A DNA stretch of 64,000 nt from Oscillospiraceae bacterium (GTDB lineage: Bacteria; Bacillota; Clostridia; Oscillospirales; Ruminococcaceae): the NCBI GenBank assembly GCA_902363145.1, contig CABIZB010000003.1, positions 1-64,000 of the forward strand. Reading direction: 5' to 3'. Within the stretch, counting starts at the first letter, position 1. Each line of letters begins with the position of its first letter. This document shows positions 1 to 64,000 of the stretch, piece after piece. Position numbers and translations under genes: made by a program. Under the pieces are notes generated by a model. That model had not been told where the DNA came from. It saw only the letters and a list, made by a program, of their open reading frames with translations, and did no database searches.

Positions 1-138
1 GCTTTCTGCGCCTTTTGATGCATAGTAAAGCACTGTAGCTCTTTTTTGAATAGTTATATTTGAGCCCATTGTTTTTTCATAATATGTGATTGCATCTTCT
101 TTTGCGCTTAGTTCTATTTTAATTGGAACCTTTGACAT
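1..138 (-). CDS. N-terminal part of a transposase-like protein (runs off window)
   Basis: An open frame of 46 codons starts at ATG 138 and continues past the left edge of the window. The residues (a short charged start, then QKRATVLYYASKGAES) resemble the homeodomain-like DNA-binding start of IS630-family transposases, in which a KRA.VL....G pattern opens the helix-turn-helix. The initiation region shows only a weak AGGGTGAT ribosome site. The assignment rests on this short stretch, so another small DNA-binding protein is possible. Confidence 0.4.
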   Translation of the reverse strand, partial: MSKVPIKIELSAKEDAITYYEKTMGSNITIQKRATVLYYASKGAES

Positions 139-607
139 TTTGATCACCCTATTACATTATATCACATATTCGGATATATTGCAATAGAGGTTGGTATATA
201 TCATATTACACATATTTCGTCAACGAATAATGCGATTTTATCTGTATTTGTATGTTATTTGCACGCAAGAGAGTAATGATTGGAGTAATATAAAAGGAGC
301 GTGAGTTTTTGCTCACGCTCCCCGGTAAATTGGAAGTTTCTAAACCATATCTCATTACAAAACAATTGGTATGCAGAATTATATATGGTTTTAAAATCAC
401 CAATGTTCAAGAAACCATATTTTTATATAAACCCATTTCGCTACTCATAATAAAAACTTTGTTACAGCCTGTGTTTCTTGAAATATTAAGCTTATGAACA
501 GCACATCTCACAGCAGACAATCTATTCCAACATAAACAGAAATGCCGACAAGCTTAAAATCATACTTTCAAACCCATTTTTTAGCAAACTTTTGATCCGA
601 TTCGTTT
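139..607. other. AT-rich intergenic region, no gene recognised
   Basis: AT-rich spacer between the partial transposase-like gene and the GH127 gene. The short frames in it have no ribosome site and no recognisable content. The only clear structure is a hairpin at 296-321. Confidence 0.5.
296..321 (-). terminator. Hairpin, possible terminator of the GH127 transcript
   Basis: A perfect 10-bp inverted repeat (GGAGCGTGAG/CTCACGCTCC) with a 6-nt loop. Read on the minus strand it is followed by TTTTATA, so it could end transcription from the GH127 gene about 290 bp upstream. The distance makes this uncertain. Confidence 0.45.
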
Positions 608-2509
608 TTATATGGTATTCACCCAGACCCTCATATCACCCTCGCCACGGTTGCCCCAGGTGTAATAGGGGACAGCGACAGCATCGCAGGGGGTCAGAGT
701 TTCCGCTTCGTCACAGTAAAGGTCATCGCAGTCACTTGTGCGGAATGCCTTTGCCGTGAGCTTTACCGTTCCGCCGAGAAGTTCGGGCTCAAATCCTCCC
801 ACAGAGGGAGTCTGGCTCCTGTCAATGCGCAGCGACCGCACATCGCCGTTGTCGGCACTCTCAAAGCAGTAAACCAGAGGCCCCCGCATAAGCGCCGTCA
901 TTCCCGTAAGCCTCGGCACTTTGTTTGATGCCCTTACAAATCTTGGAGTTCCGTCCAGAGTGAGTTTTATCTCCGTTTTTCCGTTCAGGTCAATGTAAAT
1001 ATATCCGTTTTCGGGAGTGGCGGAGACCTCTTTTCCGTTGACTTCGAGGGTGAAGCTCCTGCTCCGCTTGGGTATGCGCACAGCTGCCCTGCCGCTGCCC
1101 GATATGATATATTTTACCCTCATATCATAAGGATAGTCTGTGATACATTCAAGCTGAATGCCGTTTGAAAAGCTTACTTTTCCCGCAGCGAAAAGATGGC
1201 AGAAAACAGTGCCGCCCTTTTCGCCATAGGCATATTTGCCGATGGAGCCGATGAGCCTTGCCGCATTGGGAGGGCAGCAGGCGCAGGCATACCACCCGGG
1301 TCTGGAGGGGAGCACATGACGGTGGCCCGCCGCTTTTCCCGAAATGCCCTCATCGACTTCAAGAGGATTTACATAGAAAAACCGCTTGCCGTCAAGCTGC
1401 ATTCCCGCAAGGACGGTGTTGTAAAAAGCAAGCTCCATAACATCGCCGTATTCGCCGTTTATGTCGTTTTCAAGCATCTTTTCCGCAAAGAATATCAAGC
1501 CGATCGCTGCGCAGGTCTCGGAGTATGCGGTGTCGGGCGGAAGGTCATAGTCAACGGTGAAAGCCTCGCCCTGAACGGTGGAGCCGATACCGCCGGTTAT
1601 GTACATTTTTCTGCGGACGATGTTTTCCCACAGACGGCGGCAGGCGGAAAAAAGCTCCTTGTCATCGGTCTCGGAGGCAAGGTCTGCCATTCCTATGTAA
1701 AGATACACCGCACGGACGGCATGGCCTGTGGCTTCGGTCTGTTCACGGACAGGCTTTGCGCTCTGGCGGTAATCATTGTCCCATGGGTCGCTGTTCCAAA
1801 CGCTCCAACTGCGATTTTCGGCTTCCCTTGCCCAGAAATCGGGAGATTTTCCACGCTCGTTTATGAAATGCTCCGACAGCCGCAGAAAATGCCTGTTTCC
1901 GGTAAGGCGGTACAGCCTCAGGAGTGCAAGCTCTATCTCCGGGTGTCCCGGGATACCCTCATGCTTCTGAGCGATAAAACGGTCGTATATACATTCCGCA
2001 TTTTTTACCGCAATATCCAGCAGACTGCGCTTGCCCGTTGCTTCATAGTAGGCACAGGCGGCTTCGATAAGGTGCCCCGAACAGTACAGCTCATGGCCCT
2101 CAAGCAGATCTGTCCAGCGCTTTTCCTTGTCCTTTACGGTAAAGTACGTGTTCAGATAGCCGTCCTTGTCCTGGGCATCGGCGATGATGCCGATAAGCTC
2201 ATCAGCCTGCTGTTCAAGCTCCTTATCGGGCTTGTCGGCAATGGCATAAGCCGCAGCTTCAAGCCACTTGTAAGCGTCGCTGTCCTGAAAGACCATTCCG
2301 TAAAAGCCGTCGCCGACGTCCTCTCCTCTGAGAGCCTTTGCGGCATTGATAAAGTTCGCCGCTACGTGGCTTTTTTCCACTCCCTCAAGCTTGTCCCACA
2401 ACACGCTGTGCTGATATGGGATAACTTCAGCATGGACGATATTCTGATATTTTTCCATAAATCCCGAGGCCTTGTATGAGGTGACGGGTATCTGCTTCTG
2501 TGTTTTCAT
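608..2509 (-). CDS. GH127-family beta-L-arabinofuranosidase
   Basis: A 633-residue glycoside hydrolase of family GH127 (formerly DUF1680), which releases beta-L-arabinofuranose from plant glycoproteins and arabinan-type glycans. It begins with the family's typical segment before an alpha/alpha barrel (HVAANFINAAKALRGE, DKDGYLNTYF, GHPEIELALLRLYRLTG). The conserved zinc/catalytic residues are visible as the Glu and Cys of YSETCAAIG (near 343) and the double cysteine of WYACACCPPN (near 420). There is no signal peptide, so it probably acts in the cytoplasm on imported oligosaccharides. The ATG at 2509 is preceded by GGAGGG at good spacing. It is divergent from an AraC regulator 65 bp away, the likely controller. 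Confidence 0.87.
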   Translation of the reverse strand: MKTQKQIPVTSYKASGFMEKYQNIVHAEVIPYQHSVLWDKLEGVEKSHVAANFINAAKALRGEDVGDGFYGMVFQDSDAYKWLEAAAYAIADKPDKELEQQADELIGIIADAQDKDGYLNTYFTVKDKEKRWTDLLEGHELYCSGHLIEAACAYYEATGKRSLLDIAVKNAECIYDRFIAQKHEGIPGHPEIELALLRLYRLTGNRHFLRLSEHFINERGKSPDFWAREAENRSWSVWNSDPWDNDYRQSAKPVREQTEATGHAVRAVYLYIGMADLASETDDKELFSACRRLWENIVRRKMYITGGIGSTVQGEAFTVDYDLPPDTAYSETCAAIGLIFFAEKMLENDINGEYGDVMELAFYNTVLAGMQLDGKRFFYVNPLEVDEGISGKAAGHRHVLPSRPGWYACACCPPNAARLIGSIGKYAYGEKGGTVFCHLFAAGKVSFSNGIQLECITDYPYDMRVKYIISGSGRAAVRIPKRSRSFTLEVNGKEVSATPENGYIYIDLNGKTEIKLTLDGTPRFVRASNKVPRLTGMTALMRGPLVYCFESADNGDVRSLRIDRSQTPSVGGFEPELLGGTVKLTAKAFRTSDCDDLYCDEAETLTPCDAVAVPYYTWGNRGEGDMRVWVNTI

Positions 2510-2525
2510 AAGGTTTGCCCTCCTG

Positions 2526-2554
2526 TTGACTTTTGGCTCTATATGTATTATAAT
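2526..2554 (+). promoter_or_regulatory. Sigma-A promoter of the first araC-type gene
   Basis: TTGACT (2526-2531), 17-bp spacer, TATAAT (2549-2554). Transcription would start near 2561, only about 14 nt before the ATG at 2575. Confidence 0.65.
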
Positions 2555-2574
2555 ACTGTAACTAAACTTTATAA

Positions 2575-3393
2575 ATGGAGAAAAATTCTGATAATATGGA
2601 AAATATTATTGCCGATATATCAATAGCTGAAACAGACCTGCCGCTTGTGTCCGACTGCGATATGCTCACGGCGACGGAAAACTTCCGTCATATGGACAGA
2701 ACGGCTGATTTTAATGACATGATATATGTCACCGACGGAATGATGTACGTTACGGAATGTGACATTGACTATGAGATAGGAGCGGGGGAGCTTTTGTTTC
2801 TGAAAAAAGGACTGCGCCATTTCGGAAAATACGAGACTTTAAGAGGCACCCGCTGGGTGTATGTTCATTTTACGCTGAACGAGGGACAGACCAGCGGGAA
2901 AATCTATCTTCCGAAGAAAATGAGCGGACTTTCGGGAAGCATTATCGGGGAAAAGCTTTTAAAGCTGTGCGAGACCTTTCACAGCTCGGATAAATTGAGC
3001 AGGCTCCGCACCAATTCGCAGTTTTATGATATCCTTATCCGCATCTGTTCGGAGCAGCCGAATGGTGAAAGCGTATCGGACAAAATATGTGCTTTCCTTG
3101 ATACTCAGACCGAAAGGGATTTTTCTCAGGCGCTCATAAGCGAGCATTTTTATCTGAGCTACAGCAGGCTTGCGGCGGAGTTCAAGCGGGAAAAGGGTAT
3201 CTCCATGGGTCAGTATCACAATGCCGCAAGAATGAAGCGTGCCTGTCACTTACTGCGCTCCACGCTGATGTCGGTGGGAGAGACCGCCGATGCGCTGGGG
3301 TTTTCAGATATGCTGTATTTCAGCAAGAAATTCCGAGCCTACACGGGCGTTTCGCCCACGGATTACAGAAAGCAGATACAGAAAAAATATTGA
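2575..3393 (+). CDS. AraC-family transcriptional regulator
   Basis: A 272-residue regulator with an N-terminal cupin-like sensor half (about 1-150) and a C-terminal pair of AraC helix-turn-helix motifs (about 175-270; FSQALISEHFYLSYSRLAAEFKREKGISMGQY, then VGETADALGFSDMLYFSKKFRAYTGVSPTDYRK, quoted in parts). The final helix carries the usual F.K.F....G.SP..YR signature. It is transcribed away from the GH127 gene and probably activates it in response to arabinosides. The start at ATG 2575 has no good ribosome site; the leader is very short, so near-leaderless initiation or use of ATG 2596 is possible. Confidence 0.85.
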   Translation: MEKNSDNMENIIADISIAETDLPLVSDCDMLTATENFRHMDRTADFNDMIYVTDGMMYVTECDIDYEIGAGELLFLKKGLRHFGKYETLRGTRWVYVHFTLNEGQTSGKIYLPKKMSGLSGSIIGEKLLKLCETFHSSDKLSRLRTNSQFYDILIRICSEQPNGESVSDKICAFLDTQTERDFSQALISEHFYLSYSRLAAEFKREKGISMGQYHNAARMKRACHLLRSTLMSVGETADALGFSDMLYFSKKFRAYTGVSPTDYRKQIQKKY

Positions 3394-4041
3394 TGGTTAA
3401 ATATCCCTTTGAACAAGTCAATATATTTTTCCGCACGATCGTGGTTGCCCTTTACGGACAACCCGATTTTTTTATGAAAATCACGCTGACAGAGCTTGAA
3501 TTTAACGAACAAAAAATAGATCATATAGTTTTTAATGATATTGGCGTATTCGGATATATCATAATACTGCGACAGCTCTTCAAGAACGGAATTGCAGCTT
3601 CCGTCACATAAAGCGTCTGCATTGCACAGTCTGTTGCTCAGTTCCATAATTTCGTTCAGTTCACGCTTTACTTTCATAAGGCGGTTTATATCCTTGACGA
3701 GATTGCCAAGTTTGTTGCTGTGCCGCATAAGTCCTTTCGGAACTTTTCGGGGACAGCCGTTGTATGCCAAGCCTTAGAACCCGTCTTCACAAGCATATGC
3801 GCACGTCTTTTCGGCAAATTTTGCCGCAGACTGCGTTAAAAATCCTTGCCGGGCGAAAGCCCGCCTGCGGATTTTTGCCTACTCTGCAACAAAATTATGC
3901 TCGAAAATCCGCACTCATTTCTTATGAAGACAGGTTCTTAATATCCGCAGGAGAGCCGATGATATATGTTTCCGTATCTTCTGTAAAATCAATGATTATG
4001 CCAACCAAAGCAATATCTGCGCAATGTTCAAAAAATTTCAT
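3363..4041 (-). pseudogene. Unrecognised gene split by a miniature transposable element
   Basis: Two minus-strand coding pieces flank the element at 3777-3937. The 5' piece starts at ATG 4041 and reads MKFFEHCADIALVG... for 34 codons up to the element. The 3' piece (3770-3363, 135 codons) is rich in Lys, Asn and Leu and reads KVPKGLMRHSNKLG.... Joining position 3939 directly to 3775 gives one 171-codon frame. Removing the element plus one 3-bp target copy leaves the two pieces one base out of register, so a further indel must exist or the pieces are unrelated. I recognise no family. The last codons overlap the convergent AraC gene. Confidence 0.4.
3777..3937. mobile_element. Miniature inverted-repeat element, copy A (IS5-type ends)
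   Basis: A 161-bp non-coding element beginning GAACCCGTCTTCACAAG and ending CTTATGAAGACAGGTTC, with near-perfect terminal inverted repeats and a central hairpin (AAAAATCC...GGCGAAAGCC...GGATTTTT). It is flanked by TTA on both sides (3774-3776 and 3938-3940), a 3-bp target duplication of TNA form. Near-identical copies lie at 7013-7174 and 23594-23754. TNA duplications and ends starting with G are typical of some IS5-family transposons (IS1031 group), so such a transposase elsewhere probably moves it. Confidence 0.85.
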
Positions 4042-4057
4042 TATAAAAGTTTATTCC

Positions 4058-4852
4058 TTACCATATAAAGTTGTTTTTTAAATTATCATTCTTGGAAATT
4101 TTCCTGTACTCACTCGGTGTGATCCCTGTTCTTTTTTTGAATATCTTCATAAAGCATATCTCATTTCCGTATCCGCAGAGGTCGGATATTTCCTTAACGG
4201 TCATATCGGTGGTCGAAAGATAATATTGTCCTGTCTTGACCTTTGCGGATAAAATATCTTCATAGCAGCTTATCCCGAATTTCCGTTTGTATATTGCCTG
4301 AAGATATGACGGACTCAGATTCATTTTTTCAGCAAGCTGATATATATTGCTGTAGCTCCCTGCATTGCTGTAAATATCGGTGCGGAGCATTTCAAGAGCG
4401 GAAATGCGGCTTTTATCGCTGTCAGGATTTATGCTGCTTTCGGATATTTTCATAAGTATCATCTGCATAAGCATATTTTCATACTGTTTCCTGTTGGTCG
4501 AACCGGCTACATTCTCACGGCATAATATCGCAAGCAGTTCTTCAATCGCAGGAATATCCGCCGAGGTGATAAGCGTGTCAGTTTTTATCCCATTCATAAG
4601 CTCGGTATCGTCCGTATCAAAATGGACAAAGTGATTAACATAACTTCCGCACAGAGTTTTGTAATGCTGCATTGTTCCCTTGCTGTATAAAATGAGGCTG
4701 TCGGGAGAAACGGTTATTTCTTTGCCGTTTTGTATCAGAACAGCGGAGGTCTTGAAGATAACAAGAAGATCATCTCCCGAACCATCCGGTCTGCATATTT
4801 CAAAATTCCCTTTGTGTCTTACGTTCTGACAGACTGTGTTTATACTTATCAT
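4058..4852 (-). CDS. AraC-family transcriptional regulator
   Basis: A 264-residue AraC-type regulator with an N-terminal sensor domain (roughly 1-150) and two C-terminal helix-turn-helix motifs (about 165-255), including NIYQLAEKMNLSPSYLQAIYK and the ending GITPSEYRK. It is divergent from the GH51 arabinofuranosidase gene, with 114 bp between them and two overlapping promoters, and probably regulates that gene and itself. It is unlike the other AraC regulator in this locus in its sensor half, so the two may answer to different sugars. Confidence 0.85.
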   Translation of the reverse strand: MISINTVCQNVRHKGNFEICRPDGSGDDLLVIFKTSAVLIQNGKEITVSPDSLILYSKGTMQHYKTLCGSYVNHFVHFDTDDTELMNGIKTDTLITSADIPAIEELLAILCRENVAGSTNRKQYENMLMQMILMKISESSINPDSDKSRISALEMLRTDIYSNAGSYSNIYQLAEKMNLSPSYLQAIYKRKFGISCYEDILSAKVKTGQYYLSTTDMTVKEISDLCGYGNEICFMKIFKKRTGITPSEYRKISKNDNLKNNFIW

Positions 4853-4889
4853 ATCATCACCTCAAAGTACGAACGGTTAGTATAATAAT

Positions 4890-4918
4890 ATTATAAGTCA
4901 TTGCAATACCAAAGTCAA
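4890..4918 (-). promoter_or_regulatory. Sigma-A promoter of the second araC-type gene
   Basis: On the minus strand TTGACT (4918-4913), 17-bp spacer, TATAAT (4895-4890). It overlaps the oppositely directed promoter of the GH51 gene. Confidence 0.65.
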
Positions 4919-4929
4919 TGATTTATACT
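4901..4929 (+). promoter_or_regulatory. Weak sigma-A promoter of the GH51 gene
   Basis: TTGCAA (4901-4906), 17-bp spacer, TATACT (4924-4929). The poor match to consensus suits an activator-dependent promoter. Confidence 0.45.
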
Positions 4930-4966
4930 GATAATATAATAATTCAGTATGCGGCGGAGGTATAAT

Positions 4967-6436
4967 ATGAAAAAAATATCAATGGTAATAAATGCAGACG
5001 ACAGGCTCGGACATATCTCTCCCGAGATATACGGACATTTTTCCGAGCATCTCGGAAGATGTATCTACAACGGTATATATGTGGGTGAAAATTCACCTAT
5101 TCCGAATACAGACGGAATAAGGAATGATATCATCGAGGCGTTCAGAAATATAAAAGCTCCCGTTTTCCGATGGCCCGGCGGCTGCTTTGCGGAAGAATAT
5201 CACTGGCAGGACGGAATCGGCGAAAAATCTCTGCGCCGAAAGATCGTGAACACGAACTGGGGCGGAGTTACGGAGGATAATTCTTTCGGTACACACGAAT
5301 TTATGCGCTTCTGTGAGCTTGTTGGCTGCAAGCCTTATATAAACGGCAATGTTGGCAGCGGCAGTGTTCGTGAAATGTCCGAATGGATAGAATATATGAC
5401 CTCAGATGCGGAATCGCCTCTCACAGAGCAGAGAAAGAAGAACGGCAGAGCCGAGCCGTGGAAACTCGAATACCTCGGTGTCGGCAATGAAAACTGGGGC
5501 TGCGGAGGAAATATGCGTCCCGAATATTACGCCGACGTTTATAAAAGGTATCAGACGTTCTGCCGCAATTATTCTGGAAACAGACTTTACAGAATAGCCT
5601 GCGGTCCAAGCTCTGCCGACTATAACTGGACAGAAGTCATGATGAAAAATCTTGACAGCAATAATGTTGATGCTATCGACCTGCATTATTATACGATGCC
5701 CGTATGGCCCGAAATGGAATCAGCCACCGATTTTGACGATGAGCTTTATTATAAAACTATCGCTGCAGCGAACTTTTCCGATGAGCTTATCACAAGACAT
5801 TCGGAGATAATGAACCGCTATGATCCCGAAAAGAAAATAGGACTTGTAATAGGCGAGTGGGGCTGTTGGCATAAGGTAGAAGAGGGTACGAACCCGGGAT
5901 TTTTATATCAGCAGAATACAATGCGTGATGCTATCGTTGCTGCAATAGAGCTGAATGTTTTTAACAGACACAGCGACCGTGTTGTAATGGCAAACCTTGC
6001 GCAGGCGGTGAATGTTCTCCAATCGGTCATTCTTACAGAGGGCGATAAGATGATAAAAACGCCTACATATCACGTTTTTGACCTTTTTAAAACGCATCAG
6101 AACAACGAGGCAGTTTACTGCTATACGCAGAATGAAAATATGTCGGAAGGCAAAAATGCTCCGATGATCTCGGTTTCCGCATCGGTGAACGAAAAGAGTA
6201 TGACCGTTACCGCCGCAAACTGTTCGCTTACGGAAGAGGCTGCTGTTGAATGCAGCATTTTCGGGTTTAAAGCATCATCGGTTTCGTGCAGGATACTTAC
6301 AAACGAGGCGCACAGCTATAACGACTTCGATTGTCCCGACAGAGTGAGCATTACCGAGCATACGGCGGTCATCAAGGATAATGTTTTAAAGCTGAATATT
6401 CCGCCTTGTGCTGTTGTGGAATGTGTTGTTGACTAA
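4967..6436 (+). CDS. abfA: GH51 alpha-L-arabinofuranosidase
   Basis: A 489-residue intracellular alpha-L-arabinofuranosidase of family GH51, which removes arabinose side chains from arabinan and arabinoxylan oligosaccharides. Recognisable parts are the N-terminal GHFSEHLGRCIYNGI and FRWPGGCFAEEYHW motifs, the acid/base Glu in GVGNENWG (about residue 174) and the nucleophile Glu in VIGEWGCWH (about 297), followed by a C-terminal beta domain. The length is normal and there is no signal peptide. The ATG at 4967 sits after GGAGG; an in-frame ATG at 4949 lacks a ribosome site. Together with GH127 it makes an arabinoside-utilisation locus. Confidence 0.92.
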   Translation: MKKISMVINADDRLGHISPEIYGHFSEHLGRCIYNGIYVGENSPIPNTDGIRNDIIEAFRNIKAPVFRWPGGCFAEEYHWQDGIGEKSLRRKIVNTNWGGVTEDNSFGTHEFMRFCELVGCKPYINGNVGSGSVREMSEWIEYMTSDAESPLTEQRKKNGRAEPWKLEYLGVGNENWGCGGNMRPEYYADVYKRYQTFCRNYSGNRLYRIACGPSSADYNWTEVMMKNLDSNNVDAIDLHYYTMPVWPEMESATDFDDELYYKTIAAANFSDELITRHSEIMNRYDPEKKIGLVIGEWGCWHKVEEGTNPGFLYQQNTMRDAIVAAIELNVFNRHSDRVVMANLAQAVNVLQSVILTEGDKMIKTPTYHVFDLFKTHQNNEAVYCYTQNENMSEGKNAPMISVSASVNEKSMTVTAANCSLTEEAAVECSIFGFKASSVSCRILTNEAHSYNDFDCPDRVSITEHTAVIKDNVLKLNIPPCAVVECVVD

Positions 6437-6490
6437 ATATTGGGGCATATTCACAGTGCATTTCGTCTTTATAATAAAAATATAAGCATA

Positions 6491-6525
6491 AGAGCTGCGT
6501 TTCATTAAAGAAGCGCAGCTCTTTG
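6491..6525 (+). terminator. Intrinsic terminator after the GH51 gene
   Basis: AGAGCTGCG/CGCAGCTCT stem (6491-6499, 6514-6522) followed by TTTGTTTT. Confidence 0.7.
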
Positions 6526-6866
6526 TTTTATAAAGCCATAATATGTTGGGCATATCTATCATAACAAATACGCCCCTTTCATAGAAAATCAAATGAATTC
6601 GGTCAATAAAATTTTATGTATTTATTATATCTCATTTTGCACGTTTAGTCAATACAAAGCACGGAATTATCTGCATTGATACAATATTTGCACGCATAAG
6701 TGCAATGAGTTTTATGAAACATAAATAATACGGGCAAAAGGGCGATTTTCGGAGGCTCTGCGAAAAAAACTCTGTAAAAACAATAGACCGCAGAAAAATG
6801 ACTTTGTGCTGAGAGCGGCTGGATTGAGTCCGATTCTTTAACTGTGTAAATGTCGAAAGACGTCAT

Positions 6867-6974
6867 AACCGCTCTGTCATTATATCATAAAAAATGTCGC
6901 TGTCAAGGTTAAAATGAATGTCGAAGACAACCTTGACATCGACAATTTTTATGATTTCTGGCAATTAAGCGGTT
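6867..6974. repeat. Long imperfect palindrome
   Basis: Two 27-bp arms (6884-6910 and 6929-6955) pair almost perfectly: ATCATAAAAA.TGTCG.TGTCAAGGTT against its complement, with an 18-nt loop. Outer arms AACCGCT (6867-6873) and AGCGGTT (6968-6974) extend the structure. It could be a degenerate miniature element, an operator cluster or an RNA hairpin. Confidence 0.6.
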
Positions 6975-7012
6975 GTGCCGTCGTATTATGTCATAACGTG
7001 AGACACATTTCA

Positions 7013-7174
7013 GAACCTGTTTTCACAAGCGTATGCGCACGTCTTTTCGGCAAATTTTGCCTTAGACTGCGTTAAAAATCCTTGCCGGGCGGCAAGCCCG
7101 CCTGCGGATTTTTGCCTTGTCTTAGACAAAATTATTCTCGAAAATCCGCACACATTTCTTGTGAAGACAGGTTC
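7013..7174. mobile_element. Miniature inverted-repeat element, copy B (IS5-type ends)
   Basis: The same element as at 3777 and 23594, 162 bp here, beginning GAACCTGTTTTCACAAG and ending CTTGTGAAGACAGGTTC. It is flanked by TCA at 7010-7012 and 7175-7177. Its sequence is the most diverged of the three. Confidence 0.85.
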
Positions 7175-7212
7175 TCAAAAATCACAACCGATTTTTCGCA
7201 GAGCCACAGAGG

Positions 7213-7247
7213 GGCTGTATTCATTTACTGAATACAGCCATTTCTTT
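7213..7247 (+). terminator. Hairpin with weak U-tract
   Basis: GGCTGTATTCA/TGAATACAGCC arms of 11 bp with a 5-nt loop, followed by ATTTCTTT. It has no obvious gene to terminate on the plus strand. Confidence 0.4.
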
Positions 7248-7281
7248 AACCCTATCCAGTGTCTGGGGGATTAGTATAAAA

Positions 7282-8409
7282 TCAGCGATTGAATATACAA
7301 GAGTACTTTGGATTTTCTGTAATTATCTTCTTTTTCTCCTTCGGAAAAGAATGTATAGCCATTTCCAAAAAAATTGGCTCACATACAATTACTTTATGGC
7401 CTGCAAGATCTATAGATTTCAACAGTGATGAAGTAAAATGTTCATTGCTATTTTCATTCTTTCGGCTCTCATTATTCTGTTCTTCCCATTTTTGAATTTT
7501 TCCATTCTTCCACTGCTCAAATTTTTTATATTGCTCAAACGCTGAATCAAAAAAGCCCATTGCAGCTTCATGATCTCCGATATTATTTGCGATCCTTACG
7601 CATGCCATATCTATGAAACATAAGTCGCTATGAAATCCGTAGCACTTGGTACCCACTATTTTCTCAAACAACTGTCGTGTCAATAAAAAAAGCACCAGTC
7701 CTTCCTGACTGTTCATCAATTCAGCATTACACACTATCGCTTCATTCAGCGATTTTTGAAATGCGTGAAGCAGCCCTAACACTGCGTCCCCACGATATTG
7801 TTCAGCTCTTTTATCATCATTTATGCTGCCGATACTTCCCAGGTTTCCCAGCAGAACTTGCCTGCACAATTCAAGGTCGGGCTGTTTCGATGCTTTCTTT
7901 TCGGCTTTTTCATGTTCACCAAGCATGGAATATATAGATAATAACGGAATGATGCACGATTGGTCATGAGCCAATAATTCCTCATACAGTTTAGCGGCTT
8001 CCTCCAAAAAGATATTGGGAACGTCGCACTTATTCTTTGAGCCTTGCATATTTAAGGCACAAGCCAGCTTTGTTTTAAAATCCACTCTGTCCGGAAATTC
8101 ATCCAGTCCTCTTCGCATCAGAGCAATACACTCCGTCATATCATCGTTATTGTTTATCAGCCGCTGAGCCTTATCATTATATTTCTGAATTATTATATCC
8201 CTGTCATTATTATAGCCAAACAACTCATCGATCGTTATATGGAAATAATTAGCAATGGCCGGTATCATCTCTATATCCGGATAACCGCCATTTGCTTCCC
8301 ACCTTGAAACGGCTTGTGGTGTAACACCTAAAGCAGTAGCCAGATCCTCTTGTTTTCTTCCCGTCGTCTTTCGCAGAGCTTTTATTTTCTCGCCAATATT
8401 TACTTGCAT
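7282..8409 (-). CDS. XRE-family regulator with a helical repeat C-terminal region
   Basis: A 375-residue protein with a clear N-terminal Cro/C1-type helix-turn-helix (residues 5-62; IKALRKTTGRKQEDLATALG, VTPQAVSRWEANGGYPDIE). The remainder (about 75-375) is rich in paired helices of TPR type, such as DMTECIALMRRGLDEFPDRVDFKTKLA (given in parts). This is the common clostridial architecture of a DNA-binding head with a tetratricopeptide sensor, often answering to peptides. It starts at ATG 8409 after GGAGG. Its target is unknown; it lies at the edge of the mobile region and may belong to it. Confidence 0.75.
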   Translation of the reverse strand: MQVNIGEKIKALRKTTGRKQEDLATALGVTPQAVSRWEANGGYPDIEMIPAIANYFHITIDELFGYNNDRDIIIQKYNDKAQRLINNNDDMTECIALMRRGLDEFPDRVDFKTKLACALNMQGSKNKCDVPNIFLEEAAKLYEELLAHDQSCIIPLLSIYSMLGEHEKAEKKASKQPDLELCRQVLLGNLGSIGSINDDKRAEQYRGDAVLGLLHAFQKSLNEAIVCNAELMNSQEGLVLFLLTRQLFEKIVGTKCYGFHSDLCFIDMACVRIANNIGDHEAAMGFFDSAFEQYKKFEQWKNGKIQKWEEQNNESRKNENSNEHFTSSLLKSIDLAGHKVIVCEPIFLEMAIHSFPKEKKKIITENPKYSCIFNR

Positions 8410-8518
8410 TTTAATACCTCCGAGCTATTTTATCACCGGTGTACGCTAATTATAGCATAAAGGTATAACCAAATCAATTATCAATTCATTGTTTCATATT
8501 CAACGCATTGTTGTTTTA

Positions 8519-9634
8519 TACTAAACACCATTTAAAAACAGGATAAAATCCAATCTCTTCCGGTAATGCTTTTAATGGTTTCATTGGACAATGAGCAAAT
8601 AGTATCACAACGTCTGTTAACGACCTTTTGAAGTGATTGAAACACTTCATTTTTAAAACCACGTTTTCTTATCTCTTTCCATATCTGCTCGATCGGATTC
8701 ATTTCCGGTGTGTACGGCGGAATAAAAACAAGTTCAATATTTTCGGGTATTCTTAATGAACCTGATTTATGCCAAGCAGCTCCGTCGCACACCAATATGA
8801 TCTTATCTTTTGGAAATGTATTCGATAACTCTTCCAAAAACACATTCATACTTTCGGTATTGCAATATGGCATAACAACAAAACAGCTTTCACCTGTAAG
8901 CGGTTCAACTGCACCATACACTCTTATATGATGACAAGGCACTGATGGTCTTATACCCTTTTCACACCAGCAATACTTCGGTTTATTTATCCTGCCGAAG
9001 CCTGCTTCGTCCTGAAACATAAGTCGCACCCCATCATATTTGTTGCAATTTAAATCACTAAAGCTGCTTTCTGCTTTTGCTTTAATTTTTTTGAGGCTTC
9101 TATCGCCTCATTGCTTGCTTTTTGCAGATGTTTGCTTCTTGGCATTACTTTTCGTCAGCCGTGACGTTCTAACATTCGATAAATCTGACTTCCTCCAATG
9201 GAATGCCCAACTTTTTCGATGTATGCAGCTTTTAATTCATTCAGATCTATGATTTGACCCGCTTCGGCTTGTTTGGTATATGCTGAAAGAAATTCTTTTC
9301 CTTCTTCGATACTCAAATTTCTATGCATTCCGATTCGTTCCTTGGGGAGCAGTGCTGCTATTCCACCGTTATTTATGTATGCGCTCACCATTGACTTACC
9401 ATTTTATCTGATGTGTCCAATTTTTGAGCTATTTCGTCATTCGTCAAACCTTCTCCTCGAAGCTGTACGGCATACAGCCGTCTGTCAACTTTTTTGTCTG
9501 TTATTGTTTTTCTTACTTCTTTTATTTCAGCTGCATTTTCTGCGCTGATTTTATATGCTTTAGTCATTCTTCATCACCTATTTTATTATACCTTATTTCA
9601 CCGGTTTTGTCTATAGCTTAATTGGTGTTTAGTA
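8519..9634 (-). mobile_element. IS630-family insertion sequence, inactive
   Basis: An element of about 1.1 kb bounded by perfect inverted repeats TACTAAACACCA (8519-8530) and TGGTGTTTAGTA (9623-9634), with the outer TA as the target duplication typical of the IS630/Tc1/mariner group. It carries one transposase gene on the minus strand that is broken in at least three places. The inner part of its right end (CTATAGACAAAACC, minus strand) also occurs in the small elements at 29858 and 46004. Confidence 0.85.
8532..9567 (-). pseudogene. IS630-family transposase, broken
   Basis: The reading runs through three frames. 9567-9385 gives the N-terminal helix-turn-helix domain (MTKAYKISAENAAEIKEV... 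to DKMVSQW). A one-base loss near 9388 shifts it to 9391-9155 (MVSAYINNGGIAALLPKERI... to YRMLERHG), which ends at a TGA where the family usually has Trp. A further shift near 9070 opens the DDE domain (KYDGVRLMFQDEAGFGR, VCDGAAWHKS, IPPYTPEMNPIEQIWKEIR), ending at 8532. The catalytic Asp, Asp and Glu are all still visible, so decay is recent. A single programmed frameshift would not repair the nonsense codon. Confidence 0.85.
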
Positions 9635-10158
9635 TAAAAGAGTATGCCGAGAAAATGCACGTTTCCCGTCAATCAGTAAATTCTAAAATCAACCGTCATA
9701 AGGAAGAACTCAAAAATCACATTTTCATAATAAACGGCAGAAAGATGCTTGATGAGTTTGCACAGGATTTTCTGAAACCCACAAAGTACAATGCCTTGCT
9801 CATAAATAAAAATGCCGAGTTGGAGAAAAACCTCAGTATTGAGAAGTTTGAAAGCAGGGAGAATAAGAAGCTTGCCGACGGCAAGGAAAAGAAGATTTAA
9901 AATCTTACCTTTGAGCTTGAAACAAAGAACAAGCTTTTTGAGGAATATGTGGGCATTATGAAGAAAATGGAGCAGTGCATAATTGAGAAAAATACTGTCA
10001 TTGCCGAAAAGGACAAACGCATTTCCGAACTTACCGATAAGGCTGCTGCATTTGAAAATTTCGCTGAAAGGCTGAATATGCTGTTTGCGGTATTTGAGGA
10101 CAACGCTAATATCAGTATCGTGCAGAAAGTCGCATCGGGCTTGTTTGGGAAGAAGTAA
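9635..10158 (+). pseudogene. Plasmid/mobile-element HTH coiled-coil protein, truncated by the IS630 element
   Basis: The frame continues from inside the IS end into IKEYAEKMHVSRQSVNSKINRHK, a helix-turn-helix head like those in DUF536-type plasmid proteins. A long charged coiled coil follows (NAELEKNLSIEKFESRENKK, then EEYVGIMKKMEQCIIEKN, ISELTDKAAAFENFAERLNM) and it ends with VQKVASGLFGKK. A TAA at 9898-9900 interrupts the frame, which then continues in register to 10158. No start codon or ribosome site remains on the left of the IS insertion, so the gene has lost its 5' end as well as acquiring a nonsense codon. Confidence 0.65.
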
Positions 10159-10219
10159 ACGTATTGCTTGAATGAGGTTTACAGAGGGGTACGGGTAGAT
10201 TTGCACAAGCACAGAAAAA

Positions 10220-10276
10220 GACCGCCTTTTTCGGTCAGCCATTGGCTGACGCATTGTTAGGGACTTATGCCCCTAA
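10220..10276 (+). other. oriT: Candidate origin of transfer (oriT) hairpins
   Basis: Three closely packed inverted repeats precede the mobilization genes: GACCG...CGGTC (10220-10236), the palindrome TCAGCCATTGGCTGA (10235-10249) and TTAGGG-N7/8-CCCTAA (10257-10276, within GGGACTTATGCCCCTAAG). Position directly upstream of the small accessory mobilization genes and relaxase is typical for oriT. The nick site cannot be named from sequence alone. Confidence 0.5.
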
Positions 10277-10315
10277 GGCCCCGATAAATGATAAAAATAG
10301 AAAAACGGATAGGAA

Positions 10316-10651
10316 GTGATATTTCTGAAAAGAACAATAAGAAAAAATATATTTTTCGTCAAGGACGAATGGACTGTTGTCTGCAAACGTGCGAAATTTC
10401 TGAAAATGAAGCTTGCGGCTTTTATCAGAAATATGTCGGTTCATCAGATGTGGAAAGACTATCGTGCGGAAGATCTGTGCCTTCCGTTCAAAAAGGTGAA
10501 TCACATCGGAACCAATCTGGATATGATCATCAAGACTGCCGAAAAAACAAACTCCGAACATCTTGAAAAGCTGAAAGAGCTGAAAAAGCGTTTTGAGAAT
10601 TGCAGACGCATTCTGAACCGTTACTATTATCAGCTTCTGAACATTGACTGA
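10316..10651 (+). CDS. Small mobilization accessory protein (MobC-like)
   Basis: A basic protein of 111 residues that begins at GTG 10316, just after AGGAA. It opens with LKRTIRKNIFFVKDEWTVVC and continues with KLAAFIRNMSV, then a helical basic tail (KLKELKKRFENCRRILNRYYYQ). The TIRK...DEW...A..IR pattern is the ribbon-helix-helix-like head of MobC relaxosome accessory proteins. It is followed 20 bp later by a paralogue sharing the same opening, and then by the relaxase. It probably binds oriT and helps the relaxase load. The start codon is uncertain. Confidence 0.6.
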   Translation: MIFLKRTIRKNIFFVKDEWTVVCKRAKFLKMKLAAFIRNMSVHQMWKDYRAEDLCLPFKKVNHIGTNLDMIIKTAEKTNSEHLEKLKELKKRFENCRRILNRYYYQLLNID

Positions 10652-10671
10652 CAAGGAGGTGATTTCACAAA

Positions 10672-11028
10672 ATGAGCAGAACCAAAAGAACGATCCGCAA
10701 GGAGGTCAAGTACAATTCCGATGAATGGGACAAGATGATCTTCCTTTCAAAGAAAAGCGGAAAGAATCCTGCTGCTTACATAAGGGAAAAAGCTGTCAGT
10801 GGAAAAATTATGCGTTTGGATCCAGAAAGTATGCTTATGAATGCTTCCTATGATGATAATTCAGCCTGCATTGATATCAACAGCGTTGCAAAAAATGCCA
10901 ATACCGAAAAAGCCGTTTATCTCAAAGATGCGGAAGAAGCCGAAAAGGGCATAGAGCTTTTGGAGGATTATGTGCATAATCAGCTCAGAACGCCTGTCTT
11001 TAAGGAAGTGACGGAAGCGTGGCTGTAA
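10672..11028 (+). CDS. Small mobilization accessory protein (MobC-like), second copy
   Basis: 118 residues starting at ATG 10672 after a strong AAGGAGGTG. Its first 45 residues (TKRTIRKEVKYNSDEWDKMI, KNPAAYIREKAVSGK) align with the start of the preceding gene, so the two are tandem duplicates that diverged in their C-terminal halves. Here the second half is acidic (NTEKAVYLKDAEEAEKGIEL). Its last codons overlap the GTG start of the relaxase, suggesting translational coupling. Predicted to be a ribbon-helix-helix relaxosome protein. Confidence 0.65.
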   Translation: MSRTKRTIRKEVKYNSDEWDKMIFLSKKSGKNPAAYIREKAVSGKIMRLDPESMLMNASYDDNSACIDINSVAKNANTEKAVYLKDAEEAEKGIELLEDYVHNQLRTPVFKEVTEAWL

Positions 11029-12563
11029 TAAAGCACATTTCATCAATAAAGGCATCGCCGCTTGCTCTTCTGAAATATGTTGTGGGAGAAACAAAAGAGA
11101 AAAAAGCAGAATTGGTCAAGGGGCTGAATTGTTCCGAAGACCCATACTCCGCATATCTTGAAATGGCTCTTTGCTATGACAGCTATTCGGGACAGAAATT
11201 TTCCCAAAGAGCTGTGGGAAGCGGAAAACAGAAGATAAAAATGCATCATTATGTAATGTCATTCAGAAAAGGTGAGGTCACTCCGGAAGAAGCACTGTAT
11301 GTTGGAGAGGAATGGGCAGGAAATGTTTTTGGGTACAGTATGCAGATATTGATGGGAACGCATACGGACACCGACCACATACACGTCCACTTTGCAGTAA
11401 ATGCTTACGATATGAAAGGCAGACATTGGATAGATAATCAAAAGACCTTGAAAGAGTGCAGAGATATTTCCGATAAGCTGATGAGAAAATACGGACTTCA
11501 CGTTATAAAAGAACCGAAACGCAGTGGAAGTATCACATATACTGAATGGCTTGCCCGAAAGAACAATACATCTTGGAAGCAGAAGCTCTGTGATGATATT
11601 GATCGTATCGTGCTTATGGAGAATGTAAAAAATATTGCTGATCTGGCAGGGCAGCTCATTTCCTGTGGATATGAGGTCAGACAGGGAAAATATTTATCGG
11701 TAAAGCCTGCCGAGCTGAAAAGGAGCAGGGCTGTAAGGTCATTCAGACTTGGTGACGGCTATGGACTTGAAGAATTGCAGTACCGCATTGATAATAAAAA
11801 TCAGGAAATGTCACTTGATAAGATCCTTACATATTCGGGCGTACAGAGAGAATATGCAATATGCCTCAGACAGATGCAGATATCATTTTACCGCTGTCCC
11901 GAATTCTGTCATTCGGTAACATACAGCGAACTGCGGAGAACGGCAGAGCTGCTTTGTTATGTTCACGAAAACAAAATTCATACCAAACAGGCGTTTGAAG
12001 ATCACGTTAATAGGATCGCCGAAAAAGCCGATGCTGCTGCCGAGCGGTACAATGAGATAGTAAAACGGATAAAGGAAAAGGAGTTTATCCTTGAACATGG
12101 TGAACGTTACCTGGAACTTATTCATACCCAAGGCGGTTTAATGCCCAAGAATATAAGCGAGTTGGCTTCACTGCGGCTATTGAAGGACAATAACATTTGT
12201 TCACAGGAAGATCTGTACAAAGTATCGCACGATTTGGAGCTGCTGAAATCGGAGCTTTCGCCAAGGCAGAGCGAGTACGAACAGGCGGCTGCAAACAAGA
12301 AAACCGTTACCGCACATTATACGACCTTTATACGTCAGCTTGAAACCGATTATGCTCATTACTGTAAGATGGGCAAAAAGGAGCTTGAGGAATATGAAGC
12401 AAGTCTGCCTAAGCCTGAACCTGTTCTTGATAAGAGGTTCGTTGAAGCCTGCGAAAATATCCCCCAATGGGCTGAAAAGGTCAATGCCAAGGCAGCCGAG
12501 AAAAAACATATCAGAGAACAGGAAAAGACGGCTCGGAGAAATCGGGATTCACACTGCCGTTGA
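11019..12563 (+). CDS. Relaxase / mobilization nuclease
   Basis: A 514-residue relaxase that nicks oriT and pilots the strand during conjugal transfer. The N-terminal nuclease domain (about 1-220) carries the metal-binding HTDTDHIHVHFAVN motif (about 113-126; HxxxxHxHxxxN) and AVIKHISSIKASPLALLKYV at the start with the presumed catalytic Tyr region. The C-terminal half is a long basic, coiled region (KADAAAERYNEIVKRIKEK, AAANKKTVTAHYTTFIRQ). GTG 11019 overlaps the upstream gene by 10 bp. No coupling protein or type IV secretion genes are visible, so the element is mobilizable rather than self-transmissible within this window. Confidence 0.85.
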   Translation: MAVIKHISSIKASPLALLKYVVGETKEKKAELVKGLNCSEDPYSAYLEMALCYDSYSGQKFSQRAVGSGKQKIKMHHYVMSFRKGEVTPEEALYVGEEWAGNVFGYSMQILMGTHTDTDHIHVHFAVNAYDMKGRHWIDNQKTLKECRDISDKLMRKYGLHVIKEPKRSGSITYTEWLARKNNTSWKQKLCDDIDRIVLMENVKNIADLAGQLISCGYEVRQGKYLSVKPAELKRSRAVRSFRLGDGYGLEELQYRIDNKNQEMSLDKILTYSGVQREYAICLRQMQISFYRCPEFCHSVTYSELRRTAELLCYVHENKIHTKQAFEDHVNRIAEKADAAAERYNEIVKRIKEKEFILEHGERYLELIHTQGGLMPKNISELASLRLLKDNNICSQEDLYKVSHDLELLKSELSPRQSEYEQAAANKKTVTAHYTTFIRQLETDYAHYCKMGKKELEEYEASLPKPEPVLDKRFVEACENIPQWAEKVNAKAAEKKHIREQEKTARRNRDSHCR

Positions 12564-12613
12564 ACGTATTTAATTTACAGAACAAAAGAAAAATTGAAAG
12601 GAGCATTTTGCTT

Positions 12614-12802
12614 ATGAAAGAAAGAATAATCGAGCGCACCATTAACGGTATCAAGGTGACATCTCACATTCCCGAAGATGTGAGTGAGAGCTTTAAGAGA
12701 AACAGGATAAATCAGATCTATGATATTCTGAAACCTGTTGAAAAGGACAGCACAGAAAAAAGCGGAACAGATAATAATGACACCTCAAATAAAACGGCAT
12801 AA
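12614..12802 (+). CDS. Small TnpW-like transposon protein
   Basis: A 62-residue protein beginning at ATG 12614 after GAAAGGAG. The sequence (MKERIIERTINGIKVTSHIP, then a helical KRNRINQIYDILKPVEKD and a polar Thr/Asn tail) resembles the TnpW family that sits next to large serine recombinases in Tn4451-type elements; no function is known for these. It lies between the relaxase and the recombinase, about 100 bp before the latter. The similarity is judged by eye from a short sequence. Confidence 0.5.
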   Translation: MKERIIERTINGIKVTSHIPEDVSESFKRNRINQIYDILKPVEKDSTEKSGTDNNDTSNKTA

Positions 12803-12905
12803 ATTCTAAAAAACATCGCTTTAAAGCATTGAAATATGAAACCGAGTATGCTATAATAACAGTAACAACGTATGATCGGCTTTCATATTATGGAGGTTGA
12901 TTATT

Positions 12906-14450
12906 ATGACAAGCAAATTTACAGCAATATATGTTCGCCGTTCCGTCAGCGATAAGGAAAAGGGAAATAATTCGCTTTCCATAGCTGCACAGAGAGAAGA
13001 ATGTATCAGATATGTCGGAGAGGAGGCAAATTTCAAGGTTTACTGCGATGACGGAAAGTCTGGCAAGGACGTTCGTCACCGACCCGAATTTATGCAGATG
13101 ATGTCCGATGCAAAGGACGGTTATATTGACAGGATAATCGTAAAAAAATATGACCGTTTCAGCCGTAATATGAGGGAATATCTCAACATCACGGACGAGC
13201 TGGACAGGTACGGAGTGGGAGTTATTTCTCTTTCCGAGCCGTTCAACACGGAAACCAAAGAGGGCAGAATGATGCGAAACAATCTTCTGAACTTTGCGGA
13301 GTTCGAGCGTGAAACCATTGCGGCGAGAGTAAAGGACGCATACAGCACCAAAGCCGTTGAAACGGGTTTTTATCAGGGCGGCAAAATGTTTTTTGGTTTC
13401 CAATCGAGCAGACAGACCATAAACGGCAAGACAGGATCGGTGCTTGTTCCGTCGGAAGCGGCTCAGACTGTCATAGCTGCATATAATGTGTACAAGGAAT
13501 CGGGAACGTCCCTGCTTGATGTTGTAAATTACATAAAGGATAACGAGCTTCCCTCATCATCAACAGCAGGCAATTCTCCCATAAACAGAAGTATGGATCG
13601 GAGCGAAATATCAAGAATACTTGAAAATCCACTCTATGTTCGTGCCGATAAAAATGTGTATGAATATTTTCTGTCAAGAGGTTTTACGATGATAGATGAT
13701 ATTGATGCTTATGACGGTGTACACGGACTTTTGTGGCATAAGAAGAACAGCGAGGACAGGTTTATCAAGGTGGGCTATCACGAGGGACTTGTGGACTCCG
13801 AAACATGGCTTGCGGTGCAGGACAAAAAGTCTCATAATCATAAGATACCGAAATCGAGAGGAGAGCTTAAATCGTGGCTTGTAGGTCTTACAAAGTGCGG
13901 ACACTGCGGAAAAGCCCTGCTTATTGCGTATTCGTACAATGTGGATAAGACCAAGCTTTGGAGATATTACAACTGCACGGGGCTTAAAACCATAAAAGGG
14001 TGCAGCCGTGAAACAGAACGTTTGAAGGTTCGTCCCGATGATGCCGAAAATGTTGTTTTGAATGCGATGCGTGAGCATATTGCCGAATTTGAGGTTGCAA
14101 AGAACAGCAGGGAGAGCAGATCTTCGGAAGCTGAGAAAATTAAGGCAGAGCTGCTCCGCATTGAAACAGATATCAAAAAGCTGATCGACAGGCTTGTTGA
14201 TGCGGACGATGTTCTTTTCGGGTACATTCAGAACAAGATAAGCGAGCTTCACACCAAGAAGAACGAATACGAAAAGCAGCTTCTTCTGATAGAACGCAGA
14301 GTGAAGAAAATTGACACCAAGCCGCTGATTGAACCGCTGAACAGATGGGACGATCTTTCTATGGAAGAAAAGAACGCTCTTGCAAAGGTAATGATAAACA
14401 GGGTAGATATTACAGATGAAGATGGCATAAAAATTCATTTCAGTTTTTAA
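12906..14450 (+). CDS. Large serine recombinase (TnpX/TndX type)
   Basis: A 514-residue site-specific recombinase. The resolvase domain starts with AIYVRRSVSDKEKGNNSLSI, where Ser13 is the predicted nucleophile. A recombinase domain follows, then a zinc ribbon (CGHCGKALL near 330, with YNCTG and C.RE) and a coiled-coil segment near 395-450. This size and order match the large serine recombinases that excise and insert Tn4451-like mobilizable elements. ATG 12906 follows TATGGAGGTTG; a TTG at 12897 is too close to the ribosome site. It is the last gene of the mobilizable element, whose right end lies a few tens of bases downstream. Confidence 0.9.
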   Translation: MTSKFTAIYVRRSVSDKEKGNNSLSIAAQREECIRYVGEEANFKVYCDDGKSGKDVRHRPEFMQMMSDAKDGYIDRIIVKKYDRFSRNMREYLNITDELDRYGVGVISLSEPFNTETKEGRMMRNNLLNFAEFERETIAARVKDAYSTKAVETGFYQGGKMFFGFQSSRQTINGKTGSVLVPSEAAQTVIAAYNVYKESGTSLLDVVNYIKDNELPSSSTAGNSPINRSMDRSEISRILENPLYVRADKNVYEYFLSRGFTMIDDIDAYDGVHGLLWHKKNSEDRFIKVGYHEGLVDSETWLAVQDKKSHNHKIPKSRGELKSWLVGLTKCGHCGKALLIAYSYNVDKTKLWRYYNCTGLKTIKGCSRETERLKVRPDDAENVVLNAMREHIAEFEVAKNSRESRSSEAEKIKAELLRIETDIKKLIDRLVDADDVLFGYIQNKISELHTKKNEYEKQLLLIERRVKKIDTKPLIEPLNRWDDLSMEEKNALAKVMINRVDITDEDGIKIHFSF

Positions 14451-14457
14451 TGAAAAA

Positions 14458-14487
14458 GCCGTCGGAGAGGTGAGTTTTCTTCGACGG
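14458..14487 (+). terminator. Hairpin after the recombinase gene
   Basis: GCCGTCG...CGACGG arms around AGAGGTGAGTTTTCTT, followed by TGATTTTG. It may be a terminator or part of the element end. Confidence 0.4.
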
Positions 14488-14516
14488 TGATTTTGAGGTA
14501 GTATAGTAGATAGCCT

Positions 14517-16988
14517 GTGGGTATGGGCACGCCTATAAGTAACTCAATGTCCGAAATGTACACACTTATGCGGTACTTACAGGCTGATAAGCTCAGGGAG
14601 CTTGGAATAAACAGTTTTGACCGTTGGGCATCTATTTTCGGTGAAACAACCACATCAATGGAACTGTCACCCGAAGCAAACGGCAAGTATCAGATGAAAA
14701 CACGTTTTGCCAAATTTCAAAATCTGCCCGAACTGATGAACATATTCAAAGAATGTGCCGATATTAAAACGGCAGCAACATTGAATCTTGACAGACCTGA
14801 TTTTGAAATGCACAATATCAATGTTCCTGCAACAAAAATGCAGTCAAAGATGATAAAGAACCTTGGGGAACGTGCAAAGATTATCCGTGCAGGAGCAGTG
14901 GATCCTACCGAGGATAATATGTGCAAGCTTACTGTTGACGGCAGAAAGATAGGACTTGACCAAAGGTGTATGAATCCATCACTGCCTGATGATCCAAATT
15001 CTAAGGTAAATGTGTGCATAAACAATGTTTTTGATATTTGGAAGCAAACGGCTGAAAAGAAAAGCACTCAGCTCATATTCTGCGACCTTGCAACACCACA
15101 GGCTGCTGTTAATGAAAATACATACACGCTGTATCGTAAGGACACTAAAGGCGAATATGCACCCGTTTACAGCGCAAAGCTCGGTCAGAAAGATACGGCT
15201 GATAAGATTTTCAAAAAGCTTACCGGCAGTAAACCACCTAAGCATTTCAAAGCAGGAGGCGTATTTGATGGAGATATCATAATGCTCCATACTGTAGATT
15301 ATGACACGATGACTGCCAGCAATAGTGCTGTAATGGCTTTAAGCGGAAAAATCTCAGAAATTCCTGAGGAGACGTGGTCAAAGCTGCACCATTCTCCTAC
15401 CGAAACCTTTGAATCTGGGCGTAAATTCTGTGTTTATGATGATATCAAGCAAAAACTTGTGGCGAAAGGCGTTCCCGAAAAGGAAATAGCTTTTATCCAC
15501 GATGCGGACACAACCGAAGAAAAGCAAAAGCTTTTTGCAAAGATGAATAAGGGCGAAATCCGTGTAATGATAGGCTCTACACAGAAGTGCGGTGCGGGAA
15601 TGAATGCACAGGAGCGAATGATAGCTCTGCACGACCTCGATGCACCGATGCGCCCATCGGATATGGAGCAGCGCCACGGACGAATTATCCGGCAGGGCAA
15701 CACTAACACTAAAGTTGATATTTATCGCTACACGACCGACAAGACATTCGATGCTTACCTATATCAGATGCTTGAAAACAAGCAGAAGTTTATCAGTCAG
15801 ATTATGACCGATAAGTCTCCGGTTCGTTCCTGCGAGGACGTGGACGAAATTGCGCTTGATTATGCAGAAGTAAAGGCCCTCTGCGCAGGCAATCCCCTTA
15901 TCAAGGAGAAAATTGATCTCGAAACTGAAATAACCAAGCTTAATGTATTAAAGTCCTCTTTCCTTTCCCGGAAATACGCTGTGCAGGATAAAGCATATAC
16001 CATACTTCCACGGGAAAAGTCGGTTAAGGAGACTTATATTGACAAGCTGAAAAAAGATGTGGAGTTTGCTGAAAAAGAACAGCCTTTACAGAATGAGGAC
16101 GGTAAGAACTATTATCCCGTCACTGTGGGAGATAAGAAGTATCCCGAAAAAGATGCAGCAGGAGAAGCTATACGTCAGGCTATTCTTGATAATAAGGATA
16201 TATTGCAGGGTAAAGAAGTACATATCGGTTCTTACCGTGGCTTCGAAATGACTGCTTTCCTCGATGTTTTCAGTAAGAAAATCAAGGTAAATCTGCAAGG
16301 TGCAACAAATCATTACGGTGAGCTTAATATGGATATAAACGTAAAGGCCGGTGGTAATATTATCAGGCTTGATAACGTAATTAACAGTATTGGCATTACC
16401 CTGATGAAAGAGGAGGAGGGACTACAGGCTATATGCGCAGACATTGAGCAAGCAAAAGCTGCTGCCGATGCTGTATTTCCTCAGGAGCAGGAGCTTGCAG
16501 CCAAAGAAAGAAGACTTGAAGAGGTCAATGCACAGCTTGCTTCTATCAAAGTTAACACACAGGACAGAAGCTCTGAGCTTTACGCTGCGCTTGTAGATAT
16601 ATGTCCGACTCTTCAATACAGCAAAGAATTCCACTGCAAGTATGAAGCAGGAGAGGGAATAGAACCTCTTTGTATTGAGCGAAATGGTGATGTTGTATTT
16701 GTCGCACACACCTATACTCAGAACGGCGATCTGATGTATGATCCTGCAATAGAATTTTACTTTGATAGAAAAAATCAGAAAGCTGAAGCTCTTTCCTATG
16801 AATTAAGCGGAATGGGAATGTATCAGGACTTCCGAGACGGAAATCTGCCGAATGAAAAAGCAGATGTTGAGGAAATGGTACTTGAGACAATGTTTCCAAA
16901 TATCAAGGATTATAACTATAAGCTTGTTGATACCGACCTTGATGCTGAGATTGATGAAAATGAGAGGTGTATGGCTGAAAGAATTTAA
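14517..16988 (+). pseudogene. C-terminal half of a large SNF2/DEAD-type helicase, 5' part missing
   Basis: 823 codons matching the C-terminal part of the very large helicases carried by conjugative elements and phages. The frame opens in helicase motif III (MGTPISNSMSEMYTLMRYL), with no motif I or II upstream. It continues through RWASIFGETTTSMELSPEAN, a helicase C domain with VMIGSTQKCGAGMN and the motif VI string MEQRHGRIIRQGN (about 380-400), and a long tail ending near 823. The GTG at 14517 is only the first codon available after the recombinase element. The mobilizable element evidently inserted at the motif III codons; the 5' half is not present to the left within this window. Confidence 0.8.
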
Positions 16989-17004
16989 ATTAAGTAGATA
17001 TCAT

Positions 17005-17031
17005 AAAAGGCAGCATTTTTTGCTGCCTTTT
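17005..17031. terminator. Bidirectional intrinsic terminator
   Basis: AAAAGGCAGCA/TGCTGCCTTTT arms (17005-17015, 17021-17031). It sits between the helicase remnant and the convergent ATPase/TOPRIM pair. Confidence 0.7.
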
Positions 17032-17103
17032 ATGAAAAATATATGTAGTTGTAAAATAATATTTATAAAATTCATTTAACTAATTGGCATAATTGCAGAC
17101 CGT

Positions 17104-17895
17104 TTATAATTGGCTTAATAATTGAAATGTTTGCTGAGTATGCGTATATTCTTCCCAAGGAATTGATTTTAGAATCTTATCGCCAGCATCAAAAGTTCTA
17201 TTAGGTGAAGTAACTGAAAAATAGGCTGAAAATTTTGCTTTTGGAATAATTCCACGACTGTTTAAGTATTTGTCTTTTATATAGTCTTCTTTTAATGCTA
17301 ATTCAATAAAATTATCACATAAATCTACTAAATTGTGTTCCTCGATACTTTTTTGGGATAAGCAGTCTAATAAAAAACTTTCTATTGTTCCCGTAGTTTC
17401 AAAAGGTATAATTAGTAAAAGAATGTCAAATTCTATTGTTTCTCCATTCTTGTTGTAAAACGTCTTTATCCATTCATTATTTTTTATATTACTTTGAATG
17501 TCGATTTTTCTTTCTCGTAATTTATCTGACAAGAGTGTAATAATTCTTTTTTCAACATTTTCATCATCTCTATCAGTTATAATTACCATTTTATCAATTG
17601 CTGTTGTGGTCGTGACCAAATTTATATTAAAAATTTGATCAACACCTTTGCCAATATTGCTGTTACTTTTCACTGAATAGATACCCAATATGTTATCATC
17701 ATCCCTAAAGTACCAATAACAAGCTGGATTATTCGAAGAATCTACAAATTCATTTAATCTTTTTTTGTTATCGTTTCTTCTCACCCACTCCTTTCCGTCT
17801 TTACAATCAACTGATTTCCAATTATATAAACTTGATAAATAATAACTTAGAAATATCGAATCAATTTTCCCTTCGCATATAATTACACTTTTCAT
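17104..17895 (-). CDS. TOPRIM-domain effector of an ATPase/TOPRIM defence pair (AriB-like)
   Basis: A 263-residue protein with the two signatures of a TOPRIM nuclease fold: VIICEGKIDSIFLSYYL at the N-terminus (metal-binding Glu) and MVIITDRDDENVEKRI near 105 (DxD). The C-terminal part is helical (TTGTIESFLLDCLSQK; LNSRGIIPKAKFSAYFSV). Its ATG overlaps the ATPase stop as TAATG. An AAA ATPase followed by a TOPRIM protein is the layout of the PARIS anti-phage system (AriA/AriB) and related AbiL-type and OLD-like modules, where the TOPRIM partner is the toxic nuclease. DUF4435 versus DUF3226 membership cannot be decided by eye. It is very AT-rich compared with the flanking chromosome. Confidence 0.65.
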   Translation of the reverse strand: MKSVIICEGKIDSIFLSYYLSSLYNWKSVDCKDGKEWVRRNDNKKRLNEFVDSSNNPACYWYFRDDDNILGIYSVKSNSNIGKGVDQIFNINLVTTTTAIDKMVIITDRDDENVEKRIITLLSDKLRERKIDIQSNIKNNEWIKTFYNKNGETIEFDILLLIIPFETTGTIESFLLDCLSQKSIEEHNLVDLCDNFIELALKEDYIKDKYLNSRGIIPKAKFSAYFSVTSPNRTFDAGDKILKSIPWEEYTHTQQTFQLLSQL

Positions 17896-19031
17896 TATCT
17901 TAACTCCGCATCATTTTGAAATCTTAATTCCCAAGCAAGCTGACCATCTAAGATCTGAGAATAAGTACGTTTTTCATTTTTTGTCATTGAAATGATTCTT
18001 ACATCATTTAAAAAGTCCTTACAACATTCAAGAATTTTATCTATGGCTTCCTTATTGTGAGTTGTTAAAAATAATTGTATATTAAATTTTTTACACATAA
18101 TAATCATCGCAGATAGAATTTTGCTGATTTGTGACGTGTGAAGAGAAGAATCAAATTCATCTATTAATAATAGACCATTTTGAGCACGGGGTATATCAGC
18201 AAAAACTGAAATTGCTAATTTAAGACCATCACCAAAAATTGATATTGGTAGAGATTTATTATTGCTTGAACTTGCAATTTTATAGATGACTTTATCACTT
18301 TCCTGATCTGCGAAAATTTGTGTTATTTCTTTGTCAAATTGTTGCAATACACTAATCAAGTCATTATATAATTTTTTATTTTCAATAATGTCTGACAAGT
18401 TAATTTCTTCTCGAATATATTTATAGGGATAATGAAATATAGTATTAAAAAATGAAATTTTATCACCACCGCCCATAATAACTGGAGAAAAGTCATAGAA
18501 ATTATCTTCAAATGGTTTCGTGTCATTAATTTTAATCCTTGTGTATGAATGTATTGCATTTATAATTATATCATCAATTTCTTGTTTTGTATCCTGTGAT
18601 ATACTATCACCTATATTTTTATACCTTATATTGTTGTATAAACGTCTATATGATAATTTATCAATTCCTTTAATATCCCTCATCATAAGTGATTCAGGAC
18701 TTGATGAATAAGAAAAAATAACATTGTTAATTTGATTTTTTGAATCTTTAAAAGAAATCTCTATCTCATTTTCGGTATTATTAATATCGAAAAGGCATTC
18801 TAAATCATAGCAGGGATTAAGGTTTCCTCGTATAGATCTTCTCGTTATATTTGTATTTAACCATTTTGTAGTTTGATTGATTGCAGAAAATGTGTTTAAT
18901 ACTTCTAACACACTGGTTTTACCGCAATTATTATCGCCAAGTAAAATGTTTATATCAGCTAAATCTTCAATTTCAAAATTACGCAAGCTACGATAACCAT
19001 TAACTTTTAATTGAGTAATATGTCGAGCCAA
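17895..19031 (-). CDS. AAA15/21-type ABC ATPase of the defence pair (AriA-like)
   Basis: A 378-residue SMC/ABC-like ATPase: LKVNGYRSLRNFEIEDL at the start, Walker A LLGDNNCGKTS (32-40), Walker B NGLLLIDEFDSSLH (about 285-297) and the switch LFLTTHNKEAID. It has no nuclease domain of its own, unlike OLD proteins. The start is set at TTG 19031, seven bases after AGGAGG; the upstream ATG at 19088 lies before the predicted transcription start. In PARIS the ATPase senses a phage-encoded trigger and holds, then releases, the TOPRIM toxin. The neighbouring IS, mobilizable element and tRNA suit a horizontally acquired defence island. Confidence 0.7.
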   Translation of the reverse strand: MARHITQLKVNGYRSLRNFEIEDLADINILLGDNNCGKTSVLEVLNTFSAINQTTKWLNTNITRRSIRGNLNPCYDLECLFDINNTENEIEISFKDSKNQINNVIFSYSSSPESLMMRDIKGIDKLSYRRLYNNIRYKNIGDSISQDTKQEIDDIIINAIHSYTRIKINDTKPFEDNFYDFSPVIMGGGDKISFFNTIFHYPYKYIREEINLSDIIENKKLYNDLISVLQQFDKEITQIFADQESDKVIYKIASSSNNKSLPISIFGDGLKLAISVFADIPRAQNGLLLIDEFDSSLHTSQISKILSAMIIMCKKFNIQLFLTTHNKEAIDKILECCKDFLNDVRIISMTKNEKRTYSQILDGQLAWELRFQNDAELR

Positions 19032-19078
19032 TTGTACTCCTCCTAAAAACTTTAAAACGAAAAAGCATGTACATATAT

Positions 19079-19107
19079 ATAATAGCACATTTTATTCAAA
19101 TAATCAA
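19079..19107 (-). promoter_or_regulatory. Sigma-A promoter of the ATPase/TOPRIM operon
   Basis: On the minus strand TTGATT (19107-19102), 17-bp spacer, TATTAT (19084-19079). A start near 19072 gives a leader of about 40 nt before the TTG start at 19031. Confidence 0.6.
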
Positions 19108-19208
19108 TAAATATTCAAATTTTTTGTTTGTCTCTAGTTTGAAATTGTTATAATTAAGAGCATTGATGAAAACTAAAGTGGGTTATAAAGTGGGTTATTT
19201 TAAAAAGC

Positions 19209-19243
19209 AAAAACCACGCAAACGGTTTGTTTACGTGGTTTTT
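19209..19243 (-). terminator. Intrinsic terminator of tRNA-Arg
   Basis: AAAAACCACG/CGTGGTTTTT arms placed 3 nt beyond the CCA end of the minus-strand tRNA gene, with U-rich tails on both strands. Confidence 0.65.
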
Positions 19244-19245
19244 AT

Positions 19246-19322
19246 TGGTGCGCTGCAAGGGACTCGAACCCCTGACCTACTGGTTCGTAGCCAGTCACTC
19301 TATCCAGCTGAGCTAGCAACGC
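19246..19322 (-). tRNA. tRNA-Arg (anticodon ACG)
   Basis: The minus strand folds as a full cloverleaf: acceptor GCGTTGC/GCAGCGC, D-arm AGCTCAGCTGGATAGAG, anticodon arm with CTACGAA loop (anticodon ACG), T-arm with GGTTCGAGTC, discriminator A and encoded CCA (19248-19246). Its 3' end points left, toward the AT-rich defence genes and mobile elements, the usual orientation for an integration site. Confidence 0.95.
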
Positions 19323-19475
19323 ATTGCTTTATTCAGCTTTATTATTATATCACTTCTATTCTCACTTGTCAAGTGTTTTTTCAAAAAAAATAAAAATTTC
19401 CCTGCGATGTGATTATTTTTCCAAGATAAGTCAATATTACTGACAGATTAAACATGACGGAAAGGAACCTGTATT

Positions 19476-20102
19476 ATGAAAAAGAACTACATAGCATCTG
19501 ACTCGGCTGTTATTGCGGCGATAATGGCAATATCTCTTCTTATAAGCGGCATATTCACCGCAGTTTCATCGGAAAAGCACATTGAAGAAAGCCTGGTGCG
19601 CCTGCATATACTTGCAAATTCTGACAGCGAGCTTGACCAGCAGCTAAAGCTCAGGGTGAGGGACGCCGTTCTTGCATCGTCAGATGAGCTGTTTGAACCA
19701 TATTCATCTTCCGAGGAAGCAGAAGAGGCGCTGTCCGGCCAGCTTGATAAGATAAAAGCCATTGCCGACAGCACACTTGCGGAAAACGGCTGCGATGACA
19801 GAACAGTCTGCGAGATAACCTCTATGGACATCGACAGACGTGAATACGGGGAATATACCGTCCCCGCAGGCAGATACACCGCCCTCAGGATAACCATAGG
19901 CGAGGGAAAGGGTCACAACTGGTGGTGTGTGATGTATCCCCCGCTGTGTGTGCCGTGTGCGGGAGTGGATATGACCGATGAGGAGATAATGGAAAAATAC
20001 GGCGGAGAGCTTACCGATGAGGATATTGAGCTGCTCACCGAGGAAGGGTATAAGCCGAGGCTTTATATTGCGGAGCTTATAGGCGGGCTGCTGGAAAAAT
20101 GA
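19476..20102 (+). CDS. spoIIR: Stage II sporulation protein R
   Basis: A 208-residue SpoIIR homologue. In Bacillus and Clostridium this forespore protein is exported and signals SpoIIGA to process pro-sigma-E in the mother cell. It has an N-terminal hydrophobic segment (about 10-30) for export, the hallmark LVRLHILANSDSELDQQLKLRVRDAV (in parts, about 40-65), and GKGHNWWCVMYPPLCVPC near 150. Length is normal and all motifs are intact. It starts at ATG 19476 after GGAAAGGAA. Many cultured ruminococci are not known to form spores, so the gene is of interest for hidden sporulation ability. It stands alone here. Confidence 0.92.
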   Translation: MKKNYIASDSAVIAAIMAISLLISGIFTAVSSEKHIEESLVRLHILANSDSELDQQLKLRVRDAVLASSDELFEPYSSSEEAEEALSGQLDKIKAIADSTLAENGCDDRTVCEITSMDIDRREYGEYTVPAGRYTALRITIGEGKGHNWWCVMYPPLCVPCAGVDMTDEEIMEKYGGELTDEDIELLTEEGYKPRLYIAELIGGLLEK

Positions 20103-20130
20103 TGGGAAGAAGCACTTCATTAAAAAGTTC

Positions 20131-20906
20131 GCACAAATAAGATCAAGGTAAAGGGTTTAGGTCAAGCCTTTTTCCCGAAAGGCTTGCGGGTGTCCAGAGG
20201 GCAGAGCCATCTGGTCGCTGTCCGCAGACAGCGAAATCCGTTCGCCTGTGGTTCAAGTAAGCAAAATAAAAGCCGACTGACTAAAAAATTTCCAAAGCCG
20301 CCTGCACTTTGAGTTCAAAAAGCAAGCAAAATGTACGTTTTATCTCAGATAATCTAAAATCTATTTCATGCAGGCGGCTTGAAACCAAGAGATGTTCCGT
20401 CAGGAACGTCGATTTTGGTTTCCGCTGTAAGGCGCAGGTACGGACATATCTACAACTCAATTTTATTTGTCCGTACCATGCAAAGGAAACACCTAAGGGA
20501 AGAGGGGGGGAAGTAAAACCCTACAAAAGCGGGCATTCACTTGTGCCGCCGTCGGCACATATTCTCTCCTACGGTTTCTCCATGCCTTGCAAAAGGCAAG
20601 CACTCATCTCTTCCCTACCCTCTCACCCCCACCAAGCCCGCTTTTACCGTTGTGTTTTATCCTTTTTATTTGTCTCCTGTATTGAATATTGTTTCGTACC
20701 TTTCACCGTCGCCCCTCTCATTTGCGGTCTAGCGTTTCGATATAGAGTATCTGCTGTTTGTTTTGCTTAACTCTGCGGTGAGGATTGGGTATATTGTTTA
20801 TTGTGTCTTAAATTTTCATCTTTAGTTTACCATTGCAGTAAGGATGACCAGATGGCTCTGCCCTCAGTGGACATCCTAAACCCTTTACCTTTGTGCTTAT
20901 TTGTGC
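20131..20906. repeat. Nested inverted-repeat array, candidate structured RNA or element
   Basis: Outer arms of about 60 bp: 20131-20216 (GCACAAATAA...GGTAAAGGGTTTAGG...GGGCAGAGCCATCTGGTC) and its complement at 20846-20906; the left arm carries an extra 28-nt hairpin. Inside lie CGCTGT/ACAGCG (20216-20233), GCCGCCTGCA/TGCAGGCGGC (20297, 20369), AAACCA/TGGTTT with GTTCC/GGAAC (20382-20421), GGTACGGACA/TGTCCGTACC (20437, 20468), AAAAGCGGGC/GCCCGCTTTT (20525, 20636) enclosing TGTGCCG/CGGCACA, and TGCCTT/AAGGCA. Such dense nesting is not expected by chance and marks a structured RNA or a compound miniature element. Confidence 0.65.
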
Positions 20907-20940
20907 TGAATTTTTAAAATTCCCCTCTATCACAACCTGC

Positions 20941-20969
20941 GGTCAGACTTTCGGGTCTGACCTTTTTTT
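20941..20969 (+). terminator. Strong intrinsic terminator
   Basis: GGTCAGAC-TTTCGG-GTCTGACC followed by seven T. It insulates the lysR promoter from upstream transcription, including anything made from the 20131-20906 array. Confidence 0.8.
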
Positions 20970-20990
20970 CTGTCAACTTTTCCGTGACTA

Positions 20991-21019
20991 TAGACAAACG
21001 TAAAAAAATAGGTTATAAT
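20991..21019 (+). promoter_or_regulatory. Sigma-A promoter of the lysR-type gene
   Basis: TAGACA (20991-20996), 17-bp spacer, TATAAT (21014-21019); start expected near 21026, giving a 70-nt leader. Confidence 0.6.
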
Positions 21020-21096
21020 GTAATATGCACAAAAATATATGTCACCCTGTAAAATTTGCATACCTGTCACTGTGACGGTCTGAAAGGAATGGTAGG

Positions 21097-22026
21097 ATGA
21101 ATCTCCAGCATCTGAAATATATGGTCGAGGTGGAGCGTGTAGGCTCCATTACCAAGGCTGCCGCCAATCTTTTTATGGGTCAGCCCAACCTCAGCAAGGC
21201 TATAAAGGAAGTTGAAAACGAGATTGGCATAACCGTTTTCAAGCGAAGCGCCAAGGGCGTTTTTCCCACTGAAAAGGGCGCTGAATTTCTGGAATACGCC
21301 AAAACTATACTGGTGCAGATGGAAAAGATCGAGGGACTTTACAAGCCAGAGCTTACCGATACTATACGCTTCGGCATATCTGTCCCCAGAGCTACGTATA
21401 TCACCCACGCTTTCACCTCATTCGTCAACGAGCTTGACCCCGCAAAGCGGATCTCCATTGATTTCCGTGAGACAAATTCCATGGACGCTATCAGCAACGT
21501 GTGCGACAGCACCAGCAACCTCAGCGTTATCCGCTACAATATGGATAACGAGGAATATTTCATGTCGCTGCTCAGCGAGAAAAATCTCCGCCATGAGATT
21601 ATACTCAAATTCAATTACCGCCTGATACTCTCAGCGGACAATCCCCTTGCAAAAAGCGATGATATTTCGGAAAGTGAGCTTTCGGAATATATTGAGATAA
21701 TCCACGGCGACTATGAGATACCATACATCTCATCGGGATATATCCGCAAAAATGACAGCGGAGCTGTTCACAGGAGAATATACGTATATGAGCGTGGAAG
21801 CCAGTTTGACCTGCTCACTGATGTGGACAACACCTTTATGTGGGTCTCTCCCATGCCCGAGGACACGCTGAAGCGCTTTAATCTGGTGCAGAAAAAATGT
21901 CGTGAAAGCATCAAGCAGTATGCTGATATCCTGATATATCCCTCCTCATACCACATTTCCGAGTATGACGAGGCGTTCATAAACAAGCTTTACAAAATGC
22001 GTGACCAGGTTGCGGCTGCGCTGTGA
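21097..22026 (+). CDS. LysR-family transcriptional regulator
   Basis: A 309-residue LysR-type regulator: N-terminal winged helix-turn-helix (residues 1-62; MNLQHLKYMVEVERVGSITK, AAANLFMGQPNLSKAIKEVE) followed by a two-lobed ligand-binding domain (about 90-300). The ATG at 21097 is preceded by AAGGAATGG. The cardiolipin synthase gene begins 17 bp after its stop, so the two are probably cotranscribed. The ligand is unknown; LysR regulators usually control a nearby gene. Confidence 0.88.
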   Translation: MNLQHLKYMVEVERVGSITKAAANLFMGQPNLSKAIKEVENEIGITVFKRSAKGVFPTEKGAEFLEYAKTILVQMEKIEGLYKPELTDTIRFGISVPRATYITHAFTSFVNELDPAKRISIDFRETNSMDAISNVCDSTSNLSVIRYNMDNEEYFMSLLSEKNLRHEIILKFNYRLILSADNPLAKSDDISESELSEYIEIIHGDYEIPYISSGYIRKNDSGAVHRRIYVYERGSQFDLLTDVDNTFMWVSPMPEDTLKRFNLVQKKCRESIKQYADILIYPSSYHISEYDEAFINKLYKMRDQVAAAL

Positions 22027-22042
22027 TGAAAGGAAGCAGAGC

Positions 22043-23593
22043 ATGAGCAGTATCAAAATAAACTGGCGCCGCCTGATAGTCAACCGTATCCTCATAACAG
22101 CGGTGGCACTTATAGTTCAGGCTGCATGGATAGTGGTGAGCATTTTTGCTCTGGCGGAATATTCCCAGCCCATGAGCATTTTGCTGCGAATTATCAGCTT
22201 AGTGGCGGTGCTTTTCATTATCGGCAAGGAAGACAACTCCTCCTATAAGATAGTCTGGATAATACTTATAATGCTGCTGCCGTTCTTTGGCGGCATACTG
22301 TACATCTTTGCGGGCAACAAAAAGCCCTCAAAGCACATGAATATGCAGATAAACAACACTAAGGAAAAATATCTCACCCTGCTGGAGGACTCCCCTGCCG
22401 CAGATGAGCTGGAACGCAGGAACAAGCGTGTCAGCGGCATATGCAGCTATGTTCGCAGCAAAAGCGGATATCCCGTTTATTCGGGCACGGAAGTCACATA
22501 TTACCCTTTCGGCGAGCGTATGTTTGAGGACATGATGAAAGCTATCAAAAAGGCGGAGCATTTCATTTTCATTGAGTATTTCATTATCCGCCCGGGCGTT
22601 ATGTGGAACAGTATGCTTGAGGTTCTGGTGCAGAAAGCAAACGAAGGCGTGGAGATAAAGATAATCTACGATGATATGGGCTGCGTGGCTCTGCTCCCTC
22701 CGGGATATTTCAAGCAGCTGGAAAAGCTCAGCCCCAACATCAAGTGCATGGCGTTCAACCCTGTTGTGCCGTTCCTGTCGCTGGTGATGAACAACCGTGA
22801 CCACAGAAAAATCCTTGTTGTGGACGGTCACACTGGCTTTAACGGCGGCATAAATCTGTCGGACGAGTACATCAACGTCACATCGCCCTACGGCACATGG
22901 AAAGACACTGGCGTTCGCCTGAGAGGCGACGCTGTTATCAATCTGACGGAGATGTTCATGGAAATGTGGCACACGTTCCGTGACACAGACGCAAAGGTGG
23001 ATATGGAAAAATACTCTCCCTCACTTTACGGTCCCGAATATCACTCGGACGGATTTATCCAGCCTTTTTACGACTCTCCGCTGGACGATGAGACCATCAG
23101 TGCCAACGTTTATGCGGACATAGTAAACTGCGCTCAGGACTATGTTTATATCTTCACCCCCTACCTTATCCTTGACGACACCATGAAAAATGCTCTTTGC
23201 CTTGCCGCAAAGCGTGGCGTTGACGTAAGGATAGTCACCCCGGGAATACCCGATAAAAAGTTAATCTACCGCCTGACCCGTGCAAACTACAAGCCTCTGC
23301 TTAAAGCGGGGGTAAGGATATATGAATACACCCCCGGATTTATTCACGCAAAAAGCTTTGTGAGCGACGACAAGATAGGCGTGGTGGGAACCATAAACTT
23401 AGACTACAGAAGTCTGTTCCTGCACTTTGAGTGCGGCACGCTTATGTATGGCAGCAGTGCTGTGGAATCCCTGAAAAAAGACCACATAACCACAATGGAC
23501 CAGAGCAGAGAGATAACCCTTGACAATATCAGGGACTATTATCACGGCACCATGTTTGACGCTCTGCTGAGAGTTATCGCTCCTCTGCTGTAA
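22043..23593 (+). CDS. cls: Cardiolipin synthase
   Basis: A 516-residue phospholipase-D-superfamily enzyme that condenses two phosphatidylglycerols to cardiolipin at the membrane. It has two N-terminal transmembrane segments (about 10-35 and 45-95, with the usual short loop), then two HKD motifs: HRKILVVDGHTGFNGG (near 254) and HAKSFVSDDKIGVVGTINLD (near 435). ATG 22043 follows AAAGGAAG; upstream in-frame codons have no ribosome site and overlap lysR. The stop codon TAA is shared with the target duplication of a miniature element that follows at once. Confidence 0.93.
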   Translation: MSSIKINWRRLIVNRILITAVALIVQAAWIVVSIFALAEYSQPMSILLRIISLVAVLFIIGKEDNSSYKIVWIILIMLLPFFGGILYIFAGNKKPSKHMNMQINNTKEKYLTLLEDSPAADELERRNKRVSGICSYVRSKSGYPVYSGTEVTYYPFGERMFEDMMKAIKKAEHFIFIEYFIIRPGVMWNSMLEVLVQKANEGVEIKIIYDDMGCVALLPPGYFKQLEKLSPNIKCMAFNPVVPFLSLVMNNRDHRKILVVDGHTGFNGGINLSDEYINVTSPYGTWKDTGVRLRGDAVINLTEMFMEMWHTFRDTDAKVDMEKYSPSLYGPEYHSDGFIQPFYDSPLDDETISANVYADIVNCAQDYVYIFTPYLILDDTMKNALCLAAKRGVDVRIVTPGIPDKKLIYRLTRANYKPLLKAGVRIYEYTPGFIHAKSFVSDDKIGVVGTINLDYRSLFLHFECGTLMYGSSAVESLKKDHITTMDQSREITLDNIRDYYHGTMFDALLRVIAPLL

Positions 23594-23754
23594 GAACCCG
23601 TCTTCACAAGCATATGCGCACGTCTTTTCGGCAAATTTTGCCGCAGACTGCGTTAAAAATCCTTGCCGGGCGAAAGCCCGCCTGCGGATTTTTGCCTACT
23701 CTGCAACAAAATTATGCTCGAAAATCCGCACACATTTCTTATGAAGACAGGTTC
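23594..23754. mobile_element. Miniature inverted-repeat element, copy C (IS5-type ends)
   Basis: 161 bp, nearly identical to the copy at 3777. The flanking target duplication is TAA (23591-23593 and 23755-23757), and the left one is the stop codon of cls. It therefore lies exactly between cls and the next gene and forms the 3' end of the cls message, where its hairpins could act as a terminator or stabiliser. Confidence 0.85.
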
Positions 23755-23787
23755 TAACATTATAGGATGAAAGGAAAGAAGGATAAA

Positions 23788-25038
23788 ATGGAAAGAAATA
23801 ACAAAAAACGTCTGCTGGCGTTTATACCTTACCTGGCGCTCACTGCGCTGGCAGTGCTGGGAATAATCAACATCAAATGGCTCATAAACGTGTTGGCGGG
23901 ACTGTGGAACATTCTCTCGCCGCTGGTCATTGGCTGTGCAATGGCATATGTGCTGAATCTTATCATGCGCAAGCTTGAAAAGCTGTATTTCCCCAAGTCG
24001 GAAAAGAGGATAGTACAAGCCACAAAGCGGCCTGTATGCCTTGTATTGTCGCTGCTGCTCGTATTTATCCTGCTGGGGCTGGTAATTGGTCTCATAGTCC
24101 CCGAGATAGTGAATATCTTCGTTGTAATGGGCGAAACTCTCCCCGTTTACGGTGAGAAGATACGCAAGCTGCTGATGGAATATGACAGCCAGCTGCCTGT
24201 GGTGGGCGACTATATCGAAGAATATCTGCAAAACGGCGGAATAGACTGGAACACCATTCTTGCAAAGGCTGTGGAATTTGCCAAGAACGGCGTAGGCGGA
24301 CTTCTAACCTCCACCATAAGCGTAGTGGCATCGGTAGTTGGCGGAGTGGTCAACTTCTTCATCGGGCTGATATTTGCCATATACATTCTTTACAACAAGG
24401 AAAAGCTTGCAAGCCAGATGAGCAGGCTCATGAAAAGCTATATGAAGCCCGAAAATTCCGCCCGCCTCACCTATTTTTGCTCAACGGCGGACAAGTGCTT
24501 TTCAAGCTTTATAGTTGGTCAGTGCACGGAAGCTGTCATACTTGGAGTTCTCTGCGCACTGGGCATGGCGATACTCAGGATACCATATGCCAGCACCATA
24601 GGAACGCTTATCGGCGCAACAGCGCTTATCCCCATTGTGGGCGCATACATAGGCGCTATAGTCGGAGCGCTTATGATACTGGTGGTTGACCCCATCAAGG
24701 CGCTGTGGTTCGTTATTTTCCTTGTTATTCTCCAGCAGGTGGAGGGAAATGTTATTTACCCCAAGGTAGTAGGCTCGTCGATAGGTCTCCCGGGAATGTG
24801 GGTGCTGGCGGCTGTTACCGTAGGCGGAGGACTGGGAGGTATCCCCGGAATGCTCTTTGGAGTTCCCGCTGCTGCCACCGTTTACAAGCTTTTACAGAAC
24901 GATGTGAGAAGACGTGAACGGGCTGCTGCGGAAGAAGATCACGAGGCAGAGGAAGCACCTCAGGCAGAAAATAACACGGAAAATGAACAGTCGGGCAGTC
25001 ATTCCGACAGTCACTCCGACAACAGCTCAGTTACTTGA
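23788..25038 (+). CDS. AI-2E family (PerM/YtvI-type) membrane permease
   Basis: A 416-residue integral membrane protein of the AI-2E transporter family, whose members export small molecules or act as ion antiporters; substrate unknown. It has the typical pattern of two to three N-terminal membrane helices, a large loop (about 90-170), and C-terminal helices containing IPYASTIGTLIGATALIPIVG and the glycine-rich ILQQVEGNVIYPKVVGSSIGLP, a family signature. The tail after residue 375 is polar and repetitive (EEDHEAEEAPQAENN; SGSHSDSHSDNSS). ATG 23788 follows GGAAAGAAGG; ATG 23767 lacks a ribosome site. Confidence 0.82.
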   Translation: MERNNKKRLLAFIPYLALTALAVLGIINIKWLINVLAGLWNILSPLVIGCAMAYVLNLIMRKLEKLYFPKSEKRIVQATKRPVCLVLSLLLVFILLGLVIGLIVPEIVNIFVVMGETLPVYGEKIRKLLMEYDSQLPVVGDYIEEYLQNGGIDWNTILAKAVEFAKNGVGGLLTSTISVVASVVGGVVNFFIGLIFAIYILYNKEKLASQMSRLMKSYMKPENSARLTYFCSTADKCFSSFIVGQCTEAVILGVLCALGMAILRIPYASTIGTLIGATALIPIVGAYIGAIVGALMILVVDPIKALWFVIFLVILQQVEGNVIYPKVVGSSIGLPGMWVLAAVTVGGGLGGIPGMLFGVPAAATVYKLLQNDVRRRERAAAEEDHEAEEAPQAENNTENEQSGSHSDSHSDNSSVT

Positions 25039-25111
25039 CAAAAATCTCTCGCTATGGTATAATTAAGCAAATTCAGGCAGAATTTCTGCCTATTCTGAAA
25101 GGAAAACTGAA

Positions 25112-25585
25112 ATGGTTATTATTGAAATGGAAAACGGCAAGCAGATCAAGCTTGAGCTTTATCCCGATGTTGCACCCATCACTGTTGAGAACTTTGAAAA
25201 GCTCGTTAAGCAGGGCTTTTATGACGGACTTATCTTCCACAGAGTTATCAGCGGCTTTATGATACAGGGCGGCTGCCCCGACGGCACAGGCATGGGCGGT
25301 CCAGGCTGGCATATCAAGGGCGAATTTGCAGCCAACGGCGTAAAGAACGACCTGAAGCACACAAGAGGCGTTATCTCCATGGCACGTGCTCAGATGCCCG
25401 ACAGCGCAGGCTCCCAGTTCTTTATCATGCACGAGGACGCACCTTACCTTGACGGTCAGTATGCGGCTTTCGGAAAGGTTATCGAGGGCATGGACGTTGT
25501 TGATGAGATCGCTGACACTGAGACTGATTACAGCGACAGACCTGTTAAGGAACAGAAGATGAAGAGAGTTTATATTGCTGACTGA
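25112..25585 (+). CDS. ppi: Cyclophilin-type peptidyl-prolyl isomerase
   Basis: A compact 157-residue cyclophilin without signal peptide, so a cytoplasmic prolyl isomerase assisting protein folding. Visible motifs are VENFEKLVKQGFYDGLIFHR, VISGFMIQGGCPDGTGMGGPG, GVISMARAQMPDSAGSQFFI and YLDGQYAAFGKVIEGMDVVD; the catalytic Arg lies in FHRV. The ATG follows GAAAGGAAAA. It is a monocistronic gene ended by a strong hairpin. Confidence 0.93.
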   Translation: MVIIEMENGKQIKLELYPDVAPITVENFEKLVKQGFYDGLIFHRVISGFMIQGGCPDGTGMGGPGWHIKGEFAANGVKNDLKHTRGVISMARAQMPDSAGSQFFIMHEDAPYLDGQYAAFGKVIEGMDVVDEIADTETDYSDRPVKEQKMKRVYIAD

Positions 25586-25602
25586 TATAAGCTTTAAATA
25601 AC

Positions 25603-25638
25603 AAAACGGCGGCACCGAAAAATCGATGCCGCCGTTTT
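25603..25638. terminator. Bidirectional intrinsic terminator
   Basis: AAAACGGCGGCA/TGCCGCCGTTTT arms of 12 bp around a 12-nt loop, serving the cyclophilin gene on the plus strand and iorB on the minus strand. Confidence 0.85.
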
Positions 25639-25649
25639 ACTATATTATT

Positions 25650-26222
25650 TTACGCTATATCCACTGCCTTGAAATTCATTTCAAGGAATTTGGGATTAAC
25701 TCTTTTTTCAATGGCATTTTTCAGCTCGTCGGCTGTTATGCCCAGTGCCCCAGACTTTGCTGCCGCAGCAAGAAGCACGATGTTCAGCACCTTGGGGGAG
25801 CCTATCTCCTCGCATATCTTCTCGCCGTCGATAACGTGGATATCTGCGTCAAGTGAGCTGAGATAGTCGGTCATCTCTCTGCCGTCGGTATATGTGCCGC
25901 CCAGTGATGAAGTCACGGGCTTCACTGCTTTGCTGTTCACGATGACTGTGCCACCCTTTTTAAGATATGATATGCACCTTACTGCTTCCGCAGGCTCAAA
26001 GGCGATTATCACATCGGCAGAGCCTTTGGGCACAATGGGCGAAGCTATATTTTCGCCGATACGCACATGGCTCACGACGCAGCCGCCTCGCTGAGCCATT
26101 CCGATGGTTTCGGCGGTGCGCACGTCCATACCCTTTTCCATTGCGGCAAATGCGATGAGCTTGGAGGCAAGGACTGTTCCCTGACCGCCTACGCCGCACA
26201 AAAGACAATTTTTATTATTCAT
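25650..26222 (-). CDS. iorB: Indolepyruvate:ferredoxin oxidoreductase, beta subunit
   Basis: The 190-residue gamma-domain subunit of indolepyruvate ferredoxin oxidoreductase. The enzyme converts aryl pyruvates plus CoA to aryl-acyl-CoA, CO2 and reduced ferredoxin. It begins with CLLCGVGGQGTVLASKLIAF, the family's glycine-rich motif, then AETIGMAQRGGCVVSHVRIG. It follows iorA with 15 bp between them and a GAAAGGAT ribosome site. The pair feeds ferredoxin-linked metabolism, or runs in reverse for aromatic amino acid synthesis from aryl acids. Confidence 0.92.
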   Translation of the reverse strand: MNNKNCLLCGVGGQGTVLASKLIAFAAMEKGMDVRTAETIGMAQRGGCVVSHVRIGENIASPIVPKGSADVIIAFEPAEAVRCISYLKKGGTVIVNSKAVKPVTSSLGGTYTDGREMTDYLSSLDADIHVIDGEKICEEIGSPKVLNIVLLAAAAKSGALGITADELKNAIEKRVNPKFLEMNFKAVDIA

Positions 26223-26237
26223 AGCGTTATCCTTTCA

Positions 26238-28034
26238 TCACTCGGAAATAATGGCTCCGCAGGGGCATATCTGCGCACATAGTGAGCAGCCGAAGCAAAG
26301 GCTCTTTTCTATGGCGGGTCTGCCGTTTTCCATAACGATCGCAGGGCAGCCCAGTTCTCTTATGCACTTCTTGCAGTTTACACAGCTGTCGGCAATCTTA
26401 AAGCGCTTTGAGGGCTTGGTAACTGCTATGCAGGGCGATTTGAAGATTATTGCTTTCACGCCGGAAAGCTCCGCAGCGTGCTTTACGGCTTCCACTGCTG
26501 CCTTATTGTCCAGAGGGTCAACAGTCTCAACGGAGGTGAGACCGATGGCACGGAGTATCTTTTCAATGCTTATCTTCTCACAGACATCGCCCATCATTCG
26601 CACGCCTGTTCCCGGGTGAGGCTGATGACCTGTCATTGCGGTGGTGGAGTTATCAAGGACGATAAGGATAATGTCAGTTCCGTTATAAACCGCATTTACA
26701 ACGCCTGTTATTCCCGATGCAAAGAATGTGGAGTCGCCGATGAATGAGAAGTTCACTGCGTCAGGCTCAACACGGTGAAGTCCCTGAGCAATGGTAACGT
26801 CAGCGCCCATGCAAAGGCAGGTATCCACCATATCAAGTGGAGCTGCATTGCCGAGAGTATAGCAGCCGATATCTCCGCTGAAAACTGCCTTTTTGCCTTT
26901 CATTGCCTGCTTTACGGCGTAGAACGACGCTCTGTGAGGGCAGCCTGCGCAGAGAACGGGAGGTCGGACGGGAAGTGCGGGGGCTTCGGGAAGCTTGCTT
27001 TCCTCCCCTGTTTCCAGACCGATAAACTTTGAAAGCACAGACTTTACCGACTCAACGGTGTTCTCCCCTGCGGGCTGAACATGACCGTCGAGCTTGCCGT
27101 GGATATTTACATTAAGGTGATATTTTCCGCAGATGTATGTAAGTTCTCTTTCAAGGAACGGGTCAAGCTCTTCTATGCAGATGACCTCGTCAAGTCCCTC
27201 CAGGAACTTCAGCGCCAGCTTTTCGGGAAATGGAAACGATGTACCTATTTTCAGGAGCTTGCATTCCTCATGCTTTCCGCTTGAAAGTGCTTCCGTGGTG
27301 TAGGCATAGCTGATGCCTGATGTGCAGATGCCCTTTTTTCCGCTGCCTGTAAGCTTATTAAAGGGGCTTTCGGAAAAGTAATCGCCTATCTGCGGATTTC
27401 TCTCCTCGATCTTGCAGTGATTGAGATATGATGTGCGTGGGAAGATGACCCAGCGCATGGTATCCTTTTTAAATCCGTCGGGAACGTGCTTATCATACTC
27501 AGCCTTTACGGGCACGGAAGCACAGCCGTGACAGACTCTTGTTGTGGGACGGAACAGCACGGGAGTTGACCATTTCTCGGACACTCTGTAGGCTTCCTCC
27601 ATCATGTCATAGGCTTCTTCGGGAGATGAGGGGTCGAACACGGGTATCTTTGCAAACTTGGCAAAGGTGCGTGTGTCCTGCTCGGTCTGTGAGGAAATGG
27701 GGCCGGGGTCATCGGCGCTGAGTATTACCATGCCGCCCTTTACGCCCACGTAAGCAAGGCTCATAAGAGGGTCAGAGGCAACGTTCAGGCCAACCTGCTT
27801 CATGGTAACAAGAGTTCTTGCACCCGCATATGAAGCGCCTGCTGCAACCTCAAGGGCTGCCTTTTCATTTACAGACCACTCAACATAAACACTGCCGTCA
27901 TTGTTTTTGGCAACTGTCTCCAGCACCTCTGTGGAGGGTGTTCCTGGATAGCCTGCCACCACGTTCACACCTGCATGAACAGCGCCCCATGCGATGGCCT
28001 CGTTGCCCATAAGAAATTTCTTCATTTTTGACAA
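26238..28034 (-). CDS. iorA: Indolepyruvate:ferredoxin oxidoreductase, alpha subunit
   Basis: 598 residues with the Pyr domain first (GNEAIAWGAVHAGVNVVAGYPG, TMKQVGLNVASDPL), a transketolase-C-like middle, a thiamine-diphosphate domain (GDIGCYTLGNAAP, GDSTFFASGITG) and a C-terminal two-cluster ferredoxin domain (CVNCKKCIRELGCP, CFGCSLCAQICPCG). I set the start at TTG 28034 because AAGGAAG lies nine bases before it; the ATG at 28058 would place that same ribosome site inside the gene. First gene of the iorAB operon, in which the ferredoxin domain passes electrons to free ferredoxin. Confidence 0.92.
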   Translation of the reverse strand: MSKMKKFLMGNEAIAWGAVHAGVNVVAGYPGTPSTEVLETVAKNNDGSVYVEWSVNEKAALEVAAGASYAGARTLVTMKQVGLNVASDPLMSLAYVGVKGGMVILSADDPGPISSQTEQDTRTFAKFAKIPVFDPSSPEEAYDMMEEAYRVSEKWSTPVLFRPTTRVCHGCASVPVKAEYDKHVPDGFKKDTMRWVIFPRTSYLNHCKIEERNPQIGDYFSESPFNKLTGSGKKGICTSGISYAYTTEALSSGKHEECKLLKIGTSFPFPEKLALKFLEGLDEVICIEELDPFLERELTYICGKYHLNVNIHGKLDGHVQPAGENTVESVKSVLSKFIGLETGEESKLPEAPALPVRPPVLCAGCPHRASFYAVKQAMKGKKAVFSGDIGCYTLGNAAPLDMVDTCLCMGADVTIAQGLHRVEPDAVNFSFIGDSTFFASGITGVVNAVYNGTDIILIVLDNSTTAMTGHQPHPGTGVRMMGDVCEKISIEKILRAIGLTSVETVDPLDNKAAVEAVKHAAELSGVKAIIFKSPCIAVTKPSKRFKIADSCVNCKKCIRELGCPAIVMENGRPAIEKSLCFGCSLCAQICPCGAIISE

Positions 28035-28125
28035 GTCGGATATCTTCCTTTCCTGCATAAATGCTTATTGAATATAAATATTATAGCAGAAAAAGGCAAA
28101 AATTGCAAGAGAGAAAATCGCCTGC

Positions 28126-28176
28126 AAAAAAAAAGGAAGCTGCCCTTCCCGATGTGTGCCGAGAAGAACAGCTTCC
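28126..28176 (-). terminator. Intrinsic terminator of the symporter gene
   Basis: GGAAGCTG/CAGCTTCC arms (minus strand 28176-28169 and 28142-28135) closing a 26-nt loop, followed by nine U. Confidence 0.75.
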
Positions 28177-28197
28177 GCCTTATTATTTGATATAAAA

Positions 28198-29736
28198 TTA
28201 TTCTTCGCTCTTTGCAAGCTCAAACATATCTGTAATTTCCTTGGAGGGAGCCTTGTCTGCGAGAGATACGCAAACGGTGAGGATCACGGAAACGATAACT
28301 CCGGGGATTATGGAGTAAAGGCTGTCTGCTGCGGGAACAATGTTGGGAAGGATATATTCCCAGATAACTACTGTTCCTGCGCCGCCGATGATACCTGCAA
28401 CGGTTCCCTTGAGAGTAAGTCTCTTCCAGTAAAGCGAAAGGACGATCGCAGGGCCGAATGCTGCACCGAAGCCTGCCCATGCGTTTGAAACTATTCCCAT
28501 AATGGAATCGTTTGGGTTAAGGGCAAGTATGCAGGCAATTACAGAAATAATGATTACGGAAATTCTGCTTATCCACATAAGCTTCTTTTCGGAGGACTCT
28601 TTCTTTACGATGATGGTATAGAAATCGTTGACAACAGCAGATGCGGTAACAAGCAGCTGGCTGTCGGCGGTGCTCATGATAGATGCAAGAACTGCCGAAA
28701 GGAAAATACCGCCAAGGAACGAGGGGAAGAGCTTCTTTACGGTAGTGATGAAGATAAGCTCCATCTCGGAGGAAGCAAGAACAACGCCCTGAGAATCAAG
28801 GTAAGCTCTTCCGACGATACCGATAAGGACTGCTGCGGTAAGGGAGATAAGCACCCATACAACTGCGATGATAGCAGACTTCTTAACGCTCTTGGTGTCC
28901 TTGATAGCCATAAATCTTACAAGAATATGGGGCATACCGAAGTATCCGAATGCCCATGCAAGGTTGCTGATGATATCAACGGGGCGCATACCCGAAACCA
29001 TGGACATATATCCGCTTGTGTCTCCACCCTCGGAAACGATCTTGGGAATGCTGTTGAGCATCTCGGAGGAAAAGCCGGGAGTATTGCTGATAAGTGCAAT
29101 GGGAAGTGCCACGATGGTTATTACCATGAGCATACCCTGAACAAAGTCAGTCCATGCAACGGCATTGAAGCCGCCGAGGAATGTGTATATGATGATAATA
29201 AGCGCTGAGATTATTACGGCAGCCTTGGTGTATGTCTCATTGGTGGGGTCAATGTTGAATACCACCTGGAAAAGCTTACCGCCCGAAACGAATGCAGATG
29301 TGGTATAAACAAGAAAGAAGATGAATATTACCACTGCGCAGACCATTCTTACCACGGGGCTGTCGGTCTTGAAACGGTTCTGGAGATACTGGGGAATGGT
29401 GATGGAGTCACCGCATACCTCGGTAAATCTTCTGAGTGGCTTTGCAACGAAAGCCCAGTTAAGGATAGTACCTATGGCAAGGCCTATAGCTATCCAGTAG
29501 TTGCCCATACCTGTTGCATAAGCAGCTCCGGGGAGACCCATAAGCAGCCAGCCGCTCATATCGGAAGCCTGAGCCGACATTGCCGTTACCCAGCTGTTAA
29601 GACCTCTTCCCGCAAGAAAATAGTCGCTCATTTTCTTTGATTTGTTTGTAAAATAGAACCCGATGCCGAGCATTACGGCAAGATAAAGCAGAAACGCCAG
29701 AAGAACAGGCAGATCCGCATTTGCAAAAAATCCCAT
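28198..29736 (-). CDS. putP: Sodium/proline symporter (SSS family)
   Basis: A 512-residue membrane transporter of the solute:sodium symporter family with about 13 transmembrane helices, most like PutP, which imports proline with Na+. Signatures are YFLAGRGLNSWVTAMSAQASDM, SGWLLMGLPGAAYATG and GGFNAVAWTDFVQGMLM, the last two holding sodium- and proline-site residues in PutP. It starts at ATG 29736 after GAAAGGATTGGG. It has its own terminator and no proline catabolic gene nearby, so proline is probably taken up for protein synthesis or osmoprotection. Confidence 0.9.
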   Translation of the reverse strand: MGFFANADLPVLLAFLLYLAVMLGIGFYFTNKSKKMSDYFLAGRGLNSWVTAMSAQASDMSGWLLMGLPGAAYATGMGNYWIAIGLAIGTILNWAFVAKPLRRFTEVCGDSITIPQYLQNRFKTDSPVVRMVCAVVIFIFFLVYTTSAFVSGGKLFQVVFNIDPTNETYTKAAVIISALIIIIYTFLGGFNAVAWTDFVQGMLMVITIVALPIALISNTPGFSSEMLNSIPKIVSEGGDTSGYMSMVSGMRPVDIISNLAWAFGYFGMPHILVRFMAIKDTKSVKKSAIIAVVWVLISLTAAVLIGIVGRAYLDSQGVVLASSEMELIFITTVKKLFPSFLGGIFLSAVLASIMSTADSQLLVTASAVVNDFYTIIVKKESSEKKLMWISRISVIIISVIACILALNPNDSIMGIVSNAWAGFGAAFGPAIVLSLYWKRLTLKGTVAGIIGGAGTVVIWEYILPNIVPAADSLYSIIPGVIVSVILTVCVSLADKAPSKEITDMFELAKSEE

Positions 29737-29857
29737 TATCCCAATCCTTTCATTTTTATTGCTTTACCGTAAAAAACACGAAAAAGCATAGATATAAAGA
29801 TATTTTAACATATTTTGGGGATAAAAGTGTTAAGATTGAGTAAATATTATGCTTTAA

Positions 29858-29957
29858 TACTAAGCACCAATTAAAAACTATACAAAAAATTGAGCATAAT
29901 CTTGCGTATATGGATTATGCGATGATTTTTTGTCTATAGTTTTATTGGTGATTAGTA
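29858..29957. mobile_element. Miniature element with IS630-type ends (100 bp)
   Basis: Inverted termini TACTAAGCACCAATTAAAAA / TTTTATTGGTGATTAGTA with TA at both edges. The right inner part (TTTGTCTATAG) matches the right end of the IS630 element at 8519-9634. The interior (GCATAATC...GATTATGC) forms a second stem. It has no coding capacity and was presumably moved in trans by an IS630-type transposase. Confidence 0.75.
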
Positions 29958-29976
29958 TAAATGCGCATAAACTCAT

Positions 29977-30005
29977 AAAAAAATGCCGCACACAAGGTAC
30001 GGCAT
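29977..30005 (-). terminator. Intrinsic terminator of the queDE-folE operon
   Basis: ATGCCG/CGGCAT stem with an 11-nt loop, followed on the minus strand by six U. Confidence 0.7.
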
Positions 30006-30011
30006 CGGAGC

Positions 30012-30374
30012 TTATTCGTCCTTATTTATGAGATTTTCGCAGGCCTTGTGCATTTCGCAAAGGCGGAACATCTGCTCGCTGTCCTGGGGAATGTACTGCT
30101 CTGTCTTAATGCAGGGAAACTCCTTGCACTCGGCGCAGAGGTTAACGTGCTTTTCCTTGCAGCACTTTCTTATCTCGCAGCCCTTGCCGAACTTATTGTG
30201 GTCGGCGGATACTGTGCGGCAGCCGTGACAGACGATATCCTTGGGATAGAATACCGCTCCCCCCATGGAATACTCATGGGCAAGGTATTTTCTCATGGTC
30301 TCGTCGTCCCTCTGGGTGGCTATGTAAACGGGACACTCGCTGCACATCATTCCGCAGCATGATACTATATCCAT
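30012..30374 (-). CDS. DUF3795-family cysteine-rich protein
   Basis: A 120-residue protein with ten cysteines grouped as SCCGMMCSECPVYIATQ, CHGCR, GCEIRKCC and CAECKEFPC. The start motif CGxxCxxCP.Y is that of DUF3795, a family of probable metal- or Fe-S-binding proteins with no known function. It follows folE by 16 bp and is last in the queD-queE-folE operon. Location alone suggests, but does not prove, a link to pterin or queuosine metabolism. Confidence 0.8.
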   Translation of the reverse strand: MDIVSCCGMMCSECPVYIATQRDDETMRKYLAHEYSMGGAVFYPKDIVCHGCRTVSADHNKFGKGCEIRKCCKEKHVNLCAECKEFPCIKTEQYIPQDSEQMFRLCEMHKACENLINKDE

Positions 30375-30390
30375 TGCGGTTCTCCTTTCA

Positions 30391-30972
30391 TCACTTGCCG
30401 ATACTCAGCTGCATCATCAGGCGGTTCTGCAGAGCTGTATCGTTCTGAAATCTTCCTCTAAGGGTCACGGTAGAGGTCTTTGACCCGGGTTTCTTTATTC
30501 CTCTTGCGGTCATGCAGCTGTGATTTGCTTCAATAAATACCGCAATATCGCTGCTGCCGCTGGCAAGCTCCATTATCTCGGCAATATCGGAGCCTATCCT
30601 CTCCTGGAGCTGGAGACGTTTGCACGCCATATCGGCGATACGGGCTATTTTTGAAAGTCCCAGCACTCTGCCGTTGGGGATATATGCCACGGATATCTTC
30701 ATATCGTACATAAGAGCCATATGGTGCTCGCAGTATGAAAATGCCTCAATATCCTTTACCAGAACAAAATCATCGCTGCCGCCCTGCTGCTCGAAGGACT
30801 TGTTGAACATTTCAGCTATCTCGGCATTGGAGTAGTTCATTCCCTCGAATACCTCGGTGTACATTCTTGCCACACGCTGGGGAGTTTCCTTTAAACCCTC
30901 ACGGTCGGGGTCATCGCCCAGAGCGATGAGTATTCCCCTGATATGCTCTTCTATGGCTTTTGTATCTATCAT
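30391..30972 (-). CDS. folE: GTP cyclohydrolase I
   Basis: A 193-residue enzyme that turns GTP into 7,8-dihydroneopterin triphosphate, the shared precursor of folate and of queuosine. Typical motifs are [39 protein letters not shown] with the zinc Cys and His, [13 protein letters not shown] and [15 protein letters not shown] with the third zinc Cys. ATG 30972 lies two bases past the queE stop, after GAGAGGTG. Placed behind queD and queE, its job here is to feed 7-deazaguanine synthesis. Confidence 0.95.
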
Positions 30973-30973
30973 T

Positions 30974-31636
30974 TTACACACCTCTCTTGTTGGGGTCCCA
31001 GATGAATTTGTGCAGCTGGAGCTGGAAATTCACGCCGTTGAGCTTATGCTCCAGAATAAAATCCACCATTTCGGCAGGCTCTATTTTTCCGAAAACGGGG
31101 CTGAAATAAACGTGACATTTATTGGTAAGGTCATACTTTTTTATGACTTCAAGTGCTTTTTCAAGATCATCGTGACTGCCTGCAACGAACTTGACAGTAT
31201 CATTCTTTGTGAGCCTGTCATAATTGGACATAAGCATATGCTTCTCCATGCCGCTGGAGGGCAGCTTGTAGTCCAGCGTAACGGAGGGACGGGGCGATAT
31301 GCCGTCACAGACGGAAATATCGGCGCTGCCGTTGGTCTCTATCTCCACGGCGATATCCTCGTGGGAAAGCCTTTCAAGAAGCACACGGACGTTTTCAGCC
31401 ATAAGCGGCTCGCCTCCTGTAAGGGTGACATTCTTTATGCTGCTGTCGGCTATGTATGCGGCTATCTCGTCCTCGGTCATAGGCTCAAAGGGCGTATCGG
31501 AGCCGTTTGCCCACATAGTATCGCAGTAGGAGCAGCGCAGGTTGCAGCCTGCCAGCCTGATGAACACCGCAGGCTGACCTGCCTTTGTGCCCTCGCCGTT
31601 GATACTTACAAATTTCTCGGCGACCTTAAATATCAT
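30974..31636 (-). CDS. queE: 7-carboxy-7-deazaguanine synthase (radical SAM)
   Basis: A 220-residue radical-SAM enzyme converting 6-carboxytetrahydropterin to 7-carboxy-7-deazaguanine in queuosine synthesis. The [4Fe-4S] motif is [11 protein letters not shown] (CxxxCxxC), preceded by [20 protein letters not shown] and followed by TLTGGEPLM. The start is ATG 31636 or 31642, each overlapping the end of queD, so the genes are translationally coupled. queC is absent from the window; it must lie elsewhere if the pathway is complete to preQ0. Confidence 0.93.
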
Positions 31637-32063
31637 TATCATCACCAGCTTCGTAAACTGCGCAGTTGTTGGGGGTCTCATAGACTGTCACACGCTTTAC
31701 CCTGTAGCCGTCGTCACTGAGCAGGTCATAGATATACTTGGAGAAATTCTCGGCAGTGGGGCGGAAATCCACCTCTGTCAGTGCAAAATTCTCCTCTCTC
31801 AGCGCTTCGAGAGTTTTCTCTTTCAGTGAGCCTTTTTCGTAGATAAGGCGGTGGTCAAGGCTATCGGCGATCTCTTTAAGATCACGCTTCAGGTCTCCGA
31901 AATCAACTATCATTCCCCTTGTCTGACCCTCTTCGATAAGCTTCTCGGAGCATATCTCAGCTTCGATTATCCACCTGTGACCGTGGATATTGCTGCATTT
32001 ACCGTTATAGCCATGAAGAAAATGAGCCGAATCAAATGCGGCTTCGGTTTTCAGAATATACAT
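31626..32063 (-). CDS. queD: 6-carboxy-5,6,7,8-tetrahydropterin synthase
   Basis: A 145-residue QueD of the PTPS family that makes 6-carboxytetrahydropterin from dihydroneopterin triphosphate. It shows the zinc histidines in FDSAHFLHG and IHGHRW, the catalytic Cys in GKCSNIHGH, and the conserved MIVDFGDLK and LDHRLI. It is the first gene of the operon, behind a promoter and a leader of about 150 nt that ends in a terminator only 18 nt before its ATG, so expression is probably controlled by transcription attenuation. Confidence 0.95.
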   Translation of the reverse strand: MYILKTEAAFDSAHFLHGYNGKCSNIHGHRWIIEAEICSEKLIEEGQTRGMIVDFGDLKRDLKEIADSLDHRLIYEKGSLKEKTLEALREENFALTEVDFRPTAENFSKYIYDLLSDDGYRVKRVTVYETPNNCAVYEAGDDNDI

Positions 32064-32213
32064 ATCAACACCCTTTCAGCAAAAAAGCGGACAGGCGCAT
32101 AAAACACCTGTCCGCCGCAAAAGCAAACAAATGTCCTGGTTTTGTTTTGTGTCAGACACTTTTTGCATCAGACACCGGCTGGATGGCACAAGCGAACAGC
32201 CCTTATATCATAC
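32064..32213 (-). promoter_or_regulatory. Leader of queD operon, candidate preQ1/queuosine riboswitch
   Basis: A leader of about 150 nt between the predicted transcription start (about 32213) and the queD ATG. Before the terminator it holds a GGCTG...CAGCC stem, repeated GTGTCTGA units with a GTGTC/GACAC pairing, an A-rich stretch and CCAGGACA, which could compete with the terminator arm. Queuosine genes are commonly under preQ1 riboswitches. I could not match it by eye to the preQ1-I or preQ1-II consensus, so the class is open. Confidence 0.55.
32081..32115 (-). terminator. Leader terminator of the queDE-folE operon (attenuator)
   Basis: On the minus strand GCGGACAGG...CCTGTCCGC (32115-32087) followed by six U. 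It stands between the operon promoter and the queD ribosome site, so it must be bypassed for the operon to be expressed. Confidence 0.8.
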
Positions 32214-32219
32214 CGTTTC

Positions 32220-32248
32220 ATTATATCACGTATTCATCGGCGTGTCAA
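32220..32248 (-). promoter_or_regulatory. Consensus sigma-A promoter of queD operon
   Basis: On the minus strand TTGACA (32248-32243), 17-bp spacer, TATAAT (32225-32220): a perfect match to consensus, so control must come after initiation. Confidence 0.8.
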
Positions 32249-32279
32249 TGGATAAATAAAGAACAGAAGGCGATATGTA

Positions 32280-32678
32280 TCATTTCAGCAGATCTTCAAA
32301 ATTGTACTCTGCAAGCTTTTTGCTGACAATATCGGTTATCTCGTTAAAGACCTTCTGATAACAGCAGCAGCCCTTTGCGCCTCTGGTACAGACAAACTCC
32401 TCCTCGTGGCAGCGATTGAGATAATAGCTGCCCTCAACCGTCTCGATAACATCGAGCATGGTTATTTCCGAAGGGGCTTTTGCCAGCTCATATCCGCCCT
32501 GCATTCCCTTGTAGGATTTTACAAGGCCTGCTGATACAAGCTTTCTCAGTATCTTCAGAGCAAATCTGAGACTGACTCCCGTGCGTTCTGATATATTTTT
32601 TGCGTCGATCCTTTTGTTTTCAGCCGACAGACAGCCGATTATTCTGACTGCATAATCAGACTCAAGAGTAAGACACAT
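32280..32678 (-). CDS. Rrf2-family transcriptional regulator
   Basis: A 132-residue Rrf2-type winged-helix regulator: LTLESDYAVRIIGCLS at the start, the recognition region RTGVSLRFALKILRKLVSAG and wing GMQGGYELAK. Cysteines at CHEEEFVCTRGAKGCCCYQ sit where IscR, NsrR and RsrR bind an Fe-S cluster, though the spacing differs. It is probably a redox, iron-sulfur or cysteine sensor. It follows rpoD with 26 bp between them and may be cotranscribed with it; its target is unknown. Confidence 0.85.
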   Translation of the reverse strand: MCLTLESDYAVRIIGCLSAENKRIDAKNISERTGVSLRFALKILRKLVSAGLVKSYKGMQGGYELAKAPSEITMLDVIETVEGSYYLNRCHEEEFVCTRGAKGCCCYQKVFNEITDIVSKKLAEYNFEDLLK

Positions 32679-32704
32679 TTTCTTTTACCATTCCTTTCGG
32701 GATA

Positions 32705-33784
32705 TCAATCAAGGAAATCCTTGACCTTTTTGCTTCTGCTGGGGTGACGGAGCTTTCTGAGAGCCTTTGCCTCGATCTGTCTGATACGCTCTCTGGTAAC
32801 GTCAAACTCCTTGCCCACCTCTTCAAGAGTACGGGAACGGCCGTCCTCAAGACCGAATCTGAGACGGAGCACCTTTTCCTCACGCTCGGTAAGGGTGGAA
32901 AGCACCTCGCCAAGCTTTTCCTTGAGCAGGATAAGGGAAGCTGCGTCCGCAGGTGCGGGAGCATCATCATCGGGGATAAAGTCGCCCAGATGGCTGTCCT
33001 CCTCCTCGCCGATAGGTGTTTCCAGAGAAACGGGATCCTGTGCGATACGCATTATCTCACGTACTCTCTCAACGGGAAGATTAAGCTCTGCTGCGATCTC
33101 CTCGGGTGAGGGATCGTGACCGTTCTTGTGGAGGAGCTGGCTGGAAGCCTTCTTTACCTTTGTGATGGTCTCGACCATATGAACGGGGATACGGATAGTT
33201 CTTGCCTGGTCGGCGATAGCTCTTGTGATAGCCTGTCTTATCCACCATGTTGCGTATGTGGAGAACTTGAAGCCCTTGGTATGGTCGAACTTCTCAACAG
33301 CCTTGATAAGACCCAGATTACCCTCCTGGATAAGGTCAAGGAACTGCATTCCTCTGCCCACATATCTCTTTGCGATGGATACAACAAGTCGCAGGTTTGC
33401 TTCCGCAAGTCTCTGCTTTGCCTTTACATCGCCCTTTGCCATACGCTCGGCAAGCTGTATCTCCTCCTCGGGGGTAAGAAGAGGAACTCTGCCTATTTCC
33501 TTGAGGTAGATCTTTACGGGGTCATCTATTGCGATGCCCTCGGTGGAAAGCGCCATTCCAAGGTCGTCCTGAAGATTCAGGTCGGAGAGCGCAAGCTCGG
33601 ACTCCGCATCAAAGTCCTCGATGATATCAATGTTCATGCTCTGGCAGTTGTCATAGAAGGAATCTATCTGGTCAACATCAAGATCCAGCTTCTCCATTAC
33701 GTCGTTGATTTCGGTAGTGGTGAGCTTTCCGTGAGCACGGCCCTGCTCCATAAGGGTTTCCATAGCTTTTTCATTACCGGTCAT
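32705..33784 (-). CDS. rpoD: RNA polymerase principal sigma factor (SigA/RpoD)
   Basis: A 359-residue primary sigma factor. Region 1.2 is [20 protein letters not shown], region 2 includes [20 protein letters not shown] with the -10 binding aromatic residues, region 3 follows, and region 4.2 is [20 protein letters not shown] for -35 recognition. The short region 1.1 is normal for Firmicutes. It follows dnaG by 63 bp in the dgt-dnaG-rpoD block common in clostridia. The many TTGACA-17-TATAAT promoters in this window agree with its specificity. Confidence 0.97.
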
Positions 33785-33847
33785 ATATTTTTACCGTCCT
33801 TTCGGGAATATTACTATTTTATCGCCGCTCATCGCAGCGTTAAAAGC

Positions 33848-35602
33848 TTATTTTTCATTTTTCAGCCTGTTCAGACGCTTTAGAAACTCATCGTCGGAAA
33901 GCGCAGCGGCAGGTGCAGCCGAAGCTCTTTTCTCATGACTGTTCCTTAGGGTGGTTATGTAATCCTCCGCAGCACTGCGGTTAATGTCTATCTGGCGGGC
34001 TTCCGACAATATATCGGTTATTTTGCCCATCTCATCGGCTGAAAATTCACTTTGCAGTGATAATATGTTAAAATCCGAAGATATCCTCATGCCGCTTATG
34101 AGCTTTTCGTACAGCTTTTTGTTGAAATCTGTCGCAAAAAAGTCAGCAGGCAGCCTGTCCGCCACATATTCAAGGTCATCGGGGTGGATAGTAAGGTATG
34201 CGATGATGCCACGCTCCGCCCGATATTCCTTTGGAAATGCGGCTGCCTGAGGGTCAGCACGGCGCTTGTCGGAGAATGTGCGGATATCCGTCCATTCCTG
34301 CTTCCTGCCGCTGTTTATCTTCTTCCTTATGACTGAATTTATCTGAGCGTCAAGGGCTTCACGGGAAATTCCCTGCTCCTTGGCGACCTTTGATACATAA
34401 ACGCTTCTTTCCACAGGCGAGTTTATTGCCGCAAGCACGTTCACACACCGCTTGAGGTATTCCACACGACCCGTATCAGACTCGATATCAAGGTCGTTTT
34501 TGCACTTTGCCAGCTGGAAATTTATTGCGCCGTCGGAATTGTCAAGGAGCTGCTTGAACCGCAGAGCGCCGAATTTTTTTATAAATTCGTCAGGGTCCTT
34601 TGCTCCCTCCATTTTGATTATTTTAGTCTTTATCCCTGCCTCGCCCAGAAGATTTATGGCTTTCTGGGTCGCTGCCTGACCCGGCCCGTCCGAATCGTAG
34701 GCGATTATCACCTCGTCCGCATACTGGGACATGAGCCGTGCCTGTTCGGGTGTAAGCGCCGTTCCCAGCGTTGCCACCACGTTTTCAAAGCCCGCCTGAT
34801 TTACGGCGATAACGTCCATATAGCCCTCTGCCAGAATGAGCCTGCGCTCCTCGGAACGCTTGGCAAAATTCAGTGAGAAAAGGTTGCGGCTCTTTTTGAA
34901 AACGGGAGTATCGGAGGAGTTAAGGTACTTGGGGCCTTCTCCGTCGATGATACGTCCGCCGAAAGCAATGACATTTCCACGCAGGTCGATTATGGGGAAC
35001 ATCACCCTGTCACGGAAGCTGTCATAAACGCCGCCTTTCTGGCTCTGCCTTGCAAGGTTTGCGGCAACTATCTCATCTTCACGGCAGCCCTGGGATTTAA
35101 GGTGATCCGTCAGCCTGCGCCAGTCATCCGGAGCATAGCCCAGACCGTATTTAGTGATGGTCTTGACCGAAAGCTTTCTTGAACTGAAATACAGCCGTCC
35201 TTTTTCGCCGTACGGCTCTTTCATGAGCACATGGTTAAAGTATCGGGCTGCCATTCGGTTTATTTCAAGGATACGGGCTTTCAGGCGGCTGAAATCGTTG
35301 TTTTTCGCATCTTCGGGCATTGACATTCCCGCACGCTCCGCCAGAAAGCGCACAGCTTCTATGTATTCAAGATTTTCCGCCTTCATTATAAAGGTGATAA
35401 CATCACCCCCTGCGCCGCAGCCGAAGCAGTGAAAATACTGTCCCGCAACGTTTACATGACATGAGGGCGATTTCTCCGAATGAAATGGGCACAGGCAGAC
35501 ATAATCCCTGCTGCTTCGGTTAAGGCGCACATATGACGCCATCACCGACTCAATGGGATTATTCTGTTTGAGCTGCAATACAAAATCTTCGGGCAGTGGC
35601 AT
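33848..35602 (-). CDS. dnaG: DNA primase
   Basis: A 584-residue bacterial primase that makes RNA primers at the replication fork. It has an N-terminal CHC2 zinc finger (CPFHSEKSPSCHV and FHCFGCGAGGD, about 38-65), a TOPRIM catalytic core (LILAEGYMDVIAVNQAG near 255; IIAYDSDGPGQAA near 298) and a C-terminal helicase-binding domain. The start at 35602 follows TAGAGGAATG. Gene order dgt-dnaG-rpoD is conserved among Clostridia. Confidence 0.96.
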   Translation of the reverse strand: MPLPEDFVLQLKQNNPIESVMASYVRLNRSSRDYVCLCPFHSEKSPSCHVNVAGQYFHCFGCGAGGDVITFIMKAENLEYIEAVRFLAERAGMSMPEDAKNNDFSRLKARILEINRMAARYFNHVLMKEPYGEKGRLYFSSRKLSVKTITKYGLGYAPDDWRRLTDHLKSQGCREDEIVAANLARQSQKGGVYDSFRDRVMFPIIDLRGNVIAFGGRIIDGEGPKYLNSSDTPVFKKSRNLFSLNFAKRSEERRLILAEGYMDVIAVNQAGFENVVATLGTALTPEQARLMSQYADEVIIAYDSDGPGQAATQKAINLLGEAGIKTKIIKMEGAKDPDEFIKKFGALRFKQLLDNSDGAINFQLAKCKNDLDIESDTGRVEYLKRCVNVLAAINSPVERSVYVSKVAKEQGISREALDAQINSVIRKKINSGRKQEWTDIRTFSDKRRADPQAAAFPKEYRAERGIIAYLTIHPDDLEYVADRLPADFFATDFNKKLYEKLISGMRISSDFNILSLQSEFSADEMGKITDILSEARQIDINRSAAEDYITTLRNSHEKRASAAPAAALSDDEFLKRLNRLKNEK

Positions 35603-35625
35603 AGGTTCATTCCTCTAAATGCGAA

Positions 35626-36621
35626 TCAGGTGAGCTTCCAGCTTTTGGGGATAAAAAGCTCATTGTAAAGGTTCACCGCATAAAGGTCGGTCATGCCCGA
35701 CACATAGTCGCACACAGCCCTTTCCTTTGAAAAACGGTTCATTATATTGATGTATTCCTCAGGCATTTTGTCGGGGTATTTGATGAAATATCTGTACAGC
35801 TTTTCCACCAGCATTTTGGCCTTGTATTCCTCAGCCTTGGCAATGCTGTTGCTGTAAACGTGCTCGAACATAAAGTTCCGCAGCTCGTTGAATGCCTGCT
35901 GTATATCGTCGTCCATATGGATATCGGAAACGCCGTTTTTTACGATGGACATTATCAGCGTGGTGATGCGCTCGCTCTTGGAATGACCCAGCACATCTGT
36001 TGCGCTTGCGGGCAGCATATCCTCGGTGAGCACTCCGCCTCTTATGGCGTCGTCGATATCATGGTTGATGTATGCGATCTTATCGGAAAGCCGCACCACG
36101 TAGCCCTCTTTTGTAACGGCTACCTTGTTGGTGTGGCAGGCGATGCCGTTCTTCACTTCATATGTAAGGTTGAGACCCATACCGTTTTTCTCGATATAAT
36201 CCACGACCCTAACACTCTGAAGATAGTGCTTGAAGCCGCAGGAGCATATCTCGTTGAGCACCGACTCCCCTGCATGGCCGAAAGGCGCATGACCCAGGTC
36301 GTGACCCAGTGCAATAGCCTCGGTAAGGTCCTCGTTAAGGCGCAGGGCACGGGAAATTGTACGTGCTATCTGAGCCACCTCAAGCGAATGGGTAAGGCGT
36401 GTTCTGTAATGGTCGCCTATGGGATCAAGGAACACCTGAGTTTTATGTTTAAGGCGGCGGAAAGCATTGCAGTGAAGTATCCTGTCCCTGTCACGCTGAA
36501 AATCAGTCCTGATAGGGCACTGCGGCTCGGGGCGGACACGTCTGCCTGTATGCTTTGACGTGCAGGCGTCCTCACAGAGAGTACCCAGCTCGATTATTTC
36601 AAGTTCTTCACGAATAGTCAT
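35626..36621 (-). CDS. dgt: dGTPase-like HD-domain triphosphohydrolase
   Basis: A 331-residue HD-superfamily enzyme predicted to cleave dNTPs to deoxynucleosides and triphosphate. Metal-binding motifs are RLTHSLEVAQIART and ALGHDLGHAPFGHAGE, with SDKIAYINHDIDDA holding the later Asp. It is the short type that precedes dnaG in many Firmicutes. The ATG follows GCGGGGGAG. A longer paralogue of another subtype is at 44576. It may control dNTP pools during replication. Confidence 0.92.
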   Translation of the reverse strand: MTIREELEIIELGTLCEDACTSKHTGRRVRPEPQCPIRTDFQRDRDRILHCNAFRRLKHKTQVFLDPIGDHYRTRLTHSLEVAQIARTISRALRLNEDLTEAIALGHDLGHAPFGHAGESVLNEICSCGFKHYLQSVRVVDYIEKNGMGLNLTYEVKNGIACHTNKVAVTKEGYVVRLSDKIAYINHDIDDAIRGGVLTEDMLPASATDVLGHSKSERITTLIMSIVKNGVSDIHMDDDIQQAFNELRNFMFEHVYSNSIAKAEEYKAKMLVEKLYRYFIKYPDKMPEEYINIMNRFSKERAVCDYVSGMTDLYAVNLYNELFIPKSWKLT

Positions 36622-36714
36622 ATACTCACTCCCCCGCTTTTATTTATAATAGTATATACTCACAAAATGGCGAAAAAACTTTTTTATATTTTTATTTTCG
36701 TCATTTTGCACAAA

Positions 36715-37344
36715 TCAAGCAAAATTCTCAAAGCTTTCTTCGCCTTTGTGTACAGTTATTTTTCCGTTTGCCGTGTCGATAAGCTTTTCGGTAAGAGCAT
36801 CGGTGAGAGCACTGCGGCATAAGAGCTTGACAGTTACATCGGTCTCAAAGACGGTATCGGTTATCTTCACCTCAAATTCGGGAAGAATATTCACTATCTT
36901 GCCGTAAAGCCCGTAATCCGACGTTATCTCCATAGGATAGCAGGAGCACATTTTTTTGCGCTCGGCAGCGTCAACAGCGATCTTTGCACTGTGGGAATAT
37001 GCCCGCACCAGTCCTCCGCCGCCAAGAAGTATGCCGCCGAAATATCTGGTGACAACGCAGCAAACGTCCGTCAGCCCCTCCTTGCGCAGCACCTCGAAAA
37101 CAGGCACGCCAGCAGTTCCCTGAGGCTCGCCGTCGTCGCTGTACCTTGTTATGCTGCCGTTTCGGAGGATATAGGCATATACGTTGTGAGTTGCCTTTCT
37201 GTGCCTGCCTCTTATCTCGTTGATAAAAGCCACTGCTTCCTCATCGCTCTCGGCATGGGTGATGTAGCCGATGAACTCCGACTTCTTTTCAATAAACGAC
37301 GCTTCGGCATATCCGCCAACGGTATCATAGTCGGGAGTATTCAT
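36715..37344 (-). CDS. IMPACT/YigZ-family protein
   Basis: A 209-residue protein of the YigZ/IMPACT (UPF0029) family. The N-terminal domain carries the signature SRYSDDGEPQGTAGVP-like segment (ITRYSDDGEPQGTAGVPVFE), VVTRYFGGILLGGGGLVRAY, and a DUF1949 ferredoxin-like C-terminal domain follows. The molecular function is unsettled; eukaryotic IMPACT modulates GCN2. ATG 37344 follows AAGAAAGGAA; the longer frame has no ribosome site. Monocistronic. Confidence 0.88.
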   Translation of the reverse strand: MNTPDYDTVGGYAEASFIEKKSEFIGYITHAESDEEAVAFINEIRGRHRKATHNVYAYILRNGSITRYSDDGEPQGTAGVPVFEVLRKEGLTDVCCVVTRYFGGILLGGGGLVRAYSHSAKIAVDAAERKKMCSCYPMEITSDYGLYGKIVNILPEFEVKITDTVFETDVTVKLLCRSALTDALTEKLIDTANGKITVHKGEESFENFA

Positions 37345-37380
37345 ATAAAATATTCCTTTCTTGTATGGTTTTATGTGATA

Positions 37381-37417
37381 AAAAATTCCGCCTGTGCAGT
37401 TCAAGCACAAGCGGAAT
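37381..37417 (-). terminator. Intrinsic terminator of rpmE
   Basis: ATTCCGCTTGTGC/GCACAGGCGGAAT on the minus strand, followed by U-rich sequence. Confidence 0.75.
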
Positions 37418-37422
37418 CAAAA

Positions 37423-37626
37423 TTACTTGTCCATACCGAAACGCTTCTTGAAGCGGTCAACACGTCCGCCTGTATCAACAAGCTTCTGCTTACCGGTGTA
37501 GAAAGGATGGCACTTGGAGCAGATTTCAACTCTGATGTTCTCCTTAGTGGAACGGGTCTTGATCACATTACCGCATGCGCAGGTGATAGTGGTCTCAACG
37601 TAGTTGGGATGAATTCCTTCTTTCAT
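37423..37626 (-). CDS. rpmE: Ribosomal protein bL31
   Basis: A 67-residue large-subunit ribosomal protein L31 that helps bridge the two subunits. It begins [20 protein letters not shown] and contains [20 protein letters not shown]. The zinc-binding cysteines (CACG and CSKC) are all present, so this is the zinc-containing (C+) form. Strong AGGTGCC-like upstream region. Confidence 0.96.
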
Positions 37627-37836
37627 TACTGGGGCACCTCACTTTCAAGTATAATATGATGTACATAGCAGCCCATCACATTATCTCGGACAGTAGTGCT
37701 ATGGAATAATCACAACGAAATTGATTATACCATATCCTTAGTAATTTTGCAAGGGTTTTCTCAATTTATTTGTAAATTTTTTGTTAAAGCACGTTTCTAT
37801 TAAGACTGTCTCGAAGCCATTGTCATAATTTTTGGC

Positions 37837-37857
37837 AACGTTTACATACTAAACGTT
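37837..37857. promoter_or_regulatory. Perfect inverted repeat, candidate operator
   Basis: AACGTTTA-CATAC-TAAACGTT, 8-bp perfect arms, centred about 80 bp before the -35 of the cellobiose phosphorylase promoter. Dyads of this size are typical of dimeric regulators; the protein is unknown. Confidence 0.55.
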
Positions 37858-37924
37858 TGAAAACATCAAAGATATAATCAAAATCACGATTTGAAAAAAT
37901 TCACAAATAAATTTCCCAAACCCC

Positions 37925-37953
37925 TTGCCAAAACTATATAAAAATGATATAAT
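37925..37953 (+). promoter_or_regulatory. Sigma-A promoter of cellobiose phosphorylase
   Basis: TTGCCA (37925-37930), 17-bp spacer, TATAAT (37948-37953). Confidence 0.65.
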
Positions 37954-38069
37954 GACAAATGAAATGTGTGTACATATTACTCAATGTATGCACAATGCAC
38001 AAATTGTCCGTATCGCTTAAATGCGGACGGCATATGAATACTATATTTTATAAGGAGTGTTTAAACCAA

Positions 38070-40469
38070 ATGAATTACGGTCATTTCGATCTTGAAAACA
38101 AGGAATACGTAATCACACGCCCCGATACTCCCGCTCCCTGGGCCAACTACCTCGGCGACCCTGAGTACGGCGCTATCATTTCCAACAATGCAGGCGGCTA
38201 CAGCTTCGTAAAGTCCGGCGCAAACGGAAGAATCATCCGTTACCGCTTCAACTCCGTTGCAGTTGACCAGCCCGGCAGATACATCTACCTGAAGGACGGA
38301 GAAACAGGCGACTACTGGTCTGCTTCCTGGTCTCCCGTATGTAAGCCTCTTGACGAATACAAGAGCGAGTGCCGTCACGGTACTGCTTACACCGTTATCA
38401 CCTCCGAGTACAAGAACATCAAGACTGAGACTACATACTATGTTCCCAGAAATGCTCTGTACGAGGTATGGGCTTCCAAGATCACCAACAACGACACCAA
38501 ACCCAGAAAGCTTTCCGTAACCGGCTACTGCGAGTTCGTTAACGACAACAACTATGAGCAGGATCAGGTAAACCTTCAGTACACCCTGTTCATCACTCGC
38601 ACCTACTTCAAGAAGAATTTCATTCTCCAGAAGCAGAACGAGATCTTCAAGAACCCCAACAATGAGCGTTTCCTCGGCGTTGCTAAGGCAGAAGTTTCCG
38701 CTTACTGCGGCGACAGAGATTCCTTCGTAGGCGCTTACAGAGGCTATGCTAACCCCAAGGGCATTGAAGAGGGCCTCAAGGGCGACCTTAACTACAACAC
38801 CAACTCCTGCGGCGCTCTCCAGAGCGATATCGTTCTCCAGCCCGGCGAGACCAAGGAGATCATCTACGTTCTCGGTCAGAGACCTGAGGCAGTTGCTGCT
38901 GAGATCATCGCCAAGTACGAGAAGGACGGCGTTGTTGAGGCTGAGATCGCTGAGCTCAAGGAGTTCTGGCACTCCAAGCTTGCTAACCTCAGCGTAAATA
39001 CTCCCGATGCTGACTTCAACAACATGATAAATGTTTGGAACGCATACAACTGCTTCATCACATTCATCTGGTCCAGAGCTGCTTCCTTCCAGTACTGCGG
39101 TCTGAGAAACGGCTACGGCTACAGAGATACCGTTCAGGATATCCAGGGTATCATTCACCTTGCTCCCGAAATGGCTAAGAAGCAGATCGAGTTCATGCTC
39201 TCCGCACAGGTAACAAACGGCGCAGGTCTTCCTCTGGTCAAGTATGACCACAAGGCAGGTCAGGAAAATCATCCTGATGAGAATGACCCCAACACCGCAT
39301 ATGCCAAGGAGACAGGCCATCCCTCCTACCGTGCAGATGACGCTCTCTGGCTCTTCCCCACTATTTACAAGTACATCTCCGAAAGCGGCGATATCCAGTT
39401 CCTGGATGAAGAGATCCTCTACGCTAACGATGGCGAAAAGGGTACTGTTTACGATCACCTCAAGAGAGCTATCATGTTCTCTATGAATAACCTTGGAAAC
39501 CACGGTATGCCCGCAGGTCTCCACGCTGACTGGAACGACTGCCTCCGTCTCGGCAAGAAGGGCGAATCCACATTCGTTGCATTCCAGCTGGTTTACGCAG
39601 TTAAGATCCTCAGAAGCTATGCAGAGCTCAAGAACGACGCTGAGTACGTTAAGTACCTCGACGAAGTCAAGGCTAAGCTCGATACTATCCTCAGTGCTTG
39701 CTGGAACGAGGACAGATGGATCAGAGGCTACAAGGAAGACGGCACCGTTATCGGTCAGAGAACCGATCCCGAGGCTAAGATGTGGCTCAATCCCCAGTCC
39801 TGGTCCGTTATCTCCGGATTTGCAAGCAAGGAGCAGGCTGAAAAGGCTATGGACAGCGTTGAAAGAGAGCTTAACACTCCTTACGGCGCAATGGTTATGT
39901 ATCCTCCCTATGTTGAACACGGATTTGACGGCGCTCTTATGCAGTGCTTCAACAAGTGCACCAAGGAAAATGCAGGTATCTTCTCTCAGCCTCAGGGCTG
40001 GCTGATCCTTGCCGAGTCTCTCCTGGGTCACGGCAACCGTGCATACAAGTACTGGAAGGAAGCAGCTCCCGCTACCTACAATGACAATGCAGAGCACAGA
40101 TGCCTCGAGCCTTACGTTTACGGTCAGTTCGTAGAGGGCAAGGACAGCCCTTATGCAGGCCGTGCACACGTACATTGGCTCACAGGTACAGCTTCCACCG
40201 TTATGGTTGGTACTGTTGAGGGTATCCTGGGTATGAGACCCGACGCTTCCGGTCTTAAGGTAGATCCTTCTATCTCCTCCGATTGGGGCAGCTACACTGT
40301 TACCAAGACATTCAGAGGCAAGAAGCTCAACATGACCTTCAACAATCCCGATCACGTAGAGAGCGGCGTTAAGGAGATCGTCCTCAACGGCGAAAAGCTT
40401 CCCTCCAACCACATTCCTGCTGACAAGCTCAAGGATGTTAACGACATCGTTGTAACTCTCGGCAAGTAA
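38070..40469 (+). CDS. cbpA: Cellobiose phosphorylase (GH94)
   Basis: A 799-residue GH94 enzyme that splits imported cellobiose with phosphate into glucose 1-phosphate and glucose, saving ATP. Motifs include the opening MNYGHFDLENKEYVITRPDT, PAPWANYLGDPEYG, FRNGYGYRDTVQDIQG-like NGYGYRDTVQDIQG and GLHADWNDCLRLGKKGES with the catalytic Asp, plus a C-terminal beta domain. ATG 38070 follows AAGGAGTG; the frame is open farther upstream but without a ribosome site. Codon use is strongly biased (AAG, ATC, GTT, GGC), showing very high expression. It is a hallmark of cellulolytic ruminococci. Confidence 0.97.
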   Translation: MNYGHFDLENKEYVITRPDTPAPWANYLGDPEYGAIISNNAGGYSFVKSGANGRIIRYRFNSVAVDQPGRYIYLKDGETGDYWSASWSPVCKPLDEYKSECRHGTAYTVITSEYKNIKTETTYYVPRNALYEVWASKITNNDTKPRKLSVTGYCEFVNDNNYEQDQVNLQYTLFITRTYFKKNFILQKQNEIFKNPNNERFLGVAKAEVSAYCGDRDSFVGAYRGYANPKGIEEGLKGDLNYNTNSCGALQSDIVLQPGETKEIIYVLGQRPEAVAAEIIAKYEKDGVVEAEIAELKEFWHSKLANLSVNTPDADFNNMINVWNAYNCFITFIWSRAASFQYCGLRNGYGYRDTVQDIQGIIHLAPEMAKKQIEFMLSAQVTNGAGLPLVKYDHKAGQENHPDENDPNTAYAKETGHPSYRADDALWLFPTIYKYISESGDIQFLDEEILYANDGEKGTVYDHLKRAIMFSMNNLGNHGMPAGLHADWNDCLRLGKKGESTFVAFQLVYAVKILRSYAELKNDAEYVKYLDEVKAKLDTILSACWNEDRWIRGYKEDGTVIGQRTDPEAKMWLNPQSWSVISGFASKEQAEKAMDSVERELNTPYGAMVMYPPYVEHGFDGALMQCFNKCTKENAGIFSQPQGWLILAESLLGHGNRAYKYWKEAAPATYNDNAEHRCLEPYVYGQFVEGKDSPYAGRAHVHWLTGTASTVMVGTVEGILGMRPDASGLKVDPSISSDWGSYTVTKTFRGKKLNMTFNNPDHVESGVKEIVLNGEKLPSNHIPADKLKDVNDIVVTLGK

Positions 40470-40486
40470 TAGGCTGAAATAAATAT

Positions 40487-40520
40487 ATGGCTGCTGTGCA
40501 TGGCATGGCAGCCATTTTTA
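40487..40520 (+). terminator. Intrinsic terminator of cellobiose phosphorylase
   Basis: ATGGCTGC/GCAGCCAT stem followed by TTTTATTT. Confidence 0.75.
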
Positions 40521-40570
40521 TTTATCATCATAATTTATCCTGTAATATTGCGCAAAATTCCGCTAAAATA

Positions 40571-40599
40571 TTGACAAGAACATTTCAGTGTGGTAAAAT
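40571..40599 (+). promoter_or_regulatory. Sigma-A promoter of ilvB
   Basis: TTGACA (40571-40576), 17-bp spacer, TAAAAT (40594-40599). Confidence 0.7.
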
Positions 40600-40648
40600 A
40601 CTACTATATGCGCATAATGCGACAAGTTTTTATAAGGGAGATTTTGCA

Positions 40649-42334
40649 ATGCTTCTCAATGGTTCTCAGATACTTCTCGAATGCCTTCTTGAGCAGGGCG
40701 TGGATACAGTCTTCGGCTACCCCGGAGGTGCCGTTCTCAATATTTATGATGCACTTTATGATTACAGCGACAAGATAACTCATATACTCACTTCCCACGA
40801 GCAGAACGCAGGCCATGCGGCTGACGGATATGCCCGCACCACAGGCAAAACAGGCGTTGTTATCGCCACATCAGGCCCGGGCGCAACAAACCTTGTTACC
40901 GCTATCGCAACCGCAAACATGGACAGCATTCCTATGGTGGCTATCACAGGAAATGTCGGCACAAGCCTGCTGGGTCTTGACTCCTTCCAGGAGGTGGATA
41001 TCACAGGCATCACCATGCCCGTTACCAAGCACAACTTTATCGTAAAGGACGTTCGTGAGCTGGCTGAGACCGTCCGCAGCGCTTTCTTTATCGCAAACGA
41101 CGGCAGAAAGGGCCCTGTTCTCATTGATATCCCCAAGGACATCACCGCTGCAAAGTGTGAGTTTGAACACAAGGTTCCCGCAGCTCACAGCTACACTGTA
41201 AACAACAGTGAGATCGAGGAAGCAGCTAAGGTCATCGCTTCCGCTGAGAGACCTTTCATTTTCGCAGGCGGCGGAGTATGCCTCTCAGGCGCTGAAAAGC
41301 AGCTGGCTGAATTTGCGGAGATGATAGACGCTCCCGTTTCCCTCTCACTTATGGGTATGTCCGCATTCGACAACACAAGTGAAAGATATCTTGGTATGCT
41401 CGGTATGCACGGCACAAAGGCATCTTCCCTTGCGCTGGTCAACAGCGACGTTATAGTTGTTCTCGGCTCCAGATTTTCCGACCGTGTTACCTGCAGCGCA
41501 AAGTCCTTCAAGGAAAATATCAAGAACGCAAAGATTGTACATATCGAGATTGACCCTGCTGAGTTTGACAAGAATATTGAGGTCGATGTTCATGTTCAGG
41601 GCGATGTTAAGCTTGCTCTCACCGAAATTATGAAGAAGCTTTCCAAGCAGGATCACCCCCAGTGGATGGCTGATATTGAAAAGTGGAAGAGCGAATATCC
41701 TCTCCGTCAGGTATCCGATGACCCTGAGGCAGTTCTCCCCCAGTATGTGCTTGAAACACTGGCAGATATCACCGATTCCAACGCAATAATCACTACAGAG
41801 GTCGGTCAGCACCAGATGTGGACCGCCGAGTATTTCCCCTTTAAGAATCCCAAGAGCTTTGCTTCCTCAGGCGGACTTGGCACCATGGGCTACGGTCTGG
41901 GCGCTGCCATCGGCGCAAAGGTAGGCAATCCCGACAAGACTGTTGTAAACATTGCAGGCGACGGAAGCTTCTATATGAACATGGCAGAGCTTTCCACACT
42001 GGCAAAGTACAATATGCCCGTTATCGAGCTGGTATTCAACAACACGGTTCTTGGAATGGTAAGACAGTGGCAAAGACTTTTCTACAACTGCCATTTCTCC
42101 CAGACAACTCTCGAAAAAACCACCGACTTTGAAATGCTGGCAAAGGCATTCGGTCTTGAGCCTGTGGATATCTCCAAGAAGAGCGAAGTCCGTGAGAAGC
42201 TGGAGTATGCCGTTACCTGCGGCAAGCCTGTTCTCATCAACTGCCACATTGACAAGGATATCAACGTTCTTCCCATGGTTCCTGCAGGCGCTTCCGTTGC
42301 AGAGCCTATACTTGAAATTCAGGTTGACTGCTGA
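40649..42334 (+). CDS. ilvB: Acetolactate synthase, large subunit
   Basis: A 561-residue thiamine-diphosphate enzyme condensing two pyruvates (or pyruvate and 2-oxobutyrate) for branched-chain amino acids. It has the Pyr domain with catalytic Glu in TSHEQNAGHAADGYAR, IATSGPGATNLVTAIATA, a central FAD domain and the PP domain GDGSFYMNMAELSTLAKYNM. ATG 40649 follows GGGAGATTTTGCA. No small regulatory subunit gene is adjacent; the stop is followed by a terminator, so ilvH/ilvN must lie elsewhere or the enzyme acts alone. Confidence 0.94.
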   Translation: MLLNGSQILLECLLEQGVDTVFGYPGGAVLNIYDALYDYSDKITHILTSHEQNAGHAADGYARTTGKTGVVIATSGPGATNLVTAIATANMDSIPMVAITGNVGTSLLGLDSFQEVDITGITMPVTKHNFIVKDVRELAETVRSAFFIANDGRKGPVLIDIPKDITAAKCEFEHKVPAAHSYTVNNSEIEEAAKVIASAERPFIFAGGGVCLSGAEKQLAEFAEMIDAPVSLSLMGMSAFDNTSERYLGMLGMHGTKASSLALVNSDVIVVLGSRFSDRVTCSAKSFKENIKNAKIVHIEIDPAEFDKNIEVDVHVQGDVKLALTEIMKKLSKQDHPQWMADIEKWKSEYPLRQVSDDPEAVLPQYVLETLADITDSNAIITTEVGQHQMWTAEYFPFKNPKSFASSGGLGTMGYGLGAAIGAKVGNPDKTVVNIAGDGSFYMNMAELSTLAKYNMPVIELVFNNTVLGMVRQWQRLFYNCHFSQTTLEKTTDFEMLAKAFGLEPVDISKKSEVREKLEYAVTCGKPVLINCHIDKDINVLPMVPAGASVAEPILEIQVDC

Positions 42335-42345
42335 TAACTCATATC

Positions 42346-42372
42346 AAAAGGGACGGCAACACGTCCCTTTTT
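42346..42372 (+). terminator. Intrinsic terminator of ilvB
   Basis: AAAAGGGACG/CGTCCCTTTT arms with a 6-nt loop and a run of T. Confidence 0.85.
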
Positions 42373-42507
42373 TATCGCATTCTAAACTTTATTGATTTAA
42401 AGCTTTCCAGCTTTTATGCACAGAAAAGAAATTACTTTGCGTTCATGTATTGTTCAATAATATAGTATATAATGAATGATATAAACCAGCGAAAGGAAGA
42501 TTTTAAG

Positions 42508-43338
42508 ATGAAAATAGTTGCTGTAGGTCTTGGACTTATCGGCGGATCAATGTGCAAGGCAATAAAAAAGCACACCAATCATCTGGTGGGCGGTATTGAT
42601 ATAGACAGAAAGACCGTTAAAATGGCTCTTTCCCAGAATGCTATCGACTATGAGGCAAAGGACGTTTCCGAGGCGGACGTTACTATTGTTTCCCTCTTCC
42701 CCCCTACAATAATCAGCTTCATTAAGGAAAATGCCGACCTTTTCAAGGAGGGCAGCATTGTTATTGATACAGGCGGTATCAAGAAAGCTATCGTTGACGA
42801 GGTAACACCAATTCTTGCCGAAAGAGGCGTTACATTTATCGGCGTTCACCCCATGGCAGGCCGTGAGTTCTCTGGCTTTGAGTATTCTCTGGACGACCTT
42901 TTCGACAACGCAAGCTTTATCATGACCCCCACCGAAAACACTCCTCAGGAGGAGATAAACCTCATCGAAGACCTGGCACGCTCCATTCATTTCAAGAAAG
43001 TTGTAAAGACCACTCCCGAGGAGCATGACCGCATAATCGCTTTCACAAGCCAGCTTGCGCACGTTGTTTCAAACGCATACATCAAAAGCCCCACACATCA
43101 GCAGCAGCTGGGATTTTCCGCAGGCTCTTTCCAGGATCTTACCCGTGTTGCAAAGCTCAATGAGGATATGTGGACTCCCCTGTTCATCATGAACAAGGAA
43201 CCGCTTTGCTTTGAGATAGATTACATCATGGCCCGTCTCGCCGAGTACCGTGACGCTATCGCAAACGAGGATCATGACAGGCTGAGACAGCTTCTCCGTG
43301 ACGGACGTATTCTCAAGGAAACAACTCCCGTTGACTGA
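42508..43338 (+). CDS. tyrA: Prephenate dehydrogenase
   Basis: A 276-residue TyrA-type dehydrogenase that makes 4-hydroxyphenylpyruvate from prephenate for tyrosine. It has an N-terminal NAD(P) fold (IVAVGLGLIGGSMCKAIKK), DTGGIKKAIVDEV, FIGVHPMAGREFSGFEYS with the catalytic His, and a helical C-terminal dimerisation domain (AFTSQLAHVVSNAYIKS). No ACT domain or chorismate mutase is fused. ATG 42508 follows GAAAGGAAG. No other aromatic pathway gene is adjacent. Confidence 0.9.
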   Translation: MKIVAVGLGLIGGSMCKAIKKHTNHLVGGIDIDRKTVKMALSQNAIDYEAKDVSEADVTIVSLFPPTIISFIKENADLFKEGSIVIDTGGIKKAIVDEVTPILAERGVTFIGVHPMAGREFSGFEYSLDDLFDNASFIMTPTENTPQEEINLIEDLARSIHFKKVVKTTPEEHDRIIAFTSQLAHVVSNAYIKSPTHQQQLGFSAGSFQDLTRVAKLNEDMWTPLFIMNKEPLCFEIDYIMARLAEYRDAIANEDHDRLRQLLRDGRILKETTPVD

Positions 43339-43445
43339 TATATAAACATCTGCATTGCTCATTTACAGATTTATATTACCGCAGAAACTTCTTTTATGTT
43401 ATAATAATATTTAAGTCGTTATAAATTTAAGAAGGGGTAATTGTA

Positions 43446-44081
43446 ATGAAACGTTATGCTGACATTTTTCTCCGTGCGCTTATGACAGGCTTTGCCATTG
43501 GCATAGGCGGAGCGGTCTATCTTTCCTGCGATAATAAATATCTGGGAGCATTCCTTTTCGGAACGGGCCTTTTCGTGATACTCAGCTTCGGCTTCAACCT
43601 TTTTACGGGAAAAGTCGGATATGCTGTAGTAAACAAGCCCTCGTACATACTTGACCTTATCGTGATATGGCTGGGAAATCTGGCAGGTACTGTGATAATG
43701 GGCGGTATGCTTTTATGCACAAGAATTTCGGGTATCGGCGAAAAAGCGGCTGAGATATGCGCCGTAAAATTCAATGATAACCTGCTGAGCATATTCATTC
43801 TGGCAATTTTCTGCGGAATGCTCATGTTCATTGCGGCTGACGGCTACAAGCAGATAAAGAATCCTGCGGGTCAGATGCTTGCAATCTTCCTCCCGGTTGT
43901 GGTGTTCATTCTCAGCGGATACGAGCACTGCATAGCAAATATGTTCTATTTCACCGTTGCAAAGGTATGGTCACTTAACACAGTGGTATATCTGCTGGTG
44001 ATGACACTGGGAAATGCAGTGGGCGGTATGTTTATTCCTTTTGTAAGAAAGGGATTTGTTCAGGCCGAGGAAAAGAAGTAA
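43446..44081 (+). CDS. Formate/nitrite-type channel protein
   Basis: A 211-residue membrane protein of the formate/nitrite transporter (FNT) family with six predicted helices. It shows GFAIGIGGAVYLSC near the start, GFNLFTGKVGYAVVN, and ending NAVGGMFIPFVRKGF, where FocA/NirC proteins have the N..GG motif. It is shorter than FocA. In a fermenting anaerobe a role in formate or small monocarboxylate passage is likely, but nitrite or hydrosulfide specificity cannot be excluded. Single gene followed by a terminator. Confidence 0.82.
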   Translation: MKRYADIFLRALMTGFAIGIGGAVYLSCDNKYLGAFLFGTGLFVILSFGFNLFTGKVGYAVVNKPSYILDLIVIWLGNLAGTVIMGGMLLCTRISGIGEKAAEICAVKFNDNLLSIFILAIFCGMLMFIAADGYKQIKNPAGQMLAIFLPVVVFILSGYEHCIANMFYFTVAKVWSLNTVVYLLVMTLGNAVGGMFIPFVRKGFVQAEEKK

Positions 44082-44090
44082 TAAAAAAAC

Positions 44091-44130
44091 AAATCGGTAT
44101 GCAGCCAGCAAACTGCATACCGATTTTTTA
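44091..44130. terminator. Bidirectional intrinsic terminator
   Basis: AAATCGGTATGCAG/CTGCATACCGATTT, 14-bp arms with an 8-nt loop and U-rich tails on both strands, between convergent genes. Confidence 0.85.
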
Positions 44131-44138
44131 TGTCATCA

Positions 44139-44393
44139 TTATTTTCCGAAGCCGAAAAGTCCTTTCTTAACATAAGGCTTTCTGTCTGCTCCCGCAAACT
44201 CATAGCCTGCCTTTTCAACGACCTCTTTCAGCTTGTCGTCGGGGATATCCTCCTCGGCAACAATAACAGTCTGAGCCTTTGAATGGGAAGATGTTACTTT
44301 CTTTACCTTAAAGTTATTTCTAACAGCGTCATTTATATGTGTCTCGCACATTCCGCAAGCCATTCCGTTTATTTTTGCAGTTATCTCTACCAT
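44139..44393 (-). CDS. Heavy-metal-associated (HMA) domain protein
   Basis: An 84-residue single HMA domain with the metal-binding motif MACGMCETHI (GMxCxxC-like, here NGMACGMCE), a beta-alpha-beta-beta-alpha-beta fold and a short Gly/Phe/Lys tail (KKGLFGFGK). It resembles copper chaperones of CopZ type, but no copper ATPase gene is adjacent and the tail is unusual. ATG 44393 follows AAGGAAG. Confidence 0.85.
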   Translation of the reverse strand: MVEITAKINGMACGMCETHINDAVRNNFKVKKVTSSHSKAQTVIVAEEDIPDDKLKEVVEKAGYEFAGADRKPYVKKGLFGFGK

Positions 44394-44575
44394 AATATGA
44401 CTTCCTTCCTTTTAAGGTCAGCTCCCGCTAACCTTATAAACTTATTATACGACCAATGGGATAAAATGTCAATAAAAGTTAGCCTGCTCTTACAACATTC
44501 GGCAGTGTATTGCAATTACCGCTGACCTGTGCTATACTGAAAATACCATATAACGACATGAAATGAGGCTATGAC

Positions 44576-46003
44576 ATGAAAATGAACTGGAACACTCTCC
44601 TCTGCGAAAAGCGCAGACGTGAACACTCTTCAAAGGAAAGCACCGACCTGCGCAGCGAATTTCAGAAGGACTATCACAGAATTATCCAGAGTGCTTCTTT
44701 CAGGCGGCTCCAGGATAAAACACAGGTATTCCCGCTGGACAAAAGCGACTTTGTGCGCACCCGTCTCACCCACTCTCTGGAGGTATCATCATTTGCAAAA
44801 TCACTGGGACATATGATCCTCCAGAACCTTATGGCTCACGGCAGAAAGGACATCACTTCCGAGGTGGAGAGCAACGCCTGCAGTGTGCTTGAATGTGCGG
44901 GACTTATCCATGACATCGGCAATCCCCCGTTCGGTCACTTCGGCGAGGATTATATCCGTGAATGGTTCAGGGCAAATCTGCCTAAGATAAAGTTCAAGGG
45001 TCAGGAGATAGACAAGCTCCTTACGCCGCAGATGGCAGGCGACTTTTACCATTTTGAGGGCAATGCACAGGCTCTCAGGCTGCTTACAAAGCTCCACTTT
45101 CTTGTTGATGAAAACGGCATGAACCTGAATTACACTCTGCTCAACACTATCATAAAATACCCCGTTTCATCGGTGGAAATTGACAAGGACAGCGGAGATA
45201 TCAGGACAAAAAAGATGGGCTATTATTACGCCGAGCAGGATATTTTTAAAGAGATAACCAAAAGCACGGGAGCTGTTGGCTGCCGCCACCCGCTGGCATT
45301 TATCCTTGAGGCAGCGGACGACATTGCCTACAAGACTGCCGACATCGAGGATGCTGCGAAAAAGGGCTTCATCACTTATCAGCAGCTTCTTGACGAGTTA
45401 AAGTCGGAGCGCTATTGCGGCAAATGCGCAGATGATGGCGAGCGTGCCGAGTATGACAAAGCTGTGGGCAAGCTGGAAAGCTACCTTACATATGCAAAAG
45501 ACGGCGGCATATCCTCCCCAGAAAAGAACGCCGTTCAGAGGTGGGTCATCTACGTTCAGGGCGTGCTTCTCAGGTGTGCGGCTTTCGGCTTTACCAGCAG
45601 CTATGACATGATAATGAACGGCACTTTCGGTAAGGAGATACTGGCAGTCTCCCGTGGAAACGCTCTTGCATATGCACTGGGCGACATTGCGTGCAGATAT
45701 GTTTTCAAGTCCATACCAATTTACAAGCTTGAAATATCCGCCAGCGTAATATTTGAATTTCTGCTTGACAGGTTCGTGAATGCCGCCGTAAAATTTGACA
45801 GCGATGAACCGGCTTCCGCCATTGAAAAGCGAATGATATCCCTTGTTTCGGATAACTACATAAGAATTTACCGCTATTATTCCGAGGGAAAGGACGACAT
45901 CGAAAAGCTGTACCTCAGGCTGCTCCTTGCCACTGATTTTATCTGCGGCATGACCGACAGCTACGCACAGAGGCTTTACCGTGAACTGAATGGAATGGTA
46001 TAA
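44576..46003 (+). CDS. dgt: dNTP triphosphohydrolase (long dgt type)
   Basis: A 475-residue HD-domain enzyme of the deoxyguanosinetriphosphate triphosphohydrolase family. It shows SASFRRLQDKTQVFPLDKSDFV (in parts), RTRLTHSLEVSSFAKSLG, GLIHDIGNPPFGHFGEDYI and LEAADDIAYKTADIEDA, covering the metal-binding His/Asp set. It is longer than the paralogue next to dnaG and has an extended C-terminal region, so it belongs to a different subgroup. The stop codon is followed directly by a 66-bp miniature element. Confidence 0.9.
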   Translation: MKMNWNTLLCEKRRREHSSKESTDLRSEFQKDYHRIIQSASFRRLQDKTQVFPLDKSDFVRTRLTHSLEVSSFAKSLGHMILQNLMAHGRKDITSEVESNACSVLECAGLIHDIGNPPFGHFGEDYIREWFRANLPKIKFKGQEIDKLLTPQMAGDFYHFEGNAQALRLLTKLHFLVDENGMNLNYTLLNTIIKYPVSSVEIDKDSGDIRTKKMGYYYAEQDIFKEITKSTGAVGCRHPLAFILEAADDIAYKTADIEDAAKKGFITYQQLLDELKSERYCGKCADDGERAEYDKAVGKLESYLTYAKDGGISSPEKNAVQRWVIYVQGVLLRCAAFGFTSSYDMIMNGTFGKEILAVSRGNALAYALGDIACRYVFKSIPIYKLEISASVIFEFLLDRFVNAAVKFDSDEPASAIEKRMISLVSDNYIRIYRYYSEGKDDIEKLYLRLLLATDFICGMTDSYAQRLYRELNGMV

Positions 46004-46069
46004 TACTAATCCTCAATCAACCTATAGACAAATCCTCGGCTTTGTCTATAGAACGATTAAAGATTAGTA
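46004..46069. mobile_element. 66-bp miniature element with IS630-type ends
   Basis: TACTAATC...CCTATAGACAAA and its complement TTTGTCTATAG...GATTAGTA pair across almost the whole length. CTATAGACAAA also occurs at the right end of the IS630 element at 8519-9634. It begins at the base after the dgt stop codon and may act as its 3' hairpin. Confidence 0.75.
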
Positions 46070-46115
46070 TAAGTCAGACTTATGCGGATATTTCACAAGC
46101 CTATATAAAAACCAA

Positions 46116-46147
46116 GAGCTGCTGCACAGTGTGCAACAGCTCCTTTT
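46116..46147. terminator. Bidirectional intrinsic terminator
   Basis: GAGCTGCTGCAC/GTGCAACAGCTC (46116-46127, 46131-46142) with CCTTTT on one side and TTGGTTTTT on the other, between convergent dgt and the RNA helicase gene. Confidence 0.75.
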
Positions 46148-46188
46148 GTTGTATATAATTATTATGTTATATATAATTATATATATTA

Positions 46189-47907
46189 TCAACCCTTGCG
46201 GCGATTCTCGTACTTAGGTCTGCCGCCCTTGCCGTGACGGGAGGAGGATTTTCTGCGCTGGTCACGGTAATTTCCTCTTCTCTGATCACGGTCGTCCTCA
46301 AAGCGCTCGGCTCTGCCCTCATAGCGCTTGATGGTTATTTTCTGACCGTTTATCTTTGTACCTGTCATGGAATCGAGAACGTGCTCGGTATCCGCCTCGG
46401 GCACCTCAACGGTGGTGAACTTATCGTAAATATCTATCTTGCCGAAAGACTTTCCGGGCATTCCCGTTGCGTCAACAAGTGCGCCAAGAACAAAGTTCGG
46501 AGCAAGCCTGCTGGAACGTCCTGCGGATATCTCTAGCTTGACCTTGCCGCCCTTCTGGTATCTGCCGCCCTTGCCGCCGTTGTCACGGGGAACGGAGATT
46601 ATTTCGGGAATGTTCTTTGTATCCTTTGAAAGCCTCATTCCCAGCAGTGCAACAGCGATATCCTCGGCGGAAAGTCCGCTTTCCATAAGCTTCTGCACAT
46701 CTGCACGGCAGCTTTCGTATTTGCCGCTTTCCACTGCGGAAAGTATCTTTTCATTAACATGAGCCGCCTTGCGGGCAACTATCTCGTCTCTGCCGGGAAG
46801 CTCTGCACGGGCAATATCAGCCTTGATGAAGGAAGCGATATTTTTCAGCTCATAAAACTGTTTTCTGCCGCTTATAATGGTATATGCAGCACCGCTCTTG
46901 CCTGCACGGCCTGTTCTTCCGATACGGTGGATATAATACTCGTTATCCTGGGGAAGATCATAGTTGAAAACGCAGTCAACGCCCTCAACGTCAATTCCTC
47001 TTGCGGCAACGTCGGTAGCGATAAGCACGTTGATGCTTCCCGACTTGAATGCGCTCAGCACCTGAGTACGGCTCGCCTGCTTCATATCGCCGTGAAGTCC
47101 TGCTGCCTTGAAGCCCTTTGACACGAGAGCCTCGGTCAGCTCATCTACCATTTTCTTAGTGTTGCAGAACACCATTGAAAGCTTAGGCTCATATGCAATG
47201 AGCAGAAGCTTTAAGGCATCGGTCTTTCTGCCCATGGGCACTTCAAAATATTTCTGCTCGATCGTATCAACAGTTCTTGCCTTGCTCTCCACCTTTATGA
47301 CAACGGGGTCATTCTGGTATTCCTTGGTGATAGCCATTATTGGAGGGGGCATGGTTGCGGAGAACAGCACTGTCTGGCGCTCCTCGGGGACAAAGGAAAG
47401 TATGGTCTCGATATCCTCACGGAAGCCCATATTGAGCATTTCGTCCGCCTCGTCAAGAACGATGGTACGGAGGTTTTCAAGCTTCAGGGTCTTTCTGCCG
47501 ATGTGGTCCATAACACGGCCGGGAGTGCCCACAACGATGTTTGCGCCACGTCTCAGCTCGGAGATCTGCTTGTCCATAGCAGCTCCGCCGTAAACTGCGC
47601 AGGGCTTTACCCACGGCATATATGCGGAGAATTTTTCTATCTCCTTGCACGCCTGCATGGCAAGCTCTCTTGTGGGGCAGAGGATAAGCACCTCAACACC
47701 GTTCTTTCCGCCTCTGGTAACGCTGACTGCGGCGGGGATACCGAAAGCGGCAGTCTTTCCCGTACCTGTGTTTGACTTTCCTACAAGATCCTTTCCCTCC
47801 AGCATTACGGGGATAGCCTTTGACTGGATCTCGGTAGCTTCGGAAAATCCCATATCCTCAACGGCTCTGAGAATTTCCTCGGGTAAATTAAGTTCGTTAA
47901 AAAGCAT
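46189..47907 (-). CDS. deaD: DEAD-box RNA helicase with DbpA-type RNA-binding domain
   Basis: A 572-residue ATP-dependent RNA helicase, probably for ribosome assembly or mRNA turnover. Motifs include Q motif FSEATEIQSKAIPVML, Walker A SNTGTGKTA (about 42-50), DEAD (about 152-155), SAT, and HRIGRTGRAGK. After a linker, a DbpA RNA-binding domain (about 465-540; KVKLEISAGRSSRLAPNFVL) is followed by a basic Arg/Gly-rich tail. ATG 47907 follows AGAAAGGAAC. Such helicases are often cold-induced; the 70-nt leader could carry that control. Confidence 0.94.
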   Translation of the reverse strand: MLFNELNLPEEILRAVEDMGFSEATEIQSKAIPVMLEGKDLVGKSNTGTGKTAAFGIPAAVSVTRGGKNGVEVLILCPTRELAMQACKEIEKFSAYMPWVKPCAVYGGAAMDKQISELRRGANIVVGTPGRVMDHIGRKTLKLENLRTIVLDEADEMLNMGFREDIETILSFVPEERQTVLFSATMPPPIMAITKEYQNDPVVIKVESKARTVDTIEQKYFEVPMGRKTDALKLLLIAYEPKLSMVFCNTKKMVDELTEALVSKGFKAAGLHGDMKQASRTQVLSAFKSGSINVLIATDVAARGIDVEGVDCVFNYDLPQDNEYYIHRIGRTGRAGKSGAAYTIISGRKQFYELKNIASFIKADIARAELPGRDEIVARKAAHVNEKILSAVESGKYESCRADVQKLMESGLSAEDIAVALLGMRLSKDTKNIPEIISVPRDNGGKGGRYQKGGKVKLEISAGRSSRLAPNFVLGALVDATGMPGKSFGKIDIYDKFTTVEVPEADTEHVLDSMTGTKINGQKITIKRYEGRAERFEDDRDQRRGNYRDQRRKSSSRHGKGGRPKYENRRKG

Positions 47908-47984
47908 ATAGTTCCTTTCTGAAATCGGGGATTTATCTGACGCTCAGCCCGACATCAGGCAGGGGCTGCGGTCAATTACTATTT

Positions 47985-48013
47985 ATTATAACACACCGAT
48001 TATATATTGTCAA
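47985..48013 (-). promoter_or_regulatory. Consensus sigma-A promoter of deaD
   Basis: On the minus strand TTGACA (48013-48008), 17-bp spacer, TATAAT (47990-47985). Confidence 0.8.
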
Positions 48014-48205
48014 CGAATTTTAAAGCCGCTTTTTGTGAATTTTGTGCAGACAAGAATACCATTTTCAGGCATTTTAATCCATCTTATTCAAATAGGAATT
48101 GTTATATTTATCCGATGCCGACGGCATATATCCCTTTTGAAGCATAAAAATCACTGAAAAATTATGCTTTTGTGCCAAAATACGATTAGCAAAGGCTAAG
48201 CAGGC

Positions 48206-48253
48206 TGTCAAAAATGTTACACTATCCCAGTCTGTTTGTTAAATTTTTGACAA
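48206..48253 (+). promoter_or_regulatory. Two candidate Rex operators upstream of ldh
   Basis: TTGTTAAATTTTTGACAA (48236-48253) and TGTCAAAAATGTTACA (48206-48221) resemble the Rex dyad TTGTTAANNNNTTAACAA. They lie 26-73 bp before the ldh -35. Rex senses the NADH/NAD+ ratio and commonly controls lactate dehydrogenase. Confidence 0.45.
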
Positions 48254-48278
48254 ATTCGGTTTTTATGAATTTTTTCTC

Positions 48279-48307
48279 TTGATTTTTATTTCAAGTTATG
48301 TTAGAAT
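48279..48307 (+). promoter_or_regulatory. Sigma-A promoter of ldh
   Basis: TTGATT (48279-48284), 17-bp spacer, TAGAAT (48302-48307). Confidence 0.6.
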
Positions 48308-48439
48308 AATATCAACGAGAAAATTCTGTCGTTTTGAGGGTGAAATATCCCCGTCGGCACGGTTTTCAACTGTATGATCGCACGCCTGAAAACGGCGGCT
48401 TTACCGAGAAAAATATCTACAGAAAGCGGGAAATGATTT

Positions 48440-49381
48440 ATGAGCAACAAAGTCACTATTATCGGCGCTGGCAGCGTCGGATCTACCATCGCTTATAACA
48501 TGGTAGTAACCGGTATCGCATCTGAGATCGTTCTGATCGATATCAACGCAAAAAAGGCTGAGGGCGAAGCAATGGATATCCTCCAGGGTGTTCCTTTCTG
48601 TTCCCCCGTATCCATCTACGCAGGCACATATGCCGATGCAAAGGGTTCCGACATCGTTATCCTTACATCAGGTATGCCCAGAAAAGCAGGTCAGTCTCGT
48701 CTTGAACTTGCTCAGGTAAACGTTGACATCACCAAGACCATAATCCCCGAGATCGTCAAGTACGCTCCTGAGGCTGTTTATATCGTAGTAAGCAATCCTA
48801 TCGATATCCTCACCTACGTATTCCACAAGTACTCGGGTCTCCCCTCCAACCAGATCATCGGTTCCGGCACAACCCTCGATACCGCTCGTCTGCGTTCCCG
48901 TCTTTCCGAGACCTTCAATATCAGCCAGCAGAACGTTCACGCTTACGTATTCGGTGAGCACGGCGATTCCTCTTTCGTTCCCTGGTCCATCGCAAACATT
49001 TCCGGTATCCCCATCAACCAGTACATCAACTGCCTCCCCGAGGGCAAGCGTCCCGTTGTTGATTACGCTGAGATCGAGGAATACACAAGAAAGTCCGGCG
49101 CTAAGATCATCGCAAGCAAGGGCGCTACATTCTATGCAATCGCTATCTCCGTATGCCACATCTGCAAGTGCCTGTTCAGCGGCATCGACACCACTCTTAC
49201 CGTTTCCACAATGATGAACGGCGAGTACGGCATCAACGATGTATGTCTCAGCACACTGGCAACAGTTGGCCGCAAGGGTGTTGAGGGCAAGCTCATGGTT
49301 CCCCTTACCGATGATGAGATCGTTAAGCTCAGACACAGTGCCGACTGCCTGAAGGACGTTATCCACAACATCAATCTTTAA
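48440..49381 (+). CDS. ldh: L-lactate dehydrogenase
   Basis: A 313-residue NAD-dependent L-lactate dehydrogenase reducing pyruvate to lactate. NAD fold KVTIIGAGSVGSTIAYNMVV, then TSGMPRKAGQSRLELAQVN with the substrate Arg, SGTTLDTARLRSRLSE and GEHGDSSFVPWS with the catalytic His (about 174). The Gln in GQSR and the GEHGDS motif favour lactate over malate dehydrogenase. Very strong codon bias points to high expression. The ATG follows GAAAGCGGGA. It stands just upstream of fumC but has its own hairpin. Confidence 0.93.
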   Translation: MSNKVTIIGAGSVGSTIAYNMVVTGIASEIVLIDINAKKAEGEAMDILQGVPFCSPVSIYAGTYADAKGSDIVILTSGMPRKAGQSRLELAQVNVDITKTIIPEIVKYAPEAVYIVVSNPIDILTYVFHKYSGLPSNQIIGSGTTLDTARLRSRLSETFNISQQNVHAYVFGEHGDSSFVPWSIANISGIPINQYINCLPEGKRPVVDYAEIEEYTRKSGAKIIASKGATFYAIAISVCHICKCLFSGIDTTLTVSTMMNGEYGINDVCLSTLATVGRKGVEGKLMVPLTDDEIVKLRHSADCLKDVIHNINL

Positions 49382-49403
49382 TTTAAAGGACATATTCATG
49401 ACA

Positions 49404-49431
49404 GGCGGCAGAGTGTTTTTTCACTGCCGCC
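49404..49431 (+). terminator. Hairpin between ldh and fumC
   Basis: GGCGGCAG/CTGCCGCC arms. There is no U-run after it, so it may only attenuate, or stabilise the 3' end. Confidence 0.4.
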
Positions 49432-49491
49432 CATAGTCATGTGTGCATATTTAAGTATTTATAAAATCTTTATAAAAGGAGTACATACCCA

Positions 49492-50868
49492 ATGGAATAC
49501 CGTATTGAACACGATTCAATGGGCGAGGTAAAGGTTCCTGCAGACAAGTACTGGGCTGCTCAGACCGAGAGAAGCCACGAGAACTTCCTCATCGGCGTTG
49601 GCATCGAGACAATGCCCAGAGAGATCACCAAGGCATTCGGTTATCTCAAAAAGGCTGCTGCAATGGCAAACCACGCTCTCAAGCCTGAGAAAATGACAGA
49701 TGAAAAGCTGACTGCTATTTCCGAGGCTTGCGACGAAGTTATCAGCGGAAGCCTGAACGACCACTTCCCTCTCGTTGTATGGCAGACAGGAAGCGGCACT
49801 CAGTCCAACATGAACGCTAACGAAGTTATTGCCAACCGTGGAAACGAGATCGCAGGCAAGAAGCTTCTTCACCCCAATGATGATATCAACATGAGCCAGT
49901 CCTCCAACGATACCTTCCCCACTGCAATGCACATTTCCGCTGTTATTGCTATTGAGGATAAGGTTATCCCCGCTGTGGATACTCTCATCGAAACCTTCAA
50001 GAGACTTGAAAAGGAAAACGAGGGCATCGTTAAGAGCGGCAGAACTCATCTTCAGGACGCTACCCCCATCGCTTTCTCTCAGGAGATCAGCGGCTGGCGC
50101 TCCTCTCTCGAAAAGGATAAGAAGCTCCTTGAAATCGCTCTTCCCGAGCTTAAAGAGCTTGCTCTCGGCGGTACTGCCGTTGGTACAGGTCTTAACACCC
50201 CCAAGGGCTTTGATGTAAAGGTCGCAGAGGCTGTTTCCGAGCTTACAGGCAAGGATTTCAAGACTGCTCCCAACAAGTTCCACGCTCTTACAAGCAAGGA
50301 CGAGATCGTATTTGCTCACGGTGCTCTCAAGGCTCTCGCTGCTGATATGATGAAGATCGCCAACGACGTAAGATGGCTGGCAAGCGGACCCAGAGACGGT
50401 CTCGGCGAGATCACTATCCCCGAGAACGAGCCCGGTTCCTCAATCATGCCCGGCAAGGTCAACCCCACTCAGTGCGAGCAGGTAACAATGGTCGCAGTTC
50501 AGGTAATGGGCAACGACGTAGCTGTTGGTATGGCTGCAAGCCAGGGCAACTTCGAGCTGAATGTTTTCATGCCCGTATGCGCTTACAACTTCCTCCAGTC
50601 CGCAAGACTTCTTGCTGAGTCCATCACTTCCTTCAACAAGAACTGCGCTGTCGGAATCAAGGCAAACAAGGATAAGATGCACCACAACCTTCACAACTCT
50701 CTTATGCTGGTAACAGCTCTCAACCCCTACATCGGCTATGAGAACGCCGCTAAGACCGCAAAGAAGGCATTCAAGGACAACATCTCCCTCAAGGAAGCCT
50801 GCGTAGAGCTTGGTTTCCTCACCGCTGAAAAGTTTGACGAGGTATTCCACCCCGAACAGATGATATAA
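49492..50868 (+). CDS. fumC: Class II fumarase
   Basis: A 458-residue fumarase of the oxygen-stable class II type, interconverting malate and fumarate. Motifs: HDSMGEVKVPADKYWAAQTE, VWQTGSGTQSNMNANEVIAN, SQSSNDTFPTAMHISA and the signature GSSIMPGKVNPTQCE (about 313-327). The superfamily includes aspartase, but T.SN.N and GSGTQ...NMN suit fumarase. Strong codon bias. Its stop is 20 bp before hdrB, so it probably belongs to the same transcript and supplies fumarate to the reductase encoded at the far end. Confidence 0.92.
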   Translation: MEYRIEHDSMGEVKVPADKYWAAQTERSHENFLIGVGIETMPREITKAFGYLKKAAAMANHALKPEKMTDEKLTAISEACDEVISGSLNDHFPLVVWQTGSGTQSNMNANEVIANRGNEIAGKKLLHPNDDINMSQSSNDTFPTAMHISAVIAIEDKVIPAVDTLIETFKRLEKENEGIVKSGRTHLQDATPIAFSQEISGWRSSLEKDKKLLEIALPELKELALGGTAVGTGLNTPKGFDVKVAEAVSELTGKDFKTAPNKFHALTSKDEIVFAHGALKALAADMMKIANDVRWLASGPRDGLGEITIPENEPGSSIMPGKVNPTQCEQVTMVAVQVMGNDVAVGMAASQGNFELNVFMPVCAYNFLQSARLLAESITSFNKNCAVGIKANKDKMHHNLHNSLMLVTALNPYIGYENAAKTAKKAFKDNISLKEACVELGFLTAEKFDEVFHPEQMI

Positions 50869-50888
50869 AAAACGAAAGGATAAAAGCT

Positions 50889-51668
50889 ATGGTTTACAGT
50901 TACTATCCGGGCTGCACTCTGAAAAACAAGGCACAGGACCTTGACAGATATGCCCGTCTTTCCGCACAGGCGCTGGGAATCACGCTTGAGGAAATCGAAA
51001 ACTGGCAGTGCTGCGGCGGCGTTTATCCGATGGCAAAGGACGAGATCGCTACTAAGCTTTCCTCCGTCAGAGCACTTGCCGACGCCAAAGCACACGGCAG
51101 AGACTTAATAACTCTCTGCTCTGCCTGTCATAACGTTCTCAAGCAGGTCAACAATGATATGCTCACCGATGAGGACATCTGCACAAGAGCAAACAATTAT
51201 CTGAAGCTCGATGAAGAATATCACGGCGAGACCAAGGTAGTTCATTACCTTGAAATGCTCCGTGATGTTATAGGCTTCGATACCCTGAAGTCCAAGGTGG
51301 TAAATCCCCTTACAGGCAAGAAGATAGGCGCTTACTACGGCTGCCTGCTCCTCCGCCCCGGCAAGGTTCTTCAGATGGACGACCCCGAAAATCCCAAGAT
51401 CATGGAGGACTTTATCCGTGCTCTGGGTGCTGAACCCGTTATCTACCCCATGAGAAACGAGTGCTGCGGCGGTTACGTTTCCATCGAGGACAAGGCTGCT
51501 GCCGAAAGCAGAAGAAACATCGTTGCTGCAAGCGCAGCAGGCTTTGAGGCTGAGATGATGATAACTGCTTGTCCTCTTTGTATGTACAACCTTAAGAAGA
51601 ACGACAGCAACGTTCCCGTTTACTATTTCACCGAGCTTCTCGCTGAGGCTCTCGGCGTAAAGGACTAA
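50889..51668 (+). CDS. hdrB: Heterodisulfide reductase subunit B homologue
   Basis: A 259-residue HdrB-type protein with two CCG domains, which in methanogens hold two noncubane [4Fe-4S] clusters at the disulfide-reducing site. All cysteines are present in both repeats: YYPGCTLK, WQCCGGVYP, TLCSACHNVL and YYGCLLLRPGK, RNECCGGYVS, ITACPLCMYNL. A fermenting bacterium has no CoM/CoB, so the natural substrate is another electron carrier or disulfide. It is cotranscribed with hdrC 12 bp downstream. Confidence 0.93.
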   Translation: MVYSYYPGCTLKNKAQDLDRYARLSAQALGITLEEIENWQCCGGVYPMAKDEIATKLSSVRALADAKAHGRDLITLCSACHNVLKQVNNDMLTDEDICTRANNYLKLDEEYHGETKVVHYLEMLRDVIGFDTLKSKVVNPLTGKKIGAYYGCLLLRPGKVLQMDDPENPKIMEDFIRALGAEPVIYPMRNECCGGYVSIEDKAAAESRRNIVAASAAGFEAEMMITACPLCMYNLKKNDSNVPVYYFTELLAEALGVKD

Positions 51669-51680
51669 GGAGGCACGACG

Positions 51681-52058
51681 ATGGATAAAAAAGAAGAAAT
51701 CCTCCGCATAAGCGGCGTTAATGTCCGTAAATGTATGCGCTGCGGCAAATGCTCAGGCACCTGCCCCTCCTACGACAAGATGGAATATCATCCTCACCAG
51801 TTCGTATATATGGTTGAGTCCGGCAATATCGAGCCTCTTCTCAAGAGCGAGTCACTTTATATGTGTCTTTCATGCTTTGCGTGTGTCGAAAGATGTCCCA
51901 GAGGCGTTGAGCCCGCAAAGGTAGTAGAGGCTGTAAGACTTGCGGCTATCAGACAGAAGGGCTGCAACCATCTCAAGGCAAATCAGGTTCCGGAACTTAT
52001 TGACGAGGATACTCCTCAGCAGCTCCTTGTCAGCGCATTCCGTAAATACAGTAAATAA
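51681..52058 (+). CDS. hdrC: Heterodisulfide reductase subunit C homologue
   Basis: A 125-residue ferredoxin-like subunit with two [4Fe-4S] motifs, CMRCGKCSGTCPS (about 17-29) and CLSCFACVERCPRG (about 60-73), both CxxCxxCxxxCP. In Hdr complexes it wires HdrA to HdrB. ATG follows AGGAGGCACG. It keeps the conserved helical tail but has no added domain. Confidence 0.93.
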   Translation: MDKKEEILRISGVNVRKCMRCGKCSGTCPSYDKMEYHPHQFVYMVESGNIEPLLKSESLYMCLSCFACVERCPRGVEPAKVVEAVRLAAIRQKGCNHLKANQVPELIDEDTPQQLLVSAFRKYSK

Positions 52059-52073
52059 GGAGGAGAAAAATCA

Positions 52074-54086
52074 ATGCATAGAATAGGCGTATTTGTATGC
52101 CACTGCGGTACCAACATCGCTGCTACCGTTGACGTCAAGCAGGTTGCTGAAGCCATGAAGCAGGAGCCCGGCGTAGTCTTCTCCACAGATTATCAGTATA
52201 TGTGTTCCGAAGGCGGTCAGACAATGATCCAGGATACTATCAGGGATCAGAAGCTCACAGGCGTTGTTGTCTGCTCATGTTCACCCCGTATGCACGAGGC
52301 TACATTCAGAAAGGCTGCCGCTAAAGCAGGTCTTAACTCTTACATGGTAGAAATTGCCAATATCCGTGAGCAGTGCTCCTGGATACACAAGGATATCATG
52401 TCCGCTACAGAAAAGGCTATAATCCTTGCACGTACAGCAGTTGCAAAGGTTCAGCTCAACGCTCCCCTCATCGCAGGCGAAAGCCCCGTTACCAAGCGTG
52501 CCCTCGTTATCGGCGGCGGTATCGCAGGTATGCAGACTGCTCTTGATATCGCTGAGGCAGGCTTCGATGTTGATATCGTTGAGAAGCAGCCCACTATCGG
52601 CGGAAAGATGACCCAGATCGACAAGACCTTCCCTACCCTCGACTGCGCATCCTGTATCCTTACTCCTAAGATGGTTGACTGCTCACAGAATGAGAAGATC
52701 CACATCTACGCATACAGCGAGGTTGCTGAGGTTTCAGGCTTCGTAGGAAACTTCACCGCAAAGATCAGAAAGAAAGCTCGTTTCGTTGATGCTACCAAGT
52801 GCACAGGCTGCGGCGTCTGCACAGAAAAGTGCCCTCAGAAGAAGGTACCCAACGAGTTCAATATGGGCTTCAATAACAGACGTGCCATCTACATTCCTTT
52901 TGCTCAGGCAGTTCCCAAGGTCGCTACCATTGACCCCAACTACTGCACAATGCTCAAGACAGGCAAGTGCGGCGTTTGCTCCAAGGTATGCTCCGCAGGC
53001 GCTATCGACTACACTCAGAAGGACGAGATCATTGAGGAAAAGTACGGCGCAATCGTTGCCGCTACCGGTTACAACCCCATCAATATCGACAAGTACGATG
53101 AGTTCGCATATTCCCAGAGCAAGGACGTTATCACTTCTCTCGAGCTTGAAAGACTTATGAATGCCGCAGGTCCTTCCAACGGTACTCTCGTAAGACCTTC
53201 TTACCTCGACAAGCAGGACGACCACAGAGCTCACCCCAAGACCATCGTTTTCGTTCAGTGCGTAGGCTCCAGATCGGACGACGGCTGCGGAAAGCCCTAC
53301 TGCTCCAAGATCTGCTGTATGTACACCGCTAAGCACGCAATGCTTATCAGAGAAAAATATCCCGATACAAACGTATATGTATTCTATATTGATGTCCGTA
53401 CTCCCGGTAAGCTCTTCGATGAGTTCTACCGCAGAGCTGTTGAACAGTACGGCGTTCACTACATAAAGGGTATGGTCGGAAAGGTTTCCCCCAGACCTGA
53501 CGGAAATCTTGATGTTCAGGCATCTGACCTTATCGCTAACGAGCAGCTCCATATCAACGCTGATCTGGTAGTTCTCGCAACCGCTATCGAGCCTGACAAG
53601 TCCGCCCGTTCCGTAGCTACAATGCTCAGAGCAAGTATGGATACCAACGACTTCTTCACCGAGGCTCATGCAAAGCTTCGTCCCGTAGAGAGCCCCACAG
53701 CAGGCGTATTCCTCTCAGGCGTATGCCAGGGCCCCAAGGATATCCCCGAGACCGTTTCTCAGGCCAGCGCTGCTGCTGCCAAGGTAATCGGACTCCTTGC
53801 AAAGGACAAGCTCACAGGCAACCCCTGCGTTGCTCACTCCGATGAGCTTATGTGCAACGGCTGCTCTTCCTGCGAGAAGGTTTGTCCTTACGGTGCTATC
53901 ACATATTCCGACAAGGAATTCAGACAGCCTGACAGAACAACGGCTATCCGCCGTGTAGCTTCCGTAAACGAGGCTGTATGCCAGGGCTGCGGCGCTTGTA
54001 CAGTTGCCTGCCCGTCCGGAGCTATGGATCTTAAGGGCTTCTCCAATAAACAGATTATGGCGGAGGTAGATGCAATATGCAAGTAA
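52074..54086 (+). CDS. hdrA: Heterodisulfide reductase subunit A homologue (FAD, bifurcating flavoprotein)
   Basis: 670 residues in HdrA order: N-terminal HRIGVFVCHCGTNIAATVDV region, FAD fold LVIGGGIAGMQTALDIAEAG (about 143-163), inserted ferredoxin CTGCGVCTEKCPQKK, a thioredoxin-reductase-like part with CVGSRSDDGCGKPYCSKICC, and C-terminal ferredoxin CNGCSSCEKVCPYGAI and CQGCGACTVACPSGAMD. In methanogens the HdrA flavin splits electron pairs between ferredoxin and the disulfide. Here it is the likely bifurcating core between the Flx and HdrBC/Frd modules. Its end overlaps flxD by 10 bp. Confidence 0.94.
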   Translation: MHRIGVFVCHCGTNIAATVDVKQVAEAMKQEPGVVFSTDYQYMCSEGGQTMIQDTIRDQKLTGVVVCSCSPRMHEATFRKAAAKAGLNSYMVEIANIREQCSWIHKDIMSATEKAIILARTAVAKVQLNAPLIAGESPVTKRALVIGGGIAGMQTALDIAEAGFDVDIVEKQPTIGGKMTQIDKTFPTLDCASCILTPKMVDCSQNEKIHIYAYSEVAEVSGFVGNFTAKIRKKARFVDATKCTGCGVCTEKCPQKKVPNEFNMGFNNRRAIYIPFAQAVPKVATIDPNYCTMLKTGKCGVCSKVCSAGAIDYTQKDEIIEEKYGAIVAATGYNPINIDKYDEFAYSQSKDVITSLELERLMNAAGPSNGTLVRPSYLDKQDDHRAHPKTIVFVQCVGSRSDDGCGKPYCSKICCMYTAKHAMLIREKYPDTNVYVFYIDVRTPGKLFDEFYRRAVEQYGVHYIKGMVGKVSPRPDGNLDVQASDLIANEQLHINADLVVLATAIEPDKSARSVATMLRASMDTNDFFTEAHAKLRPVESPTAGVFLSGVCQGPKDIPETVSQASAAAAKVIGLLAKDKLTGNPCVAHSDELMCNGCSSCEKVCPYGAITYSDKEFRQPDRTTAIRRVASVNEAVCQGCGACTVACPSGAMDLKGFSNKQIMAEVDAICK

Positions 54087-54523
54087 ATGAAAACAAAGAA
54101 TTCAAGCCTCTGATCGTGGCTTTCTGCTGCAACTGGTGCTCATATGCGGGCGCTGACCTCGCAGGTACCAACAGACTCAACTACCCTGCCGATGTCAAGA
54201 TCATACGTGTTCCCTGCTCCTGCCGTGTAAACCCCATGTTTATCCTCCGTGCCTTCCAGAGAGGCGCTGACGGCGTTATCATGTGCGGCTGCCACCCCGG
54301 AGACTGCCACTACACTTCCGGCAACTACTTTGCAAGAAGAAGAATGACCCTGCTGTTCTCCATGCTCGACTTCATGGGCATCGAGAAGGAAAGAACCCGT
54401 GTTGAATGGGTATCCGCTGCAGAGGGTGCAAAGTTCGCCGCTACAATGAACGAGTTCGTTGAGACTGTTACCAAGCTCGGCGAAAACAAGAGATTGGAGG
54501 ATCTGAGATGCAAGAAGCAGTAA
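54077..54523 (+). CDS. flxD: MvhD/FlxD-type iron-sulfur protein
   Basis: A 148-residue MvhD-family protein: FCCNWCSYAGADLAGTNRL, VPCSCRVNPMFILRAFQRGADGV, MCGCHPGDCHYTSGN. These cysteines bind a [2Fe-2S] cluster that passes electrons from the donor module to HdrA. It overlaps hdrA at the start and flxC by 16 bp at the end, so the chain is tightly coupled. In hydrogenase-linked systems the donor is MvhAG; here the neighbours are Flx proteins, so NAD(P)H is the likely donor. Confidence 0.92.
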   Translation: MQVNENKEFKPLIVAFCCNWCSYAGADLAGTNRLNYPADVKIIRVPCSCRVNPMFILRAFQRGADGVIMCGCHPGDCHYTSGNYFARRRMTLLFSMLDFMGIEKERTRVEWVSAAEGAKFAATMNEFVETVTKLGENKRLEDLRCKKQ

Positions 54524-55485
54524 TCAAGCGCGCTAAAGAGCTTCTGGCAGACGGCACTGTTAACCGTGTTGTAGGCTGGAAAGCAGGCGAATTTGCTTAC
54601 GATACCACCCCTGCCGTTTTCACATCGGCTGAGGAGCTGGACGCAGGCTTCATTTACAACGATTTCTGTGCGCCTAACCTTTCAAAGTACCTGGTAAAGG
54701 AATCCCGCAAGGAGGGCAAGCTCCTGGTATTCCTCAAGCCCTGCGATACATACAGCTTCAATCAGCTCCTTAAAGAGCATAGGATCCTCCGTGACAACGT
54801 TTATATCATCGGCGTTGAGTGCACAGGCAAGGTTGACGCTGATACCGTTAAGTCCAAGGGTATCAAGGGTATCACAGGCATGGAAAGCGACGGCGAGACC
54901 GTTACTATCCACACTCTTTACGGCGACAAGACAATGCCCAAGACCGAAACTCTCGGCGACAAGTGCAAGACCTGCAAGAGCAAGAAGCACGTTATTTTTG
55001 ATGAGATGATCGGAAACGACGGCGAAGTAAATACCGACGGCGCACGCTTTGAGCTTGTTGAAAAGCTGGAAGCAATGACTCCCGACGAGCGCTACAACTT
55101 CTGGAGAGGCGAGCTTTCCAAGTGCATCCGCTGCAACGCATGCAGAAATGTATGTCCTGCCTGCACCTGTGAAAACTGCGTATTCGATAACCCCAACTCC
55201 GGTATCGCTCAGAGAGCCGCTACCGACTCCTTCGAGGAGAATATGTTCCACCTTATCCGATCCTTCCACGTTGCGGGCAGATGCACAGACTGCGGCGAAT
55301 GTACAAGAGTTTGTCCTCAGAACATTCCCCTGCACCTCATCAACCGCAAGTACATCAAGGATATCAACGAATTCTACGGCGATTATCAGGCAGGTTCGGA
55401 TCTCGAGACCCGTGCTCCTCTTAACGCTTACACATTCGGCGACTGCGAACCCAACATTGTATATAAAAGAGGAGGTAACGAATAA
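54508..55485 (+). CDS. flxC: FrhB/FdhB-like iron-sulfur protein (Flx module)
   Basis: A 325-residue 4Fe-4S protein. The first part (about 1-190) resembles FrhB-type domains (LVFLKPCDTYSFNQLLKEH, YIIGVECTGKVD). Two clusters follow: CIRCNACRNVCPACTCENC (about 212-230) and CTDCGECTRVCPQNIPL (about 259-275). An additional CKTCKSKKH motif lies near 152. Such a protein accompanies FlxA and FlxB in the bacterial FlxABCD-HdrABC complexes; letter assignment of the subunits is by position and may differ between authors. Confidence 0.78.
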   Translation: MQEAVIKRAKELLADGTVNRVVGWKAGEFAYDTTPAVFTSAEELDAGFIYNDFCAPNLSKYLVKESRKEGKLLVFLKPCDTYSFNQLLKEHRILRDNVYIIGVECTGKVDADTVKSKGIKGITGMESDGETVTIHTLYGDKTMPKTETLGDKCKTCKSKKHVIFDEMIGNDGEVNTDGARFELVEKLEAMTPDERYNFWRGELSKCIRCNACRNVCPACTCENCVFDNPNSGIAQRAATDSFEENMFHLIRSFHVAGRCTDCGECTRVCPQNIPLHLINRKYIKDINEFYGDYQAGSDLETRAPLNAYTFGDCEPNIVYKRGGNE

Positions 55486-56504
55486 TGTTCAAGCTTCCTA
55501 TAGATAAACTTGACGCACTTTTTGCGGCTGTGGCTTCCGCAAGCACACTTTATCTCCCCGTTGACGGCAATGACGGCAGGGCAAGCTACAAGAAATGGTC
55601 CGAGGGCACAAAGATGAGCAAGGCTCTCAACACCGTAAGAAGTGCCAAGGATTTCTTCTTCCCCCAGACCCAGAACCTCTGCGACTTCAATGTCAAGGGT
55701 CAGAACATCGAGATCATCGACAACAGAACCGAGAGCGAGGATTTCGTAGTATTCGGCGTTCGTGCCTGCGATGCAAGAAGCTTCACCATTCTGGACAAGG
55801 TTTTCCTTGCAGACCCTGTTGACAGCTACTATGCTACCCGCCGTGAGCACGGAACCATTGTTACAATGGCTTGCACCGAGCCTGAGGAAAACTGCTTCTG
55901 CGGCGTGTTTGGCATCGACGCTGCTGCTCCAGAGGGAGACGCTGCCTGCTGGACCACTGAGAACGCTGTTTACATTCAGGCAAACACCGAAAAGGGCGAG
56001 AAGTTCATCGAGTCCGTAAAGTCCCTCCTTACCGAGTGCGGCAGCGAGGCTGTTGACGCTCAGAAGGCTGAGACAAAGAAGATCCTCGAAAAGCTCCCCT
56101 TCGCAAATGTTTCCACTGATTATTTCAGAAAGAACACTCTTCTCGATATCTTCAATTCCGATAAGTGGGCAAAGCTTTCCGAATCCTGCCTTGGCTGCGG
56201 AACCTGCACATTCGTTTGCCCCACCTGCCAGTGCTACGATATCAAGGACTATGACACAGGCCACGGTATCAAGCGCTACAGAACCTGGGACAGCTGTATG
56301 TACTCCGACTTCACAAAGATGGCTGCCGCCAACTCCAGAAATACCCAGCTCCAGCGTTTCAGACAGCGCTTCATGCACAAGCTGGTTTATTTCCCCGACA
56401 ACAACAACGGCGAGTTCGGCTGCGTAGGCTGCGGACGCTGCCTGTCCAGATGCCCCATTTCCATGAATATCATTAAGGTCATCAAGAATTTCGGAGAGGA
56501 GTAA
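55485..56504 (+). CDS. flxB: AsrA-like iron-sulfur protein (Flx module)
   Basis: A 339-residue protein like subunit A of anaerobic sulfite reductase: FVVFGVRACDARSFTILDKV, then two ferredoxin motifs CLGCGTCTFVCPTCQCYDI (about 228-246) and CVGCGRCLSRCPISMNI (about 313-329), with RTWDSCMYSDFT between. ATG overlaps the previous stop (TAATG). It carries electrons between the flavin subunit encoded next and the other Fe-S subunits. No sulfite reductase catalytic subunit is encoded nearby, which argues against a role in sulfite reduction. Confidence 0.85.
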   Translation: MFKLPIDKLDALFAAVASASTLYLPVDGNDGRASYKKWSEGTKMSKALNTVRSAKDFFFPQTQNLCDFNVKGQNIEIIDNRTESEDFVVFGVRACDARSFTILDKVFLADPVDSYYATRREHGTIVTMACTEPEENCFCGVFGIDAAAPEGDAACWTTENAVYIQANTEKGEKFIESVKSLLTECGSEAVDAQKAETKKILEKLPFANVSTDYFRKNTLLDIFNSDKWAKLSESCLGCGTCTFVCPTCQCYDIKDYDTGHGIKRYRTWDSCMYSDFTKMAAANSRNTQLQRFRQRFMHKLVYFPDNNNGEFGCVGCGRCLSRCPISMNIIKVIKNFGEE

Positions 56505-56511
56505 TAAAATA

Positions 56512-57339
56512 ATGCTGAATGAAACTTTGATCCCCAGAATCGGCGTTGTTACTGATATCCGTCAGGATACTCCCGACGTCAAGACATTCAGAGTTGTCGG
56601 CACAGACGGAAAGAAGCTCTTTGAGCATATTCCCGGTCAGTGTGCGATGCTCTCTGTTCCCGGTGTAGGCGAGGGTATGTTCTCCATCACCTCCTCCCCC
56701 ACCAACGAAGAATATATGGAATTTTCCATCAAGAAGTGCGGCTGCCTTACATCATGGCTCCACATGATGGACGTTGGCCAGCAGATCACAGTAAGAGGCC
56801 CCTACGGAAACGGCTTCCCTGTTGAGACTGACTTCAAGGGCAAGAACCTTCTGTTCATCGCAGGCGGTATCGGTCTTGCTCCTCTGCGCTCCGTTATCAA
56901 CTATGTACGTGACAAGCGTGAGAATTACGGCACCGTTCAGATCATCTACGGTTCCCGTTCCAAGGACGACCTGGTAGATTATCAGGAGATCATCAACGAG
57001 TGGATGGCTGACGACGGCATCGAAGTCAACCTCACCATCGACCGTGAGCAGGAAGGCTGGGACGGCCACGTTGGATTCGTTCCCAACTACGTTAAGGAGC
57101 TTAACCCCGACATCACAAAGACTGTTGTAATGTGCGGACCTCCTATCATGATCAAGTTCACACTCGGCGGTCTGAAGGAACTGGGCTTCAACGAGACCCA
57201 GGTATTCACTACCATGGAGCTGAGAATGAAGTGTGCGATCGGCAAGTGCGGCAGATGCAACATCGGCAACAAGTATGTCTGCAAGGACGGCCCCGTATTC
57301 AGATTTGACCAGCTCAGCGAGCTGCCTAACGAATATTGA
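56512..57339 (+). CDS. flxA: AsrB-like FAD/NAD(P)H-binding oxidoreductase subunit (Flx module)
   Basis: A 275-residue ferredoxin-reductase-like subunit. The FAD domain holds GQCAMLSVPGVGEGMFSITS, the nucleotide domain holds LLFIAGGIGLAPLRSVINYV and VVMCGPPIMIKFTLGGLKEL, and the C-terminal cysteine cluster MKCAIGKCGRCNIGNKYVC binds [2Fe-2S]. It is the predicted entry point for NADH or NADPH. The gene starts 7 bp after flxB and ends 19 bp before frdB. Confidence 0.92.
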   Translation: MLNETLIPRIGVVTDIRQDTPDVKTFRVVGTDGKKLFEHIPGQCAMLSVPGVGEGMFSITSSPTNEEYMEFSIKKCGCLTSWLHMMDVGQQITVRGPYGNGFPVETDFKGKNLLFIAGGIGLAPLRSVINYVRDKRENYGTVQIIYGSRSKDDLVDYQEIINEWMADDGIEVNLTIDREQEGWDGHVGFVPNYVKELNPDITKTVVMCGPPIMIKFTLGGLKELGFNETQVFTTMELRMKCAIGKCGRCNIGNKYVCKDGPVFRFDQLSELPNEY

Positions 57340-57358
57340 TTAAGGAGTGAATTTCAAG

Positions 57359-58033
57359 ATGGAAAAAATGGTAAACATCTATCTGTTCGGCAAGCAGTAC
57401 ACAGTTCCTGCAAGCCTTACAATCATGAAGGCTATGGAATATGCCGGATATCAGCTTATCAGAGGCTGCGGATGCAGAAACGGCTTCTGCGGCGCTTGTG
57501 CAACTATCTACAGAGTAAAGGGCGATCCCGAGCTCAAGACCTGTCTCGCATGTCAGACCCAGGTTCAGGAAAATATGTACATCGCTACCCTGCCTTTCTT
57601 CCCCCTCGTAAAGCAGATCTACGATATAAACAATATCCCTACCACACAGGCTGTTATGATGCAGCTTTATCCTGAGATCTACAGCTGCGTAGGCTGCAAT
57701 GCCTGCACAAAGGCTTGTACTCAGAAGCTCAACGTTATGCAGTACATCGCATACGCTCAGAGAGGCGATTTCGCTAAGTGCGCAGAAGAATCCTTTGACT
57801 GCGTAATGTGCGGCGTTTGCTCCTCCAGATGCCCCGCAGGCATCTCTCATCCTCAGGTCGGAATGCTTGCAAGAAGAATCAACGGCAAGTACCTTATGCC
57901 CAAGTCCCAGCACCTTGAGGACAGAGTTAAGGAGATCCATAACGGTGATTTCAAGGAATTCCTTGACACTCTTATGGCTGAATCTGATGAGCAGCTTCAG
58001 GAACGCTACAATAACAGAGATATTGAAAAGTAA
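57359..58033 (+). CDS. frdB: Fumarate reductase iron-sulfur subunit, soluble type
   Basis: A 224-residue FrdB/TfrB-like protein. A [2Fe-2S] domain (GCGCRNGFCGACATIY, KTCLACQ) is followed by two motifs CVGCNACTKACTQ (about 115-126) and CVMCGVCSSRCPAG (about 146-159). Both are complete CxxCxxCxxxC sets, so two [4Fe-4S] clusters are expected instead of the [4Fe-4S] plus [3Fe-4S] of membrane-bound fumarate reductases. No quinone-site region or anchor gene is present. ATG 57359 follows AAGGAG. It probably links the Hdr-Flx module to FrdA. Confidence 0.85.
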   Translation: MEKMVNIYLFGKQYTVPASLTIMKAMEYAGYQLIRGCGCRNGFCGACATIYRVKGDPELKTCLACQTQVQENMYIATLPFFPLVKQIYDINNIPTTQAVMMQLYPEIYSCVGCNACTKACTQKLNVMQYIAYAQRGDFAKCAEESFDCVMCGVCSSRCPAGISHPQVGMLARRINGKYLMPKSQHLEDRVKEIHNGDFKEFLDTLMAESDEQLQERYNNRDIEK

Positions 58034-58047
58034 GGGAGGCGCCGTAA

Positions 58048-59649
58048 ATGTACACTAATGAAGAAATGCTTGCCTCTATTAAGAAGGTTGAAGCAAACAG
58101 AGCTGCAAACGCAGCATATGAGCCTGCAAGAATGACCGCTGAGCAGAAGGACGAGGTCCTCAAGACCTACCACCCCGACTACATTGAGTCTCAGTTCGAG
58201 GATCTTAAGATCGGCCCCAACAAGGGCGATAAGGTTCCCCACGAGCTGGCTGCTCTTCTCCAGGCTAACAGCCGTATCGATCCCTCCAAGATCGACCTTG
58301 AGCACCCCAAGTACGATGTTGACGTTCTCATCATCGGCGGCGGCGGAGCAGGTTCTTCCGCAGCTATCGAGGCTCACAACGGCGGCGCTAACGTAATGAT
58401 CGTTACAAAGCTCCGTATCGGCGATGCTAACACAATGATGGCTGAGGGCGGTATCCAGGCTGCTGATAAGCCCAACGATTCCCCTGCTATCCACTACATC
58501 GACGCTTACGGCGGAGGTCACTTCAAGGGCAAGCATGAGCTGGTTTACAAGCTCGTTAATGAAGCTCCCGACGCTATCAAGTGGCTCAATGAGCTGGGCG
58601 TTGAATTCGATAAGGCTCCCGACGGAACCATGATTACCACCCACGGCGGCGGAACCTCCAGAAAGAGAATGCACGCCTGCAAGGACTACTCCGGCGCAGA
58701 GATCATGAAGACTCTCCGTGACGAAGTTCTCAACAGACAGATCCCCGTTGTTGACTTTACCGCTGCTATCGAGATAATCCTCGACGATCAGGGCAAGGCA
58801 GCAGGTGCTGTTCTCATGAACATGGAGACCAAGGAGATCATGGTAGCTAAGGCTAAGACCGTTATCATCGCAACAGGCGGTGCAGGTCGTCTCCATTACC
58901 AGGGCTTCCCCACCTCCAACCACTACGGCGCAACCGCAGACGGACTTGTTCTTGCATACCGTGCAGGCGCTAAGCTCCTCTACGCTGATTCTCTCCAGTA
59001 CCACCCCACAGGCGCAGCATTCCCCGAGCAGATCTTCGGCGCTCTCGTAACTGAGAAGGTTCGTTCCCTCGGTGCAAAGCTCGTTAACGTTGACGGTGAA
59101 GTATTCATGCATCCCCTGGAGACCCGTGATATCTGCGCATCCTCTATCATCAGAGAGTGCAAGGCAAGACACAAGGGCATCAGCACAGGCGACGGTGAAG
59201 GCGTATGGCTCGATACTCCTATGATCGAACTCAAGAACGGCGAGGGCACTATCGAAAAGAGAATCCCCGCAATGCTCAGAATGTTCATGGAGTACGGCAT
59301 TGATATCCGTAAGGAACCTATCATCGTATATCCTACCCTCCACTACCAGAACGGCGGTATCGACATCACCGATGACGGCATGAGCGGCATTGAGAACCTC
59401 TACGTTGCAGGTGAGGCTGTAGGCGGTATCCACGGCAGAAACAGACTTATGGGCAACTCCCTCCTGGACGTTATCGTATTCGGCAGAAACGCAGGTAGAA
59501 GCGTTGCAGCTAAGTACAAGAACGTTACAGTTGGCAAGCTCACACTTGACCACGTAAACAAGTTCGCTGAGGAAATGAAGGAAGCAGGCATCGTTACCGA
59601 TGTTGTTTCTCCTAAGCTTCTCCCCGACTACGCAAGAAGAGCTAACTGA
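58048..59649 (+). CDS. frdA: Fumarate reductase flavoprotein subunit, soluble type
   Basis: 533 residues with an unusual N-terminal extension of about 90 residues before the FAD fold (VDVLIIGGGGAGSSAAIEAH). Family motifs follow: MMAEGGIQAA, THGGGTSRKRMHACKDYSG, YHPTGAAFPEQI, HYQNGGIDI and LYVAGEAVGGIHGRNRLMGN with the catalytic region. The His that binds FAD covalently in FrdA/SdhA (SHT before AEGG) is replaced by GDANTMMAEGG, so FAD should be noncovalent, as in NadB and thiol:fumarate reductase. No frdC or frdD follows. A start after GGGAGG is clear. Aspartate oxidase is less likely given the frdB partner. Confidence 0.87.
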   Translation: MYTNEEMLASIKKVEANRAANAAYEPARMTAEQKDEVLKTYHPDYIESQFEDLKIGPNKGDKVPHELAALLQANSRIDPSKIDLEHPKYDVDVLIIGGGGAGSSAAIEAHNGGANVMIVTKLRIGDANTMMAEGGIQAADKPNDSPAIHYIDAYGGGHFKGKHELVYKLVNEAPDAIKWLNELGVEFDKAPDGTMITTHGGGTSRKRMHACKDYSGAEIMKTLRDEVLNRQIPVVDFTAAIEIILDDQGKAAGAVLMNMETKEIMVAKAKTVIIATGGAGRLHYQGFPTSNHYGATADGLVLAYRAGAKLLYADSLQYHPTGAAFPEQIFGALVTEKVRSLGAKLVNVDGEVFMHPLETRDICASSIIRECKARHKGISTGDGEGVWLDTPMIELKNGEGTIEKRIPAMLRMFMEYGIDIRKEPIIVYPTLHYQNGGIDITDDGMSGIENLYVAGEAVGGIHGRNRLMGNSLLDVIVFGRNAGRSVAAKYKNVTVGKLTLDHVNKFAEEMKEAGIVTDVVSPKLLPDYARRAN

Positions 59650-59727
59650 TAAGTAAATTTTCTGTTAAAAAATAGTTTTTTGACTATGATTTTCCGAAAA
59701 TTTGTAGTATAATTTTAAAGGCACTTT

Positions 59728-59756
59728 CAAACCCCTGCAATTTTTGCGGGGGTTTG
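59728..59756 (+). terminator. Hairpin between frdA and the AspT-type gene
   Basis: CAAACCCCTGCAA/TTGCGGGGGTTTG, 13-bp arms with a 3-nt loop, followed by TAATGTGTTGTGTGTTTTTTTT. A TATAAT at 59709-59714 lies just before it, so a promoter with an immediate hairpin is an alternative reading. Confidence 0.55.
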
Positions 59757-59867
59757 TAATGTGTTGTGTGTTTTTTTTCGGGATAGTCCGATTTAGGCAT
59801 GATTTCCTGCTTTTCTATCGTGTTTTAATCGGAATGTCCTCAATATTATGTTTGGAGGTCAAACCCT

Positions 59868-61145
59868 ATGAGTTTATTCGGCGGCGTGATATCCATTACA
59901 GGTATCACATTCCTGATGTTCATCATCTTTATCGTCGCAGGTCTGGGCTATCTTCTTGGCCGTGTAACGATAAAGGGCGTTTCTCTCGGAACAGCAGGTG
60001 TATTCATCGTAGCTCTTCTCATCGGCGCATTCTGCTTTGCAAGTGAAGGTAGCAATCTGGTAACAACATTTGCGCTCAATAACGGAGAGCCTGCAGAGTT
60101 CTCAAAGAACTTCCTCAAGATCATCGAAAATCTCGGACTTATCATGTTTGTTACATCAGTTGGCTTTATCGCAGGCCCCAACTTCTTCTCAAGCTTAAAG
60201 AAGAACTTCAAGTCCTATGCGCTTCTCTCGCTCGTAATCATCATACTGGGCGGTCTCACAGCGCTTTTCTGCATCAAGGTCCTTGGCTGCGGCACTGCAA
60301 TGGCAGTAGGTCTGCTTTCCGGTGCACTTACCTCCACACCCGCATTCTCCGCCGCAAAGGATACTCTCAGCTCGGTTTACAATGAAACTCCCGATGCAAT
60401 ATCCGCTTTTGAGGATATCGTAACAGTAGGTCACGGTATCGCTTACCTCTTCGGCGTTGTAGGCGTTGTTCTCTTTGTTCAGATCGTTCCCAAGCTCCTC
60501 AAGGCTGACATTGACGAGGAAAGAGCAAAGATCGCATCTGTAAGCACAGGCAAGTCCAGAAATGAAAGCAAGAAGCTTTTCGATATCGACAACTTCGGTC
60601 TTGCAGCATTTGCTATCGCAGTTGTTATCGGTATTTTCGTAGGCGGCATCAAGATCCCTATGGGTCAGTCCACCTTCTCTCTGGGAACCACAGGCGGCTG
60701 CCTGCTTTCCGCACTTGTTATCGCTCACTTCGGTCACTTCGGCCCTCTCTCAATGAAGCCTGAAAAGCGTATGCTTGAGATCTTCCGTGAATTCGGTCTT
60801 ATGGCGTTCCTTATCGGCGCAGGTATCCCCGGCGGCGCAAGCTTTGTAAAGTACTTCCAGCCCATCTACTTCTTGGAGGGTGCGCTCATGACTATCGTTC
60901 CCATGGTAGTCGGCTTTATTATTGCAAAGTATGTTATCAAGCTTCCCCTCTTCAACAATCTGGGCGGTATCACAGGCGGTATGACTTCTACCCCCGCACT
61001 CGGAACCCTTATCAATGTTGCAAAGACCGATGATGTAGCTTCCGCATATGCAGCTGCATATCCCATCGCTCTTATCGCAGTTGTTCTGGTTTCCCAGTTT
61101 ATCATCGTACTGTTCCCCGATCAGCTTTCCGTAATAGGAATGTAA
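59868..61145 (+). CDS. AspT/YidE-family transporter, candidate dicarboxylate exporter
   Basis: A 425-residue membrane protein with two aspartate:alanine-exchanger (AspT) repeats. They carry the matching motifs GLIMFVTSVGFIAGPNFF / GLMAFLIGAGIPGGASF and GLLSGALTSTPAFSAA / GGITGGMTSTPALGTL. About 10-12 helices are split by a charged loop near 205-235. Members include the AspT antiporter and the SucE succinate exporter; the RCK domains of SucE are missing here. Position after fumarase and fumarate reductase suggests export of succinate or exchange of dicarboxylates. Strong codon bias like its neighbours. Confidence 0.8.
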   Translation: MSLFGGVISITGITFLMFIIFIVAGLGYLLGRVTIKGVSLGTAGVFIVALLIGAFCFASEGSNLVTTFALNNGEPAEFSKNFLKIIENLGLIMFVTSVGFIAGPNFFSSLKKNFKSYALLSLVIIILGGLTALFCIKVLGCGTAMAVGLLSGALTSTPAFSAAKDTLSSVYNETPDAISAFEDIVTVGHGIAYLFGVVGVVLFVQIVPKLLKADIDEERAKIASVSTGKSRNESKKLFDIDNFGLAAFAIAVVIGIFVGGIKIPMGQSTFSLGTTGGCLLSALVIAHFGHFGPLSMKPEKRMLEIFREFGLMAFLIGAGIPGGASFVKYFQPIYFLEGALMTIVPMVVGFIIAKYVIKLPLFNNLGGITGGMTSTPALGTLINVAKTDDVASAYAAAYPIALIAVVLVSQFIIVLFPDQLSVIGM

Positions 61146-61164
61146 TTTTATAACACAAAACAAG

Positions 61165-61200
61165 GCGTCTGTGCTGCTATGCAGTGCAGGCGCTTTTTTT
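61165..61200 (+). terminator. Intrinsic terminator of the AspT-type gene
   Basis: GCGTCTGTGCTGC/GCAGTGCAGGCGC with a 3-nt loop and seven T. Confidence 0.8.
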
Positions 61201-61279
61201 ATGAAAAAATTGCCTGATGAATAATACTTCCTGCAAAATTTATACTATTCATAAAAGTAAATTGAAAGGATATGCTTTT

Positions 61280-62662
61280 ATGAATACAAGAAAAATACTG
61301 CTTTGCGTGACAGCTTTGTCAATGCTTTCCTCAACACTGACAGCCTGCGGACAGAAAAATGACAACGCCGCAGATAACAATACTGTGGGTCAGTCCGACA
61401 CCGCAAAGAAAACCACAATAAGATTTCTGAACTTCAAGCCCGAGGTCGCCTCAGTTTATGACGAGGTAGCCGCAAAATACAAGGAAGAAACAGGCAACAC
61501 TCTTATCGTGGAAACTGCTGCAAACAATACCTATGAGCAGACCCTCAGCGCAAAAATGTCCACATCGGAAGCACCCACCATATTCCAGATAAACGGCCCC
61601 AGAGGATACGCAAACTGGCGTGACTACTGCCTTGACCTGACCGACAGCGACATCTACAAACACCTTACCGATAAGACCGCAGCCGTTTCAACCAACGGCA
61701 TGGCATACGGTATCCCCTACACCGTGGAGGGCTACGGCATAATTTACAATGACGAGATAATTGAACGGTATTTTGCCCTTGACAGCCGAACCACCGACTT
61801 TGTTTCCATGGACGAAGTAAACTCCTTTGATAAGCTCAAAGCGCTGGTGGAGGATATGCAGGCAAATGCCGATGCTCTGGGAATAAAGGGCGTGTTTGCG
61901 GCAACATCTCTTAAATCGGGCGATGACTGGCGCTGGACAACTCATCTGGCAAATGTACCCATTGCCTATGAGTTTGAGAAAAACGACATCGACCTGACAG
62001 GCAGCGGGATAGGCAAGATAAACTTCGACTACAGCGATAATTTCAGAAACATCTTTGACCTTTATATCAACAACTCAACCGTGGACAGAAAAATGCTCGG
62101 CTCAAAGATAACCGACGAATCCATGGCAGAATTTGCCCTTGGTCAGTGCGCAATGGTGCAGAACGGCAGTTGGGCATGGTCGCAGATAAGCGGCATTCAG
62201 GGCAACGTTGTTTCGGAGGATAACATCAAAATGCTGCCTATCTATACAGGCATCGAGGGCGAGGAAGAGCAGGGCCTTTGCATCGGCACTGAAAATTACC
62301 TCTGCATCAATTCCACTGCCAAGCCTGAGGAGCAGCAGGCGGCAAAGGACTTCCTTTTCTGGCTCTATTCCAGCAAAACAGGCAAGGATTTTGCAGTAAA
62401 TAAGCTTGGCTTTATCGCTCCCTTTGACACATTCACCGATGATGAAAAGCCTGCCGACCCTCTCAGCCGTGAGGTGCTTAGGTGGATGGACAAGGAAAAT
62501 ATCCGCAGCATTCCCTGGAGCTTCACCGTGTTCCCCAGCCAGACCTTCAAGGACGACTTCGGTTCTGCGCTTCTCCAGTATGCTCAGGGAAGCAGGGACT
62601 GGGAATATGTCCGTGAGACTGTGATAACATCGTGGGAAAATGAAAGCTCGGCACTGAGCTGA
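61280..62662 (+). CDS. ABC transporter sugar-binding lipoprotein (CUT1)
   Basis: A 460-residue extracellular solute-binding protein family 1 member. It has a lipoprotein signal peptide with cleavage before Cys23 (SSTLTACGQ), then a polar linker and a mature fold with TTIRFLNFKPEVASVYDEVA, FALGQCAMVQNGSWAW and KPADPLSREVLRWM. It delivers a sugar or oligosaccharide to the two permeases encoded next. ATG 61280 follows GAAAGGATATG. No ATPase gene is in view; in Gram-positive bacteria a shared MsmK-type ATPase often serves. Substrate not determinable. Confidence 0.9.
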   Translation: MNTRKILLCVTALSMLSSTLTACGQKNDNAADNNTVGQSDTAKKTTIRFLNFKPEVASVYDEVAAKYKEETGNTLIVETAANNTYEQTLSAKMSTSEAPTIFQINGPRGYANWRDYCLDLTDSDIYKHLTDKTAAVSTNGMAYGIPYTVEGYGIIYNDEIIERYFALDSRTTDFVSMDEVNSFDKLKALVEDMQANADALGIKGVFAATSLKSGDDWRWTTHLANVPIAYEFEKNDIDLTGSGIGKINFDYSDNFRNIFDLYINNSTVDRKMLGSKITDESMAEFALGQCAMVQNGSWAWSQISGIQGNVVSEDNIKMLPIYTGIEGEEEQGLCIGTENYLCINSTAKPEEQQAAKDFLFWLYSSKTGKDFAVNKLGFIAPFDTFTDDEKPADPLSREVLRWMDKENIRSIPWSFTVFPSQTFKDDFGSALLQYAQGSRDWEYVRETVITSWENESSALS

Positions 62663-62695
62663 CACTTATCGACATTACCGAAAGGAGATTTTGCA

Positions 62696-63538
62696 ATGAA
62701 GAAAAATCTTCCGAGATACTTTCCCCTGTTCGTCCTGCCGACCTTTGCGGCGTTTGCAATGGCGTTCATTATCCCCTTTATCATGGGAATATGGCTGTCT
62801 TTCTGCAAATTTACCACGGTGAGCAACGCAAAATGGAGCGGACTTGACAACTACAGGCGGGCATTTTCCAACAGCGATTTCACAAACGCACTGTGGTTCA
62901 CGGTAAAATTCACCGTCGTATCGGTCATAACCGTAAATGTCTTTGCGTTCCTGCTGGCTCTGCTGCTGACCAAGGGCATAAAAGGCACAAACATTTTCCG
63001 AACAATATTTTTTATGCCTAACCTCATCGGCGGCATAGTGCTGGGATATATCTGGAACCTTATCATAAACGGCGTGCTGGCAATATTCGGCGTGGATATC
63101 ACATTCAAAGCCGAATACGGCTTTTGGGGACTGGTTATACTCACGAACTGGCAGCTTATCGGCTATATGATGGTCATTTATATCGCAGGACTGCAGAATA
63201 TCCCCCGTGACCTGAACGAAGCAGCTGAAATTGACGGCGCTTCCCACGGGCAGATACTGCGGAAAATAACCATTCCCATGGTGATGCCCTCTGTGACCAT
63301 ATGCACATTCCTCACGCTGACAAACTCCTTCAAGCTTTTTGACCAGAACCTTGCCCTCACCGCAGGCGCTCCCGGACGTGAAACGGCAATGCTGGCGCTG
63401 GATATCTACAACACATTTTACGGCAGAACGGGCTGGCAGGGCGCAGGTCAGGCAAAGGCGGCCATTTTCTTTGCTATCACAGCCGTTATCGCCTTTGTGC
63501 AGCTTAAGATCACAAGCCGAAGGGAGGTGCAGTCATGA
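62696..63538 (+). CDS. ABC transporter sugar permease, MalF type
   Basis: A 280-residue inner-membrane permease with six predicted helices. The ATPase-contacting EAA loop reads DLNEAAEIDGASHGQILRKI followed by TIPMVMPS, a good match to the CUT1 consensus. FMPNLIGGIVLGYIWN and LFDQNLALTAGAPGRETAML lie in the usual places. The ATG follows GAAAGGAGA. It overlaps the second permease gene by 4 bp (ATGA). Confidence 0.92.
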   Translation: MKKNLPRYFPLFVLPTFAAFAMAFIIPFIMGIWLSFCKFTTVSNAKWSGLDNYRRAFSNSDFTNALWFTVKFTVVSVITVNVFAFLLALLLTKGIKGTNIFRTIFFMPNLIGGIVLGYIWNLIINGVLAIFGVDITFKAEYGFWGLVILTNWQLIGYMMVIYIAGLQNIPRDLNEAAEIDGASHGQILRKITIPMVMPSVTICTFLTLTNSFKLFDQNLALTAGAPGRETAMLALDIYNTFYGRTGWQGAGQAKAAIFFAITAVIAFVQLKITSRREVQS

Positions 63539-64000
63539 AAAAGAGCAGGGTGGGAACGTTCATTCTGCTGATATTTCTTTCCGCAGTTTTCCTGTTCCCT
63601 ATCTTTGTGGTGTTCCTAAATTCGTTCAAGACCAAATTCAGCATCATGGGAAACCCCTTCAGCTTCCCTACTGCCGACACCTTTGCAGGGCTTGAAAACT
63701 ACCGCACAGGCATACAAAGCGCAGGCATAATCGGTTCATTCGGCCGCTCGGTGTTCATCACAGTCCTGAGCGTGGCTGCAATCGTGTTTTTCACCTCCAT
63801 GACCGCATGGTATCTGGAGCGGGAGCGCTCAAAGGTCAGCAGGATAATAAGCAGCCTGTTCATCTTTTCAATGATAGTACCGTTCCAGATGGTAATGTAC
63901 ACCATGACCTACGTTGTGACGAAAATACACTTCAATAATCCTTTGGGAATAATTATAGCGTATCTGGGCTTCGGTTCGGGGCTGTCGGTGTTTATGCTTT
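63535..64000 (+). CDS. ABC transporter sugar permease, MalG type (runs off window)
   Basis: The first 155 codons of the second CUT1 permease, starting at ATG 63535 after GGGAGGTG and overlapping the upstream stop. The start KKSRVGTFILLIFLSAVFLFP and the following NSFKTKFSIMGNPFSFP are typical of MalG-like subunits, then MTAWYLERERSKVSRIISS and VPFQMVMYTM. The EAA loop lies beyond the window edge. Confidence 0.9.
   Translation, partial: MKKSRVGTFILLIFLSAVFLFPIFVVFLNSFKTKFSIMGNPFSFPTADTFAGLENYRTGIQSAGIIGSFGRSVFITVLSVAAIVFFTSMTAWYLERERSKVSRIISSLFIFSMIVPFQMVMYTMTYVVTKIHFNNPLGIIIAYLGFGSGLSVFML

Follow-up and report, generated by a model that had tools for sequence, protein, structure and literature searches.

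Analysis of the window, a 64,000-nucleotide stretch of DNA from an Oscillospiraceae bacterium, revealed a cluster of eleven plus-strand genes, recognized from open reading frames and family matches as fumC, hdrB-C-A, flxD-C-B-A, frdB-A and an AspT-type permease gene (Table 1). We read it, with a probability of about 0.6, as encoding a soluble, quinone-free succinate-forming system in which Flx-HdrA would bifurcate electrons and HdrB would hand them to FrdB. The gene set would cover the route from oxaloacetate to succinate, with a soluble enzyme that probably also reduces ferredoxin. The idea is already in print, in papers on a clostridial operon (PMC7282089) and on Flx-Hdr with TfrAB in vent symbionts (PMC6315080); the locus is a well-supported further case of the proposal published for that other clostridium. 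The interpretation in an earlier note on this DNA is partly borne out: strongly for the joint occurrence of Hdr-Flx and FrdAB, as probable for quinone independence, and as consistent with the sequences for bifurcation. What the analysis adds is a clade of HdrBs that go with FrdBA, a view of how widely the cluster is distributed and how its neighbouring modules are swapped, a malate dehydrogenase candidate and an FrdB whose third motif is of the 4Fe-4S type.

The gene make-up, coordinates and families given in that note were borne out by open reading frames and family matches except for flxC and frdB, and the packing is tight: genes from fumC to frdA are spaced by -16 to +20 bp, and 218 bp separate frdA from the AspT-type gene. 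Its list lacked the LDH/MDH-family gene 5' of fumC. FlxC, which had been called FrhB-like, was not kept as such: it gave no Pfam FrhB match at E<=1e-3, its matches being 4Fe-4S domains only. FlxB scored below cut-off with NF040829 (179 bits) and TIGR02910 (145 bits), and the closest solved chain to FlxA is 9nez_C (188 bits). All seven FlxABCD-HdrABC subunits are present, as are the presumed bifurcating-flavin lysine of HdrA and the FAD/NAD domains of FlxA. Open reading frames and family matches at the locus revealed no frdCD/sdhCD membrane anchor among the cluster genes. The start codon of frdB is GTG; in relatives, the script often picked a site 12 bases further in. In the terminator scan overall, sites were no commoner than in shuffled sequences.

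Table 1. Features of the succinate-forming locus and the basis of each assignment (positions in the window).
Feature	Position	Strand	Basis
LDH/MDH-family dehydrogenase, predicted malate dehydrogenase	48440..49381	+	Pfam Ldh_1_N/C
fumC, class II fumarase	49492..50868	+	TIGR00979, 713.6 bits (cut-off 664.75)
hdrB with both CCG motifs complete; member of FrdBA-associated clade	50889..51668	+	PF02754, tree
hdrC, short form of 125 aa with two 4Fe-4S motifs	51681..52058	+	TIGR03290, 74 bits, below cut-off
hdrA, FAD subunit; Lys420 codon 53331-53333	52074..54086	+	5odc_A, 677 bits
flxD, MvhD/FlpD type	54077..54523	+	PF02662, 188.5 bits
flxC, 4Fe-4S subunit	54508..55485	+	Pfam Fer4-type domains only
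flxB, AsrA/sulfhydrogenase-beta type	55485..56504	+	PF17179, 108 bits
flxA, AsrB/sulfhydrogenase-gamma type, NAD(P)H:FAD subunit	56512..57339	+	PF00175, PF10418, PF00970
frdB, 2Fe-2S and two 4Fe-4S motifs; third motif 57800-57832	57347..58033	+	Pfam/NCBIfam, motif rows
frdA, fumarate-reductase-fold flavoprotein, non-covalent type FAD site	58048..59649	+	Asn128; FAD loop 58411-58461
AspT-type permease, candidate succinate exporter	59868..61145	+	PF06826, two stretches; TIGR01625 over cut-off
Terminator-like hairpin 3' of permease gene	61162..61196	+	16 pairs, then T-run

Neighbours were counted in the 80 top-ranked relatives, out of no fewer than 585, wherever the contig extends far enough. The genes hdrB, hdrC and hdrA were each found in 58 of 58 eligible relatives, flxD in 65/65, flxC in 66/66, flxB in 71/71, flxA in 73/73, frdB in 77/77 and fumC in 53/55; an LDH/MDH-family gene lies upstream of fumC in 43/52, and AspT lies within 3 kb past frdA in 42/59. 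This conservation is far beyond chance. One carrier, at locus L042, is the culturable Eubacterium coprostanoligenes ATCC 51222. An even sample of 147 genomes of the order contained FrdA in 27 and HdrA in 29. Each of the 27 FrdA-positive genomes has a single HdrA (E<=1e-100); in 26 it shares a contig with FrdA, about 6 kb away, and the remaining case is cut at contig ends. The association of hdr-flx and frdAB, which the earlier note proposed to check in relatives, is very strong. The sequences show a grouping of the genes for the MDH-like protein, fumarase, Hdr-Flx, FrdBA and the permease, and joint inheritance of the Hdr-Flx-FrdBA portion. A programmed frameshift in frdA of two loci (L206 and L207) was ruled out, as the shifts occur at different bases.

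A mechanism is proposed where FlxA would oxidise NAD(P)H and FlxBCD would relay the electrons to the HdrA flavin. HdrA would split them: the low-potential branch would exit via its ferredoxin domains to ferredoxin, and the high-potential branch would run from HdrC through HdrB and FrdB to FrdA, where fumarate would be reduced. HdrB would donate to FrdB and not to a diffusible disulfide, in which case HdrBC-FrdBA would resemble thiol:fumarate reductase, or the head of SdhABE, mounted on a bifurcating Flx-HdrA. The net reaction would be 2 NADH + Fd(ox) + fumarate -> 2 NAD + Fd(red) + succinate, for which about -33 to -49 kJ/mol was computed from assumed potentials under standard conditions with ferredoxin at -500 to -420 mV. 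Bifurcation is consistent with the conservation of HdrA. Lys420, which aligns with Lys409 of 5odc_A and which we take to be the bifurcating-flavin lysine, is lysine in 64/64 rows of at least 600 aa, a count outside which fall the frames cut below 600 aa by in-frame TGA; the 4Fe-4S ligands are kept in 61/61.

The HdrB protein provided evidence on the electron hand-off. A phylum sample of 199 genomes, all from a single phylum, comprised 20 FrdA-positive and 179 FrdA-negative genomes, the latter including one (G168) with a weak FrdA match (39%, residues 89-494). HdrBs that share 41% identity or more with that of the window are confined to 13 of the 199 genomes, each of which has FrdA; the 179 genomes counted as FrdA-negative have none (Fisher p about 1e-15, without correction for relatedness). 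In an HdrB tree of 83 rows, built by a quick method, all 16 Frd-linked rows and three others lie on one side of a branch with SH-aLRT 99. The three come from genomes with FrdA elsewhere, and the second HdrBs of G059, G098, G133, G190 and G054 fall outside this clade. The tree took in the window and six of the 58 complete window-type relatives, and omitted L084, L087 and L105 (which coincide with L201-L203), L204 and L206-L208 (from the order sample, of window type) and HdrBs below 200 aa or 100 bits. The single clade favours electron transfer from HdrB to FrdB. FrdBA-associated HdrCs are 126-136 aa long versus 172-212 aa in 63/64 others. HdrB itself scored highest with the NCBIfam models SdhE (139.8; cut-off 500) and HdrB (129.8), both under cut-off, and retains both noncubane-cluster motifs. 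Altered residues near its cluster ligands, considered as a sign of lost disulfide chemistry, were dropped after a control: 5/9 clade-marking and 19/49 conserved residues are at most three positions away from a ligand (P 0.22).

The fold of FrdA and its His/Thr-Glu/Arg/His/Arg residues, to which we assign active-site roles, match those of fumarate reductases, and its best NCBIfam match is TfrA (337.5; cut-off 718). Asn replaces the covalent-FAD His in 81/81 and 27/27 rows, and non-covalent FAD of this kind is the type of one-way fumarate reductases. The name L-aspartate oxidase, given by one source (P0021), was rejected because the neighbours suit fumarate reduction and because His199 (invariant in 50/50 and 81/81 rows) aligns with position 121 of E. 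coli NadB, a glutamate in that oxidase. FrdB departs from a standard SdhB/FrdB, in that every family score was weak and covered only part of it; the cluster half resembles CdhA and RnfC, and SdhB/FrdB is matched by the 2Fe-2S half. Its third motif reads CxxCxxCxxxC in 77/77 rows and, in a second set, in 23/23, which predicts a 4Fe-4S cluster. Pfam detected no CCG domain in FrdB; hdrB and frdB are separate genes. An AF2 structure of FrdB was set aside (pLDDT 63.8).

Among 35 FrdA-positive genomes, neither menB nor the DsrC family was found in any, and the result for menB supports the reading that fumarate reduction is probably soluble and quinone-independent. PF02621 of the futalosine route gave weak matches in seven, of which five were over cut-off and most covered only part of the model; a futalosine route to menaquinone may therefore exist in some of them. 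RnfC is over cut-off in 30/35 genomes and group A [FeFe] hydrogenase in 28/35, and each of the 35 has at least one of these ferredoxin outlets, which the energy conservation claimed earlier would need. Relatives point both ways on the nature of the gain: among the three genomes with the nearest FrdA, G001 and G003 have hydrogenase but no RnfC over cut-off and G002 the reverse, so the window organism could gain an ion gradient or just H2 and redox balance. Several fibre-degrading Ruminococci produce succinate and are not known to have a quinone. The cluster offers a concrete soluble candidate machine for fumarate reduction, present, by FrdA, in 27/147 genomes of the order. Through it, succinate formation in rumen and gut would be tied to ferredoxin and, by way of ferredoxin, to H2.

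Likenesses to known systems are partial. TfrB of methanogens fuses a CCG domain to the FrdB iron-sulfur domain, whereas the CCG part in the window is encoded by a gene of its own, next to those for HdrA and Flx. Against NF004900 and NF004898, which we take to be the TfrAB thiol:fumarate reductase, FrdA matched TfrA best, and FrdB (36.4) and HdrB (33.3) weakly matched two parts of TfrB (cut-off 385), all below cut-offs. The FlxABCD-HdrABC of Desulfovibrio vulgaris, reportedly described by Ramos in 2015, a work cited in PMC7282089, has the same HdrA, FlxD, FlxC, FlxB and FlxA set; the window differs in its FrdBA-associated HdrB and HdrC and in the lack of DsrC among the 35 genomes. HdrB is slightly nearer SdhE than HdrB, although far under the SdhE cut-off, and there was no sign of the quinone role of SdhABE, the 8-methylmenaquinol:fumarate reductase. 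Complex II (FrdABCD/SdhABCD) has a covalent-FAD histidine and a 3Fe-4S third cluster, in contrast to Asn128 and the third motif described above. The closest precedent is the 'succinate operon' of Pseudoclostridium thermosuccinogenes (CDQ83_RS03365-03315), for which the portion of PMC7282089 available proposes bifurcation, citing the preprint 10.20944/preprints201912.0288.v1. Its order of fumarase, Flx-Hdr (RS03360-30), fumarate reductase (RS03325-20) and putative succinate transporter matches the window, with 1+7+2+1 genes if locus tags step by five, a likeness of published gene list and not of sequence (PMC7282089). The operon was about 4-fold up under CO2 limitation, not significantly for every subunit, and that portion of the account mentions no malate dehydrogenase neighbour, HdrB type or cofactor traits (PMC7282089). 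Tubeworm symbionts and Thioflavicoccus have Flx-Hdr/TfrAB/KorABCD clusters, according to the parts available of PMC6315080 and PMC11636981. As in the window, Flx-Hdr genes are interspersed with tfrAB and direct electron hand-off was proposed (PMC6315080), a suggestion that the FrdBA-associated HdrB lineage sharpens into testable form; those clusters, likened here by description and not by sequence, serve the reverse TCA cycle with 2-oxoglutarate:ferredoxin oxidoreductase. The accessible parts of PMC5861303, PMC9044749, PMC6776011 and PMC5296606 describe no fumarate reductase joined to Hdr-Flx.

Several other explanations were weighed. Flx-Hdr might reduce a disulfide, either of a small molecule or of a protein, and the thiol might be spent by FrdBA alone or together with HdrB; methanogen Tfr uses CoM/CoB thiols. 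We consider this route unlikely, although both noncubane motifs of HdrB are kept with no significant change beside the ligands and a DsrC variant is named as an alternative in the portion seen of PMC11636981, since DsrC is missing from all 35 genomes, the HdrB type follows FrdA and FrdB itself lacks a CCG domain. Somewhat less probable is a plain NADH:fumarate oxidoreductase in which electrons from NADH reach FrdBA through Hdr-Flx with no bifurcation. The step from NADH to fumarate releases ample energy (-68 kJ/mol, from assumed potentials), so coupling is not required, but the conserved lysine and cluster ligands of HdrA and the ferredoxin outlet in each of the 35 genomes argue against this reading.

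The system could also run in reverse, from succinate to fumarate, with electrons confurcated to NAD+ and reduced ferredoxin spent. Some FrdBA relatives (L140, L131) lie near fumarase, malic enzyme, CoA-transferase or 2-oxoacid:ferredoxin oxidoreductase genes, and the direction could differ there; at the window this is very improbable, given the Asn at the FAD site and permease and MDH-like genes that fit a fermentative succinate route. We give the least credence to FrdBA being served by another donor with Hdr-Flx merely co-regulated. FrdBA does occur without Hdr in G077 and G081, and its neighbours are frames with a weak likeness to NrfH in L133 and a protein with a cytochrome b561 domain in L149, but one specific HdrB type is co-inherited with FrdA over several operon layouts and each FrdA-positive genome of the order sample has its single HdrA.

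An FrdA tree covered the window, six of the 80 top-ranked relatives and 20 phylum-sample loci. The operon layouts raise the possibility, to which we give somewhat less than an even chance, that the HdrB/short-HdrC lineage is a wire to FrdB whose donors are exchanged, as a plug-in head, yielding a soluble, thiol- and quinone-free bifurcating fumarate reductase across gut Clostridia. The donors would be Flx-HdrA in two gene orders or a double-HdrA module by a 2-oxoacid:ferredoxin oxidoreductase gene, and elsewhere there is no adjacent HdrA, as in L143 (hdrC-hdrB-frdB-frdA, without hdrA or flx alongside).

The product of the LDH/MDH-family gene is a candidate malate dehydrogenase. Two NCBIfam L-LDH models are over cut-off (364.4 vs 339 and 340.8 vs 303.55) and a malate dehydrogenase subfamily model is just below (282.1 vs 283). 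Arg81 (48680-48682) is Gln in the two aligned LDHs and R in 44/44 rows; we assume that Arg versus Gln at this substrate-specificity position separates MDH from LDH, so the lactate dehydrogenase identity is doubted, if not disproved. The permease, a candidate succinate exporter, has two Asp-Al_Ex domains and scored 160 with the aspartate-alanine antiporter model (cut-off 547).

Gene calls and family searches bore out the eleven-gene content described in the earlier note; between fumC and frdA, neighbouring genes are spaced by −16 to +20 bp. For the product of the gene preceding fumC, two L-lactate dehydrogenase models of NCBIfam exceed their cut-offs, and a malate dehydrogenase model falls just short of its own. 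Its Arg81 aligns with Gln of two compared lactate dehydrogenases, and Arg occupies this position in 44/44 rows of the relatives' alignment; Arg at this site of the LDH/MDH family is a malate dehydrogenase mark. The gene is predicted to encode malate dehydrogenase and, if so, the locus would cover oxaloacetate, malate, fumarate and succinate together with a possible exporter. The inverted repeat that follows it is a possible processing or termination site, and, given the TATAAT box and hairpin, the permease gene may have its own promoter in the window. The frdA-AspT gap is often shorter in relatives (median 46 bp).

Features in the window and in loci of relatives (L-numbers)
Feature	Coordinates	Location	Basis
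LDH/MDH-family gene	48440-49381	precedes fumC	NCBIfam scores, Arg81
GC-rich inverted repeat GGCGGCAG...CTGCCGCC, T-run in loop	49404-49431	between MDH-like gene and fumC	by eye
TATAAT box and hairpin CAAACCCC...GGGGTTTG	59708-59756	inside 218-bp gap 5' of AspT gene	by eye
ABC-transporter-type solute-binding protein and permease-like frame	61217-63538	3' of cluster, same strand	permease-like frame by eye
frdA split into two frames	L206:8935-10538	order sample	
frdA split into two frames	L207:9641-11238	order sample	
Second FrdA-like match, 34% identity	L005:18859, minus strand	~7 kb past cluster in close relative	

FrdA has at least 585 relatives in named genomes, of which the best 80 were retained for comparison of neighbourhoods. 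Wherever the contig is long enough, Hdr, Flx and FrdB genes lie 5' of frdA without exception (58/58 to 77/77); fumC is present in 53/55, the MDH-like gene in 43/52 and an AspT-type permease within 3 kb of frdA in 42/59. The co-occurrence of hdr-flx with frdAB also held in a sample of the order: of 147 evenly drawn genomes, 27 carry FrdA (E<=1e-100) and 29 HdrA, with exactly one HdrA in 27/27 FrdA-positive genomes and on the same contig in 26. In the remaining one, G295, contig ends interrupt the locus (L204 stops in hdrA, L205 starts at flxD). Only two genomes have HdrA without FrdA, namely G349, where the contig stops after flxD, and G303, which has a different type of HdrA (47%). The Hdr-Flx-FrdBA set is gained and lost as one block. 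The frdA breaks in 2/27 genomes share a region but differ in bases, and are probably assembly error or decay. L040 and L054 have a Clostridia-type cluster although their records bear the names Treponema and Spirochaetaceae, a sign of misbinning or transfer.

An even draw of 199 genomes from the phylum gave HdrA (E<=1e-60) in 81 and the window's FrdA family in 20, one further weak match being left uncounted. HdrB matches (E<=1e-40) form two sets with a gap between them: an upper set from 13 genomes with 41-82% identity to the window HdrB (E<=2.5e-58), and the remaining listed matches at 39% or below (best E 6.1e-54). All 13 upper-set genomes are FrdA-positive, and 0/179 FrdA-negative genomes fall in the set (Fisher p ~1e-15, ~1e-14 without the close relative G001; the statistic ignores kinship). 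In a quick-method HdrB tree of 83 rows, a single branch (SH-aLRT 99) separates the 16 Frd-linked rows and three others from the rest, these three coming from G020, G195 and G101, where FrdBA is elsewhere in the genome. The remaining ten rows of FrdA-positive genomes fall outside the clade. Five are second HdrBs (G059, G098, G133, G190, G054); the other five belong to G043, G049, G085 and G090, genomes that lack an HdrB of the clade. HdrC is 126-136 aa in the FrdBA-associated group (125 aa in the window) and 172-212 aa in 63/64 cases outside it. Nine HdrB positions mark the clade; these are not significantly enriched within three residues of cluster ligands (5/9 versus 19/49 conserved positions, P 0.22) and are therefore uninformative on lost disulfide chemistry in HdrB.

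FrdBA was found in several gene settings, the window order being one. A second is frdB-frdA-hdrB-hdrC-hdrA-flxDCBA (L139, L142, L144, L145). A third, with families assigned in L131 and a like layout in L132, L134 and L138, combines hdrC-hdrB-hdrA, a second HdrA (~1060-1090 aa), flxD, flxC, frdB and frdA with malic enzyme and 2-oxoacid:ferredoxin oxidoreductase genes; a fourth has hdrC-hdrB-frdB-frdA close to a TRAP transporter (L143). The fifth pairs FrdBA with a fumarase subunit and a malic-enzyme-like gene, with no Hdr alongside (families assigned in L140; L141 and L146 likened by frame sizes). FrdBA neighbours in L133 include NrfH matches under cut-off (74.1 and 70.7 versus 134.2), and in FrdA-positive G077 and G081 neither HdrA nor HdrB was matched at the chosen cut-offs. 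FrdBA is thus not restricted to Hdr, and this speaks against an exclusive partnership.

Electron partners were sought in 35 FrdA-positive genomes (27 from the order sample, eight reached through a separate search), mostly drafts in which absences are tentative. Neither menB (0/35; controls 11/14) nor DsrC (0/35; controls 1/14, E. coli) was found, and PF02621 of the futalosine route gave weak matches in 7/35, five over cut-off. RnfC is over cut-off in 30/35, group A [FeFe] hydrogenase is present in 28/35, and one or the other in 35/35. Among the same best 80 relatives, the closest by FrdA identity are G001 (94%), G002 (93%) and G003 (91%); G001 and G003 have the hydrogenase with RnfC not over cut-off, and G002 has RnfC over cut-off and no hydrogenase.

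The bifurcating NADH:fumarate mechanism of the earlier note is now better supported, above all by the FrdBA-associated HdrB/HdrC lineage, and is the most likely of the readings; bifurcation and direct electron hand-off are steps that we infer. This kind of system has already been proposed in print, and the present locus is a further case with added detail. PMC7282089, which lists a cluster of this kind for P. thermosuccinogenes, relates earlier experiments in which succinate all but disappeared when H2 was added, takes this as fitting a ferredoxin-linked enzyme, and gives an opposite effect for Na2S. PMC6315080 suggests a Flx-Hdr, KorABCD and TfrAB complex in tubeworm symbionts; PMC11636981 restates that model, adds a DsrC-like alternative and describes tfrAB as out of step with the cluster's expression. 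An NADH-dependent fumarate reductase is used in a model for Blautia luti in PMC12773636, where a text search found no Hdr term. The open-access literature searched yielded no biochemical proof.

Many Flx-Hdr loci without adjoining FrdBA (including L086, L088-L092, L094-L098 and L100) carry an in-frame TGA in HdrA past ~residue 194 and a likewise shortened flxD frame, a pattern as for selenocysteine. The main FrdBA-linked HdrA copies in the phylum and order samples have no in-frame stop, but a large second HdrA of G098 is interrupted by one. A diverged FrdA group (L148-L150, 52-53%) has Gln at the conserved His462 position (GGVQGRNRL), which suggests that these proteins act on another substrate.
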